Of a stretch of DNA of 44,951 bases, positions 1-44,951 are shown piece after piece. Source of the stretch: a bacterium. GTDB taxonomy: Bacteria > Gemmatimonadota > Glassbacteria > GWA2-58-10. Positions within the stretch are counted from its first letter, which is position 1; each line of letters begins with the position of its first letter. The translations under genes and the position numbers were made by a program. The notes beneath the pieces were generated by a model that did no database searches, had not been told where the DNA came from, and was given only the letters and a program-made list of their open reading frames with translations. The stretch spans positions 1-44,951 of the forward strand of contig JAJFUG010000116.1 of the NCBI GenBank assembly GCA_021372515.1, given 5' to 3'.

Positions 1-1
1 C

Positions 2-985
2 CCCGAGCAGCGCGAGAAAGCGGTGGAGTTCAGCGACCTGATGCTGCTTGGACGCAAGTCCAGGATCACCAGCCGTCCGGCCACGCTGGTCCCGGATGAG
101 CAGTTGGCTGCCCTGGGCGGAATCTACGCCAAGCACCCCGAGAATATCAACGCCCGGGTGCACGAAATCCTCACCCCGGCGGCTAAAACCGGTGAGTACG
201 TCAGCGCGGAAGACTGGCAGGCGCGGCGGGACAAATTGATTCAGGACTTGCGCGGGATAGTGCTGCGCAACATGCCGGTAAGCCCCAGGCCGCAGATGAA
301 GCCCGGCGCGCCGGGTGCGCCGTACACGGTGGGCACCGAGCCGGGGATCAACGTGGCCATGATGTCCGATATCCCGCAGGGGGCGGACAAGGTGCGCTCG
401 GTGGTGATCTATGTCGCCTCGCCCGGCGACACACCGGCCAACTCGCTCTGGTCGTTCATGAAACCGTTCCCCCTGCCGCAGGAGAATGTGGCCCTGCACA
501 TGCTCTACCCGCGTGGGATCGGGGTGGAATCCTGGGATGCCGAGCGGCTCAAGCGCTACGAGCGGGACGCTTTCATCCTGGGGCGCACCCTGGATGACAT
601 GCGCCTGTACGACATCCTCTGCGCGATCCAGCTCGCCCTGGAGGGGCCGGAGATGAAAGACTGCCGCGAGGTGACCCTGGTCGGCGAGGGCCGTCAGGCG
701 ATCCTGGCTGCCTGGGCCGCCCTGCTGGATGAGCGCGTGACCCGCGTGGTGCTGCACTCGCCCACGACCAGCCTGGCGGACGGCCCTTATTTCCTGACCG
801 CGCTGCGTTTCACCGACCTGCCCGAGGTGCTGGCCGCCCTGGCCCCGCGGGTGGACCTGGTGTTCCTGACCCACGAGATTGATTCGTACGGTTTCACCCG
901 CGGCATTTATTCGCTCATGGGGGTGCCGCAGAAATTCCGCCGCTGCATGTCCGTGACCCAGGCGCTCAACCTGCCCGTTCAATGA
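2..985 (+). CDS. alpha/beta-hydrolase (acetyl xylan esterase-like) protein, 5' end missing
   Basis: The reading frame is open to the left edge (positions 2-22 translate without a stop), so this is the C-terminal part of a longer gene; the GTG at 23 is internal. The visible 320+ residues resemble the acetyl-xylan-esterase/dienelactone-hydrolase type of alpha/beta hydrolase found in polysaccharide degraders: a PRG-I-G segment, an LGRTLDDMRLYD helix before the nucleophile region, then VTLVGEGRQAIL at the usual nucleophile elbow. The expected GxSxG serine is absent there (the motif reads GEGRQ), so catalysis by the classic triad is doubtful. It ends 34 bases before the lyase gene on the same strand, suggesting a carbohydrate-degradation operon. 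The family call is moderately sure, activity is not. Confidence 0.6.
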   Translation, partial: PEQREKAVEFSDLMLLGRKSRITSRPATLVPDEQLAALGGIYAKHPENINARVHEILTPAAKTGEYVSAEDWQARRDKLIQDLRGIVLRNMPVSPRPQMKPGAPGAPYTVGTEPGINVAMMSDIPQGADKVRSVVIYVASPGDTPANSLWSFMKPFPLPQENVALHMLYPRGIGVESWDAERLKRYERDAFILGRTLDDMRLYDILCAIQLALEGPEMKDCREVTLVGEGRQAILAAWAALLDERVTRVVLHSPTTSLADGPYFLTALRFTDLPEVLAALAPRVDLVFLTHEIDSYGFTRGIYSLMGVPQKFRRCMSVTQALNLPVQ

Positions 986-1019
986 GGCCTGCCTGCAACC
1001 CGGTGGGGAGGGTCGGCAC

Positions 1020-3287
1020 ATGAAAAAGCTGCTGGCTGCATTCGCTTTGACTGCCCTGGGCGTGACAGCCGCGGCCCGGGCCCAGGAATGGAAAGCGCCG
1101 GACTGGCTGGGCGAGCTCAAGCCGCTCCAGTTCGAGTGCAAGGTACGGCTGGAAAGGCCGCGCCTATACGTGCGGCCGGAGGAGCTTTCCACCGTGCGCG
1201 CCCGGATCGGCTCCACCCATGCCGAGGCCTGGGCCGGTGTGCTGGGCAACCTGACGAACAAGAGCGCCAAGGAGCGCATGCTGGCTAACGCGTTCCACTA
1301 TCTCGTGACCGGTCAGCAGGCCAGCGCCCGCACTGCCATCGCCGCGGCCCTGGAGCTGGCCGCCACCCCCAACGGGGATGATTGGGAGGCCACGCACAAG
1401 GTCTGGCCCGAGGCCGTGGTCTGGGACTGGTGCCACGACCAGTTCACCCGCGCCGAGCACGACAGCCTTCTGGCCGGAATCCGCGCCCAGCTCGCCCTGG
1501 CCGGGGGAGAGGACCTCGAGACCCAGCCGCCGCACGCCGGGCACCTGGTAAACCACATGGCGGATGCCCATATCCCGGCCGGACTGGCGTTCTACGATGA
1601 GGACCCTTCGATTTTCGAGCGGGCGGTCAATGTGGCCAAGACCCAGCTCGCCGCAAAGAGCGTTTTCTACCGCGAGGGCCTCTCCTCGCAGGGCACCTCC
1701 TACGGGGTGACCCACTACCAGGCTGACATGCGTATCCTGTGTGAGCTGTACAAGGGCACGGACCTCGATCTGTTCCCGCGGCTGCCGTTCATGGCCCAGG
1801 CCGGGCGCTACTGGGTCTACGCCCGCCGCCCGGACGGCCAGTTCCTGCGTAACGGCGATGACTGGCTGGACCACCGTCCCCAGAACTCACGCCGCGACCC
1901 GCGAGGGCGTCCAGAGGGGGCGTTCCCGTACTACGACACCGCGGAGGCCTGGACCAGCCCGGCCCTGTCCGAGATGCTGCTCTACGCCGCGGTGCGTTAC
2001 GATGATCCGGTGCTGTTCAACGAATATCTGCTGGGCCGCGACCTCAACCGGGTCTGGACCGCGATCAGCGACATAATCTGGCGCGACCCGGAGCGCAAGG
2101 CCGCCGGGCCGCAGGAGTTGCCCACCGTGCGCTGGTCTGGCGGGGCGGCCGGCACGCTGCTGTTCCGCACCGGCTGGGGCGGCAGGGACGACGTGGTCGG
2201 CATGTTCAAGGTCATGCCGCTGTACGTGAAGAACCATGACCACCTGGACCGTCTTAGTTTCCAGATTTACTGCCGCGGCGCTCTGGCTATCGACTCGGGT
2301 GAGTACGAGGCCTCGCTCTCGGGTTACGATTCCGACCACTGGCTCCAGTACTACCAGCGCACAATCGCCCACAACTGCCTGCTGATCCGCGACCCGGACG
2401 AGAAAGTGGTCTACCGGGGCCGCCCGGTGCAGGCCGATGGCGGCATGCCCTACCCACGCGAGGGCGACAACCCGGAAAAACTGGAGAGTATCGCGGAGCC
2501 GGATTTCAATCTGGCCCGGGTGCTGGCCCACGCCGAGGATCCGGCAGGACAGTATGCCCTGGTCACCGGAGACGCCACCCGCGGTTATGGTCCCAAGGTC
2601 GAGCTGGTGCGTCGCACGTTCGTGTTCCTTAAAAACCGCCCCGGGGATGGCCCTGTGGCCAGTTTCATCGTCCACGACCGGGTGCGCTCCAGCGACCCCA
2701 CGTTCCAGAAAGTGTTCCTCCTGCACAGTATCGAGGAGCCGGAGGTGGGCAAATTCACGGTCAGGGTGAAGCGCGGCGGAGACAGGTACAGCGGCTCCAT
2801 GCTCTGTATGACCCTGCTTCCGGTCAATCCGCGTATTATCAAGGTCGGCGGGCCGGGGCATGAGTTCGAGGTCAACGGGGCAAACTACCCGATCGGGGAG
2901 AAAGAGGGGGATGTGGAGGCCGGGGCCTGGCGCGTGGAGGTGAGCGCCCCGGACACCTCGGCCGAGACCGAGTTCCTGCATCTGCTACTGGTCTATCCGG
3001 GAAGCGCGCAGCTCGGCGGCACAGGCGTGGCCTCAAAAGATAAGGGTTGGTTGACAGTGAGCCTCCCGGGTTGGAATGTAGCCCTGCGTGATGATTCGTT
3101 GTCCTCGAAGAAGTTGGAGTACAACAGCGACGGCTCCGACGTACGGCACCTTATCGCTGGACTGGAGCCGGGCGGTGCAGTGAGTGTGAGCCTGGAGGGC
3201 AAGCCGCTGACACAGGGAAAGGTGGGGGCGAACGGTTGTTTCATGTTCGAGTCCGGCCAGGGGACAGTGCGGGTGGAGTTGAAGTAG
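1020..3287 (+). CDS. heparinase II/III-family polysaccharide lyase, secreted
   Basis: A 755-residue protein with a Sec signal peptide (MKKLLAAFALTALG..., likely cut after the Ala-rich AARA near residue 21). An N-terminal alpha-helical toroid (about 40-350) with WDWCHD and NHMADAHI is followed by the beta-sandwich typical of heparinase II/III (PL21/PL12-like). The family hallmark is clear: NHDHLDRLSFQIY at about 405-417, DSGEYE at about 425 and TIAHN at about 448-452; His406, His408 and His451 are candidates for metal or catalytic roles. It probably eliminates uronic-acid-containing glycans in the periplasm or outside the cell; the substrate cannot be read from sequence. The ATG at 1020 has a strong GGGGAGG ribosome site eight bases upstream. 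It follows the hydrolase gene by 34 bases and ends before a bidirectional terminator. Confidence 0.82.
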   Translation: MKKLLAAFALTALGVTAAARAQEWKAPDWLGELKPLQFECKVRLERPRLYVRPEELSTVRARIGSTHAEAWAGVLGNLTNKSAKERMLANAFHYLVTGQQASARTAIAAALELAATPNGDDWEATHKVWPEAVVWDWCHDQFTRAEHDSLLAGIRAQLALAGGEDLETQPPHAGHLVNHMADAHIPAGLAFYDEDPSIFERAVNVAKTQLAAKSVFYREGLSSQGTSYGVTHYQADMRILCELYKGTDLDLFPRLPFMAQAGRYWVYARRPDGQFLRNGDDWLDHRPQNSRRDPRGRPEGAFPYYDTAEAWTSPALSEMLLYAAVRYDDPVLFNEYLLGRDLNRVWTAISDIIWRDPERKAAGPQELPTVRWSGGAAGTLLFRTGWGGRDDVVGMFKVMPLYVKNHDHLDRLSFQIYCRGALAIDSGEYEASLSGYDSDHWLQYYQRTIAHNCLLIRDPDEKVVYRGRPVQADGGMPYPREGDNPEKLESIAEPDFNLARVLAHAEDPAGQYALVTGDATRGYGPKVELVRRTFVFLKNRPGDGPVASFIVHDRVRSSDPTFQKVFLLHSIEEPEVGKFTVRVKRGGDRYSGSMLCMTLLPVNPRIIKVGGPGHEFEVNGANYPIGEKEGDVEAGAWRVEVSAPDTSAETEFLHLLLVYPGSAQLGGTGVASKDKGWLTVSLPGWNVALRDDSLSSKKLEYNSDGSDVRHLIAGLEPGGAVSVSLEGKPLTQGKVGANGCFMFESGQGTVRVELK

Positions 3288-3329
3288 GGGATAGATCGAT
3301 GTAGTTGAAAAACGACGCTGTAAAAAGCA

Positions 3330-3360
3330 GGGGCGGGTTTCGAACCCGCCCCTTTTCTTT
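3330..3360. terminator. bidirectional intrinsic terminator between convergent genes
   Basis: A perfect ten-base-pair hairpin (3330-3339 with 3343-3352, GC-rich, three-base loop) is followed by TTTTCTTT on the plus strand. It is preceded by TAAAAAGC, which gives a T-tract on the minus strand. It sits between the lyase (plus) and the last gene of the efflux operon (minus) and can serve both. Confidence 0.85.
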
Positions 3361-3414
3361 GTATGGATCGATATAATTGCGTAAGGGCACGGCGCGCCTT
3401 GCCCCTGCTCGTTT

Positions 3415-4146
3415 TCAGCCCAGGAATTTCTCGCGCCGCTGTAGGTTGAGCAGGCCGTAGAGCAGGGCCGCCGCCGCGGCGCAGGCCAGGATCACCCGGT
3501 TGGTGAGCACGATATCGGCCCAGGCGGCCGGGTTGGCATCCCGCGGCAGGTCGTAGGGGTTGAGGAAGATGTTCCATTTCCAGTTGGAGATGGCCGAATC
3601 GGGCCGTCCGATCCAGAAAAAGAAGCTGATGATCGAGACCAGCACCGCCGTGCCGCTGCCGCTGCGCACCAGGGTCGAGATCATGAACGCCAGGCAGCCC
3701 AGGAACACCACCGGGAACATCACCTGCAGCACCATCGCGCCCAGGTTGAACCGCACCAGCACCAGCGAGGCCAGCCCCGCCAGCACCCACACTATCGCCG
3801 CGGTAAGCAGGAACACCAGGGCCAGGCGCAGCAGCCAGACCTTGTAGCGGTAGTTGGGGATGCCGAACAGTATCTCCAGCATGCGGCTGTCCAGGTCGTT
3901 CTGGATGCCGAACGTGCTGGGGTAGAACATCAGCAGCAGGCCCGGCACCAGCAGCAGTGGAAAGACATTGCTCGCCCCCGGGGTCGACTGGGCGTTGTAG
4001 AGGTTGATCCCGGTCACGGCCAGGAAAATGAAAACCGCGGCCCCCAGGAAATAGACGAACTTGCCGCCGAAAATGATTTTCAGGTTGTAGCGGACCAGCG
4101 AGCCGGCCAGCACGGCCCAGTTGTGTATGGTTCGACGCCAGGGCAT
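3415..4146 (-). CDS. ABC-2 type permease, six transmembrane segments
   Basis: A 243-residue integral membrane protein with about six hydrophobic helices: residues 30-48, 60-75, 100-125, 128-150, 155-175 and 220-238. The arrangement matches ABC-2/NatB-type permeases, including an amphipathic N-terminus and the conserved stretch around FGIQNDLDSRMLEILF that follows the second helix and normally contacts the ATPase. It has no ATPase of its own. Its start codon lies two bases after the stop of the RND-ABC fusion, and its ribosome site AAGGAG lies inside the end of that gene, so translation is very probably coupled. I infer that this permease is the partner of the ATPase domain carried by the fusion. 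It is the last gene of the seven-gene operon, 55 bases before the bidirectional terminator. The substrate is unknown. Confidence 0.8.
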   Translation of the reverse strand: MPWRRTIHNWAVLAGSLVRYNLKIIFGGKFVYFLGAAVFIFLAVTGINLYNAQSTPGASNVFPLLLVPGLLLMFYPSTFGIQNDLDSRMLEILFGIPNYRYKVWLLRLALVFLLTAAIVWVLAGLASLVLVRFNLGAMVLQVMFPVVFLGCLAFMISTLVRSGSGTAVLVSIISFFFWIGRPDSAISNWKWNIFLNPYDLPRDANPAAWADIVLTNRVILACAAAAALLYGLLNLQRREKFLG

Positions 4147-4148
4147 GC

Positions 4149-7100
4149 TCAGCTCTCCTTGGGCGCGGCCGCACCCGTCTTTTTGGCCTTCATCTTTTTC
4201 TGCGCGCTCTCCGGGTCCCGTCCCAGCAGCCAGAGGTAGGCATCCTCCAGGGTGGGCTGGGCCTGGATCGCATCCGGGCGCGGCGACTGGTCGCTCAGGC
4301 AGCGCACCCGTATCTTGTCCTCCACGCGCATGTGGTGCACGATACGCAGGCTCTCGCGCGCGGCCTGGAACTCCTGCGGCTCCAGGTTGAACTGCCAGAC
4401 ATGCCCCTGGGCGGCGCGGGTCATGTCCTGCGGGTCGCCCAGGTAGTGCATGGCGCCGCGGTCCAGCACGGCCACCTTGTTGCAGGAGCTGGAGATGTCC
4501 TCGATGATGTGGGTCGAGAAGATCACGATCCGCTCGCGCGAAAGCTCGACTAACAGGTTCCTGAAACGGATGCGCTCGCGCGGGTCGAGGCCCGCGGTCG
4601 GCTCATCCACCACCAGGATACGCGGCAGGTGCAGCAAGGTCATGGCGATGCCGATACGCTGTTTCATGCCGCCCGAGAACGAGCCGATCCGGCGCTCGGC
4701 CTGCTCGGTCAGGTGCACCGCGCCCAGCACGTAGTCCACCCGCTTCAGCCGTTCCTCGCTGTCGTAGATACGCTTGAGGATCGCGATGTAGTCGAGGAAC
4801 TCGCGGGCGCTCATGTTATCGTAGGTGCCGAATTCCTGCGGCAGGTAGCCGATCAGCCCCTGCAGCTCCTCGCGCTTCTCATCGTAGCTGATCCCGTTGA
4901 TCCGCACCGTGCCGTAGCTCTGGTCCAGCACGCCGCAGACCACGCGCATCAGGGTGGTCTTGCCCGCGCCGTTCGGGCCCAGCAGGCCGAACATCCCGCT
5001 TTCTATCTCCAGCGAAACACTGTCCAGCGCCTTGAACGGGGTGCGCTTGCGGCCGATCACCGGGACCATGCGCACCAGACGGTAGAAATTCATGCGCAGC
5101 CAGACCAGATGGCCGCTCAGGCGCATGATGTTGATTTTCTGGCCGTACAGGCGGTCGGAGGCGGCCTTGACCGCCAGGCCCGCGTACCAGAGCGTGGCCA
5201 CGAAAATTATCCCCGGCAGCTTGAAACCCATCTGGTGGTACGAGCCCAGGCAGAGCGCCGGCGGCAGCCAGAACAACACCAGGGCCAGGCGCCGGGCGAA
5301 TTTCGAGCCCTCCTGCGCTCCGCCGCGTGAGCCGGCGCGGTAGTCCAGCCAGGCGCGCACCGGCTTGAGGCCCGACAGCAGAAACACTTGCAGGACCACG
5401 CTCAGCACCACGATCCAGAAATGGCTTTGCAAATAAAAGAACACGTAGTACACACCGAAGCCGAAAATGGGCAGTTGCCATTGCAGGCTGTCCAGGTCGC
5501 GCCAGGAGCGATAGACCCGGATCGGGCCGCGAAGCTGCTCCATGCGTTCGGCTTTTTTCCACTCCCGGACAAACCGCCCGTAGCTGTCGTAGACTTTCAC
5601 CAGACGGCGGATGCCGATAGTGAGCGACGTGCCGCGCTCGATCACGTCCTCACGCGCCTGACGCAGGCTGCTCAGGGTAAACCATGTCACGCCCGGCACC
5701 GCGGTGGCGGCCAGGAACAGCCAGACCCCGCGCCAGAGCAGGCTGTCCACGCCCCACCAGATGAGCGCACACAGCCCGGCGAACACGAGCGCCTGCCCGA
5801 TCTTCAGCCGCAGGCTCAGGGTGCGCAGCCAGGCCAGCATCGACTCCAGGCCCGAGTAGACCGTGGGGATGAACACCAGGGTGAACAGGGTGCTCAGGCT
5901 CAGGCCCCCGATCACCGTGATCGCGAACGGCGCACCCACCTGGGTCACGTACTCGGCCTTGCCCATGGCCAGCGGCAGCATGCCCACGATGGTGGTCGCC
6001 GCGGTGATGAGGATCGGACGCAGACGGGCCTGGCCGGCGGTCATCAGGGCGCGGCTGCGGCGAAACCCGCGCGAGCGAAGGATCTTTGTATAGTCGATCA
6101 GGATGATCCCGTTGTTCACCACCACGCCCAGCAGGATCAGGAACCCGACCATCGAGTTGGCGTTGTTCAGCGAGTTGCCGGTCAGGATCAGGCCCCAGAA
6201 AGCGCCGATAGTGGCCAGCGGGATGGTGAACAGGATCACCGGCGGCGCGGTCAGCGACTCGAAAGTCGAGGCCAGGATCATGTAGATCAGGATAAAGGCC
6301 GCGGCGATCAGGAAATAGAAATCCTTGTACTGGTTCTCCTCATGCTCCACCTGCAGGGCCACGCCCGGCGGCAGGGTCATCGAGGCCATCAACTGGTCGA
6401 TGCCGTCGCGGGAGGCCTGGAGCAGGCTTTTCGAGTCGGTGATCTCATCCCGGAACGAGTAGCTCACCTCGACCCGGTTCTCCTGGTTCAGGCGGGTGAT
6501 CTGAGACAGGTCGGAGGCGAACACGATCCGGCTGAGCTGCGACAGGTAGAACTCGCCGCCCGCGGAGGTGGAGATGCGCAGGTCCTCCAGGTCGCGGAAG
6601 GTGCGCTCTTTCTCGGGCTCATCCGTGCGGATCACGATGTCGTACTCGATGTCACCCTGCTTGAACATGGTGCCGCTGGTGACCTCTTTCTGGAACGAGG
6701 CCAGCTCGGTGGTCACGCTGGTCAGGGGGATCGAGTAGTAGCTCAGCAGACGGTGGTCCAGCAGGACATGCACTTCCGGACGGCTGCCCGACATGTTCTG
6801 GCGCGCCCGGCTGATACTCTCGTTGTGCTCCAGCACGTACTGCACGTCATCGGCCACCTTGCGCAGCAGGTCGAAATCGTTGCCCATGATCACAACCTTT
6901 TCCTGCTGGTTGCCGATTCCGAACAGCCGCTCGAACGAGGCCATCTGCCCGCCGCCCATACCGCCCGAGAAGCGAGTGCTGGAGGAGGGCTCGGTCAGGC
7001 TGACATCCCCGGTGCCGAAATTGTCGATCCGGCGCCCGACCTCGGAGCGGATCGCCTGGATGTCACGGTGGAAGGTTTTCTCGTAATCTTTCTTGAACTG

Positions 7101-8918
7101 CAGGGTCACTGTGGCCTCATCCTCGTAGACCGTGGTGACCCTGTCCTGGACCTCGGGGATGCTGTCCAGGCGGGACTCCAGCTTGGAGGCGGCCAGGTCG
7201 GTGGTCTCCAGGGTGGCCCCGCGCGGCATGGTCAGGTAAACAGTCAGCTCGCTCTGCTCGGCCTGTCGTGGCACATCCAGGCTCAGGCCCATGCAGATCA
7301 CGATGCTGGCGAAGAACACCAGCGCCGTGCCCAGGATCGTGGGCACCGGGTAGCGCATGCCGGTCTTGAGCAGAAGGGTGTAAATCTGCACGGCCCGGTT
7401 TTTCTGCGAGACCCGGTTGAACGAGATGGGTTTGGTCTTGCGGTCCAGCAGGGCGTGGGCCAGCATGGGGACCAGCAGCAGGGCCACCACCAGCGAGACC
7501 AGCAGGGTGGAGACTATCGACACCCCCACGTTGCGCCCGATCAACCGGATCATGAAATCATCGGCGAAAACGAACGGCAGGAACACGGTGATCGTGGTCA
7601 GGGTGGAGGCCACAATCGAGCGCCAGACCTCGCGCGTGCCCTGGGTCACGGCGATGTCCCGTCCTTTGCCCAGGGAAACCAGTCGATAGATGTTCTCCAG
7701 CACGACCACGCTGTTGTCCAGGAGCATGCCCACAGCCAGGGCCATGCCCACCAGGGTCAGGCTGTTGAGCGAGATATGGTAGCCGTAGAAGAAATTGAAC
7801 GCGGTCAGGATCGAGACCGGGATGGCCAGCAGCACCACGGTCACCAGGCGCAGGTTACGCATGAAAAACCAGAGGATCAGCACCGAGAGCAGGCCGCCGG
7901 TCAGGGCCAGGTTGAGGATCAGGTCCAGGTTTTTCTGCATGTCCTCGCCGGTGTCGCTCTGGATCACGATCTGGACATCCTGCGAGGCCAGGCTGCGGTT
8001 GAGCTCGTCCACCTTGGCGCGCACGGCGCGCGACAGGGCGATCAGGTTCACGTTGGCATCCCGCACCAGTTGCAGCGTGATCGCATCCTTACCGTTGACC
8101 CGGCTGACCGTGGTCTGGTCTTTCAGCCCGAAAGTGATGTCCGCTATGTCGCCCAGCAGCACCGGACCCTTGGCGTCCACTACGAGCTGCTCCAGCTTGA
8201 GCACCTTGTCGTAGTCCGACTGCAGGTTGACGAAATAGACCCGGTCGCCATCATAGGCCCGCCCGACAAAGGTCTTGTCCAGGTTGCCGGCGGCGATCAG
8301 GCTGCGCACCCGCCCGGGAGACATGTTGTAGGCCTCGGCCGCCTCGGGGGCGAGTGAAATCTCCACGGTCTCGCTGCGGCCGCCGGTGACATCCACGTTG
8401 GCCACGCCCTCGATGCTGGAAAACTCACGCTGGATCTTCTCGTCGATCAGCGCGCGCAGACGCTCCAGCCCGCCCGAGCCGCGCACCTGAAGGCGCATGA
8501 ACATGTTGGACAGCCGCTCGGTGTCCACCTTGAGCACGCTGACCTGGAACTCCTCGGGCAGCGAGGAGGTGAGCGCCTCCACCCGCTCCTGGAGGTCGAG
8601 GTAGGCCAGGTTCATGTCCACGCCGCGGTCGAAATAGGCGAAGATGGTGCCGCTGCGCTGGTCGATGCGCGACTCCAGCTTGTTCAGCCCGGCCATCGAG
8701 CCGGCCGCCCCCTCCAGCGGGACCACCCCCTTGCGCTCCAGGTACTCCGGGTTGACCTCGTAGCGCGAGCTTACGCGCACGATCAGGAACGGCAGGTCCA
8801 CATCCGGCATGATCTCCAGGGGCAGGTTGCGGTAGGAGATCACGCCCAGCAGGCATGTCCCGATGAACAGCATCGAGACCAGGACTTTACGGCGTACGAT
8901 GGTTTCTATCAGGCCCAT
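4149..8918 (-). CDS. RND efflux pump fused to a membrane linker and a complete ABC ATPase
   Basis: A single uninterrupted 1589-codon frame. Residues 1-1030 are a full AcrB/CzcA-type RND transporter: N-terminal helix, two periplasmic porter regions, TM4 motif GMLLDNSVVVLENI near 397-410, and TM10 motif VVVNNGIILID near 933-943. Residues 1040-1255 form a linker with about six hydrophobic helices in three pairs, which I cannot assign to a family. Residues 1290-1589 are an ABC ATPase: Walker A GPNGAGKTT 1314-1322, signature FSGGMKQR 1414-1421, Walker B ILVVDEP 1434-1440, switch His in STH 1468-1470. All nucleotide-site residues look intact. RND pumps are normally about 1030-1050 residues and proton-driven; I know of no characterised RND protein carrying its own ABC ATPase. 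The frame follows the first RND gene by 11 bases and precedes the ABC-2 permease by two. A recent gene fusion or assembly error is possible, but the linker belongs to neither parent family. Confidence 0.9.
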   Translation of the reverse strand: MGLIETIVRRKVLVSMLFIGTCLLGVISYRNLPLEIMPDVDLPFLIVRVSSRYEVNPEYLERKGVVPLEGAAGSMAGLNKLESRIDQRSGTIFAYFDRGVDMNLAYLDLQERVEALTSSLPEEFQVSVLKVDTERLSNMFMRLQVRGSGGLERLRALIDEKIQREFSSIEGVANVDVTGGRSETVEISLAPEAAEAYNMSPGRVRSLIAAGNLDKTFVGRAYDGDRVYFVNLQSDYDKVLKLEQLVVDAKGPVLLGDIADITFGLKDQTTVSRVNGKDAITLQLVRDANVNLIALSRAVRAKVDELNRSLASQDVQIVIQSDTGEDMQKNLDLILNLALTGGLLSVLILWFFMRNLRLVTVVLLAIPVSILTAFNFFYGYHISLNSLTLVGMALAVGMLLDNSVVVLENIYRLVSLGKGRDIAVTQGTREVWRSIVASTLTTITVFLPFVFADDFMIRLIGRNVGVSIVSTLLVSLVVALLLVPMLAHALLDRKTKPISFNRVSQKNRAVQIYTLLLKTGMRYPVPTILGTALVFFASIVICMGLSLDVPRQAEQSELTVYLTMPRGATLETTDLAASKLESRLDSIPEVQDRVTTVYEDEATVTLQFKKDYEKTFHRDIQAIRSEVGRRIDNFGTGDVSLTEPSSSTRFSGGMGGGQMASFERLFGIGNQQEKVVIMGNDFDLLRKVADDVQYVLEHNESISRARQNMSGSRPEVHVLLDHRLLSYYSIPLTSVTTELASFQKEVTSGTMFKQGDIEYDIVIRTDEPEKERTFRDLEDLRISTSAGGEFYLSQLSRIVFASDLSQITRLNQENRVEVSYSFRDEITDSKSLLQASRDGIDQLMASMTLPPGVALQVEHEENQYKDFYFLIAAAFILIYMILASTFESLTAPPVILFTIPLATIGAFWGLILTGNSLNNANSMVGFLILLGVVVNNGIILIDYTKILRSRGFRRSRALMTAGQARLRPILITAATTIVGMLPLAMGKAEYVTQVGAPFAITVIGGLSLSTLFTLVFIPTVYSGLESMLAWLRTLSLRLKIGQALVFAGLCALIWWGVDSLLWRGVWLFLAATAVPGVTWFTLSSLRQAREDVIERGTSLTIGIRRLVKVYDSYGRFVREWKKAERMEQLRGPIRVYRSWRDLDSLQWQLPIFGFGVYYVFFYLQSHFWIVVLSVVLQVFLLSGLKPVRAWLDYRAGSRGGAQEGSKFARRLALVLFWLPPALCLGSYHQMGFKLPGIIFVATLWYAGLAVKAASDRLYGQKINIMRLSGHLVWLRMNFYRLVRMVPVIGRKRTPFKALDSVSLEIESGMFGLLGPNGAGKTTLMRVVCGVLDQSYGTVRINGISYDEKREELQGLIGYLPQEFGTYDNMSAREFLDYIAILKRIYDSEERLKRVDYVLGAVHLTEQAERRIGSFSGGMKQRIGIAMTLLHLPRILVVDEPTAGLDPRERIRFRNLLVELSRERIVIFSTHIIEDISSSCNKVAVLDRGAMHYLGDPQDMTRAAQGHVWQFNLEPQEFQAARESLRIVHHMRVEDKIRVRCLSDQSPRPDAIQAQPTLEDAYLWLLGRDPESAQKKMKAKKTGAAAPKES

Positions 8919-8929
8919 GATTCGTTATC

Positions 8930-11900
8930 TCAGTAAGAGTGGTCGGCCCGTCCGGGGAACAATGCCTCCACCAGACGGTCGAACACCAGATAGACACAGG
9001 GAATGACCACCAGGGTCAGGGCGGTGGAGGTCACCATGCCGCCGATCACGGCCAGGGCCATGGGTGCGCGCAGCGATGCGCCTTCGCCGAACCCGAAGGT
9101 GAGCGGCAGCAGGGCCAGGATCGTGGTCAGGCTGGTCATCAGGATCGGCCGGATACGCCGGCGCCCGGCCTCGAGGATCGCCTCGTGACGGGCCAGGCCC
9201 TCGCGCCTTAGCTGTCCGATGGCGTCCACCAGGATGATCGCGTTGTTCACCGCGATCCCGGCCAGCATGATTATTCCGATGTAGGCCATGATGTTGAGCG
9301 GACGGCCCAGAATGAGGAAAATGCCGAGCGCCCCCACAAAGGCCAGCGGGATGGAGAGCACGATGGTGAACGGCTGGACCAGGGACTCGAACTGCGAGGC
9401 CAGCACCCTGTAGACCAGGATCAGCGACAGCCACAGGGCGAACTTGAGGCTGGCGAACGATTCCTGGCGGTCGCGTTCCTCGCCGGTCAGGCGCCAGGAG
9501 TACTCGGGCGGGAAATCCACCCCGGCCAGGGAGGCGCGGATACTCTCGGCCGCCCGGTCGATGGTCGTGCGGGAGGAAAGGTGCGCGCTCACCGTGCCGC
9601 AGCGCTCCTGGTCCTCGCGGTAGATCGCCACCGGGGCCATCTCCTGGCGCACATCCGCCACCTCGTACAGGCTGATCTTGTTGTTGCCCTGGGTCACCTG
9701 GATCATGTCCAGCGAGTTCACGCTGGCCTGCGGCAGCTTCACCGTGATGTTGCGCTCCTCGCCACCGGTCTCCCAGGTGCCGGCATCCGCCCCGGAGAGG
9801 ATATTCTTCAGGCGGGTGCTCACGCTCTGCACGCCGATGTCGTAGAGGCCGGCGCGGATACGGTCCAGGACGATCTCGATCTCCGGGCGGCCCTGGTCGA
9901 AATTGGTCTGGAGGTTCTCCAGCCCGTCGATGGCCGCCAGCTTGTCCCGGGCCTGGAATGTCAGCTCTTTCAGACGGTCGAGGTCCTCGCCCCGGATCTC
10001 CAGCACCACCGGGGCCTGCTCGCTGCCCGTGCCCATCTGGAGCGTGGTCTGCTCCTGGTAGACCCGGGCCTCCAGGTCCGGAATCTGGCCGAGCATCGAG
10101 GAGGTGCGGGCCATGGCCTGCTCGGTGGTCAGGCTGCTGTCACGGTTCAGGAAGACCCGGATCGTGGCCGTGTTCTCGTCCTCGAACTCCTCCGAGATGT
10201 CGCCCTCGGTGTCGCGCCACTTGCCCGAGATGCTGTAGAGCGAGCGCAGAGAGCCACCCAGCAGCTCGTGAATCTGTTTCTCGATGCCGTTCACCGTACC
10301 GGCGGTGCGGTAGAGCTCGGTGCCCTCGGGCAGGTGCAGGTCGACAGTGTAATCGCCCAGGTCGGTGCGGGGGATGAACTCGCTCTTGAGCTTGGGTATG
10401 AAAGCGGCGGTCAGGGCGATCAGGGCCAGCGCCGCGCCGATCACGCTCCAGGGACGCGCCACCAGGCCCGACAGGAGCCGTGGGTAGCCCGAGAACTGCA
10501 AGGCCCGCGAATCGTAATCCTCCGGCCGTCCCTTGCGTCCCAGCAGGCGGGTGGCCAGCATGGGCATCACCAGGATCGCCACCACCAGAGAGGAAAGCAG
10601 CGAAAAGGCCACGGTCCAGGCCTGGTCCTTGAACAGCTCGCCGGAGAACCCTTGCAGGTAGACAATGGGCAGGAACACCACCACGGTCGTGACCGTACTG
10701 GCGATAATCGCCCCGCCCACCTGGCTCGTGCCCAGGACCGCTGCCTCGCGCAGACTGCGGCCCTCGTCCAGGTGGCGCGAGATGTTCTCCATCACCACGA
10801 TGGCGTTGTCCACCAGCATGCCCGCCCCAAGGGCCAGTCCTCCCAGGGTCATCAGGTTGAGGGTCAGGCCGTTGAAATACATCAGGTTGAACGTGGCCAC
10901 AATCGAGATCGGGATGGCCAGGCTGATGATGAGCGTAGCCCCGACCCGGCGCAGGAACACGAATAGCACTATCACGGCCAGCAGGATGCCGTACAGGGCG
11001 CTCTGCTCCAACTCATCCACCGAGCCGCTGATGAACTGGCCGCTGTTCTCGATCACGGTCAGCTCGTAGCCGGGCAATGCCTGGCGCAGGGTCTTCAGGG
11101 CCGTGTTGAACTGCTCCACCGCCTTGACCGTGTTGAAGCGGGTCTCCTTGTACACGGCCAGGGCCATCGCCCGCTTGCCGTCCAGGTACACGATGTTGTC
11201 CGGTTTCTTGGCCGCCAGGGTGATAGTGGCGATGTCCTTGAGCAGAACGGGGGTGCGCTGGTCCGTGACCGAGGTGCTTCCCCCCGCGGCGGCTCCCGCT
11301 GCGGGGGAGGCAGTGCTCCCGCTGCCGCTGCTTGCCGTGGATTCATCCTTCCAGGCCAGGACCACGTTGCCGATGTCGTCCAGCGAGGTGAACTCGCTCA
11401 CGCCCTTGATCACGTACTTGGTGCCCATCTCCACCAGCGAGCCGCCCGAGATCGAGCGGTTGTACTCGCCGATCTTGGAGGCGACATCGCTCTGGGTCAG
11501 ATTGTGGGCCTGCAGAAGGTAGTCGTCGGTCTGGACCTGGACCTCTTTTTCCTCCTGTCCCAGGAGTTTCACATCCGCTATACCCTCCAGGCGCACCAGC
11601 TCGTTGCGGATGTAGTTCTCGGCCACCCTCCGCAGCTCGTCCATGTCGTCGATCTGCGGGTTGCTCAGCCCGACCACGATCACGGGCGTTGCGTTAGGGT
11701 CCTGGCGCGAGACCGTGAGCTCGTCGATCTCGGTGTTCTGCTTCAGGTCGCCCAGGGATTTCTGCACGGACAGAAAGGCCTCGTCCATGTCCGTGCCCCA
11801 GGCGTACTCCACGGTGACACGGGCGAAACCGACCCGGCAGACCGAGGAAACGTGCACCGCGCCTTTCTGGCGGCTGGCCAGGGCCTCGGCGTCCTTGACG

Positions 11901-12091
11901 AACTGGCGCTCCATCTCCTCGGGCGGGCGCTCGCCGGAGGTGATTTCCACGTATATCTTCGGGCTCTGCATCTCGGGGTAGAGGTCCATACCCAGACGGG
12001 TGAACGAGATGTAGCCCAGGAGCAGGACCCCCAGGACGAGCATCAGGATCGTGACCGGGTAATCCACCGAAAACTGCACTATCTTCTTCAT
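8930..12091 (-). CDS. RND efflux pump inner-membrane subunit
   Basis: About 1050 residues with the standard RND layout: an N-terminal helix (FSVDYPVTILMLVLGVLLLG), two large periplasmic loops and twelve membrane helices. TM4 carries GAGMLVDNAIVVMENI, so the first of the two AcrB proton-relay aspartates is kept and the second is Asn. TM10 carries GIAVNNAIILVD, with Asn where AcrB has Lys940. RRIRPILMTSLTT retains the later Arg/Thr region. Around residues 255-285 a low-complexity Ser/Gly/Ala insert interrupts the first porter loop. I prefer the ATG at 12091 over the upstream GTG at 12100 because AGGTG lies six bases before it. With the fused pump downstream it could form a mixed trimer as MdtB and MdtC do; that is inference from adjacency. 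The adaptor and outer-membrane channel are the preceding genes. Confidence 0.9.
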   Translation of the reverse strand: MKKIVQFSVDYPVTILMLVLGVLLLGYISFTRLGMDLYPEMQSPKIYVEITSGERPPEEMERQFVKDAEALASRQKGAVHVSSVCRVGFARVTVEYAWGTDMDEAFLSVQKSLGDLKQNTEIDELTVSRQDPNATPVIVVGLSNPQIDDMDELRRVAENYIRNELVRLEGIADVKLLGQEEKEVQVQTDDYLLQAHNLTQSDVASKIGEYNRSISGGSLVEMGTKYVIKGVSEFTSLDDIGNVVLAWKDESTASSGSGSTASPAAGAAAGGSTSVTDQRTPVLLKDIATITLAAKKPDNIVYLDGKRAMALAVYKETRFNTVKAVEQFNTALKTLRQALPGYELTVIENSGQFISGSVDELEQSALYGILLAVIVLFVFLRRVGATLIISLAIPISIVATFNLMYFNGLTLNLMTLGGLALGAGMLVDNAIVVMENISRHLDEGRSLREAAVLGTSQVGGAIIASTVTTVVVFLPIVYLQGFSGELFKDQAWTVAFSLLSSLVVAILVMPMLATRLLGRKGRPEDYDSRALQFSGYPRLLSGLVARPWSVIGAALALIALTAAFIPKLKSEFIPRTDLGDYTVDLHLPEGTELYRTAGTVNGIEKQIHELLGGSLRSLYSISGKWRDTEGDISEEFEDENTATIRVFLNRDSSLTTEQAMARTSSMLGQIPDLEARVYQEQTTLQMGTGSEQAPVVLEIRGEDLDRLKELTFQARDKLAAIDGLENLQTNFDQGRPEIEIVLDRIRAGLYDIGVQSVSTRLKNILSGADAGTWETGGEERNITVKLPQASVNSLDMIQVTQGNNKISLYEVADVRQEMAPVAIYREDQERCGTVSAHLSSRTTIDRAAESIRASLAGVDFPPEYSWRLTGEERDRQESFASLKFALWLSLILVYRVLASQFESLVQPFTIVLSIPLAFVGALGIFLILGRPLNIMAYIGIIMLAGIAVNNAIILVDAIGQLRREGLARHEAILEAGRRRIRPILMTSLTTILALLPLTFGFGEGASLRAPMALAVIGGMVTSTALTLVVIPCVYLVFDRLVEALFPGRADHSY

Positions 12092-12137
12092 CCTGAACAC
12101 CTGGCTTGTGTGCTGGAATTTACGGCCCGGGGGCCGC

Positions 12138-13190
12138 TCACTGGGTGATTTTCACCCTGGAACCGTCGCGCAGCGTCTCGAACCCCTTGACCACCAGGCG
12201 GTCCTGAGGGTCAAGGCCCTCGGTGACCTGCACCTGGTCCGGGTTCTCCAGGCCCAGGGTGATCCGGCGCTCCTGGGCGATCCCGCGGTTGACCACGTAG
12301 AGGATGCGCCGGTTGCCGCGCGTGAGGATGATGTCCTTGTCGATCACCACGGCGCTGTCGGCGCGGGCGGTCACGATCTCGGCCTTGACGAACATGCCGG
12401 GACGCAGGACCTGCTCCGGGTTGTCGATCTGGAGGCTGGCCTGGAAAGCCCGGGTGTCGCTTGCCAGGGCCGGGGAGACCTCGGTCACGCGGCCGTCGAG
12501 CACCTTGTCCGGGATGGAGTAGTTCATCACCCGCGCGTTCTGCCCGGTCTGGATCTTGCCCAGCAGCTTGCCCGGCAGGCTGACATCCAGGTTCAGGCGG
12601 CTGTAGTCCATCACCCGGAACAGGGTTGTGTTCTGGTTGACTTTCACCCCGCGGGTGAAATATGGCAGCTCCACAATCAGCCCGTCGAACGGGGCTTTCA
12701 CCTTGAGCTTGGCCAGTTGCATCTGTGCGTTTTCAAAACTGTAGCGCGAGTCGATGGCGGTCTGCTCGGCAGTCTTGAGGTCGCGCTCGGTCACGCCGCC
12801 TTTCTCGAAAATCGACTTCTGCTTTTCAAACTCCCGCTGGGCGCTCTCCATGGCCATTTTCTTGACTTCGATCCGGATATCGTTCTCCTGCTCCGGGTTG
12901 TCCAGGAAGACCACGATCTGGTCTTTTCTAACCCGGTCGCCCAGAGCGAACTCCTTGCCGGTGGACGAGTTGATTCCCAGGCGGTAGAAACCGGCGGTCT
13001 CGCTGACCATGCTGGCGTCACCGTCGGCGTTGACTGTCCCGGTGGCGATCACGAACTCCTCGATGGGCTTTTTCGCCACCTCTTCCACCGAAACCGGTAT
13101 CTCCACGTCCGACTGGCTCGTCGAGGGCTGGCTCCCGCAGGCCGCCGCCAGCAGCACGAGCCAGGGTAAGGCCCGGAATGCAGTTTTCAC
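12138..13190 (-). CDS. periplasmic adaptor (membrane-fusion) lipoprotein of the RND system
   Basis: A 350-residue HlyD/AcrA-type adaptor. The N-terminus is a lipoprotein signal (LLAAACGS, acylated Cys near 19), so it is anchored in the inner membrane by lipid. It has the lipoyl half-motifs (VSETAGFYRLGINSSTG... and VKAPFDGLIVELP), a short coiled-coil hairpin between them (about 100-150), a beta-barrel domain with the LRPGMFVKAEI signature, and a membrane-proximal domain with LVVKGFETLRDGSRVKI at the end. It starts with GTG preceded by AAGGAG seven bases upstream. The gene lies 37 bases before the first RND gene (to the longer start) and 49 bases after the channel gene. It should bridge the RND/ABC inner-membrane unit to the TolC-like channel. 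Only one adaptor is present for the whole operon. Confidence 0.92.
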   Translation of the reverse strand: MKTAFRALPWLVLLAAACGSQPSTSQSDVEIPVSVEEVAKKPIEEFVIATGTVNADGDASMVSETAGFYRLGINSSTGKEFALGDRVRKDQIVVFLDNPEQENDIRIEVKKMAMESAQREFEKQKSIFEKGGVTERDLKTAEQTAIDSRYSFENAQMQLAKLKVKAPFDGLIVELPYFTRGVKVNQNTTLFRVMDYSRLNLDVSLPGKLLGKIQTGQNARVMNYSIPDKVLDGRVTEVSPALASDTRAFQASLQIDNPEQVLRPGMFVKAEIVTARADSAVVIDKDIILTRGNRRILYVVNRGIAQERRITLGLENPDQVQVTEGLDPQDRLVVKGFETLRDGSRVKITQ

Positions 13191-13239
13191 TTTTCGCTCC
13201 TTATATGGTTTCAGCAGTCTTTCACTTCGTATGCCGAAG

Positions 13240-14754
13240 TTATTTCTTGTCGCCGTCTCCGAGCGGATCGGTCTCGATATCGTTCAGCACAGAGTGGTTC
13301 TTTTCGAAATCGTACAGCGACTCGATCTTCAGGTTCAGCAGGGCCAGGCGGTAGTCGATCAGGGCCTGGACCCGTGCGATCTTTTTCTGCGACAGCTGGT
13401 TCTGGCTCAGGTTCAGGTCCATGCTGGTCAGGTCGCCGTTCTTGTAGCGTTCCAGGTCGATCTCATAGGTGAGCTGGGCGTTTTTCACCCCCAGCTCGGC
13501 CAGGTCGATCTGGGTGGCCGAGTTCTGCAGCGAACGGTAGGCCTCGCGCACCCCGATGGTGATGTTGTTGCGCTGGTTGTCCGACGAGAGCCGGGTCTTG
13601 CGGATCGAGGCCATCGAGGCCTTGACCCGGTGGTTTTTCTCGCCCCAGTCCCAGAGCGGGATGTCGAACTGGAGACTCACCCCCTGGTTTCGTGTGGGCT
13701 TGTCGTACATGTTGGAGAACGACTCGTCGTTGCCCTTGATGCCGTAGTTGACCGTCATGTCGCCGCGGAATTCGTTCTGGGCCTCGGTCTCGGTCAGGTC
13801 GAATTTGGCGTTCTCGATGTCGATGTCGCGCTGGCGCAGTTCCATGCGGCTGGTCAGGCCGTGGTCCAGCGCCTTTTTCAGGTCCACCTCGACCGGCTGC
13901 CAGGTGACATCCGCCTCCACCGTGATCTCCTCATCCAGCGGGATGCCGATCAGGAGCTTGAAACGGTCGAGGTTGTTGGCCAGCTGCATCTCGCCGCTCT
14001 GCACGGTGGAACGGCTGCTGGACAGGTCAACCTCGGCCTGGTACAGCTCCTGGCGCGCGGCCAGGCCGCCCTCGACCTTGTTGCGGATGATGTCGTAGCT
14101 GGCCTGACGGTTGGCCAGTTCCTCGCGGGCGATCTCCAGGCTCAGCTTGCTCTCGTAGACATTGTAGAAAGCCTGGGTCACCTGGCGCTCTATGCTCAGC
14201 CGCTGCACGCCGTAGGCCAGGCGGGTGGTCTCCAGGCTCAGCTCCAGACGGCGGGTGGCCAGCTTGGTGCGGTTGTAGGTGAACAGAGGCTGGGTGTAGC
14301 TGAGCAGCAGGTTGTTGGTGTAGCTCTTGTTGCGCACCTCGTTGTAATCGCTGATCGAGTTCTGCCAGTTCAGGGTGTTGGTCAGTTTCAACGTGCCGTC
14401 GGTCTGGATCAGCGGCTGGCTGATCGTGAACCGGGAGGAGGTGCTCTTCGAGTCGTTGCTGCTCCAGACCGAGAACATCGGGTTGAAAGTCTTGTCCCTG
14501 GAGTAGGTGATCGGGTTCAGGGTCAGGCTGAACTGGCTCTTGAGCGCGGCCTGCTGGGCGCGTAGCAGCTCGCTGGAGCGCTCCAGGTCGAGCTTGGTGC
14601 TCAGGATGTCGGGACTGTTCCCGAACGCGGTCTCCAGGGCCGTGTCCAGGGTCAGTGTGGTGGCCGCCCGGCCCGGCGACCAGAGCACGCTCAGGGTGCA
14701 CAGGCAGGCCAGGGCGCACCCCGCGGCGCGTTGCAGTCTTGTCGGGGAGTTCAT
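13240..14754 (-). CDS. TolC-family outer-membrane efflux channel
   Basis: A 504-residue protein with a signal peptide (hydrophobic core AAGCALACLCTLSVLWSPG, cleavage near the AAT after it) and the two internally repeated halves of TolC/OEP proteins. Each half is a long helical hairpin joined by outer-membrane strands; TLDTALETAFGNSPDI opens the first repeat and VEVDLKKALDHGLTSRMELRQRDIDI the second, both matching the usual L..A...AL..NP.l pattern. Residues 100-150 are rich in Ser, Thr and aromatic residues, as in the beta-barrel part. The gene lies 16 bases after the large permease gene and 49 bases before the adaptor. It provides the exit duct for the tripartite pump and possibly for the ABC parts as well, since no second channel is present. 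Confidence 0.9.
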   Translation of the reverse strand: MNSPTRLQRAAGCALACLCTLSVLWSPGRAATTLTLDTALETAFGNSPDILSTKLDLERSSELLRAQQAALKSQFSLTLNPITYSRDKTFNPMFSVWSSNDSKSTSSRFTISQPLIQTDGTLKLTNTLNWQNSISDYNEVRNKSYTNNLLLSYTQPLFTYNRTKLATRRLELSLETTRLAYGVQRLSIERQVTQAFYNVYESKLSLEIAREELANRQASYDIIRNKVEGGLAARQELYQAEVDLSSSRSTVQSGEMQLANNLDRFKLLIGIPLDEEITVEADVTWQPVEVDLKKALDHGLTSRMELRQRDIDIENAKFDLTETEAQNEFRGDMTVNYGIKGNDESFSNMYDKPTRNQGVSLQFDIPLWDWGEKNHRVKASMASIRKTRLSSDNQRNNITIGVREAYRSLQNSATQIDLAELGVKNAQLTYEIDLERYKNGDLTSMDLNLSQNQLSQKKIARVQALIDYRLALLNLKIESLYDFEKNHSVLNDIETDPLGDGDKK

Positions 14755-14770
14755 CTTTCGGCTCGCTTTC

Positions 14771-17700
14771 TCATTTGTGCTCCACCCATTTCACGGCGTC
14801 CGCGTACACGATCCGTCCCTTGCTCTGGTCGGACAGCTCCACCACGGCGTCGCCCTGCGAGAAATACCAGTCCTTCAACAGCACCCAGCCGGTGTTTTCC
14901 GCGCTGGCGTCGATCTCCACTTCTTCCGTCCCGTCATCGTGATGCACGCTGAAATGGAAGTCATCCACGAGGACGAAATTGCCGGCTCCGCCGGGGCCGC
15001 GACGCATCCAGGGCACGTCGAACACCGTGATGTACACGAACACGTCGTACTGGCCGCTCTTGGGCAGCTTGGCGGTCCAGGAGACCTTGTTGTCGCCCGA
15101 GCCGGCCTTTATGTAGCTGGCGCTGTGACGGTAGAGGCCGTAGAAATCGGAATTGGCCGTGGCGGTCCACTGGGCGGGTGGATTCCAGAACCAGATCCCG
15201 GCGTACTCGTCCTTGGTTTTCTGCCCGTTGCGCGAAAACAGCTTTTTCAGGCGTCCCTCGCTGGCCCGCTGCTCGATCTTGAACCCCGGGTCCTCGTTGT
15301 CCACCACGATTGTCCCCGGCTCCTCCAGGCTCAGCGGCCCCTGGATTTCCTCGACCCCCTCGAACGGCGCGGCCTTGTGGTCCTCGACCGGCTCGCCCAG
15401 GTGAAGGTTCACCTCGGCCGGGATGTTGAGCGAGACGAAAGTGTTGACCCGCATGTTGCCCGGGGCCTCATCCACCAGCAGCGAGATTTTCCGCGCCGCT
15501 CCGGCCGGGATCGCGTAGAGGTGTTTCTCCTCGGAGGAGCTGTTGTCCGGTCCGGGCCGGAACCCGGGGCCGCCCCGCGGACGGCTGGCATCCACCTGGA
15601 TCAGACCCTCGCCGTCACCCGTGTTCTGCACCTTGAAACTGAGCTGGTAGCGGGTCTGGTTGTCCTGCAGCACCTCGCGGCAGTCGCTGCCGGCGAACAG
15701 GAACGCCGGCATGCTTTTCGAGTTAAGCCAGGCATCCATCCGGCTGTCCAGGTCGATCTCGAACCGGGCTTTCAGGCTGTCCAAGAGCACCGCAGTGGGC
15801 AGGACCTGGTGACGGAATTTATTGAGCTGGCTGTGCAGGAACTCCTGGAACGGTTTCTGCCCCAGGCGGGCCTCCACCAGGCCGAACAGGATCTGGCTCT
15901 TGGAGGAGAGCACCCCCAGGCGCAGGACAGCGTCCTCCGGGTCGGCCAGGACCTCGGAAAGGGACTGCTTGGCCAGCAGGAGGTTCGCCTCCTCCTCCAC
16001 CGAGATGCCCAGCATCATCCGGCGGAACGGGTTGGTGTCCGTGTTCAGGAGCGACAGCAGGTACTGCTCGAAAGCCAGGTTGAAAACCACGTGGTCTTTA
16101 GAGGAAAGCCGCCCCGGGAAACCATAGAACTGCGGGAACTGGTTGAACGTCTGCGTCTCCGAGCCCGAGCCGAAGACCGACATGGCCAGGCGTTGCAGCG
16201 AGATATTGCCGCCGGAGGAGCGGCGGAACGCCCGCATGAACATCCCGCGTTGGTTGCCGCCGCCGAAATTGCTCGAAAGGATCATGTTCAGGCTGTTGCG
16301 GGCGGCGTCCTCGGGCGATTCGCTCTGTCCCCGCCGGGACATGCTCTGGCTGCGCCAGTAGTTCATGGACCGGAAATCCATCCCTTCCATCAGGAGTCCC
16401 TTTTCGGGCAGGAGGGCCTGCTCGGGCTGGATGGACTCGTTGGCGCTGAGCCAGGGACGGTTGTAGTCGCAGAACTGGAGCGGGGTCTCGACCAGGGTGA
16501 ACCTGGGGAACGGATAATCCAGACCCAGCTTGTTTTCCAGGTCGTTCTTGAATTTCTTCAGCTCTTCGGGAAGCTTGGCGCCCAGCTCTTTGAACTGGCT
16601 GGAAAAGAAATCATGCCCGCGCAGGATAAAAATACTGTAGCTCAGGCTATCCGTGGAGATCGACAGGCAATCGTAGCGTCCCGCGGTCACATTGAAACGT
16701 GGCAGGGGCTCCTCGGGGCTGAAACGGTACTTGCCGCCGCCCAGGCTGTCGCGCGCGCCGGGCGCGGTGGCGTTGAGGCCAGCCGCAGTGGTCAGGCTCA
16801 GGCTGAAAGCGGTGAAGTCCTGGTAGTCATCCGTGGGCAGGCCGGGTCCGGCGGGCAGGCCGGACGTGGGATACCAGCCGTCCTCCGGGGTGAGCAGAAG
16901 GTAGTCCGGCTGCACGAAAGCATAAGCTTTGCCCAGGCAGAAGAAAACCGGCCGGTTCGGGCTGTAGCGGACCGAGTCCGGGATGTCCAGGTAGCAGGCC
17001 TGCTGGTCCGGCGCGCCCTCGTAGGCAATCCGCAGTGAGTCCACCGCGCCCGGGGCCAGCGCCTGGGACGGGTGGATGAGCAGCAGGTGCAGCTCACGCT
17101 CGAACGGAATATCCGCTCCGTTGCGGGTTACGCTTTTAACCGTGAACCCGGGGTTCAGGCTCAGCCGGTACTGGTCCAGCGGACTGTCGTTGCGATTGGT
17201 CAGGCTCAGGGCCGCGCTGGCGGACAGGCCAGTCCCGCGGTGCTCCAGTTCGAGCCTGTCCCCGGTCACACAGACACGGGGCTGGGAAGCGTACTTGTCG
17301 TTCATGGCCAGCATGCGGCTGCGCAGGAGGCTGCCGCTGCGGAAATTGTTCACATAGGCCAGGGCCAGGCTCAGCGCGCCGGCCACGCAGAGCGCCGCAC
17401 CGGCCGCGCACAGGATACTGACAATGCGGGTCTGCGGAAGACGGCGCAGGAGCAGGGCGGTGACAAGCACCAGGGCCAGGCCGCTCAACAGGTAGAACCC
17501 ACGCTGCATCAACACCAGGGATATATCTCCCAGGCCGGTGAAATCGGACCAGGCCAGCGGCAGGTTGAAAGCGGTGTAGTCGAACAGCCTGAACGCGTTG
17601 TCCTGCAGGAAAAACATCACCGCGGCGATGTAACCCAGCAGCAGTACGAACACCAGGGCCTGGCTGCGCACAAGGATCATCAGCAGGAAAGTCAGGCCGA

Positions 17701-18184
17701 AGATGAACACCAGGGTGGGCAGGCTTATAATGAGTGGATAGAACACATAGGCCTGCCAGATGAACGGGGCCTCGGCGAAAAACAGATTGAACACCGCGGC
17801 CTCGGCCAGCACTGCGCCGTTGAGCAGCATGAAAACGGCCAGCACGCCCAGGACCTTGCCCAGCACGTAGGAGGCGTTGGTCATCGAGCGCATGTAGATC
17901 ACATCCGTGGTGTCCAGCTTACGGTCGAACTTGAGGAAATCCGAGGCCAGGAAAATGGCCACCACCGCCTGCAGGATGTTCAGGAACAGCAGGTCGGCGT
18001 AGGGTATGCCGCCCGCCATGCCGTAGAACATCCAGCGGGCCGAGCGCTCGAAGCAGAACATGAAGAAATCGAACAGGCCGATCAGGATCATGAACAGCAG
18101 GGCGAAGATGCGGAAAAACCAGCTCCGCCACAGGATTTTGGCCTCGAAACGGGCCACGGCCAGAATGGCTTGGATGAGTGTCAT
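14771..18184 (-). CDS. ABC-2 permease with degenerate M1-peptidase-like region and golvesin-like C-terminal domain
   Basis: An 1137-residue membrane protein. Residues 1-280 contain about seven membrane helices of ABC-2 type. Residues 300-510 look like the beta-rich N-terminal part of M1 aminopeptidases, followed by a helical stretch (520-830) that aligns in style with the gluzincin domain. No HExxH zinc motif is present anywhere, so peptidase activity is unlikely. Residues about 965-1135 match the golvesin/XlyA C-terminal domain: WTAKLPKSGQYDVFVYI, then WVLLKDWYF.QGDAVVELSD, then GRIVYADAVKWVE. Permease-M1 proteins occur in other bacteria; the golvesin addition and loss of the zinc site are what stands out. 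Soluble parts should face the periplasm, where they may bind glycan or peptide. The start ATG has GAGG eight bases upstream. It follows its likely ATPase by 58 bases. Confidence 0.8.
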   Translation of the reverse strand: MTLIQAILAVARFEAKILWRSWFFRIFALLFMILIGLFDFFMFCFERSARWMFYGMAGGIPYADLLFLNILQAVVAIFLASDFLKFDRKLDTTDVIYMRSMTNASYVLGKVLGVLAVFMLLNGAVLAEAAVFNLFFAEAPFIWQAYVFYPLIISLPTLVFIFGLTFLLMILVRSQALVFVLLLGYIAAVMFFLQDNAFRLFDYTAFNLPLAWSDFTGLGDISLVLMQRGFYLLSGLALVLVTALLLRRLPQTRIVSILCAAGAALCVAGALSLALAYVNNFRSGSLLRSRMLAMNDKYASQPRVCVTGDRLELEHRGTGLSASAALSLTNRNDSPLDQYRLSLNPGFTVKSVTRNGADIPFERELHLLLIHPSQALAPGAVDSLRIAYEGAPDQQACYLDIPDSVRYSPNRPVFFCLGKAYAFVQPDYLLLTPEDGWYPTSGLPAGPGLPTDDYQDFTAFSLSLTTAAGLNATAPGARDSLGGGKYRFSPEEPLPRFNVTAGRYDCLSISTDSLSYSIFILRGHDFFSSQFKELGAKLPEELKKFKNDLENKLGLDYPFPRFTLVETPLQFCDYNRPWLSANESIQPEQALLPEKGLLMEGMDFRSMNYWRSQSMSRRGQSESPEDAARNSLNMILSSNFGGGNQRGMFMRAFRRSSGGNISLQRLAMSVFGSGSETQTFNQFPQFYGFPGRLSSKDHVVFNLAFEQYLLSLLNTDTNPFRRMMLGISVEEEANLLLAKQSLSEVLADPEDAVLRLGVLSSKSQILFGLVEARLGQKPFQEFLHSQLNKFRHQVLPTAVLLDSLKARFEIDLDSRMDAWLNSKSMPAFLFAGSDCREVLQDNQTRYQLSFKVQNTGDGEGLIQVDASRPRGGPGFRPGPDNSSSEEKHLYAIPAGAARKISLLVDEAPGNMRVNTFVSLNIPAEVNLHLGEPVEDHKAAPFEGVEEIQGPLSLEEPGTIVVDNEDPGFKIEQRASEGRLKKLFSRNGQKTKDEYAGIWFWNPPAQWTATANSDFYGLYRHSASYIKAGSGDNKVSWTAKLPKSGQYDVFVYITVFDVPWMRRGPGGAGNFVLVDDFHFSVHHDDGTEEVEIDASAENTGWVLLKDWYFSQGDAVVELSDQSKGRIVYADAVKWVEHK

Positions 18185-18242
18185 TGTCGCAACCTCTGTG
18201 ATTTAGTTCAGCGCGTCATCTTTCCCGCGCCGGGAGCCGGAG

Positions 18243-19145
18243 TCAGTCCGCGTCGTCGTGATCGAGCTTTTCGCCCAGTTTCTGCTCCAGGAAATGCACA
18301 TAGGCATGTTCGAGGTTCGGCTCGATTGGCTCGGCGTTGAAACCGTCCGGCTTGTCACCCACCACCTGCACCTCCCAACCGTCCGCCGCCGGCACGGTCG
18401 AGATCACGGACCAGTTCTCGCGGAGGTTGTCCAGCTCGCTGTCCAGGGCGTGAACGAGCCAGGCGTGCCCGCGGGTGGCGGCCACCAGCGCCTCCGGGGA
18501 ACCGTCGTACACCAGTTCGCCGTGGTTGAGCATGGCCATGCGCTCGCAGGAGCTTGAGATGTCGCCCACGATATGGGTCGAGAGCAGGATCACCATATCC
18601 CGTGAACTCATCTCGGACAGGATGTTACGGAAACGAAGGCGCTCCTCCGGGTCCAGGCCGACAGTCGGTTCGTCCACCACCAGCACGCGCGGCTCGCCGA
18701 TCAGGGCCTGAGCTATCCCCAGGCGGCGTTTCATGCCGCCGGAGAGCTTGCCGGCCATGCGGTCGCGGGCCTCGTACAGGCCCACTGTCTCGAGCATCCG
18801 TTCCACGGCCCCGCGCCGGGCGGCGCCCCTGAGGCCGGCCAGGCTGGCGGCGTAGGAGAGGAACTCCCAGGTGCGCAGCTTGGGGAACGTGCTGAACTGC
18901 TGGGGCAGATAGCCCAGGCAGGCGCGCACCCTGGCCCGGTCGCGCTTAAGGTCAAGTTCGCCATAGCGGGCTGTGCCGGTGGAGGGCTCGAGCAGAGTCA
19001 CCAGGATCCGCATCAGGGTGGTCTTGCCCGCACCGTTGGGCCCCAGCAGGCCGAACAGTCCCTGCTCGATCTTCAGGTCGATTCGTTTCAGGGCCTGGAT
19101 TCCACCGCGGTAAGTTTTACTCAAACCGTCGATAGTGATGTTCAT
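18243..19145 (-). CDS. ABC transporter ATPase, first gene of the efflux operon
   Basis: About 300 residues with a complete nucleotide-binding domain. Counting from the upstream GTG (19154): Walker A GPNGAGKTT 38-46, signature LSGGMKRR 137-144, Walker B VLVVDEP 157-163, switch His in STH 192-194. A C-terminal tail of about 80 residues (ending in LEHAYVHFLEQ) follows. I place the start at the ATG at 19145, because GGTGA lies five bases before it. The protein is strikingly like the ATPase domain of the RND-ABC fusion: both have G.FGLLGPNGAGKTTLMR, STHI..DISSSC, a GH.W motif after the core and a LE.AY tail. It should energise the following permease with the pseudo-peptidase domain. NatA/CcmA/NosF-like exporters are the nearest well-known relatives. 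Confidence 0.9.
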   Translation of the reverse strand: MNITIDGLSKTYRGGIQALKRIDLKIEQGLFGLLGPNGAGKTTLMRILVTLLEPSTGTARYGELDLKRDRARVRACLGYLPQQFSTFPKLRTWEFLSYAASLAGLRGAARRGAVERMLETVGLYEARDRMAGKLSGGMKRRLGIAQALIGEPRVLVVDEPTVGLDPEERLRFRNILSEMSSRDMVILLSTHIVGDISSSCERMAMLNHGELVYDGSPEALVAATRGHAWLVHALDSELDNLRENWSVISTVPAADGWEVQVVGDKPDGFNAEPIEPNLEHAYVHFLEQKLGEKLDHDDAD

Positions 19146-19472
19146 CAGTGTCACCGTAAGCAGAAGATTTTATAAAATGCGGGTTTGCCGGATTACAGGC
19201 GTGCAACGGATTGTCGCTTCTTGAAAAGAACGCCGTCCCCTGTGTCGCTCCGTGCGCCTGTCCCTGGGATTGCAGTCTTCTATCTGATACTCTGGGCGCC
19301 CGGACCGGTTCAAAAAAAGCGCCCTTACAACGGCCATCCCGACAGACTAAGACAACGGGCCAAGGCTTGACGTTACAGAATTATTGACCCTTGAATGGGG
19401 GGAGGACGCGTAAACCGTGGAAACACGGAGGTGAAAAATAACCTTCCCGGAGTTTAATGGCAACCGTGAAAG
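19146..19472 (-). other. intergenic leader of the efflux operon, weak promoter candidate
   Basis: About 330 bases without a gene, between the HD-GYP gene and the operon on the same strand. The only promoter-like signal I see on the minus strand is an AT-rich TATAAA (19169-19174) about 24 bases before the ATG. It has no convincing -35 box at the right distance. No operator palindrome, riboswitch or clear terminator was found. Confidence 0.3.
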
Positions 19473-20741
19473 TCAGGCTATTCCGTTCTGCTCGAACTGG
19501 CGCCCGAGCAGGAGGATGAACTCGCGGGTCAGGTTGGGGTCGAACTGTCCGGAGCAGAGGTGCAGGTGGTTCAGGGCGTCGAAAGGCCGGTATTTCTTCC
19601 GGTACGGGTAGTCCGTGGTCATTGTGTCGTAGACATCCACGATCGCGGCGATCCGGCCGAACATCGAAATCTGCTCGCCTTTCAGTTTTCTCGGATATCC
19701 GCTGCCGTCCAGCCGCTCGTGGTGCTCGAACACCATCCGCACCACCTCCTCGGGAACATCCTTGTGCTGGCGCAGCATGTTCACCCCGAGCATGACATGC
19801 TTTCTGACAGTCTCGCTCTCCCCCTCTGTCAGGGCCTCGGGCTTGTTCAGAATTACGGGGTCGATCTTTTTCTTGCCCAGGTCGTGCAGCATCCCGCCCA
19901 GGCCCAGGATGTAGATGTCGGGATAAAGCGGCAGCCCGATGGTGGCGCCCAGTGCCACGCTGAACGTGCAGACATTGACCGAATGGACGTAGGTGTAGAG
20001 GTCGTGAGAGTGGATCACCATCAGCGAGTGGAAAGCGCTGCGGTGCTGAAGGATGAAATCCACCATGTAGTTGATCACGTTTTTCAGGCTGGTCATCCGC
20101 GCGCTGCTGGTCGGATCATCCAGAAGGTCCTGGAGGATGAGCTTGGTGAACTCGCGCAGGGAGACGGCTTTCAGCAGCAGCCGGTTTCCGTTGGCGGAAC
20201 TGTCTGTGTCTATGTCCCGCAGCCTCTGCTCGACTATCTGCCGGTAGCGGAGGAGGCTTTCGCGGCCGATGAACAGCTCCTGGTTCTCCAGGTCGCCTTT
20301 TCCTTTGAATTCCCATCTGCAGTCGCTGTCCAGGCAACTGTCCGGTATGGCTTGAAGTTCGGAGCTGTTGCGCAGGAATATCGGGAAATCGAGAACCGCA
20401 CCGGCAGGAATGACCTTGGGGTCGATCACAAAGTAATGTTCGCGCAATTCGTTGTGGAACAGTAATAGACTTTCCTGCCCGATCCGCCCGGAATCCTTTT
20501 TGTCTTTACCCTGACCCTCGGCTTTGCGGCTGTAGCGCTCGAAACGGCCGTAATCGGACAGCTGGACGAACATCGAGCTGACATTGTTCTCGATCAGGGA
20601 GTCGAGGTTCTCCTGCTCGAACCTGTAATTGCCCTTCTTGTAAAGGACAAACCGGCTGTTCTGGCTAAGATAGAGGTCGAAATCCGGGATGGAATCGACT
20701 ATGATCTTTCTCAGCGGGATCGGGATGTACTTTTCGGGCAT
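19473..20741 (-). CDS. HD-GYP domain protein, probable c-di-GMP phosphodiesterase
   Basis: A 422-residue cytoplasmic protein without membrane helices. Residues 1-230 form an N-terminal region of DUF3391-like style (KYIPIPLRKI, then FVLYKKGNYRF) with a charged linker near 70-85. Residues 235-420 are an HD-GYP domain: HSVNV near 252, HDLGK at 286-290, FEHHERLDGSGYP at 338-350 ending in the GYP triad, and DVYDTMTTDYPYRKK near 369-383. The metal ligands of the family appear present, so hydrolysis of cyclic di-GMP is likely. I choose the ATG at 20741 (GGGGAG five to eight bases upstream) over the longer start at 20786, because a good promoter lies between them. It reads toward the efflux operon 327 bases downstream but has its own promoter, so a regulatory link is speculation. 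Confidence 0.85.
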   Translation of the reverse strand: MPEKYIPIPLRKIIVDSIPDFDLYLSQNSRFVLYKKGNYRFEQENLDSLIENNVSSMFVQLSDYGRFERYSRKAEGQGKDKKDSGRIGQESLLLFHNELREHYFVIDPKVIPAGAVLDFPIFLRNSSELQAIPDSCLDSDCRWEFKGKGDLENQELFIGRESLLRYRQIVEQRLRDIDTDSSANGNRLLLKAVSLREFTKLILQDLLDDPTSSARMTSLKNVINYMVDFILQHRSAFHSLMVIHSHDLYTYVHSVNVCTFSVALGATIGLPLYPDIYILGLGGMLHDLGKKKIDPVILNKPEALTEGESETVRKHVMLGVNMLRQHKDVPEEVVRMVFEHHERLDGSGYPRKLKGEQISMFGRIAAIVDVYDTMTTDYPYRKKYRPFDALNHLHLCSGQFDPNLTREFILLLGRQFEQNGIA

Positions 20742-20777
20742 TCGCTCTCCCCAGACTGGAATAACTGTGCATGGTTG

Positions 20778-20806
20778 AATATACACACCTTTCTGTCAAG
20801 ATTCAA
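20778..20806 (-). promoter_or_regulatory. sigma-70-type promoter of the HD-GYP gene
   Basis: On the minus strand TTGAAT (20801-20806) and TATATT (20778-20783) are separated by exactly 17 bases. This places the transcript start near 20771, about 30 bases before the chosen start codon. Confidence 0.6.
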
Positions 20807-21022
20807 TTAAGAAAACGATTATGTAAACCGGGAATCCGGTGCGGAAATAATTAATTGAAAGCCGTGTCCAGGCTCTGCGGGCCGACCGGCCTAACCCGGT
20901 GCAGACGGCGCAGATGAAATCAGACTTGTCTGAAAGCGGAGGATGTGCGATATTCCAGAACCGATACCGGAGCCAACCGTTTCAGAGTGTGAAAAGGAAT
21001 GCCAAACCACAGGGGGCGCCGA

Positions 21023-22387
21023 ATGCCGCAGGCCGGACCGTTGGGTAAGCGAACGGTGTATTGTGCGTTTATTATGCTGACAGCCGCGCTGCTGGCCTGC
21101 GCCGCGTTGAAAGCCGCTGTGGTGGAGCCGGCGCAGTCGGATGAGACCCTGCTCAACCCGGGGCGCGGTTTCGCCACCACGCACCTGTTCAACGACGGTC
21201 TGGAGGGAATCCTGCACCCGAAATGCACCATCGCCCAGTTTCGCTGGTACTGGGACGAGCTGGAGCCGGAGGAGGGGCGGATCGATTTCCGCATGATCGA
21301 CAGCCTGCTGGCCCAGGCCCATGCCAACGGCCAGCGCCTCAATTTCCGGGTGATGTGCCAGAACGGGGTGATGCACGTGCCGGACTGGGTGCGCCGGGCC
21401 GGGGCCAAGGGGCAGAAATACCAGGACGATCCCAAAAACTGGCAGCCGCACTACAACGACCCGGTGTTCCTGGAGAAGCACGCCAAATTCATCGCCGCAC
21501 TGGGGGCGCGCTACGACGGGCACCCGGATGTGGACTGCGTGGACATCGGCTCCGTGGGCCGCTGGGGCGAGTGGCACACCGGCGGCACCGGGATGGAGAT
21601 GCCGGATGACTCCACCCAGGCGAAAGTGATCGACATGTACCTGAACAGCTTCCACAAGACCCCGCTCATCATGCTGATCGGCGCCGGTTTCGGCCTGGGT
21701 TACGCCGTGGAGCACGGCGCCGGCTGGCGCGCCGACTGTCTGGGTGACATGGGCGGGTTCCGGGAGGACTGGAACCATATGGAGGATTTCTATCCCCAGG
21801 CCCTGGCCGGCGCCAACGCCGGAGAGGTCTGGAAACACGCCCCGGTGGTCTTCGAGACCTGCTGGACCATGCAGTACTGGTACGACAAGGGCTGGGACGT
21901 GGACAGCATCCTCACCGCAGCCCTCGACTGGCACGTCTCGATCCTCAACAACGGCTCCGAGTCGGTGCCGGAGGCCTGGTGGCCCAAGGTGCAGCAGTTC
22001 GAGAAAAAGATGGGCTACCGTTTCCGCCTGGTCCGCCTGCGCCACCCCAACCGTCTGGCCCCAGGCGGCACTTTCATGTTCGACATGGACTGGGAGAACC
22101 AGGGCGTGGCCCCCTGCTATCTGCGTCACACCCTGGCCCTGCGCTTGCGCAACGTGTCCACCGGCGGGACCTGGGAGGTGCCCACGGACGTGGACATTAC
22201 CGGCTGGCTGCCCGGCCCGGTGCCGCTCCAGTCGAGCGTGGTCCTGCCGGCCGACATGCCCTCCGGCGAGTACGAGCTTGCCCTGGCCCTGCTGGATCCC
22301 TATTCCGGCAAGCCGGCCATTCGCCTGGCCAACGCGGGACGGGACGAGGACGGCTGGTACACGCTGAGCCGCATCCGTCTGCGCTGA
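21023..22387 (+). CDS. secreted DUF4832 / glycoside-hydrolase-like protein
   Basis: About 454 residues with an N-terminal signal segment (hydrophobic TVYCAFIMLTAALLACAAL). The central part looks like a TIM-barrel glycosidase (LNPGRGF near the start, then FRWYWDELEPEEGRIDF, as in family 42/DUF4874-type barrels). Candidate acidic residues are in DIGSVGRWGEWH and PVVFETCWTMQYW. The C-terminal region (YRFRLVRLRHPNRLAPGGTF, then WENQGVAPCYLRHTLALRLRN) is the beta-sandwich of DUF4832 proteins. The family is common in carbohydrate-degrading environmental bacteria; no substrate is established here. The ATG at 21023 has AGGGGG about seven bases upstream, better than the ATG at 20999. It is divergent from the HD-GYP gene and is followed by an SGNH hydrolase. 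Confidence 0.72.
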   Translation: MPQAGPLGKRTVYCAFIMLTAALLACAALKAAVVEPAQSDETLLNPGRGFATTHLFNDGLEGILHPKCTIAQFRWYWDELEPEEGRIDFRMIDSLLAQAHANGQRLNFRVMCQNGVMHVPDWVRRAGAKGQKYQDDPKNWQPHYNDPVFLEKHAKFIAALGARYDGHPDVDCVDIGSVGRWGEWHTGGTGMEMPDDSTQAKVIDMYLNSFHKTPLIMLIGAGFGLGYAVEHGAGWRADCLGDMGGFREDWNHMEDFYPQALAGANAGEVWKHAPVVFETCWTMQYWYDKGWDVDSILTAALDWHVSILNNGSESVPEAWWPKVQQFEKKMGYRFRLVRLRHPNRLAPGGTFMFDMDWENQGVAPCYLRHTLALRLRNVSTGGTWEVPTDVDITGWLPGPVPLQSSVVLPADMPSGEYELALALLDPYSGKPAIRLANAGRDEDGWYTLSRIRLR

Positions 22388-22479
22388 ACGGGTGAGACAG
22401 GTTGTCCGCAACGAATTGCGAGATAGAGTACAATCAGTTCCACAGCCGGTTGAGGACCATTCGCACGAGGGAGTGCACA

Positions 22480-23184
22480 ATGTTAAGGCACGGTTTCGGG
22501 AAATTGCTGTTGGGCGTGGCCCTGGGGGTGATGCTGTGTCAGTCCGGCCTGTCCGGGCAGCAGGAACGTTTCGAGCGCTGGGAAAAGGACATCCGCGGGC
22601 TGGAGGCCCGCAGCCGTGAGAACGGTTTCCCCGCGCCGGGCGTGATCGTGTTCACCGGCAGCTCGAGTGTCCACGGCTGGGACTCGCTGGAACAGGACAT
22701 GGCCCCGCTCAAGGTGATCAACTGCGGGTTCGGTGGCTCCCAGATCGATGAGGCCACCTACTTTGCCAACCGGATCGTGATCCCCTACATGCCCTCGCGC
22801 GTGGTGATTTATTCCGGTGACAACGATATCGCGAGCGGCAAAAGCCCCGAGACCGTGGCCGCCGATTTCCGCGCCTTCGTGGAGCGCCTGCGCGCCTCGA
22901 TCCCGGGCGAGCCGGTCTATTTCCTCTCGATCAAGCCCAGCACGGCGCGCTGGAAGCTCTGGGACAAGATACAGAAAGCCAACGCGCTCATCCGCGGGTA
23001 CTGCGAGGGGGAAAAGCGGGTGTTCTACGTGGACGTGGCCACGACCCTGCTGGGCCCGGACGGCAAGCCGGACGTTTCGCTGTACCAGGAGGACGGGCTG
23101 CATCTGAACGCGGACGGGTATGCCCGCTGGACCGCGATCGTGAAGCCGCTCCTGTCTGAGCCGTTGCCCGGGGACGGGCAGTGA
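22480..23184 (+). CDS. secreted SGNH/GDSL-family hydrolase
   Basis: A 234-residue protein with a signal peptide (GKLLLGVALGVMLCQSGLSG). The four SGNH blocks are visible: block I FTGSSSVHGW with the nucleophile Ser, block II GFGGSQ with the oxyanion Gly, block III SGDNDI with Asn, and block V DGLHLN with the catalytic Asp-x-x-His. Such enzymes remove acetyl or acyl groups from glycans or lipids in the periplasm or outside. The ATG at 22480 is preceded by GAGGGAG; the longer frame beginning near 22402 lacks a ribosome site and would hide the signal peptide. It follows the DUF4832 gene by 92 bases, so the two may act on the same glycan, one cutting and the other deacylating. Confidence 0.85.
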   Translation: MLRHGFGKLLLGVALGVMLCQSGLSGQQERFERWEKDIRGLEARSRENGFPAPGVIVFTGSSSVHGWDSLEQDMAPLKVINCGFGGSQIDEATYFANRIVIPYMPSRVVIYSGDNDIASGKSPETVAADFRAFVERLRASIPGEPVYFLSIKPSTARWKLWDKIQKANALIRGYCEGEKRVFYVDVATTLLGPDGKPDVSLYQEDGLHLNADGYARWTAIVKPLLSEPLPGDGQ

Positions 23185-23219
23185 AAGCCGCAGCGGACTG
23201 CCAGAGCGTGGATTGAACG

Positions 23220-24239
23220 ATGGCTGAGAACTCCAACATCCAACAGTACGAGCCAGGGCAGGTGATCCTGCGCGAGAACGCGCCCGGCGATTCTGCTTAC
23301 ATCATCCTGAGCGGCCTGGTCGAGGTGACCAAGCGCATCGAGGGCCAGCCGGTGGTGCTGGTGCGCCTGGGGCCGGGCAGCATTTTCGGCGAGATGTCGC
23401 TGCTGGACGGCAGCCCGCGCTCGGCCACGGCCACCGCGCTGGAGCCGACCCGGGTTTCGGTGATCGACGCCCGGCGTTTCAATACGATCATGCAGAGCAT
23501 CCCGCGCGAGGTGCGTCCGCTGTTTTCCTCGCTCAGCGAGCGGTTGCGCAACACCAGCCGTCAGGTGAGCGCCCTGTCGCTGCGCGAGCGTCTGCTCTAC
23601 AGTATCTGCCGTATCCTGACCTGGCTGGCCGCCACGCGCGGGACCGCCGCCGGGAGCGGGTGCGTGCTGGGCTACCGCGAGACCCTCCTGGAGCTGTGCC
23701 GGGTGCTGGCTTTCTCCGAGGAGCGGATCGAGCAGGCGGTGCGTGACCTGGCTGGCAGCGGCCTCATCCGGATCGAGGCGGGGGAGCGGCCCGAGGAAAG
23801 TGCGCTTTTCGTGGATGAGCCCGAGCAGCTTACCGCTTTCGTCGAGTTCCTGACCGAGCGCCTGGCGCACATCCCGGGGTTCCCGCCGCCGGGGCGCAAG
23901 TTCGCCGTGCTCTCGGAGCGGGCGCGCGAGGCGCTGTACTACCTGAAAAACCAGTGCGGACGCCTGCCGCGGGATGCGGCCGGACGCTGCCATTACGATT
24001 TCGACCGCTACGTCAAAGAGATAGTGAACGGCCTGGGCTGGGGCGTGAAAGACGCGATCCTGAAGCTCCAAGAGCTGGCCGCCTCCGGGGCGGTGCGCCT
24101 GGACAAGCTCAGCCCCCTCACGGAGGGGAAAGCCATAGTCTACGATGCGGCCGATATCACCCGGGCGCAGACAATCCTTCTGCAGGCCGAGGATTTCGAG
24201 AAAACCTGGCGCGAGCTTTTGCGCCGCGAAGAAAGATGA
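23220..24239 (+). CDS. CRP/FNR-family cyclic-nucleotide-binding regulator with long C-terminal extension
   Basis: A 339-residue protein. Residues 8-120 form a cyclic-nucleotide-binding beta-roll with the diagnostic phosphate-binding cassette GEMSLLDGSPRSA (57-69), including the Glu and Arg that contact the ligand in CRP. Residues 125-200 form a helical dimerisation and winged-helix part (SLRERLLYSICRIL, then SFSEERIEQAVRDLAGSGLI as recognition region). About 120 further residues (from SERAREALYYLK onward) form a second helical segment of winged-helix style (AILKLQELAASGAVRLDKL). CRP proteins are usually about 210-230 residues, so this is a longer variant with perhaps two DNA- or partner-binding modules. 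It lies 35 bases after the SGNH gene and ten bases before rqcH. Confidence 0.75.
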   Translation: MAENSNIQQYEPGQVILRENAPGDSAYIILSGLVEVTKRIEGQPVVLVRLGPGSIFGEMSLLDGSPRSATATALEPTRVSVIDARRFNTIMQSIPREVRPLFSSLSERLRNTSRQVSALSLRERLLYSICRILTWLAATRGTAAGSGCVLGYRETLLELCRVLAFSEERIEQAVRDLAGSGLIRIEAGERPEESALFVDEPEQLTAFVEFLTERLAHIPGFPPPGRKFAVLSERAREALYYLKNQCGRLPRDAAGRCHYDFDRYVKEIVNGLGWGVKDAILKLQELAASGAVRLDKLSPLTEGKAIVYDAADITRAQTILLQAEDFEKTWRELLRREER

Positions 24240-24249
24240 CAGGTAAACG

Positions 24250-25746
24250 ATGTCGATGAACCACATGCAGATTGAACGCCTGCTGGCCGAGACCGGTCCA
24301 CGGGTCGCGGGAGGCTGGGTGCGCAAGGTCTGGCAACCCGACCAGTGGCATTTCCAGCTCGAGCTATACGCCGCCGGCCTGACCCGTTTCCTGACTGTTG
24401 TCACCACCCCCGGCGCGTGCGGCCTCTACCTGAGCGACAGCCGGCTCGGACCGGCGCCGTCCGAGGCCCCGCAGTTCTGCGACAAGCTGCGCAGCGACCT
24501 GACCGGTAAAAGCCTGGTCCACCTGGAACAGACTCCCCACGAGAGGATCCTGAGCCTCGATTTCGCCGCGCATCCCGGCGCCCCGCTGGAGCGCCGCCTG
24601 GTGCTGGAGCTGTTTTCCGCCGCGGCGGACTGCTACCTTCTGGACCCGGAGGGGACTGTCCTGGCCCTTCTGCACCCCGGCCCGGCGCGCAAGCGGAGGA
24701 ATTTCCCGGGCAGCGCATTCACTCCAGCGCCGCCGGGCAAGCCCGGCCAGGCCCTCGAACAGTCCGACGCGCTGGAGGAGCTGCGCGCCTCCCGCGGCCT
24801 GCCCGATTACAACAGCGCGGTGCAGCTCGCCCTGGAGGAATCGGCGGCCACGGCGGTCCTGGAGCAGGCACGCCAGGAGGCCCGTCGCGCGGTGAGCCGT
24901 GAGCTGGGCCGTCTGGAGGCCCTGGAGCGGGATTTCCGCCGCAAGATCGAGGCTGCGGCCCAGGCCGACCGGCTGCGCGAGTGCGGCGAGATACTGGCCG
25001 CCCATTTCAACAGCCTGCGACGGGGCCAGGACCGGGTGCGCCTGCCGGATTTCTACCGCCACGACCGTATGGCCATGCGCGATATCGAGCTCGATCCGGC
25101 CCTTTCGCCGCGGGACAACCTGGAGCGCTATTTCAAGCGTGCGCGCAAGCTGACCGCCGGGGCCGAGTTCGCCGCGAAGCAGATCGAAACCATCGCCGGA
25201 CGGCGCGCACCCCTGGGCGCGGCCCTGGAAAAGATCGAAACACTGGAGAGCGCCGAAGAGCTTCAGGCGGTCCTGGCCGCGTTGAACCTGGCCCGGCCCT
25301 CTGGCGCGAAAGCCGCCCGCAAGGCGGCCCAGGACGCCCCGCGGCTGCCCTACCGCGAGTTCGTCTCGGCGGACGGCGCGGCGATCCTGGTCGGGCGCGG
25401 CGGCAAGGACAATGACCAGCTCACGTTCCGTCACGGCCACGGCCGCGACCTCTGGCTGCACGTGGCCGGTGCGGCCGGGGCCCACGTGATTCTGCGCTGC
25501 GACAAGGAGAGCGCGTTCACCGAAGAAGCCCTGCTGGATGCCGCCCACCTGGCGCTTTTCTACAGCGACCAGAAAGAGGCGGATTCGGCGGATGTGGATT
25601 ACACCCTGTGCAAGTATGTCTCCAAACCCAAGGGGCTGCCGCCGGGCAAGGTCAACCTGAGCCAGCGGCGCACCCTCCGTCTGCGCCGGGAAAAGGCCCG
25701 CCTCGACCGTCTGCTCGGGCGGGACGACCTGGCCGGACGGGCCTGA
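24250..25746 (+). CDS. rqcH: RqcH / NFACT-family ribosome-quality-control protein
   Basis: A 498-residue NFACT protein. It has an NFACT-N domain (about 1-170, with FCDKLRSDLTGKSL), a helical and coiled-coil middle (190-350, rich in Ala, Arg and Glu), and a C-terminal NFACT-R domain beginning at GRGGKDNDQLTFR and including DLWLHVAGAAGAHVIL and DVDYTLCKYVSKPKGLPPGKV. In Bacillus RqcH this protein recruits alanyl-tRNA to stalled 50S subunits and adds Ala tails. The Asp-Arg pair important for tRNA binding appears as Glu-Arg (HERIL) near residue 98 here, a conservative change. It is shorter than the Gram-positive form (about 570 residues). It starts ten bases after the regulator gene, so the two are probably co-transcribed, and 34 bases before the purine permease. 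Confidence 0.8.
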   Translation: MSMNHMQIERLLAETGPRVAGGWVRKVWQPDQWHFQLELYAAGLTRFLTVVTTPGACGLYLSDSRLGPAPSEAPQFCDKLRSDLTGKSLVHLEQTPHERILSLDFAAHPGAPLERRLVLELFSAAADCYLLDPEGTVLALLHPGPARKRRNFPGSAFTPAPPGKPGQALEQSDALEELRASRGLPDYNSAVQLALEESAATAVLEQARQEARRAVSRELGRLEALERDFRRKIEAAAQADRLRECGEILAAHFNSLRRGQDRVRLPDFYRHDRMAMRDIELDPALSPRDNLERYFKRARKLTAGAEFAAKQIETIAGRRAPLGAALEKIETLESAEELQAVLAALNLARPSGAKAARKAAQDAPRLPYREFVSADGAAILVGRGGKDNDQLTFRHGHGRDLWLHVAGAAGAHVILRCDKESAFTEEALLDAAHLALFYSDQKEADSADVDYTLCKYVSKPKGLPPGKVNLSQRRTLRLRREKARLDRLLGRDDLAGRA

Positions 25747-25780
25747 TCGACCAGCGACCCATCCGATGAGGACCCCAGAC

Positions 25781-27184
25781 ATGCTCGAAAGACTGTTCCA
25801 GCTAAGCAAGCACGGTACGAGCGTATCCACCGAGGTGCTGGCCGGGGCCACCACGTTCATGACCATGTCCTATATCGTGGTGGTGCAGCCCGCGCTTTTT
25901 GCCCAGGCCGGGATCGATTTCGGCGCGGTGCTGATGGCCACCTGTCTGAGCGCGGCTCTGGCCAGTCTGGTGATGGGTCTCTGGGCCAACTATCCGGTGG
26001 CCCTGGCCCCGGGCATGGGGGAGAATTTCTTTTTCATCTACACGATTGTCCTGGGGCTGGGCGTCCCCTGGCAGAACGCCCTGGGGATGGTGTTCCTGAG
26101 CGGGGTGATCTTCATCCTGCTCTCCTGCTTCAATATCCGCGAGATGGTGCTGGATGCGATCCCGGACGGGCTGCGCCAGGCGATCACCGCCGGGATCGGG
26201 GCGTTCATCCTGGTGATCGGGCTGGGGCACGCCGGGGTGCTGGTGCGCGACCAGGCGCTCTGGAGCCGGTTGCTCGCCCCGGAGGGACTGCCCAGCCTGT
26301 TCACCCGCGGCAATTTCGCGGCCCTGGTCGACCTGTTCCGGGTCTACGGCCCGTTCCCTGGGTTGGACCGGGTGCACCTGGTGGCCCTGACCGCCCTGGC
26401 GGCCAGCGTTCTGCTGCTGTGGATCCGGGTGCGCGGTGCGCTGCTGCTGGGCATGCTGACCGCGGGGGCGGTGGCCTATGCGCTGGACCTGATGCAGTGG
26501 CACGGGCTGTGCGCCGTCCCGCCTGACATCCGGCCGACCCTGTTCAAGCTTGAGCTGGGCGGGCTTTTCACCTGGAAACTGTTCCCGCTGGTGCTGGTGT
26601 TCCTGTTCATGGACCTGTTCGACACGATCGGCACGCTGGTCGGGGTGAGCGAGCAGGCGGGACTTACCGGCCCGGATGGCCGTCTGCCGCGCGCCAGGCA
26701 GGCCCTGCTGTCGGACGCTGTGGGCACCGCGGCCGGGGCGCTGCTGGGCACCAGCACGGTGACCAGCTACATCGAGAGCGCGGCCGGGGTGCAGGCTGGC
26801 GGGCGCACCGGACTTACCGCCGTGGTCTGCGCCGCCTTTTTCCTGCTGGCCACGTTCTTCTCCCCGCTGGCCTCCAGCGTGGGCAGCGGTGTGACCACCG
26901 CCAGCGGTATCACCCTCTATCCGGTCACCGCGGCCGCCCTGATCATCGTGGGGGCCATGATGCTGCGCTCGCTGGGGCGTCTGCGCGGCCATTCCTGGCA
27001 GACCTGGGTCTCCGGCGTGCTGGTGGTGGTGGGCATGCCACTGACCTACAGCATAGCGGACGGCTTGGCGCTGGGGTTTGTCAGCTACCCGCTGCTGCAC
27101 CTGGCAAGCGGCCGCGGGAAACAGGTGAGCTGGCTGATCTATGCCTTGGGCTCGATTTTCGTTTTTCGCTACCTTTTTCTTTGA
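25781..27184 (+). CDS. AzgA-type NCS2 purine (adenine/guanine/hypoxanthine) permease
   Basis: About 467 residues with 12-14 hydrophobic segments. NCS2/AzgA marks are clear: STEVLAGATTFMTMSYIVVV near the N-terminus, ALAPGMGENFFF in TM3, the substrate-binding TM8 stretch MDLFDTIGTLVGVSEQAGL, and GTSTVTSYIESAAGVQAGGRTGLTA in the TM10 loop. These proteins import purine bases by proton symport. The ATG at 25781 has GAGG nine bases upstream; an ATG at 25766 is also possible. No purine riboswitch fits in the 34 bases after rqcH. The gene ends 69 bases before the subtilase on the same strand. Confidence 0.88.
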   Translation: MLERLFQLSKHGTSVSTEVLAGATTFMTMSYIVVVQPALFAQAGIDFGAVLMATCLSAALASLVMGLWANYPVALAPGMGENFFFIYTIVLGLGVPWQNALGMVFLSGVIFILLSCFNIREMVLDAIPDGLRQAITAGIGAFILVIGLGHAGVLVRDQALWSRLLAPEGLPSLFTRGNFAALVDLFRVYGPFPGLDRVHLVALTALAASVLLLWIRVRGALLLGMLTAGAVAYALDLMQWHGLCAVPPDIRPTLFKLELGGLFTWKLFPLVLVFLFMDLFDTIGTLVGVSEQAGLTGPDGRLPRARQALLSDAVGTAAGALLGTSTVTSYIESAAGVQAGGRTGLTAVVCAAFFLLATFFSPLASSVGSGVTTASGITLYPVTAAALIIVGAMMLRSLGRLRGHSWQTWVSGVLVVVGMPLTYSIADGLALGFVSYPLLHLASGRGKQVSWLIYALGSIFVFRYLFL

Positions 27185-27252
27185 AACGGTGTACAATGAT
27201 TTAGTGCAAATCGGGGCTGCATAATATTCACCTCCACCACCCGGAGTCATTC

Positions 27253-29895
27253 ATGCGCCTTGGCAGAGCGCTGCAAACAGTTCTCCGGCCCCCCGCAATC
27301 CTGTCGTTCCTGTCTTTGTTCACAGTTGCAATATACGCCCAATCCCCGGACACTCTCTGGCGGGCCAAGGTCGACCCGCGGCTGGGGCTGCGCTGGGCCG
27401 GGGCCATGCGCTCACCGTCCACGCGCCTGAGCGCGGCCCGGGAGAGCCAGCGGGTGGTGGTGCGTTTTGCCGATGAGCAGGCGCAACCGCCCGAGGGACT
27501 GACTGTCCTGACCCGCAGCGGACGGATCGCCGTGGCCGAGCTGAGCCTGGAGAGCCTGGAGACTGTGGCCTCGAGCGAGGCGGTCGCCCGTATCAGTCTG
27601 CCCCGCACCTACCATCCGACCGATGACCTGGGCCTGGCCTCGATCCGCGCCGAGCGGGTCCAACCCCGGCTGGGCGTGACCGGCAAGGGGGTTATAGTCG
27701 GCGTGCTCGACACGGGCATCGACTGGAGCCACCCGGATTTCTTCAAGCCCAGCGGCGGGAGCCGGATCATGTACATCCTGGACCTGAGCGATTCGCTCAA
27801 GAACAGGCAATCCGGCGAGCTGGGCGACCGCGGGCCGTTCGGCAGCCTCCTGTACAGCCGCGGGATGATCGAGCGCGCGATCAAGGGGGACGGCGTTATC
27901 CGCGAGCAGGACTATATCGGCCACGGCACCCACGTGACCGCCATCGCGGCCGGCTCCGCCTACCGGGGGGCCGGCAGCCAGATGACCTACGGCGGGGTGG
28001 CCCCCGGCGCGGACATTGTCTTCGTCAAAGTCACAGCCACCCCGCGCGATTCGGGCCTGACCGATGCCAATATCATGAACGGCGTCTGGTTCGTGGACTC
28101 CGTGGCCCGGGCCCTCAAACGTCCCTACGTGCTCAACCTGAGCCTGGGCGGGAACCTGGGGGCGCATGACGGCACCGATGCGCTGGACGAGTATATCGCC
28201 GCGCTGGTTGGGTCGGGCAAGACCGGGCGCGCAGTGGTGGCCTCGGCCGGCAACTCCCGCTACGACCGGGTCCACGCGGCGGGGGATTTCACCCAGGAGC
28301 CGGACAGCGTGGCCTGGCTGGAGATAAACGTGAGCGGCGGGGCCGAGAGCAACATGGACCAGGTGCTTTTCGAGGCCTGGCTGAGCGACAACCACCCAGG
28401 TGTCTCAGTGACCGTGGTCACACCCTCGGACAGTGTCTACGGCCCCTTCAACAACGGCTTCGCCATGACCGACTGGGCCATCGCCACGCCGGATGGGCTG
28501 TTCAGCGTTGTCAACGCCTACCACGGCCCGGAACCACAGAACAACAACCGTCTGGTCTCGGTGGCCCTTCTCGACCCGGGCTGGGTCAGCTCCGAACCGG
28601 ATTCGACTCTCAGGCCGATCCGCGCCGGGGTCTGGAAAATCGGCCTGCGCGCGGTCAAGGGCGGTTTCGACGCCTATCTGGACCGGACCAACTGGATGCG
28701 GGCGGCGTTCAATAACTACTACACCGAGTCGGGCACCGTGGAATCGCCGGCCGCGCATCCGGACATTATTGCGGTGGGAGCCTACGTGGCGCGGGACGAC
28801 TACACCACGCTCGACCCGCCGGGGGGAAGCGGGGCGGCGCTGCGCGAGCGGCCCGAGCTTGGCCGTCTGGCCCCGTTCAGCAGCGCCGGGCCCAACCGCA
28901 AGGGGGTGCTCAAGCCGGAGCTTTGCGCGCCCGGTCTGTGGGTGGTCTCAGCCCTGAGCCGGGCCGCCGACCCGGTGGGCGAGCCGCTTTCGATCTTCTC
29001 CAGCCCGCAGGCAGCCTATCCGTACCTGCTGGTCACCCCCGACTCGGTCCACGCGGTGAGCCAGGGGACCAGCTTTTCCGCGCCCCACGTGGCCGGCCTC
29101 TGCGCGCTTCTGCTCGAGGCCGCGCCGAACCTGGGCGTCACCGCCCTGCGCAAAATCCTGACCGAAACCGCCACCTCCGACAGCGCCACCGGCGCCCTGC
29201 CCGACAACCTGTTCGGCTACGGACGGGCCAACGCTGTGGGGGCGGTCCGTCAGGCGCTCGGGGTCAGCCGCGATTCGGTGCGGCTGGCCGCCGCGGTGGA
29301 GCCAGCCGAGGGTGTGGTCACAGACAGCCTGGTCTACACGCTCCAGGCCGACCTGAGCGCCTCCGCCGAGGCGCTGAGTGAGTTCTCGTTCAGCTTGCAG
29401 TTCCCGGCCGAGGCCCTCCGGCCCGAGCTGCGCCTGGACTCCCTCGGCCATCCCCAGGCTGACCCGCGCCTGCACGTGGACACCCGCCTGGCAGGCCAGG
29501 GGCTTCTGGTGGTCAGCGGCACGCGGCGGGACGGCGCGGTGACCCGGGACAGCCTGTTCCGCCTGACATTCCGGCCGGTCAGCCGCAGCGCTCGCGACAG
29601 CGTACAGTTGGACCTGGGCCTGCTCAGCCTGAGCGGCGACCTCGCCCCGCTCGACCTGAGCGGACGGGCCGTCCTGGCGCAGAGCGCGCCGGTCAGCCTG
29701 GGGGTGTCGCGCTGGTGCGCCCTGAGCGGGGACCTGGACGGGGACGGCCGACGGACAGTGTTCGACCTGCTGGATTTGCTGAAAGTGCTGTCCGGAGCGA
29801 AAGAGGGCGGCGCTTGCGCGGATGTGGACGGCAGCGGCAAGACCGATATATTCGACCTGCTGGGCCTGCTGAAGCTGCTTTCGGGCGGGGAGTGA
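27253..29895 (+). CDS. secreted subtilisin-family (S8) protease with C-terminal dockerin
   Basis: An 880-residue protein: signal peptide 1-30 (ending AIYAQ), a propeptide-like region about 35-130, then an S8 catalytic domain. Catalytic residues are Asp153 in VLDTGIDWSHPDF, His224 in GHGTHV and Ser607 in GTSFSAPHVAGL; Asn334 in SAGNS is the oxyanion residue. An insert of about 160 beta-rich residues (350-500) splits the catalytic domain between the oxyanion Asn and Ser. Residues about 675-815 form a beta domain of cohesin-like style. Residues 826-880 are a type I dockerin-like duplicate with two calcium loops, DLDGDGRRTVFD (827-838) and DVDGSGKTDIFD (857-868), each followed by LLxLLKLLSG. It should be exported and anchored to, or assembled with, a cohesin partner; none is seen nearby. 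Confidence 0.9.
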   Translation: MRLGRALQTVLRPPAILSFLSLFTVAIYAQSPDTLWRAKVDPRLGLRWAGAMRSPSTRLSAARESQRVVVRFADEQAQPPEGLTVLTRSGRIAVAELSLESLETVASSEAVARISLPRTYHPTDDLGLASIRAERVQPRLGVTGKGVIVGVLDTGIDWSHPDFFKPSGGSRIMYILDLSDSLKNRQSGELGDRGPFGSLLYSRGMIERAIKGDGVIREQDYIGHGTHVTAIAAGSAYRGAGSQMTYGGVAPGADIVFVKVTATPRDSGLTDANIMNGVWFVDSVARALKRPYVLNLSLGGNLGAHDGTDALDEYIAALVGSGKTGRAVVASAGNSRYDRVHAAGDFTQEPDSVAWLEINVSGGAESNMDQVLFEAWLSDNHPGVSVTVVTPSDSVYGPFNNGFAMTDWAIATPDGLFSVVNAYHGPEPQNNNRLVSVALLDPGWVSSEPDSTLRPIRAGVWKIGLRAVKGGFDAYLDRTNWMRAAFNNYYTESGTVESPAAHPDIIAVGAYVARDDYTTLDPPGGSGAALRERPELGRLAPFSSAGPNRKGVLKPELCAPGLWVVSALSRAADPVGEPLSIFSSPQAAYPYLLVTPDSVHAVSQGTSFSAPHVAGLCALLLEAAPNLGVTALRKILTETATSDSATGALPDNLFGYGRANAVGAVRQALGVSRDSVRLAAAVEPAEGVVTDSLVYTLQADLSASAEALSEFSFSLQFPAEALRPELRLDSLGHPQADPRLHVDTRLAGQGLLVVSGTRRDGAVTRDSLFRLTFRPVSRSARDSVQLDLGLLSLSGDLAPLDLSGRAVLAQSAPVSLGVSRWCALSGDLDGDGRRTVFDLLDLLKVLSGAKEGGACADVDGSGKTDIFDLLGLLKLLSGGE

Positions 29896-29920
29896 CACTG
29901 GTGGCAATCAGGTTGTGATG

Positions 29921-29953
29921 ATAAAAAGCATGGGCGGCCCCCTGTGGCCGCCC
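29921..29953 (-). terminator. probable terminator of mntP within a palindromic repeat
   Basis: On the minus strand an eight-base-pair GC-rich hairpin (29946-29953 with 29932-29939) is followed by ATGCTTTTTATC. It is about 100 bases after the mntP stop. The hairpin is also the first half of a repeat described separately. Confidence 0.45.
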
Positions 29954-29988
29954 GGATAAAAAGTCGGCAGGCACAGGGGCCGGCCGCT
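29931..29988. repeat. dispersed palindromic repeat, two-hairpin form (diverged copy)
   Basis: The hairpin GGGCGGCC...GGCCGCCC is followed by a short spacer and a second imperfect palindrome containing GGCAGGCACAGGGGCC. The same two-hairpin order and the same GGCAGGCACAGGGGCC core occur at 36624-36687. Confidence 0.6.
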
Positions 29989-30056
29989 AAGCAGGTGTGT
30001 TACAGGAGTCGCTGGTTCAGGAACTGAGAATGTCCTGCCTTCAAGCCGGGGCTTGA

Positions 30057-30632
30057 TTAACCGAAAGCCAGGCCGAGGTGCTGGACAAGTATCTTCAGCC
30101 CGATCCCGATCAGGATCACCCCCCCGGCCACCTCGAGCCAGCGGGCGCGCCCGGCGCCGATCCGGTTGCCGAAATACATCCCGGCCAGGGTCAGGCCCGC
30201 CGCCACCAGCCCGATGATCAGGGCCGCGCTCCAGATGTTGCTCGTGATCAGCGGCAGGCTCACTCCCACCGCCAGTGCGTCGATGCTCGTGGCCACGGCC
30301 AGCAGGATCAGCCAGTGCCCACGGGTCGGATCGCCCATCCCGGCCGGCTCCTCATGTGAGCCGAAAGACTCGTGGACCATTTTCAGCCCGATCACCCCGA
30401 GAAGGACGAACGCCACCCAGTGGTCCACCGGCTCGATCCAGCGCTGGAGCTTCGCCCCGGCCAGCCAGCCGATCAGGGGCATCAGGAACTGGAACAGGCC
30501 GAAATGGAACGAGAGGCGGAAAAACTGGCGCGGTGATTGCCAGCGGATACGAAGGCTCAGGCCCACCGCCACGGCCAGCGCATCCATCGCCAGGCCGACC
30601 GCGATAAAAAGGACAGGCAGCAATCCCATCAT
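30057..30632 (-). CDS. mntP: MntP-type manganese efflux pump
   Basis: A 191-residue protein with six membrane helices made of two related halves. Each half carries the MntP acidic motif: GLAMDALAVAVG near 13-24 and ATSIDALAVGVSL near 114-126, in which the Asp residues coordinate or translocate Mn2+. The length fits the family (about 190). It exports manganese across the inner membrane. GGAGA precedes two in-frame ATG codons (30632 and 30629), and the second has the better spacing. No yybP-ykoY manganese riboswitch fits in the 73 bases upstream, which instead hold the terminator of the APC permease; a promoter there is not obvious. Confidence 0.9.
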   Translation of the reverse strand: MMGLLPVLFIAVGLAMDALAVAVGLSLRIRWQSPRQFFRLSFHFGLFQFLMPLIGWLAGAKLQRWIEPVDHWVAFVLLGVIGLKMVHESFGSHEEPAGMGDPTRGHWLILLAVATSIDALAVGVSLPLITSNIWSAALIIGLVAAGLTLAGMYFGNRIGAGRARWLEVAGGVILIGIGLKILVQHLGLAFG

Positions 30633-30644
30633 ACTATCTCCATA

Positions 30645-30682
30645 TACGAAAGCCTCCCGGAACGCAAGGCCCGGGAGGCTTC
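30645..30682 (-). terminator. intrinsic terminator after the APC permease
   Basis: A ten-base-pair hairpin AGCCTCCCGG/CCGGGAGGCT (30651-30660 with 30671-30680) sits 26 bases after the permease stop. On the minus strand it is followed by TTTCGTAT, a weak T-tract. Confidence 0.55.
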
Positions 30683-30705
30683 CGGCCGAACCAACCCACG
30701 GGTAG

Positions 30706-32091
30706 CTACTCGAGTTTCAGCTTCAGGCTGCGCCTGAGCCCGCGCGTGATTATCAAATACCAGGCGAATCCGGCCAGCATCCAGTAACTGACATACTTGA
30801 TAACGGTACGGTCGAGGTTCACGAAGACCCAGCCGATGACCAGCATGCCCATAAGCGGCATCAGGACGAACCGCACCACCTCCCAGAGGCCGAATTCCTC
30901 GGGCCGTCTGCGGATGGCGTATTCACAGATCACGCTCAGGTTGACCGAGAAGAACCCGATGAACGCCCCGTAGTTGAGGACCTGGGCCGCGATCTCGAAA
31001 TTCAGCCGGAAAGCCAGGATCAGCGAGACCACGCCGATCAGGAGCAGGTTGTAGGTCGGTATCTGGTACTTGGGGCTCACGTACGAGAAAAACTTTCGTG
31101 GCAGCACACCGTCGCGGCCCATGCCGTACAGCAGGCGGGCGGCCGAGACCTCGCCGGCCAGGGCGCAGGACAGCCCGGCCACGATCATGATGAAGAAAAT
31201 GAACATCTTGAACCCGGCTCCGCCGATGGCCTGCGAGATTATCAGCACCGCGCCGACATCCCGCGGCAGGGCGCTGTAGTCCGGCCAGACCAGTTGGGCC
31301 AGGTAGGCCACGGTGACGAAGATCACGGCGCAGAGGATCGCCACCCAGACAGTGGCCCGGCCGATGTTAACCCGCGGGTTTTCCACCTCCTCGGCCAGAG
31401 TCGAGACACCATCGAACCCCACGTACGAGAACACCGCCGTGGCCGTGCCGGCCATCAGAAGGTTCCAACTGAAAGTGCCCGGATTGTAGAACGGCAGCGT
31501 GGACCAGAGCGTCCCGGCGCCCACGCCGTGGTTCAGGGCCACGATCGCGAGGATCACGAACAGGATCGCCGCCAGGATCATCGCCCCGGTCATCAGGGTG
31601 TTGGCCCAGGCGGTCACCTTGATCCCGAAGAAATTGACCACTGTCATCGCCACCACGAACGACACGATCCAGTACCAGCTTGGTATGGAGGGCCAGATCT
31701 GGAGGCAGAGGTCGCGGGCGGCGATAACGCTAAGCAGAGGCAGAAGGAGATAACTCAGGAACAGGGCCCAGCCCACGATGAACCCAATGTGCGGATGGAT
31801 CGCGTTGGTGGAGTAGGAGTAGGCGCTGCCGGCTATCGGGTGACGGGCCGCCATCTTGCCGTAGCTGGTGGCGGTGAAGATAAGGGCGAACAGGGCCACG
31901 ATGTAGACCGAGGCCAGGTGCCCCAGCGTCGCGATAGCCACGATGCCCAGCATCGGGAACGGAGCGGTGGGGGTCACATAAGCCAGCCCGTACATTACCA
32001 GGTGGCGTAGCTTGAGCACGCGCTTGAACTCCTGTTTGTAGCCATAGGAATCCAGGGAATCACCCTGGAGGTTGCCTGTTTCCTGGCTCAA
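30706..32091 (-). CDS. APC-superfamily amino acid permease
   Basis: A 461-residue protein with about 12 membrane helices. The N-terminal part FKRVLKLRHLVMYGLAYVTPTAPFPMLGIV contains the unwound TM1 region of APC transporters. ARHPIAGSAYSYSTNAIHP and the TM6 stretch FSYVGFDGVSTLAEEVENPRVNIGRAT are typical of amino-acid/polyamine antiporters and symporters. ARLLYGMGRDGVLPRKFFSYVSPKYQIPT, the conserved TM8-9 loop, is also present. The substrate cannot be decided. It initiates at TTG (32091) with an excellent GGGAGG site five bases upstream. It is divergent from the dehydratase gene; its product may supply that enzyme's substrate, which is inference from position. Confidence 0.85.
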   Translation of the reverse strand: MSQETGNLQGDSLDSYGYKQEFKRVLKLRHLVMYGLAYVTPTAPFPMLGIVAIATLGHLASVYIVALFALIFTATSYGKMAARHPIAGSAYSYSTNAIHPHIGFIVGWALFLSYLLLPLLSVIAARDLCLQIWPSIPSWYWIVSFVVAMTVVNFFGIKVTAWANTLMTGAMILAAILFVILAIVALNHGVGAGTLWSTLPFYNPGTFSWNLLMAGTATAVFSYVGFDGVSTLAEEVENPRVNIGRATVWVAILCAVIFVTVAYLAQLVWPDYSALPRDVGAVLIISQAIGGAGFKMFIFFIMIVAGLSCALAGEVSAARLLYGMGRDGVLPRKFFSYVSPKYQIPTYNLLLIGVVSLILAFRLNFEIAAQVLNYGAFIGFFSVNLSVICEYAIRRRPEEFGLWEVVRFVLMPLMGMLVIGWVFVNLDRTVIKYVSYWMLAGFAWYLIITRGLRRSLKLKLE

Positions 32092-32170
32092 TCCGGCCTC
32101 CCGCTTCTGTTGCGTGACTGGAGAATGTGTTGAGGGTCGTCAGCCTTTTCCTGGATAATGAACGAACCAG

Positions 32171-32199
32171 AAATTACAGCGAGAGTCGGAGGGATGCAA
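32171..32199 (-). promoter_or_regulatory. candidate promoter of the APC permease
   Basis: On the minus strand TTGCAT (32194-32199) and TAATTT (32171-32176) are separated by 17 bases, about 80 bases before the TTG start. Confidence 0.4.
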
Positions 32200-32228
32200 G
32201 CCTAAAACCCTGGTTTTTCGTTCATCTG

Positions 32229-32257
32229 TTTACAACCCGGGAATCGAGTGCTAATAT
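32229..32257 (+). promoter_or_regulatory. sigma-70-type promoter of the dehydratase gene
   Basis: TTTACA (32229-32234) and TAATAT (32252-32257) are separated by 17 bases, about 90 bases before the ATG at 32348. Confidence 0.55.
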
Positions 32258-32347
32258 TGATACAAACGCTGCCGGATTCAGCGCTCCCGGAACGCCGGGG
32301 CTGTCCGGGCAAAGCTGTGGCTTTCGACTTTGAGCTGGAGAATACAA

Positions 32348-33307
32348 ATGCTGACCCTGGATGATATCAAGCAAGCCGCCGCGCGGCTGACCGGAGCGGC
32401 CAACCGGACCCCGGTGCTGACCTCGCGGACACTGGACTTGCGCTGCGGCTGTCGGCTGTTCCTGAAATGCGAGAATTTCCAGCGTGTGGGGGCGTTCAAG
32501 TTCCGCGGCGCTTACAACGCGGTCTCTCAGCTCAAGCCCGCCGAACGCAAAGCCGGGGTGGTGACCCACTCCAGCGGCAACCACGCCCAGGCCCTGGCCC
32601 TGGCCGCCCGGATCGCCGGGGTGAAAGCCGTGATCGTGATGCCCGCGGGCAGCCCCTCGGTCAAGATGGAGGCAGTGCGCGGCTACGGCGCCGAGGTGGT
32701 GATATGCGAGAACAACCTGATCGCGCGCGAAAGCACCACCGACCAGCTTATCCGCGAGCGGGGCCTGACCCTGGTGCACCCCTACAACAACGAGCGGGTG
32801 ATGGCCGGGGCCGGGACCGCCGCCCTCGAGCTGATCGAGGAGGCCGGGCCGCTGGATATCCTGCTCACGCCGGTGGGCGGGGGCGGACTGCTGAGCGGAA
32901 GCGCAGTGGCGGCCCGGGGCCTGAACAGGAAAACCCGTGTACTGGGGGTGGAGCCTCTGGGTGCGGATGACGCTTTCAAGAGTTTCGAGGCGGGACGGAT
33001 CATTCCGCAGGAGGACCCCAACACGATCGCCGACGGGTTGCGCACCTCGCTGGGAAGCCTCACTTTCCCGGTGATCCGCTCCCTGGTCGAGGGAATAGAG
33101 CGGGTGAGCGAGTGGGAGATTCTCGACGCCATGCGTTTCCTCTGGGAGCGGATGAAGCTGGTGGTCGAGCCCTCGGGGGCTGTGCCCCTGGCCCCGCTGC
33201 TGGCCGGACGGGTGACCGGGGGGGCGAACCTCCGCGTGGGTGTTATTGTCAGCGGCGGCAACCTGGACCTGGCTGACTTTTTCAAAACCCTGGAAGCGAA
33301 AATCTGA
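32348..33307 (+). CDS. PLP-dependent threonine/serine dehydratase or serine racemase
   Basis: A 319-residue fold-type II PLP enzyme. The Schiff-base Lys lies in GAFKFRGAYNA (Lys51), the phosphate and substrate loop is THSSGNHAQALA (about 74-85), and the tetraglycine phosphate cup VGGGGLLSG lies near 178. The C-terminal VSGGNLDLADF supplies the pyridine-nitrogen contact. There is no regulatory ACT domain, so it matches the catabolic TdcB/serine-racemase size class; the sequence does not separate dehydratase from racemase. The ATG at 32348 has GGAG seven bases upstream; an in-frame start at 32330 is less likely. It is divergent from an amino-acid permease and is followed after 33 bases by the K+ channel. 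Confidence 0.85.
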   Translation: MLTLDDIKQAAARLTGAANRTPVLTSRTLDLRCGCRLFLKCENFQRVGAFKFRGAYNAVSQLKPAERKAGVVTHSSGNHAQALALAARIAGVKAVIVMPAGSPSVKMEAVRGYGAEVVICENNLIARESTTDQLIRERGLTLVHPYNNERVMAGAGTAALELIEEAGPLDILLTPVGGGGLLSGSAVAARGLNRKTRVLGVEPLGADDAFKSFEAGRIIPQEDPNTIADGLRTSLGSLTFPVIRSLVEGIERVSEWEILDAMRFLWERMKLVVEPSGAVPLAPLLAGRVTGGANLRVGVIVSGGNLDLADFFKTLEAKI

Positions 33308-33340
33308 AACGGCTTTGAAAAAGAAAAGGACTCCGGATTG

Positions 33341-35035
33341 ATGAAACAGAGCCGGATACGGAAAATCTGGGAACACGGTCTGCGGCTTTTCTGGGACGAG
33401 CGCGCGCAGATCGCCGAAACGTTCAGCCTGTTCACCATCCTCCTGTTCAGCTTCGCGGTAATCCTCCTCGTTTTCGGGCTTGTCTACTACCTGGTCCAGA
33501 TCGGACTGGGCACCCCGCGCACCCTTGTCGAATGCCTGTATTTCGTCTGGATCACTTTCGCCACTATCGGCTACTCGGACGAGGGCTTCGCCGGCACCCA
33601 GATCATCCGCCTGGTGACCATCCTGATCGGCGCGTTCCTGCTCACCCGCTACATCGTACTGAGCGCCCACATCTACGCCCGTTTCGTGGTGGATGAGGTG
33701 TTCAACCGCAAGCAGATCGAGCGGATGAAAAGACGGGTAAGCCGCTCCAGCGGGCACCTTCTGATCTTCGGGGATGACCATGAGCTGATCAACAAGATCA
33801 TCCAGGGCCTGGGCGGCAGCCACGATTTTTTTCTGGTCAGCGACGACCGTAAGCTGGTCACCGCGTTCCGGGAGCGCTACAAGGACCTGAAATACATCCC
33901 GGAAAAGCCGTTCAGCACCGAAACGGTCGACCTTCTGCGCCCCGAGGTCGCGGCCGGGGCCTACACGCTGTTCAAGGACGACGAGAAGAACATCCTGCTC
34001 GGGGCGATGCTCGAAAACCGGGTGCGGGTGATAAGCTCGTTCTCGGGCGACCCCTCGGTCCTGCCACGTTTCAAGCGTATCGGTGTGGAGCCGATAGCGC
34101 CACACTTAATGAGTGGGCTGAAAATAGTCTCCACCCTGATCCGCCCCCACGTGACCGAGTTCCTGGACCGTTTCGTCTTCCCGAATGACAGCGCGCTCGA
34201 ATTCAGGCTGCGCGCGCCGGATGAGCCGCACGGCGGAATTATCCTGGCCACGGTGCAAAACGGACAAATGGATTTCAGCGCCCGCGAGTACGCCGGACTG
34301 GAATGCCTGACCCTGGAGCGCCGCGAGGGGGAATGCTCCGACCCGCTGCCGGCCAGGATGGAGGCGGTCTGGATGCCCTGCCGCAGCGACCGTTTCCTGG
34401 TGCTGGGCGGCGGGACAATCGGTAAGGCGGTGATAGCGGAGATTCTGGCCACGCGGCGCGAACTGACCCTGGTCGAGCCGGATGCCTCCAAGATCGAGCA
34501 ACTGCGCCGTCTGCACGGCGACACTGCCACCCACTGGGTGGTGGGTAACGGCGACCCGGAGAACTACCGGATGGACGAGTATGACGGGGTGGCGATTGTC
34601 ACCCCGGCGGATGAGATCAATTTCGCCATCGGCCTGGATTTTGTCGGGACCACGGTGCACCGGGTGGTCCGGGCGGTGGATGACGACATGGAGCAGCATT
34701 ACCATCGGATCGGCGCGGTGCCGGTGTTCGTGGGACGGGTGGGGGCGGCGCGCATGCTGCGCGAGGTGACCAGCCGCCTGACCAACCGCGTGCTGAGCGG
34801 CATGATCCACCAGCAGCACCGTCTGGACCAGGTCTGCCTGGCGCACCAGTCCAGCGCCGCGGAAATCTCCTCCCAGTTCAACGTGCGTATCCTGGGCCTC
34901 TGCCGCGAGGGAATCTGCCGTCTGCTCCAGGAACCGGAGGAACAGTTTCATCCCGGCGACACCCTGATTGTCTGCGGCCAGGTGGATGACAACAAGCGCC
35001 TGCGCATGCGTCACCGTCTCGATGGGCTGGCCTGA
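33341..35035 (+). CDS. potassium channel with two RCK/TrkA domains
   Basis: About 564 residues. Two membrane helices (about 30-52 and 85-108) flank a pore loop with filter TFATIGYSD, a TVGYGD variant in which Ser replaces the last Gly. Then come a cytoplasmic RCK region (HLLIFGDDHELINKII near 139-155) and a second RCK/TrkA-N Rossmann domain (FLVLGGGTIGKAVIAEIL near 352-369), ending in a TrkA-C-like domain (QFNVRILGLCREG..., then FHPGDTLIVCGQVDD). The first RCK lacks the classic GxGxxG and may be degenerate; the second looks able to bind a nucleotide. It is a ligand-gated K+ channel of the MthK/GsuK class. The ATG at 33341 is preceded by an alternative TTG at 33338. Its stop abuts the ABC ATPase start directly. 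Confidence 0.85.
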   Translation: MKQSRIRKIWEHGLRLFWDERAQIAETFSLFTILLFSFAVILLVFGLVYYLVQIGLGTPRTLVECLYFVWITFATIGYSDEGFAGTQIIRLVTILIGAFLLTRYIVLSAHIYARFVVDEVFNRKQIERMKRRVSRSSGHLLIFGDDHELINKIIQGLGGSHDFFLVSDDRKLVTAFRERYKDLKYIPEKPFSTETVDLLRPEVAAGAYTLFKDDEKNILLGAMLENRVRVISSFSGDPSVLPRFKRIGVEPIAPHLMSGLKIVSTLIRPHVTEFLDRFVFPNDSALEFRLRAPDEPHGGIILATVQNGQMDFSAREYAGLECLTLERREGECSDPLPARMEAVWMPCRSDRFLVLGGGTIGKAVIAEILATRRELTLVEPDASKIEQLRRLHGDTATHWVVGNGDPENYRMDEYDGVAIVTPADEINFAIGLDFVGTTVHRVVRAVDDDMEQHYHRIGAVPVFVGRVGAARMLREVTSRLTNRVLSGMIHQQHRLDQVCLAHQSSAAEISSQFNVRILGLCREGICRLLQEPEEQFHPGDTLIVCGQVDDNKRLRMRHRLDGLA

Positions 35036-35749
35036 ATGACAGACTCCCCGCTGTTCGAGCTGCAAGGGGTGGAGGTGAGCGGGGCCGGTGGGAAAAGGCT
35101 CCTGAGCGGGATCGGGTTCAGCCTGCCCGCCGGGAGCTGGAGCGCGGTCAGCGGACCGAGCGGCTCGGGCAAGAGCACCTTGCTAAAAGTCCTTTCACTG
35201 CTGCTTAGACCCTCGGCTGGCAGTCTGTTCATCCAGGGGGCGCCTCCTGAGCGCCACAGCGTGACCGCCCTGCGGCGGAGGCTGCCGCTGGTCATGCAAG
35301 AGCCGGTGCTGCTCGGCCGCACGGTGCGCGAGGACCTGGCCGAGGCGTTCAGTTTCGCCGCCGCGGAGGGCGCAGCGCCGCCCGCCGGGGAGCGTCTGGA
35401 CACTCTCTTGGACGCGGTCGAGCTTCCCAGCGACATCCTGGACCGCGACAGCGCCCGCCTGTCCGGGGGCGAGAAACAGCGCGTGGCTATCGCCCGGGCC
35501 CTGGCCCTGGAGCCGCAGGCCGTTCTGCTGGATGAGCCCACCTCCGCCCTGGACCTTGTCACCGCCGAGCGCGTGTTCGACAACCTCTCTCGCATCTGGC
35601 CCGGCCTGAACCTGGTGCTGGTCACCCACTCCAAACCCCTGATCGACCGCACCGTCACCCAGTTCCTGCTGCGCGGGGGACGGCTGGAACGCGTGGCCCA
35701 CGGCCTCACGGACAGCGAGCTGCGGCAGTTCCTGGAGGTGCGCCAGTGA
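35036..35749 (+). CDS. ABC transporter ATPase, FetA-like
   Basis: A 237-residue ATPase with Walker A GPSGSGKS (40-47), Q-loop MQEP (about 87-90), signature LSGGEKQR (142-149), Walker B VLLDEP (163-168) and switch His in THSK. It begins on the base after the channel stop and overlaps the permease by four bases (GTGA), so the three genes are translationally linked. With the UPF0014 permease it corresponds to Escherichia coli FetAB, implicated in iron export and oxidative-stress resistance. The function in this organism is by family analogy. Confidence 0.85.
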   Translation: MTDSPLFELQGVEVSGAGGKRLLSGIGFSLPAGSWSAVSGPSGSGKSTLLKVLSLLLRPSAGSLFIQGAPPERHSVTALRRRLPLVMQEPVLLGRTVREDLAEAFSFAAAEGAAPPAGERLDTLLDAVELPSDILDRDSARLSGGEKQRVAIARALALEPQAVLLDEPTSALDLVTAERVFDNLSRIWPGLNLVLVTHSKPLIDRTVTQFLLRGGRLERVAHGLTDSELRQFLEVRQ

Positions 35750-36537
35750 ACGCCCGATTCTACGAGATAAGCCTCTGGGGCCTGGCTGCCGGGTACGCAC
35801 TCATCCTGCCGGTCTGGCTGATTGTCTGGCGTAAGCGCCTGGGCGTGGGGCGCGACCTTCTGGTCTCCACCCTGCGCATGAGCCTTCAACTGCTGGCCGT
35901 GGGCTACGTGCTCAACTGGCTGTTCGGCCTGTCGCTCTGGTACGTGGTGATTGCGGTGTTCCTGGCGATGGTTTATTTCGCGGCGCGCACGGTGATCGCC
36001 CGCACCGGGATCGCCCTGAGCGGGTTCACCTGGAAGCTGTTCCTGGCGATACTGGCCGGGGTGGGGCTTGTCACCGCGTTCACCGCCCTGTTCGTGATCC
36101 GGGTGCGGCCCTGGTACGAGCCGCGCTGGTTCATCCCCCTGGCCGGGATGATTGTCGGCAACTCGATGAGCGGCTGCGCCCTGGCCCTGGAGCGTTTTTT
36201 CGGCGAGGTGCGCGACCGACGCGCCGTGGTGGAGACACGCCTCAGCCTGGGGGCCACCGCCCGCGAGGCCGCCGCGCCGATGCTGCGCTCGGCGTTCCGG
36301 GCCGCGCTGCTCCCTACGCTCAGCTCGATGAGCGGTATGGGGATCGTGTTCCTGCCCGGCATGATGACCGGCCAGATCCTGGGCGGGGTCTCGCCCCTGG
36401 AGGCGATCCGCTACCAACTGATGATAATGCTGGCGATCCTGGGCGCGGTGGCCTTTTCCTGCTATCTCATCCTGATATTGGAACAGCGCAGCTTTTTCGA
36501 CGAGTACCAGAGCCTGCGGCAGGATATTTTCGGCTGA
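35746..36537 (+). CDS. UPF0014 / FetB-like ABC permease
   Basis: A 263-residue permease with about seven membrane helices. UPF0014 marks include RMSLQLLAVGYVLNWLF, the loop LAGMIVGNSMSGCALALERF and the following ETRLSLGATAREA coupling region, then GIVFLPGMMTGQILGG and PLEAIRYQLMIML. It pairs with the preceding ATPase (four-base overlap; GTG start). FetB-type permeases are reported to export iron; metal or another substrate cannot be read here. Confidence 0.87.
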   Translation: MNARFYEISLWGLAAGYALILPVWLIVWRKRLGVGRDLLVSTLRMSLQLLAVGYVLNWLFGLSLWYVVIAVFLAMVYFAARTVIARTGIALSGFTWKLFLAILAGVGLVTAFTALFVIRVRPWYEPRWFIPLAGMIVGNSMSGCALALERFFGEVRDRRAVVETRLSLGATAREAAAPMLRSAFRAALLPTLSSMSGMGIVFLPGMMTGQILGGVSPLEAIRYQLMIMLAILGAVAFSCYLILILEQRSFFDEYQSLRQDIFG

Positions 36538-36623
36538 GGTGGCACGCCGCGGTTCATGTTTCACGGGCCGAGATTCAGTACATCTCGCTGCCGGGTCCGC
36601 TTGGAACGATAAGGCAAGAGGAA

Positions 36624-36687
36624 TGTAGGGGCGGCCCCCCGTGGCCGCCTGAATGAGACAGGGCAGGCACAGGGGCCTGCCCCTACA
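36624..36687. repeat. 64-base palindromic element with terminal inverted repeats
   Basis: The element begins TGTAGGGGC and ends GCCCCTACA (perfect terminal inverted repeats). Inside are two hairpins, GGCGGCC...GGCCGCC and GGGCAGGC...GCCTGCCC, separated by a short A-rich spacer. A diverged relative lies at 29931-29988, and single-hairpin relatives share the GTAGGGGC end. It occupies the 184-base gap before the tRNA nucleotidyltransferase. Confidence 0.75.
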
Positions 36688-36721
36688 TAGAACAATGCAC
36701 ATTGAGGTTTTTTAAGACTTC

Positions 36722-38104
36722 ATGCAAATGAGCGAGGAAACCCTGCGCCGCATAGCTGGCCTGGCCGAGCGGATAGCACAGTCCGGCGGGCGGGCCTTTT
36801 TCGTGGGCGGCTATGTCCGGGACAGCCTGCTGGGCCGCGAGCCCAAGGATATCGATATCGAGGTCTACGGCCTGGATCCCGACACCCTGACCGAGATACT
36901 GTCCACCGCGGGGCGGGTGGATTTGGTCGGCCGTCAGTTCGGGGTGCTGCGCGCAGCCTCGCTGGAGGTGGACTGGACCCTGCCCCGGCGCGACAGCGCG
37001 GGCCGTCACCCCCGCGTGGCGATAAACCCGCGCCTGAGTTACCGCGAGGCCACCCGCAGGCGCGACCTCACAGTGAACGCCCTGCTGAGGGATGTCCTCA
37101 CCGGCGAGCTGGTCGATCCCTGGGGCGGACAGGCGGACCTGGAAAAGGGCGTTTTGCGCATACCGGACCGGTCGCTGTTCGTGGAGGACCCGCTGCGTTT
37201 CTACCGCGTGATGCAGCTTGGCGCGCGCCTTCAGATGACCCCGGACCCGGAGCTGGACTCTATCTGCGCCGGGATGGAGATACACACCGTGGCCCGCGAG
37301 CGGGTGGAGGAGGAATTCAACCGTCTGTGGCTGGAGGCCGCCCGCCCAAGCCTGGGCCTGGCCTGGGTGCGGCGCGTGGGCCGTCTGGCCGAGGTGATTC
37401 CGCCGCTCGCCGACACGCCGGTCACGCCCCAGGACCCGGACTGGCACCCGGAGGGGGAGGTCTGGACCCACACGTTGCAGGTGGTTGACGCCGCCGCGGC
37501 GCTGCGCACAGGCGAGCGCGGGCGCGACCTGATGCTGCTCTGGGCCGCGGCGCTGCACGACTGCGGCAAGCCGCTCACCACCCGCCAGGAGGGCGGCCAC
37601 ATTCGCAGCCCGGAGCACGACCGCGAGAGCGAGAGTCTGGCCGGGCCGTTCCTGCGGGGCCTGCTGCGCTCGCAGCGCGTGGCCGAGGGCGCGACAAAGC
37701 TGATCGCCCAGCACATGAAACCCCTTCAGTTCCACCAGAACCAGTCCTCGGAGAAAGCGTTCAAGCGCCTGGCGCTCAAGCTCGCCCCGGAGGCCGACCT
37801 GGAGCTTCTGGCCGCGCTGGCCCTGGCGGATGGCCGGGGGACCAACCCGGCGGGCGGCGCGCCGCTGACCCGGGAGTTCGCGATGGTTGATTGGTTCCGC
37901 GAGATGAGCGAGCGGGCGCGGGTGAGCCGCGAGCCGGAGAAGCCGCTGCTAAAGGGGCGGCACCTGCTGGGATTGATAGAGCCGGGGCCGCGCCTGGGCC
38001 AGGTGCTGGAGGAGGCCTACCGGATACAGATCGAGGAGGGGATAACGGAGGTGGAGGAGCTGAAGAGGAGGGTGGTGGGGGAGGCGAATGGTAAGCAGGC
38101 ATGA
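36722..38104 (+). CDS. CCA-adding-type tRNA nucleotidyltransferase with HD domain
   Basis: A 460-residue class II nucleotidyltransferase. The head has GGYVRDSLLG (29-38) and the metal-binding DIDIE (43-47); the neck has RRRDLTVNALL (about 112-122) and DPLRFYRVMQLGARL (156-170). The C-terminal HD domain has H250, HD 279-280 in ALHDCGKP, and SPEHDRES near 296-303; HD domains occur in E. coli-type CCA enzymes (2',3'-cyclic phosphodiesterase/phosphatase). It adds or repairs the CCA end of tRNAs, although a poly(A)-polymerase-like role is not excluded. No clear ribosome site precedes either ATG (36722 or 36728). Confidence 0.88.
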   Translation: MQMSEETLRRIAGLAERIAQSGGRAFFVGGYVRDSLLGREPKDIDIEVYGLDPDTLTEILSTAGRVDLVGRQFGVLRAASLEVDWTLPRRDSAGRHPRVAINPRLSYREATRRRDLTVNALLRDVLTGELVDPWGGQADLEKGVLRIPDRSLFVEDPLRFYRVMQLGARLQMTPDPELDSICAGMEIHTVARERVEEEFNRLWLEAARPSLGLAWVRRVGRLAEVIPPLADTPVTPQDPDWHPEGEVWTHTLQVVDAAAALRTGERGRDLMLLWAAALHDCGKPLTTRQEGGHIRSPEHDRESESLAGPFLRGLLRSQRVAEGATKLIAQHMKPLQFHQNQSSEKAFKRLALKLAPEADLELLAALALADGRGTNPAGGAPLTREFAMVDWFREMSERARVSREPEKPLLKGRHLLGLIEPGPRLGQVLEEAYRIQIEEGITEVEELKRRVVGEANGKQA

Positions 38105-38117
38105 GAAGAGATAGCAA

Positions 38118-38248
38118 ACGGGCGAACACGAGGTTCGCCCCTACGACAGGCTCGAATGTATAACCATAAATCGGACAGTATCTATGATGCGTGATTTGTC
38201 CTCAAAGCAACTCCTCCTGCTGTAGGGGCGAACCTTGTGTTCGCCCGT
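38118..38248. repeat. inverted pair of GTAGGGGCG palindromic repeats
   Basis: Two 27-base copies face each other: 38118-38144 (reading ACGGGCGAACAC...CCCCTAC) and 38222-38248 (GTAGGGGCGAAC...CGCCCGT). They differ at one base when aligned in the same orientation, and each forms an eight-base-pair hairpin (GGGCGAAC/GTTCGCCC). About 77 bases without a gene lie between them. A third copy is at 44837-44863. Confidence 0.8.
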
Positions 38249-38321
38249 GGTAATGTTTTGGCCGACGCGGAGATAACCGAGGTGGGGGGCAGGCAGGGGA
38301 AATGCAGTAAGAAACAAATGA

Positions 38322-38990
38322 TCACCTGAACCACTCCGCCGGGTCGCCGCTTTTGGGGTAGCCCTGGTTCTCCCAGTAGCCGCGCGCGCCGGTTGAATCT
38401 GTCACCTCGATCCGGTTGATCCAGCGGCACCACTTGTAGCCCAACCTGTCCTCGGCCACCAGCATCAGCGGATACCCAAGCTGCGGCTTGAGCGGCACCC
38501 CGTTCATGTTCCAAGCCACCAGCAGATCATGGACGGTGACATAATTGAGCGACAGGTAGGTGTAGTAGCCGTCCACCGCGCGGAACACCACGTAGTTCGC
38601 CCCCGGTTTCAGCCCGGCCTCGGCCAGAAGGTCGCGCAGCTTGAACCCCTCCCAGAGGATTTTCACCTTCCAGCCTTCAACACAATGCAGGTCGGTCACC
38701 TTGCGGAACGCGGGACGGGCTTTCACCTGGTCGAAAGTGAGGTTCAGCGGGTGCTCCACCAGACCGTCCACAGCCAGGCGGTAGGTGCTGGTGTCCACGT
38801 GCTGGGGGCCGAGGATTGAGTTCTCGCGGAAATTGCTGAAACTGGAAAGCTTCGCTCCCTCGTACTCGTTGATTTCCACCGGGTCCATGTCGCGCGGCTC
38901 GGTGGACTGCCTGGCGTCGCTCCCGCCGCCGCAGGCGGCGGCCAGGCCCAGGGCCAGGGCGGACAGGAACGGCAATAAGGCGGCTCGCAT
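38322..38990 (-). CDS. molybdopterin-dependent sulfite-oxidase-fold lipoprotein (MsrP/SUOX-like)
   Basis: A 222-residue protein whose N-terminus is a lipoprotein signal (LALGLAAACGGG, Cys20). It is followed by the oxidoreductase molybdopterin-binding domain: YRLAVDGLVEHPLNLTFDQV, then DLHCVEGWKV with the expected Mo-ligating Cys, then WEGFKLRDLL, GYYTYLSL and LGYKWCRWINRIEV. The family contains MsrP, which repairs methionine sulfoxide in the periplasm. Neither the haem partner MsrQ nor a twin-arginine signal is visible, which is odd because cofactor-loaded enzymes normally use Tat export. The substrate is unknown. It is divergent from the MFS gene. Confidence 0.83.
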   Translation of the reverse strand: MRAALLPFLSALALGLAAACGGGSDARQSTEPRDMDPVEINEYEGAKLSSFSNFRENSILGPQHVDTSTYRLAVDGLVEHPLNLTFDQVKARPAFRKVTDLHCVEGWKVKILWEGFKLRDLLAEAGLKPGANYVVFRAVDGYYTYLSLNYVTVHDLLVAWNMNGVPLKPQLGYPLMLVAEDRLGYKWCRWINRIEVTDSTGARGYWENQGYPKSGDPAEWFR

Positions 38991-39089
38991 GGGTCATCTC
39001 TCCTTGGGCCGGGCAATTCCGGCCATACACAGTCTAACTGAGGGACAACGGGTTCGGTTACAGTGATCCCGCCGGTGGGCCCCCCGGGC

Positions 39090-39116
39090 TTGACATTCGG
39101 TGGGGGCGGTTATAAA
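39090..39116 (+). promoter_or_regulatory. candidate promoter of the MFS gene
   Basis: A perfect TTGACA (39090-39095) is followed by TATAAATT (TATAAA at 39111-39116; spacing 15, or 17 to TAAATT). This would start a leader of roughly 160 bases. Confidence 0.5.
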
Positions 39117-39131
39117 TTTGTTGCTGTTGTC

Positions 39132-39286
39132 CCGGCGGATTCGATAGCCGGCGTAAGCGTTAACGTGAGCCAACGCGTCCAATGATTCCGGCGGCGGGAG
39201 CATTCCGCCCGGCCGGAGGGAGAGGGCGCGTTGGGGACAGCCTTCTCCGTGAGTTAGACGCCCCGCATGTAAGGAGAAGGCTTCAA
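39132..39286 (+). promoter_or_regulatory. structured 5' leader with hairpin covering the Shine-Dalgarno site
   Basis: Three nested or sequential stems can be drawn: CCGGC/GCCGG (39132-39136 with 39147-39151); CCAACGCG/CGCGTTGG (39170-39177 with 39227-39234) enclosing a further GGCGG/CCGCC hairpin; and a perfect ten-base-pair stem AGCCTTCTCC/GGAGAAGGCT (39239-39248 with 39273-39282). The last contains the entire GGAGAAGG ribosome site of the MFS gene. The layout (closed multi-stem domain, then a site-masking hairpin) is that of a riboswitch or other translational control element. It matches none of the riboswitch consensus motifs I know. Confidence 0.5.
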
Positions 39287-40537
39287 GTGAGTCCGTCCAA
39301 GGCGCATCCCGCACAATCTCATTTCGACAACATCCCGATACTGCTGCTGTGTGTCACCATATTCCTGGGTTTCCTCACCATAGCCATGCCGCTGCCGGTG
39401 ATCCCGATCCTGGTGCGTCATGAACTCGGGTTCTCCGATTTGATTGTAGGCCTGACCATGGGCCTCCAGTTTTTCATCACCGTCGTCACCCGCAGATTGG
39501 CCGGAACCACCGCCGACCGCGTGGGCGGGCATGTATCGGTGATGCGCGGGCTCGCTGCCTGCGCCCTGGCCGGAGCGACCTACCAGGTCGCGGCCTGGTT
39601 CCCCGGCGGACCGCACGCCAAGCTGGCCGTGCTGTGGCTGGGACGGATCGCCCTGGGTTTCGGCGAGTCGCTGATGCTGACCGGGCTGCTGAGCTGGGGT
39701 GTGGCCTTGTCCGGGCGGGCGCGCTCGGGCAAGGTGATGTCGTGGGTGGGGATGGCGGTGTTCAGCTCCCTGGCGGCCGGAGCGCCGTTGGGCCTTGCGC
39801 TCTCCAACCGCTACGGTTTCAGGAGCGTGGGACTCGCGGTCACCCTCCTGCCGCTGCTGGCCCTTGCGGTCACGTTTTTTGTTCCCAGGGCGCGGACTGT
39901 GCCGGGTGCGACAGTCCCGTTCCGCCGGGTGGTGCGGCTGATCTGGCGCCCCGGCGTGGCCCTCGGCCTTCAGGGGGTGGGTTTCGCCGGGATCGGGGCC
40001 TTTGTCTCCCTGTATTTCACGGCGCAGGACTGGAGCGGGGCCGGGATCAGCCTGTCGGCGTTCGGGGGGGCGTTCATCCTGGCGCGCCTTCTGTTCGGGA
40101 ACCTGCCGGACCGTTTCGGCGGGGCGAGAGTGGTCCTGGGCTTTTTCGTGGTCGAGGCCCTGGGCCAGGCGGTCATGGCCGGGGCGTCGAGCGCGTTTAC
40201 CGCGCTCAGCGGGGCCGCGTTGACCGGTTTCGGCTGCTCGATGATCTTTCCCTGTCTGGGAGTGGAGGCAATCCGCCGGACTCCTCTGGAGAGCCGCGGC
40301 TCGGCCCTGGGGGCTTTCGCCGCCTTCCAGGACATCGCCTCCGGCCTGACCGGCCCGAGCACCGGGTTCGTGGCCGGGCTGCTGGGCTACCGCTCGGTGT
40401 TCGTGATCGGGGCGGTGGCCGCCCTGGCCGGGCTGATTGTCGCCCTGCCGCTGCTGAGCGACAGCTCGGTGCAGCCGGAGCCTGCCGGCGCTCAGGAATG
40501 CGCACCGGCGGAGGTGCTGCCGGACTGCGGCTCCTGA
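39287..40537 (+). CDS. MFS transporter, YhhS/YfcJ-like
   Basis: A 416-residue, 12-helix major facilitator. The N-terminal half carries ELGFSDLIVGLTMGLQFF followed by TRRLAGTTADRVG, the MFS loop 2-3 motif in the form seen in the YfcJ/YhhS (UPF0226) group. Helices 7-12 follow a central cytoplasmic loop, and LFGNLPDRFGGARVV is the matching loop 8-9 motif. It probably exports small molecules; members have been linked to arabinose or drug efflux. I place the start at GTG 39287, since AAGGAGAAGG lies just upstream; the longer frame from 39182 would run through the structured leader. The C-terminal tail is short and Cys/Pro-containing. Confidence 0.83.
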   Translation: MSPSKAHPAQSHFDNIPILLLCVTIFLGFLTIAMPLPVIPILVRHELGFSDLIVGLTMGLQFFITVVTRRLAGTTADRVGGHVSVMRGLAACALAGATYQVAAWFPGGPHAKLAVLWLGRIALGFGESLMLTGLLSWGVALSGRARSGKVMSWVGMAVFSSLAAGAPLGLALSNRYGFRSVGLAVTLLPLLALAVTFFVPRARTVPGATVPFRRVVRLIWRPGVALGLQGVGFAGIGAFVSLYFTAQDWSGAGISLSAFGGAFILARLLFGNLPDRFGGARVVLGFFVVEALGQAVMAGASSAFTALSGAALTGFGCSMIFPCLGVEAIRRTPLESRGSALGAFAAFQDIASGLTGPSTGFVAGLLGYRSVFVIGAVAALAGLIVALPLLSDSSVQPEPAGAQECAPAEVLPDCGS

Positions 40538-40552
40538 GGCTGAGAAGGGTCG

Positions 40553-40590
40553 AAACAAAAGGGGCGGACCCATGGGTCCGCCCCTTTTTA
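40553..40590. terminator. bidirectional intrinsic terminator
   Basis: A perfect eleven-base-pair palindrome GGGGCGGACCC...GGGTCCGCCCC (40561-40584) is flanked by AAACAAAA on the left and TTTTTA on the right. It separates the convergent MFS and GH109-like genes. Confidence 0.9.
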
Positions 40591-40613
40591 CGCTTAATTG
40601 CGAACGTATTGCC

Positions 40614-41933
40614 TCACGCTTCCAGGGCGAACGCGGGCGCTTTGGTCTTCCAGCGGCCGCCGCTGAAATCCGGCGCCGCCACAGGCGCGCCCCCGGCCTG
40701 GATCGACTGCTCGCTCAGTCCCACCACGCAGCTCATGGCCACCGAGTCATATACATCTATTGGTGTTTGCTTCCCGTCACGCACCGCCTCGACGAATTTC
40801 TGCAGCTCCAGGTAATCCGTCCCACCGTGGCTGGCCGCCCCGGCCTCTGCCGCCATGGCGCGCCACCAGGCATGCTCGAATTTCTGCTGGTAGGGGTCGA
40901 ACGATTCCCATTCGAATTCCTTCGGGCTGCGGCCGTCCAGATACAGCGCATTGCGTTGCTCGTTGTAAACCCCCAACGTGCCCTGGAGCAGCCAGCGGTT
41001 GTCATACGGGCGGGGCAACTGCATATCGTAGTTGATCACTATGGTGCTGCCCTTGACTGTCTTTATCACCGAGGTGACAATGTCGCCCTGCTTGTAGACC
41101 CGCTTGGCGTTGGGGTGCTCGGGGCCGTACTTGCGGATGAAATAGTCGTTGATCCCGGAGGAGCGCGTGGCCGTGGAGGCCAGGGTGGCGAACCAGTCCC
41201 CGCAGCCGATGTCCAGCCAGCTTATGACCGGGCCCAGGCTGTGGGTGGGGTACTGGTCGCAGTTGCGCTTGACCAAGTACTCGCCGCCCCAGCGGATTGA
41301 GCCGTCCGGCTCGAAGAACCATTCCGCGATGCAGTCGTGCGAGTGGGCGCAATGACAGTGCACGATCTCGCCGAACAGGCCCTGACGGCGCATGTTGAGC
41401 ACGGCCAGATTGTCGCGGCGGAAACTCCAGTTCTCCAGCATCATGCAGGGCACACCGGTCGATTCGTGGGTATGGACCAACTCCCAGCACTGCTCGGTGG
41501 TGATCGCGGCCGGCACCTCCACCCCCGCGTATTTGCCGGCTTTCATCGCGGCCACCGCCATGGGGGTGTGGCACTCCCAGGGGGTGGCGATAATGACCGC
41601 GTGAAGGTCGGTGCGGGCGAGCAGGCGGGTGTAATCCTCCGGGCCGCGTGAGTATTCCTCGGCCTTGGGCTTGCCTGCCGCGGCCAGGATTTTCTGCGCC
41701 CCGGCCAGGCACTCCGGATCGATCTCGCAGATCGCCGGCACCTCCACGCCCTTGAGGCTCAGGAGTGTTGCCAGAAGGCCCTTGCCGCGGCGTCCGGCGC
41801 CGATAAATCCCACGCGGACTGTTTCCCCGGCCGAACCGCTCCGGGCGGAGAGAATCCCCGGGGCCAGACCCAGGGCGGCGCTTCCGGCCAATACCCGGCG
41901 GGCGAACTCCTTACGGCTGATACTGTCTGGCAT
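40614..41933 (-). CDS. Gfo/Idh/MocA-family oxidoreductase, GH109-like, Tat-exported
   Basis: A 439-residue protein. The N-terminus has a twin-Arg-like signal (SRKEFARRVLAGSAALGLAPG), then a Rossmann dinucleotide site VGFIGAGRRGKG. GH109-type signatures follow: ATPWECHTPMAVAAMKAGKYAGVEVPAA, LENWSFRRDNLAVLNMRRQGLFGEI, HCAHSHD and YPTHSLGPVISWLDI. GH109 enzymes use NAD+ to cleave N-acetylgalactosaminides through an oxidised intermediate; relatives in environmental genomes may have other sugar targets. The ATG at 41933 has GAGG six bases upstream; the 39-codon longer frame is unlikely. It is convergent with the MFS gene across the bidirectional terminator. Confidence 0.85.
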   Translation of the reverse strand: MPDSISRKEFARRVLAGSAALGLAPGILSARSGSAGETVRVGFIGAGRRGKGLLATLLSLKGVEVPAICEIDPECLAGAQKILAAAGKPKAEEYSRGPEDYTRLLARTDLHAVIIATPWECHTPMAVAAMKAGKYAGVEVPAAITTEQCWELVHTHESTGVPCMMLENWSFRRDNLAVLNMRRQGLFGEIVHCHCAHSHDCIAEWFFEPDGSIRWGGEYLVKRNCDQYPTHSLGPVISWLDIGCGDWFATLASTATRSSGINDYFIRKYGPEHPNAKRVYKQGDIVTSVIKTVKGSTIVINYDMQLPRPYDNRWLLQGTLGVYNEQRNALYLDGRSPKEFEWESFDPYQQKFEHAWWRAMAAEAGAASHGGTDYLELQKFVEAVRDGKQTPIDVYDSVAMSCVVGLSEQSIQAGGAPVAAPDFSGGRWKTKAPAFALEA

Positions 41934-42094
41934 GGCGCACCTCATTCGCTCTGAACATGGAATATGATTCAACACATAGAGCGGCAAGCAGCGGGATATT
42001 TTCTGAAAACCGGGGACACAAAAGGCAGACCGCACCGCTAAGGGAATCATCGTAGCTCGACCGTAGCGACTAACCTTCTGCTCGTCCTTTCCTT

Positions 42095-42420
42095 TGTCCT
42101 TTCGGTCTTGCCCAACAATGTCCGGTTAGGAACTTGCAGGTTGAAGCTGACCGTCTCATTTCTGCTTTGGTTTCGGCCTAAGCAGCAAAGCCAGCGGGGG
42201 CCGCAAACTCGGCCAAACCGCGACTCTGCGTCAATCTTAAGTGTTTACGGAGTCTTAATTCCGCTGCCACGGTGCAGCGGCGGCGCTGCCGCGCAATCGC
42301 CGCCAGACTCCAGGGGAGTCATAGACCCCTGCCTTTTCACTCACTTCCTCACGCTACCCTGGCGGGAGGCTCAGACATGCGCGGCCCCCAAAAACAAAAA
42401 CGGCGGCCTGCGGGGCCGCT
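42095..42420. repeat. gene-free, repeat-derived region (possible IS remnant)
   Basis: Most of the 592-base gap from 41934 to 42525 holds no convincing gene. The block 42095-42130 (TGTCC.TTCGGTCTTGCCC, then TGTCCGGTTAGG) recurs at 44784-44820 in the same orientation. The segment 42371-42385, read on the minus strand (GGGGGCCGC.C.TGTCTGAGC), recurs at the window's right end on the plus strand. Between them lies a low-information stretch with several short palindromes. I see no transposase, and short frames here look non-coding. The terminal-like TGTCCGGTTAGG suggests the edge of an insertion sequence, but this is unproven. Confidence 0.5.
42391..42420 (-). terminator. second terminator-like hairpin downstream of hsp20
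   Basis: On the minus strand GCGGCC...GGCCGC is followed by TTTTTGTTTTT. It lies about 110 bases beyond the hsp20 stop, behind the primary terminator, and may belong to the repeat region rather than to hsp20. Confidence 0.5.
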
Positions 42421-42460
42421 GAAGTGTTTTCAAATTGTTTGTCTATATCTGATTGCAGGG

Positions 42461-42499
42461 GAAAAACAAAAGGGCGCCGGGGGAATCCCCCCGGCGCCC
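42461..42499 (-). terminator. intrinsic terminator of the hsp20 gene
   Basis: A twelve-base-pair GC hairpin (42472-42499) is followed on the minus strand by TTTTGTTTTTCC, 27 bases after the hsp20 stop codon. Confidence 0.92.
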
Positions 42500-42525
42500 G
42501 GCCACCCCACCCGTCCGGCACCCGT

Positions 42526-42975
42526 TTATTTGCTCTTGACCTGGATCTGACGGCCCTTGGTTTCCTCGCGCTTGGGCAGGGTCACGCTCAGGATACCGTC
42601 CCTGTACTCGGCGTCCACCTTGTCGGTGTTGACCAGCCCGTTGAGCTGGAAGCTGCGGCTCAGCTTGCCGTAGCTGCGCTCGCGGCGGTAGAGGCCCTTG
42701 TCGCGGCTCTCGTACTCGTCTTTCTTCTCCGCGCTGAGCGTCAGGACATCGTTCTCCACGTTCAGATGCAGGTCCTCGTTCTTCACTCCCGGCAACTCGG
42801 CCTTGAGGACATAGCGGTCGTCCTCCTCCACCAGGTCCACCGGGAAACCGGCCAGCGTGTCATCCACGGCCAGCATGCGGTCGAAGAAATCGGCGAACGG
42901 AGAGGTCCAGTAATTCTTTTCCCGCAACTGCGGCCAGGCGTTGCGGTTCGACTGCCATCTGGTCAGGTTCGACAT
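42526..42975 (-). CDS. Hsp20-family small heat-shock protein
   Basis: A 149-residue chaperone. A short N-terminal arm (WPQLREKNYWTSPFADFFDRML) leads into an alpha-crystallin domain (about 45-140). Marks of the domain are DRYVLKAELPGVKNEDLHLNVENDVLTLSAEKK, then RSYGKLSRSFQLNGLVNTDKVDAEYRDGILSVTLPK with the A-x-x-x-n-GvL type signature. The C-terminal tail ends with IQV, the I-x-I/V anchor that docks neighbouring dimers. It binds unfolding proteins without ATP. The ribosome site AGGAGGTG is nearly perfect, five bases before the ATG. Transcription very probably starts at a sigma-54 promoter 90-100 bases upstream. Confidence 0.95.
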   Translation of the reverse strand: MSNLTRWQSNRNAWPQLREKNYWTSPFADFFDRMLAVDDTLAGFPVDLVEEDDRYVLKAELPGVKNEDLHLNVENDVLTLSAEKKDEYESRDKGLYRRERSYGKLSRSFQLNGLVNTDKVDAEYRDGILSVTLPKREETKGRQIQVKSK

Positions 42976-43063
42976 ATCACACCTCCTGTAAGTGTTGTGT
43001 TGATTTGTATTGTCCGGGGCCCCGGCCCCCTGTCCTCGTGTTCAAATTTCGCCCCTTAGAAAA

Positions 43064-43079
43064 TGCAACCCGCGTGCCA
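43064..43079 (-). promoter_or_regulatory. sigma-54 promoter of hsp20
   Basis: On the minus strand CTGGCACG-N4-TTGCA matches the full sigma-54 consensus: -24 element TGGCAC at 43074-43079 and -12 element TTGCA at 43064-43068, five bases apart. The start would be near 43053, giving an untranslated leader of about 78 bases with a GC-rich hairpin. The AT-rich stretch 43085-43120 just upstream could take an activator or IHF. Confidence 0.8.
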
Positions 43080-43275
43080 GAGTGAACCGCAAATTATAAC
43101 ACATTTATAATCAATAGTTTGCACCAGGGAACCCCAACAGACCAGCCCAGCGCTGCGCCATAATGACAGCCGTTGCGCCGTTTTGAAAGTATGGCTGCAA
43201 CATTGGCAGAGACCAGGCCCACCTGGAAGCCGGGCCGACTGAAGGAGTCCAAGTCGGGCCGGGCCGCGGCGCGCG

Positions 43276-43305
43276 TTGACAGACCCGGCCTGCGCCCTCT
43301 ATATT
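43276..43305 (+). promoter_or_regulatory. sigma-70 promoter of the GntP permease
   Basis: TTGACA (43276-43281) and TATATT (43300-43305) are 18 bases apart, with the start near 43312, just before the gene. With the hsp20 promoter this accounts for the 374-base divergent gap; no other signal is seen in it. Confidence 0.65.
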
Positions 43306-43349
43306 AGGCGCCTCCGGTGCAACCTAAACCCCCAAAGGCGAGGTGCGAT

Positions 43350-44681
43350 GTGAGCGGAATGTTCCTGGCCGTGATTCTCGTACTGCTGGTGGCGGCCCTG
43401 ATGCTGGCGGTGGGACGCTGGCGCGCGGATGCCTTCCTGACCCTGCTGAGCTGCGCGTTCCTGTTCGGGCTGAGCGCCGGGATGGGGGTAGAGGGGAGTC
43501 TGGAGGCGATCAAGACCGGGTTCGGCAACACCCTGGGCGGGATCGGGATCGTGGTGATACTGGGGGCGGTGATCGGGGTGTTCCTGGAGCGCAGCGGGGC
43601 CTCCGGGTCAATCGCAGCCGCGATGCTGCGCCTGGTGGGACAGAAGCGCACCGGGCTGTCGCTCAACCTGACCGGCTACATAGTCTCGATCCCCGTGTTC
43701 TGCGACTCGGGGTTCATCATCCTGGTGCCCCTGGTCCGGGCGATGGCCCGCCGCACCGGGATCAGCCGCCTGGCCCTGGCCGTGGCCCTGGCCACCGGGC
43801 TGTACTCCACGCACTGCCTGGTCCCGCCCACGCCCGGCCCGATCGGAGCGGCCCAGATCCTGGGCGCCGACCTGGGGCGGGTGATACTTCTCGGCCTTCC
43901 GGTGGCCCTGGCCCTTTCGCTGATCGGCTGGTGGTGGTCCAGGCGTTTCGAGAACACGGAACTGCCCGAGATGGCGGATGAGCCCTCTGCGGCCCAAACC
44001 GCCGCCACCGAGACCCGCGCGCCGGGCACGCTGCGCTCCGCGCTGCCGATAGTTGTTCCACTTCTTCTTATCACCCTGGGCTCGGTGATCACGGCGGGCA
44101 AGACAGCGGCCGAGCTGGGCAAAGCCGAAACGCTGCTCAAGGGCTTCGGCCACCCGGTGTTCGCCCTGGCCGTGGGGGTGATCCTCAGCCTGTGGTTGGC
44201 CCGGCGCAGCGACCCGCGCGGCAGCTGGATCATCGAGGGGATCAAGTCCACCGCCATCGTTCTGGCCGTGACCGCCGCCGGCGGAGCTTTCGGCCAGGTG
44301 ATCCGCACCAGCGCCCTGGGCAAGACTTTGCAGGATTTGATCGGCGGCTGGCAGGCGGGCGTGCTGGTGCCGTTCCTCCTGGCCGCAGCGCTCAAGAGCG
44401 CCCAGGGCAGCAGCACGGTGGCGATGATCACGAGCGCGGCCATAATCCAGCCGCTGCTGGGGGCGCTGGGGCTGGCCACGCCCTGGGGCCCGGCCCTTGA
44501 TGTCACGGCCATCGGCTGCGGCGCTATGACCGTGAGCCACGCCAACGACAGCTTTTTCTGGGTGGTCTCGCAGATGGGCGGGATCCCGGCGCCCACCGCC
44601 TACCGGGTCTACACCGTGGCCACGGGGATAATGGGGTTCTGCGGCGCCGCGATCCTGTACGGCCTGTCGCTTGTGCTCTGA
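43350..44681 (+). CDS. GntP-family gluconate/organic acid permease
   Basis: A 443-residue, roughly 12-helix permease. GntP marks are GFGNTLGGIGIVVILGAVIGVFLERSGAS near the N-terminus, then GYIVSIPVFCDSGFIILVPLVRAMAR, STHCLVPPTPGPIGAAQILGAD and AALKSAQGSSTVAMITSAAI with AMTVSHANDSFFWVVSQMGG at the end. These carriers take up gluconate or related hydroxy acids by proton symport. The GTG at 43350 has GAGG six bases upstream; the ATG at 43359 is an alternative. No gluconate kinase or regulator gene follows inside the window. Confidence 0.92.
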   Translation: MSGMFLAVILVLLVAALMLAVGRWRADAFLTLLSCAFLFGLSAGMGVEGSLEAIKTGFGNTLGGIGIVVILGAVIGVFLERSGASGSIAAAMLRLVGQKRTGLSLNLTGYIVSIPVFCDSGFIILVPLVRAMARRTGISRLALAVALATGLYSTHCLVPPTPGPIGAAQILGADLGRVILLGLPVALALSLIGWWWSRRFENTELPEMADEPSAAQTAATETRAPGTLRSALPIVVPLLLITLGSVITAGKTAAELGKAETLLKGFGHPVFALAVGVILSLWLARRSDPRGSWIIEGIKSTAIVLAVTAAGGAFGQVIRTSALGKTLQDLIGGWQAGVLVPFLLAAALKSAQGSSTVAMITSAAIIQPLLGALGLATPWGPALDVTAIGCGAMTVSHANDSFFWVVSQMGGIPAPTAYRVYTVATGIMGFCGAAILYGLSLVL

Positions 44682-44783
44682 GAACCAGCCAGTGGCCGGA
44701 GGCCTGCCTCGGGGCACGCAAGGGCAGATGTAGGGGCGGGATATACCTTTCGGACATGGTTCATCGTGCCCAAGAAGCTTGAT

Positions 44784-44820
44784 GTCCCTTCGGTCTTGCC
44801 CCAGTAGTGTCCGGTTAGGT
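44784..44820 (+). repeat. second copy of the TGTCCGGTTAGG-ended repeat
   Basis: The block runs from TGTCCCTTCGGTCTTGCCCC to TGTCCGGTTAGG. It matches 42095-42130 with few changes and one single-base length difference. Confidence 0.75.
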
Positions 44821-44836
44821 TTTTACATAGAATGTT

Positions 44837-44863
44837 ACGGGCGAACACAAGGTTCGCCCCTAC
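44837..44863 (-). repeat. third copy of the GTAGGGGCG palindromic repeat
   Basis: ACGGGCGAACACAAGG...CCCCTAC; same orientation as 38118-38144 with one difference (A for G) and the exact reverse complement of 38222-38248. Confidence 0.8.
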
Positions 44864-44904
44864 GACACCCCCTGACATCCCAGGAAGTCAAACACGCTTG
44901 CGGC

Positions 44905-44951
44905 TGTCAGGCCGCCGCAGTTCAGCCTTTGGGGGCCGCACCTGTCTGAGC
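44905..44951 (+). repeat. right-edge repeat matching the inverse of 42371-42420
   Basis: The block GCGGC...CAGGCCGCCG...TTTGGGGGCCGC.C.TGTCTGAGC matches the minus strand of 42420-42371 with small gaps. It runs off the window's right edge. Confidence 0.55.

Follow-up and report, generated by a model that had tools for sequence, protein, structure and literature searches.

RND and ABC exporters count as distinct classes, each with its own source of energy. The DNA analysed here (the window) is a whole bacterial contig of 44,951 nucleotides (C116), from a genome of 4.87 Mb in 222 contigs that is 99.5% complete, and it contains a gene that reads from an RND permease into an ABC ATPase. This raises the question of whether the two form one protein and, if so, how the two engines are powered and coupled. 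A natural covalent hybrid would make it directly testable whether an inner-membrane ABC exporter passes its substrate to a proton-driven tripartite pump. The gene belongs to a seven-gene run on the minus strand, in the order ABC1, large permease-like protein, TolC, adaptor, RND1, RND2-ABC and Perm. The features of the run and the parts of the fusion gene are the following.

3329 to 3353, not assigned to a strand: strong bidirectional terminator-like hairpin at the end of the operon.
3415 to 4146, minus strand: Perm, a 6-TM protein of 243 aa, probable ABC-2 permease partner of the fused nucleotide-binding domain (NBD), from adjacency, conservation in a second genus (G002) and weak profile matches.
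4149 to 8918, minus strand: RND2-ABC fusion gene, 1589 aa (open frame, Pfam ACR_tran and ABC_tran, coding statistics).
4152 to 5048, minus strand: NBD and C-terminal extension of the fusion, residues 1291-1589 (ABC_tran, motifs, confident AF2 model, nearest structures).
5049 to 5576, minus strand: orphan insert with four hydrophobic segments, residues 1115-1290 (hydropathy, coding frame).
5577 to 5630, minus strand: candidate displaced NBD strand 1 with A-loop, residues 1097-1114 (IGIRRLVKVYD at 1101-1111; suggestive).
5631 to 5831, minus strand: first TM hairpin of the linker, residues 1030-1096 (hydropathy, coding frame; no homologues found).
5844 to 8918, minus strand: RND2 permease part, residues 1-1025 (ACR_tran at 4-1022; alignment with AcrB, MdtB, MdtC and 17 RND proteins of the phylum).
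8930 to 12100, minus strand: RND1, unfused RND permease, possible heteromeric partner of RND2 (Pfam ACR_tran, relay residues, G002).
12138 to 13190, minus strand: periplasmic adaptor (MFP; NCBIfam RND_mfp above its cut-off).
13240 to 14754, minus strand: TolC-family outer-membrane protein (Pfam OEP).
14771 to 18184, minus strand: large protein of 1137 aa, with a multi-TM N-terminal part, a weak M1-peptidase-like stretch and Golvesin_C.
18243 to 19154, minus strand: ABC1, a stand-alone ABC ATPase.

The adaptor and TolC partners for an RND pump are thus encoded in the same operon. Beyond the hairpin at 3329-3353, and separated by it from the operon, a gene for a Heparinase II/III-like protein (1020-3287) runs convergently. 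Immediately upstream of the operon lies a gene for an HD_5-domain protein (19473-20786).

The fusion gene is a single frame with an ATG start and no internal stop. The full-length ACR_tran domain at residues 4-1022 has an E-value of 3e-162 in Pfam, and ABC_tran follows at residues 1298-1442 with an E-value of 6e-27. A long open frame is by itself weak evidence here, because the GC content is 64% and a 989-aa ORF occurs also on the antisense strand of RND2 (5388-8357, plus strand; read as a shadow of the high GC3). The codon statistics are informative in each segment. In the shared frame, the log-odds per codon are +0.59 in the RND half, +0.34 to +0.40 in the linker and +0.49 in the NBD, and they are negative in every alternative frame. 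GC3 is 84-92% across the RND half, the hairpin, the insert and the NBD. A chance ORF is ruled out by these statistics, and the fused frame is real in the assembled sequence, so that the initial annotation was right to read an uninterrupted frame with a full RND transporter and an ABC ATPase. Because frame preference and GC3 are of the coding type throughout, the linker belongs to the protein, provided that the sequence is right.

The linker occupies about 265 aa between the RND part and the NBD. Hydropathy gives six hydrophobic segments between residues 1035 and 1250, in agreement with the helices first proposed there: the first two form a hairpin near 1035-1085, and after a charged stretch of about 65 residues come segments near 1154-1184 and 1207-1250. 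The NBD would be cytoplasmic, since an even number of predicted TM segments follows the RND C-terminus. We did not observe homologues of the linker in six genomes of the class or in 395 genomes of the phylum (the best E-value, 0.005, is chance at that scale), and nothing was found in plasmids, PDB, viral contigs, Pfam or NCBIfam. The possibility that the linker is a second ABC-2 transmembrane domain akin to Perm was rejected (hhalign probability of 0.1%, no Pfam or NCBIfam match). Structure prediction, which the initial annotation had recommended for the fusion together with the permease, was run with AF2 on residues 1018-1589; it gives high confidence for the ATPase from about residue 1300, but the linker is not resolved (pLDDT about 50).

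In the fused NBD, the Walker A, Q-loop, signature, Walker B and switch His motifs are all intact (GPNGAGKTT at 1314-1322, YLPQEFGTY at 1358-1366, FSGGMKQR at 1414-1421, ILVVDEPTAGLD at 1434-1445 and FSTHII at 1467-1472). By sequence, the domain is closest to ABCA chains. The solved structures nearest to its predicted fold are Thermotoga NBDs, NosF of NosDFY and the ABCA family. On sequence and modelled fold, the fused NBD is assigned to the ABC-2 / type V class of motors. It is 42% identical to ABC1. Its closest relatives in the phylum outside its own family are stand-alone ATPases (L034-L049, from genus g15 and others), which share LVKVYPGPVAALQGVSLEV...GMFGLLGPNGAGKTT.

In related stand-alone ATPases, a strand such as LEIRDLVKVYP lies at the start, about 20 residues ahead of GLLGPNGAGK; its Tyr corresponds to the A-loop aromatic known from NBDs. 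With the anchored version of a strand profile, the usual place in the fusion scores -4 to -22, while the relatives reach 8 to 19 in leave-out tests. The domain had been described as a complete ATPase; this holds for the catalytic motifs but not for the first strand with its A-loop, which is unrecognisable directly before the domain. The best position in the whole fusion is IGIRRLVKVYD at residue 1101 (score 9.1), which comes about 190 residues too early, with four TM segments between this candidate and the rest of the NBD. That score is equalled by 3.4% of shuffled linkers and one segment of the RND half ties with it, so that a split NBD is a lead rather than a result; the first-strand result is also partly post hoc. 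There is thus weak evidence from the sequence that strand 1 is displaced ahead of four TM segments; alternatively, the first strand is divergent or lost. A split NBD, if true, would be a new way for an ABC motor to be joined to a membrane protein. The full picture, in which one polypeptide would combine an RND pump and an ABC exporter whose NBD is split (strand 1 and A-loop before a four-helix insert), mechanically tied into a dual-energy trans-envelope exporter, appears doubtful to us, without being negligible.

Perm starts two bases past the stop of the fusion (TGA gc ATG). The position of the ABC-2 permease suggested there is confirmed, but its ABC-2 nature is indicated by weak profile matches: no Pfam or NCBIfam family matches Perm, and outside its own family a two-sequence profile retrieves only proteins that themselves weakly match ABC-2 permeases (E-values of 1e-4 and 1e-3). 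The single-sequence AF2 model of Perm is poor, and Foldseek gives no meaningful match. The true partner could instead be ABC1 or another permease, and a pairing of ABC1 with the fused NBD is also conceivable. The 1137-aa protein, which has no match on plasmids, is probably the permease of ABC1.

RND2 and RND1 were aligned with AcrB, MdtB, MdtC and the 17 RND proteins of the phylum. Both keep the equivalents of D407, R971 and T978 (AcrB numbering), and at the D408 and K940 positions both have Asn, exactly like the 17 phylum relatives. Proton transfer is assigned to these relay residues in a review (PMC8277102). Since the fused RND has the same relay as its unfused relatives, ATP is most likely not replacing the proton gradient, and the new energy input that had been envisaged for a covalent ATPase is unsupported. 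The number of three ATPases per trimer, also envisaged, is not secured: as in heteromeric pumps, there is a second RND gene immediately upstream. The two tandem genes encode proteins that are 27% identical, and the way in which RND1 and RND2 come together would set the stoichiometry. HAE1 pumps are homotrimers and rarely heterotrimers such as MdtBC (PMC8277102).

The operon is present in one other genus of the family (G002), on two contigs that flank the junction. Contig C185 carries a half of the large permease-like protein, TolC, the adaptor and RND1 up to residue 732; its proteins are about 41-63% identical to those of the window (41-43% for the large protein, 61-63% for RND1). Contig C350 starts at the equivalent of fusion residue 1308 and runs into Perm, with 74% identity in the NBD and 61% in Perm. 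The order RND1 ... NBD-Perm is alike in G002 and in the window. The joint between RND2 and the NBD is not visible in G002, because the stretch from the end of RND1 through RND2 and the linker falls between C185 and C350. Homologues aligning across both halves and the linker, which the initial annotation had suggested searching for, were not found in genomes of the class or in the 395 phylum genomes. With the two best candidates per genome scored, no other gene in those 395 genomes spans RND and NBD, and the other RND matches stop by about residue 1058. Unfused RND genes in tandem, accompanied by an adaptor and often by TolC, are a common arrangement in the phylum. Outside the phylum, one contig scan with the full protein and with patterns from close relatives gave distant ABC matches only. 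No RND-ABC fusion is described in the literature searched, which takes in few subscription journals; with the sequence comparison centred on this phylum, this is weak evidence of novelty. The fusion, with its joint seen in one genome, may unite two export engines in a way not previously reported. The main caveat is that its existence in the organism rests on one fragmented assembly and on the synteny of its parts in G002.

The reading that we prefer, and to which we give slightly less than an even chance, is that the fused NBD and Perm make up an ABC-2 (type V) exporter, which is tethered to a tripartite, proton-driven RND pump and acts in series with this pump. Residues 1-1025 would be an ordinary proton-driven HAE1-like RND subunit, and RND2 probably joins RND1, the adaptor and TolC in a pump that spans the envelope. 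From its C-terminus, the chain would pass through six membrane segments to an ABC-2-class (NosF/ABCA-like) NBD, which would pair with the downstream 6-TM Perm and so form an ABC exporter kept next to the pump. Using ATP, this exporter would carry the substrate from the cytoplasm or the inner leaflet across to the periplasmic side, from where the RND unit would send it out through TolC with the energy of protons. As to the substrate, we infer by analogy with the ABC-2 class and from the operon partner that lipids, glycolipids or peptides are plausible. An ABC exporter tied to an RND trimer was one of two ideas put forward initially, and it is the better supported one, apart from the count per trimer, because the NBD is of the ABC-2/type V class, the next gene is ABC-2-like, and NBD and Perm are kept together in G002.

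Transport in series has to be weighed against an arrangement in which RND subunit and ABC exporter, though covalently joined, act independently on different or overlapping substrates, the fusion setting only their stoichiometry or location. Each half retains all of its own functional residues, and the frequent tandem RND pairs of the phylum imply that the pump works ABC-free elsewhere; the long orphan membrane linker and the apparently displaced NBD strand exceed what a plain end-to-end fusion would need, a weak objection, and we regard this arrangement as possible though on the unlikely side. If instead ATP binding in the tail gated the RND pump or recruited its subunits, the NBD would serve as a regulator or as an assembly clamp and would have no ABC exporter to drive. 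The unusual location of the first strand and A-loop, which may alter nucleotide handling, would fit such a role, against which stand the intact catalytic motifs and the ABC-2-like permease gene that directly follows in two genera; we consider it improbable. Still less credible, and by our estimate very improbable, is that hydrolysis by the fused NBD drives the RND cycle, replacing protons or adding to them. An intact ATPase is indeed covalently linked to the RND subunit, but an ATP-driven RND would be free to lose the relay residues, which are as in unfused relatives, and an ABC partner permease (Perm) is at hand.

A sequencing or assembly error could also have erased a stop or merged two loci, in which case RND2 and the ABC part would be separate in the organism. 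The fragmentation of the genome, the linker without homologue and the break of the G002 assembly in the same region speak for such an error. On the other side, the coding frame is continuous through the whole linker without a switch, the gene order RND1 ... NBD-Perm recurs in G002, and the canonical first strand that a separate ATPase gene would have is absent just before the ATPase. Long repeats of the kind that mark chimeras were sought in the region and none was found (there are short imperfect pairs only, of 20-42 nt and 71-86% identity, one of them inside the linker). An artefact is, on balance, quite unlikely.

With the preferred tethered exporter in mind, the operon can be compared with known systems. 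It resembles the HAE1 tripartite pumps (AcrAB-TolC and the heteromeric MdtABC-TolC) in the conserved D407/R971/T978, in the adaptor and TolC of the operon and in the tandem RND genes; it differs in that RND2 bears about 560 extra residues with an ABC ATPase. The identity with AcrB, MdtB and MdtC is 20-25%, and, unlike in these, the D408 and K940 positions are Asn here. With NosDFY and ABCA (type V), the locus shares the NBD sequence, the predicted fold and a separate, adjoining 6-TM permease gene, but here the NBD stands behind an RND permease, strand 1 and the A-loop are off their usual place, and the permease falls below family cut-offs. In MacAB-TolC, an ATP-driven inner-membrane unit is likewise able to work with an adaptor and TolC (PMC8277102). 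The NBD of MacB, however, is fused on the N-terminal side of its own permease and MacB has no RND part; in the fusion, Pfam finds no MacB or FtsX domain, and no MacB-type permease was found here. SecDF (PMC8277102) and the Snf7-RND proteins of some Actinobacteria (PMC11237479) are also RND-superfamily proteins fused to another unit, but neither bears an ABC ATPase.

Elsewhere in the window, an ABC ATPase and a UPF0014 permease form a FetAB-like pair (35036-36537), and genes for an NFACT (RqcH-like) protein, a xanthine/uracil-type permease and a subtilase stand in a row at 24250-29895.
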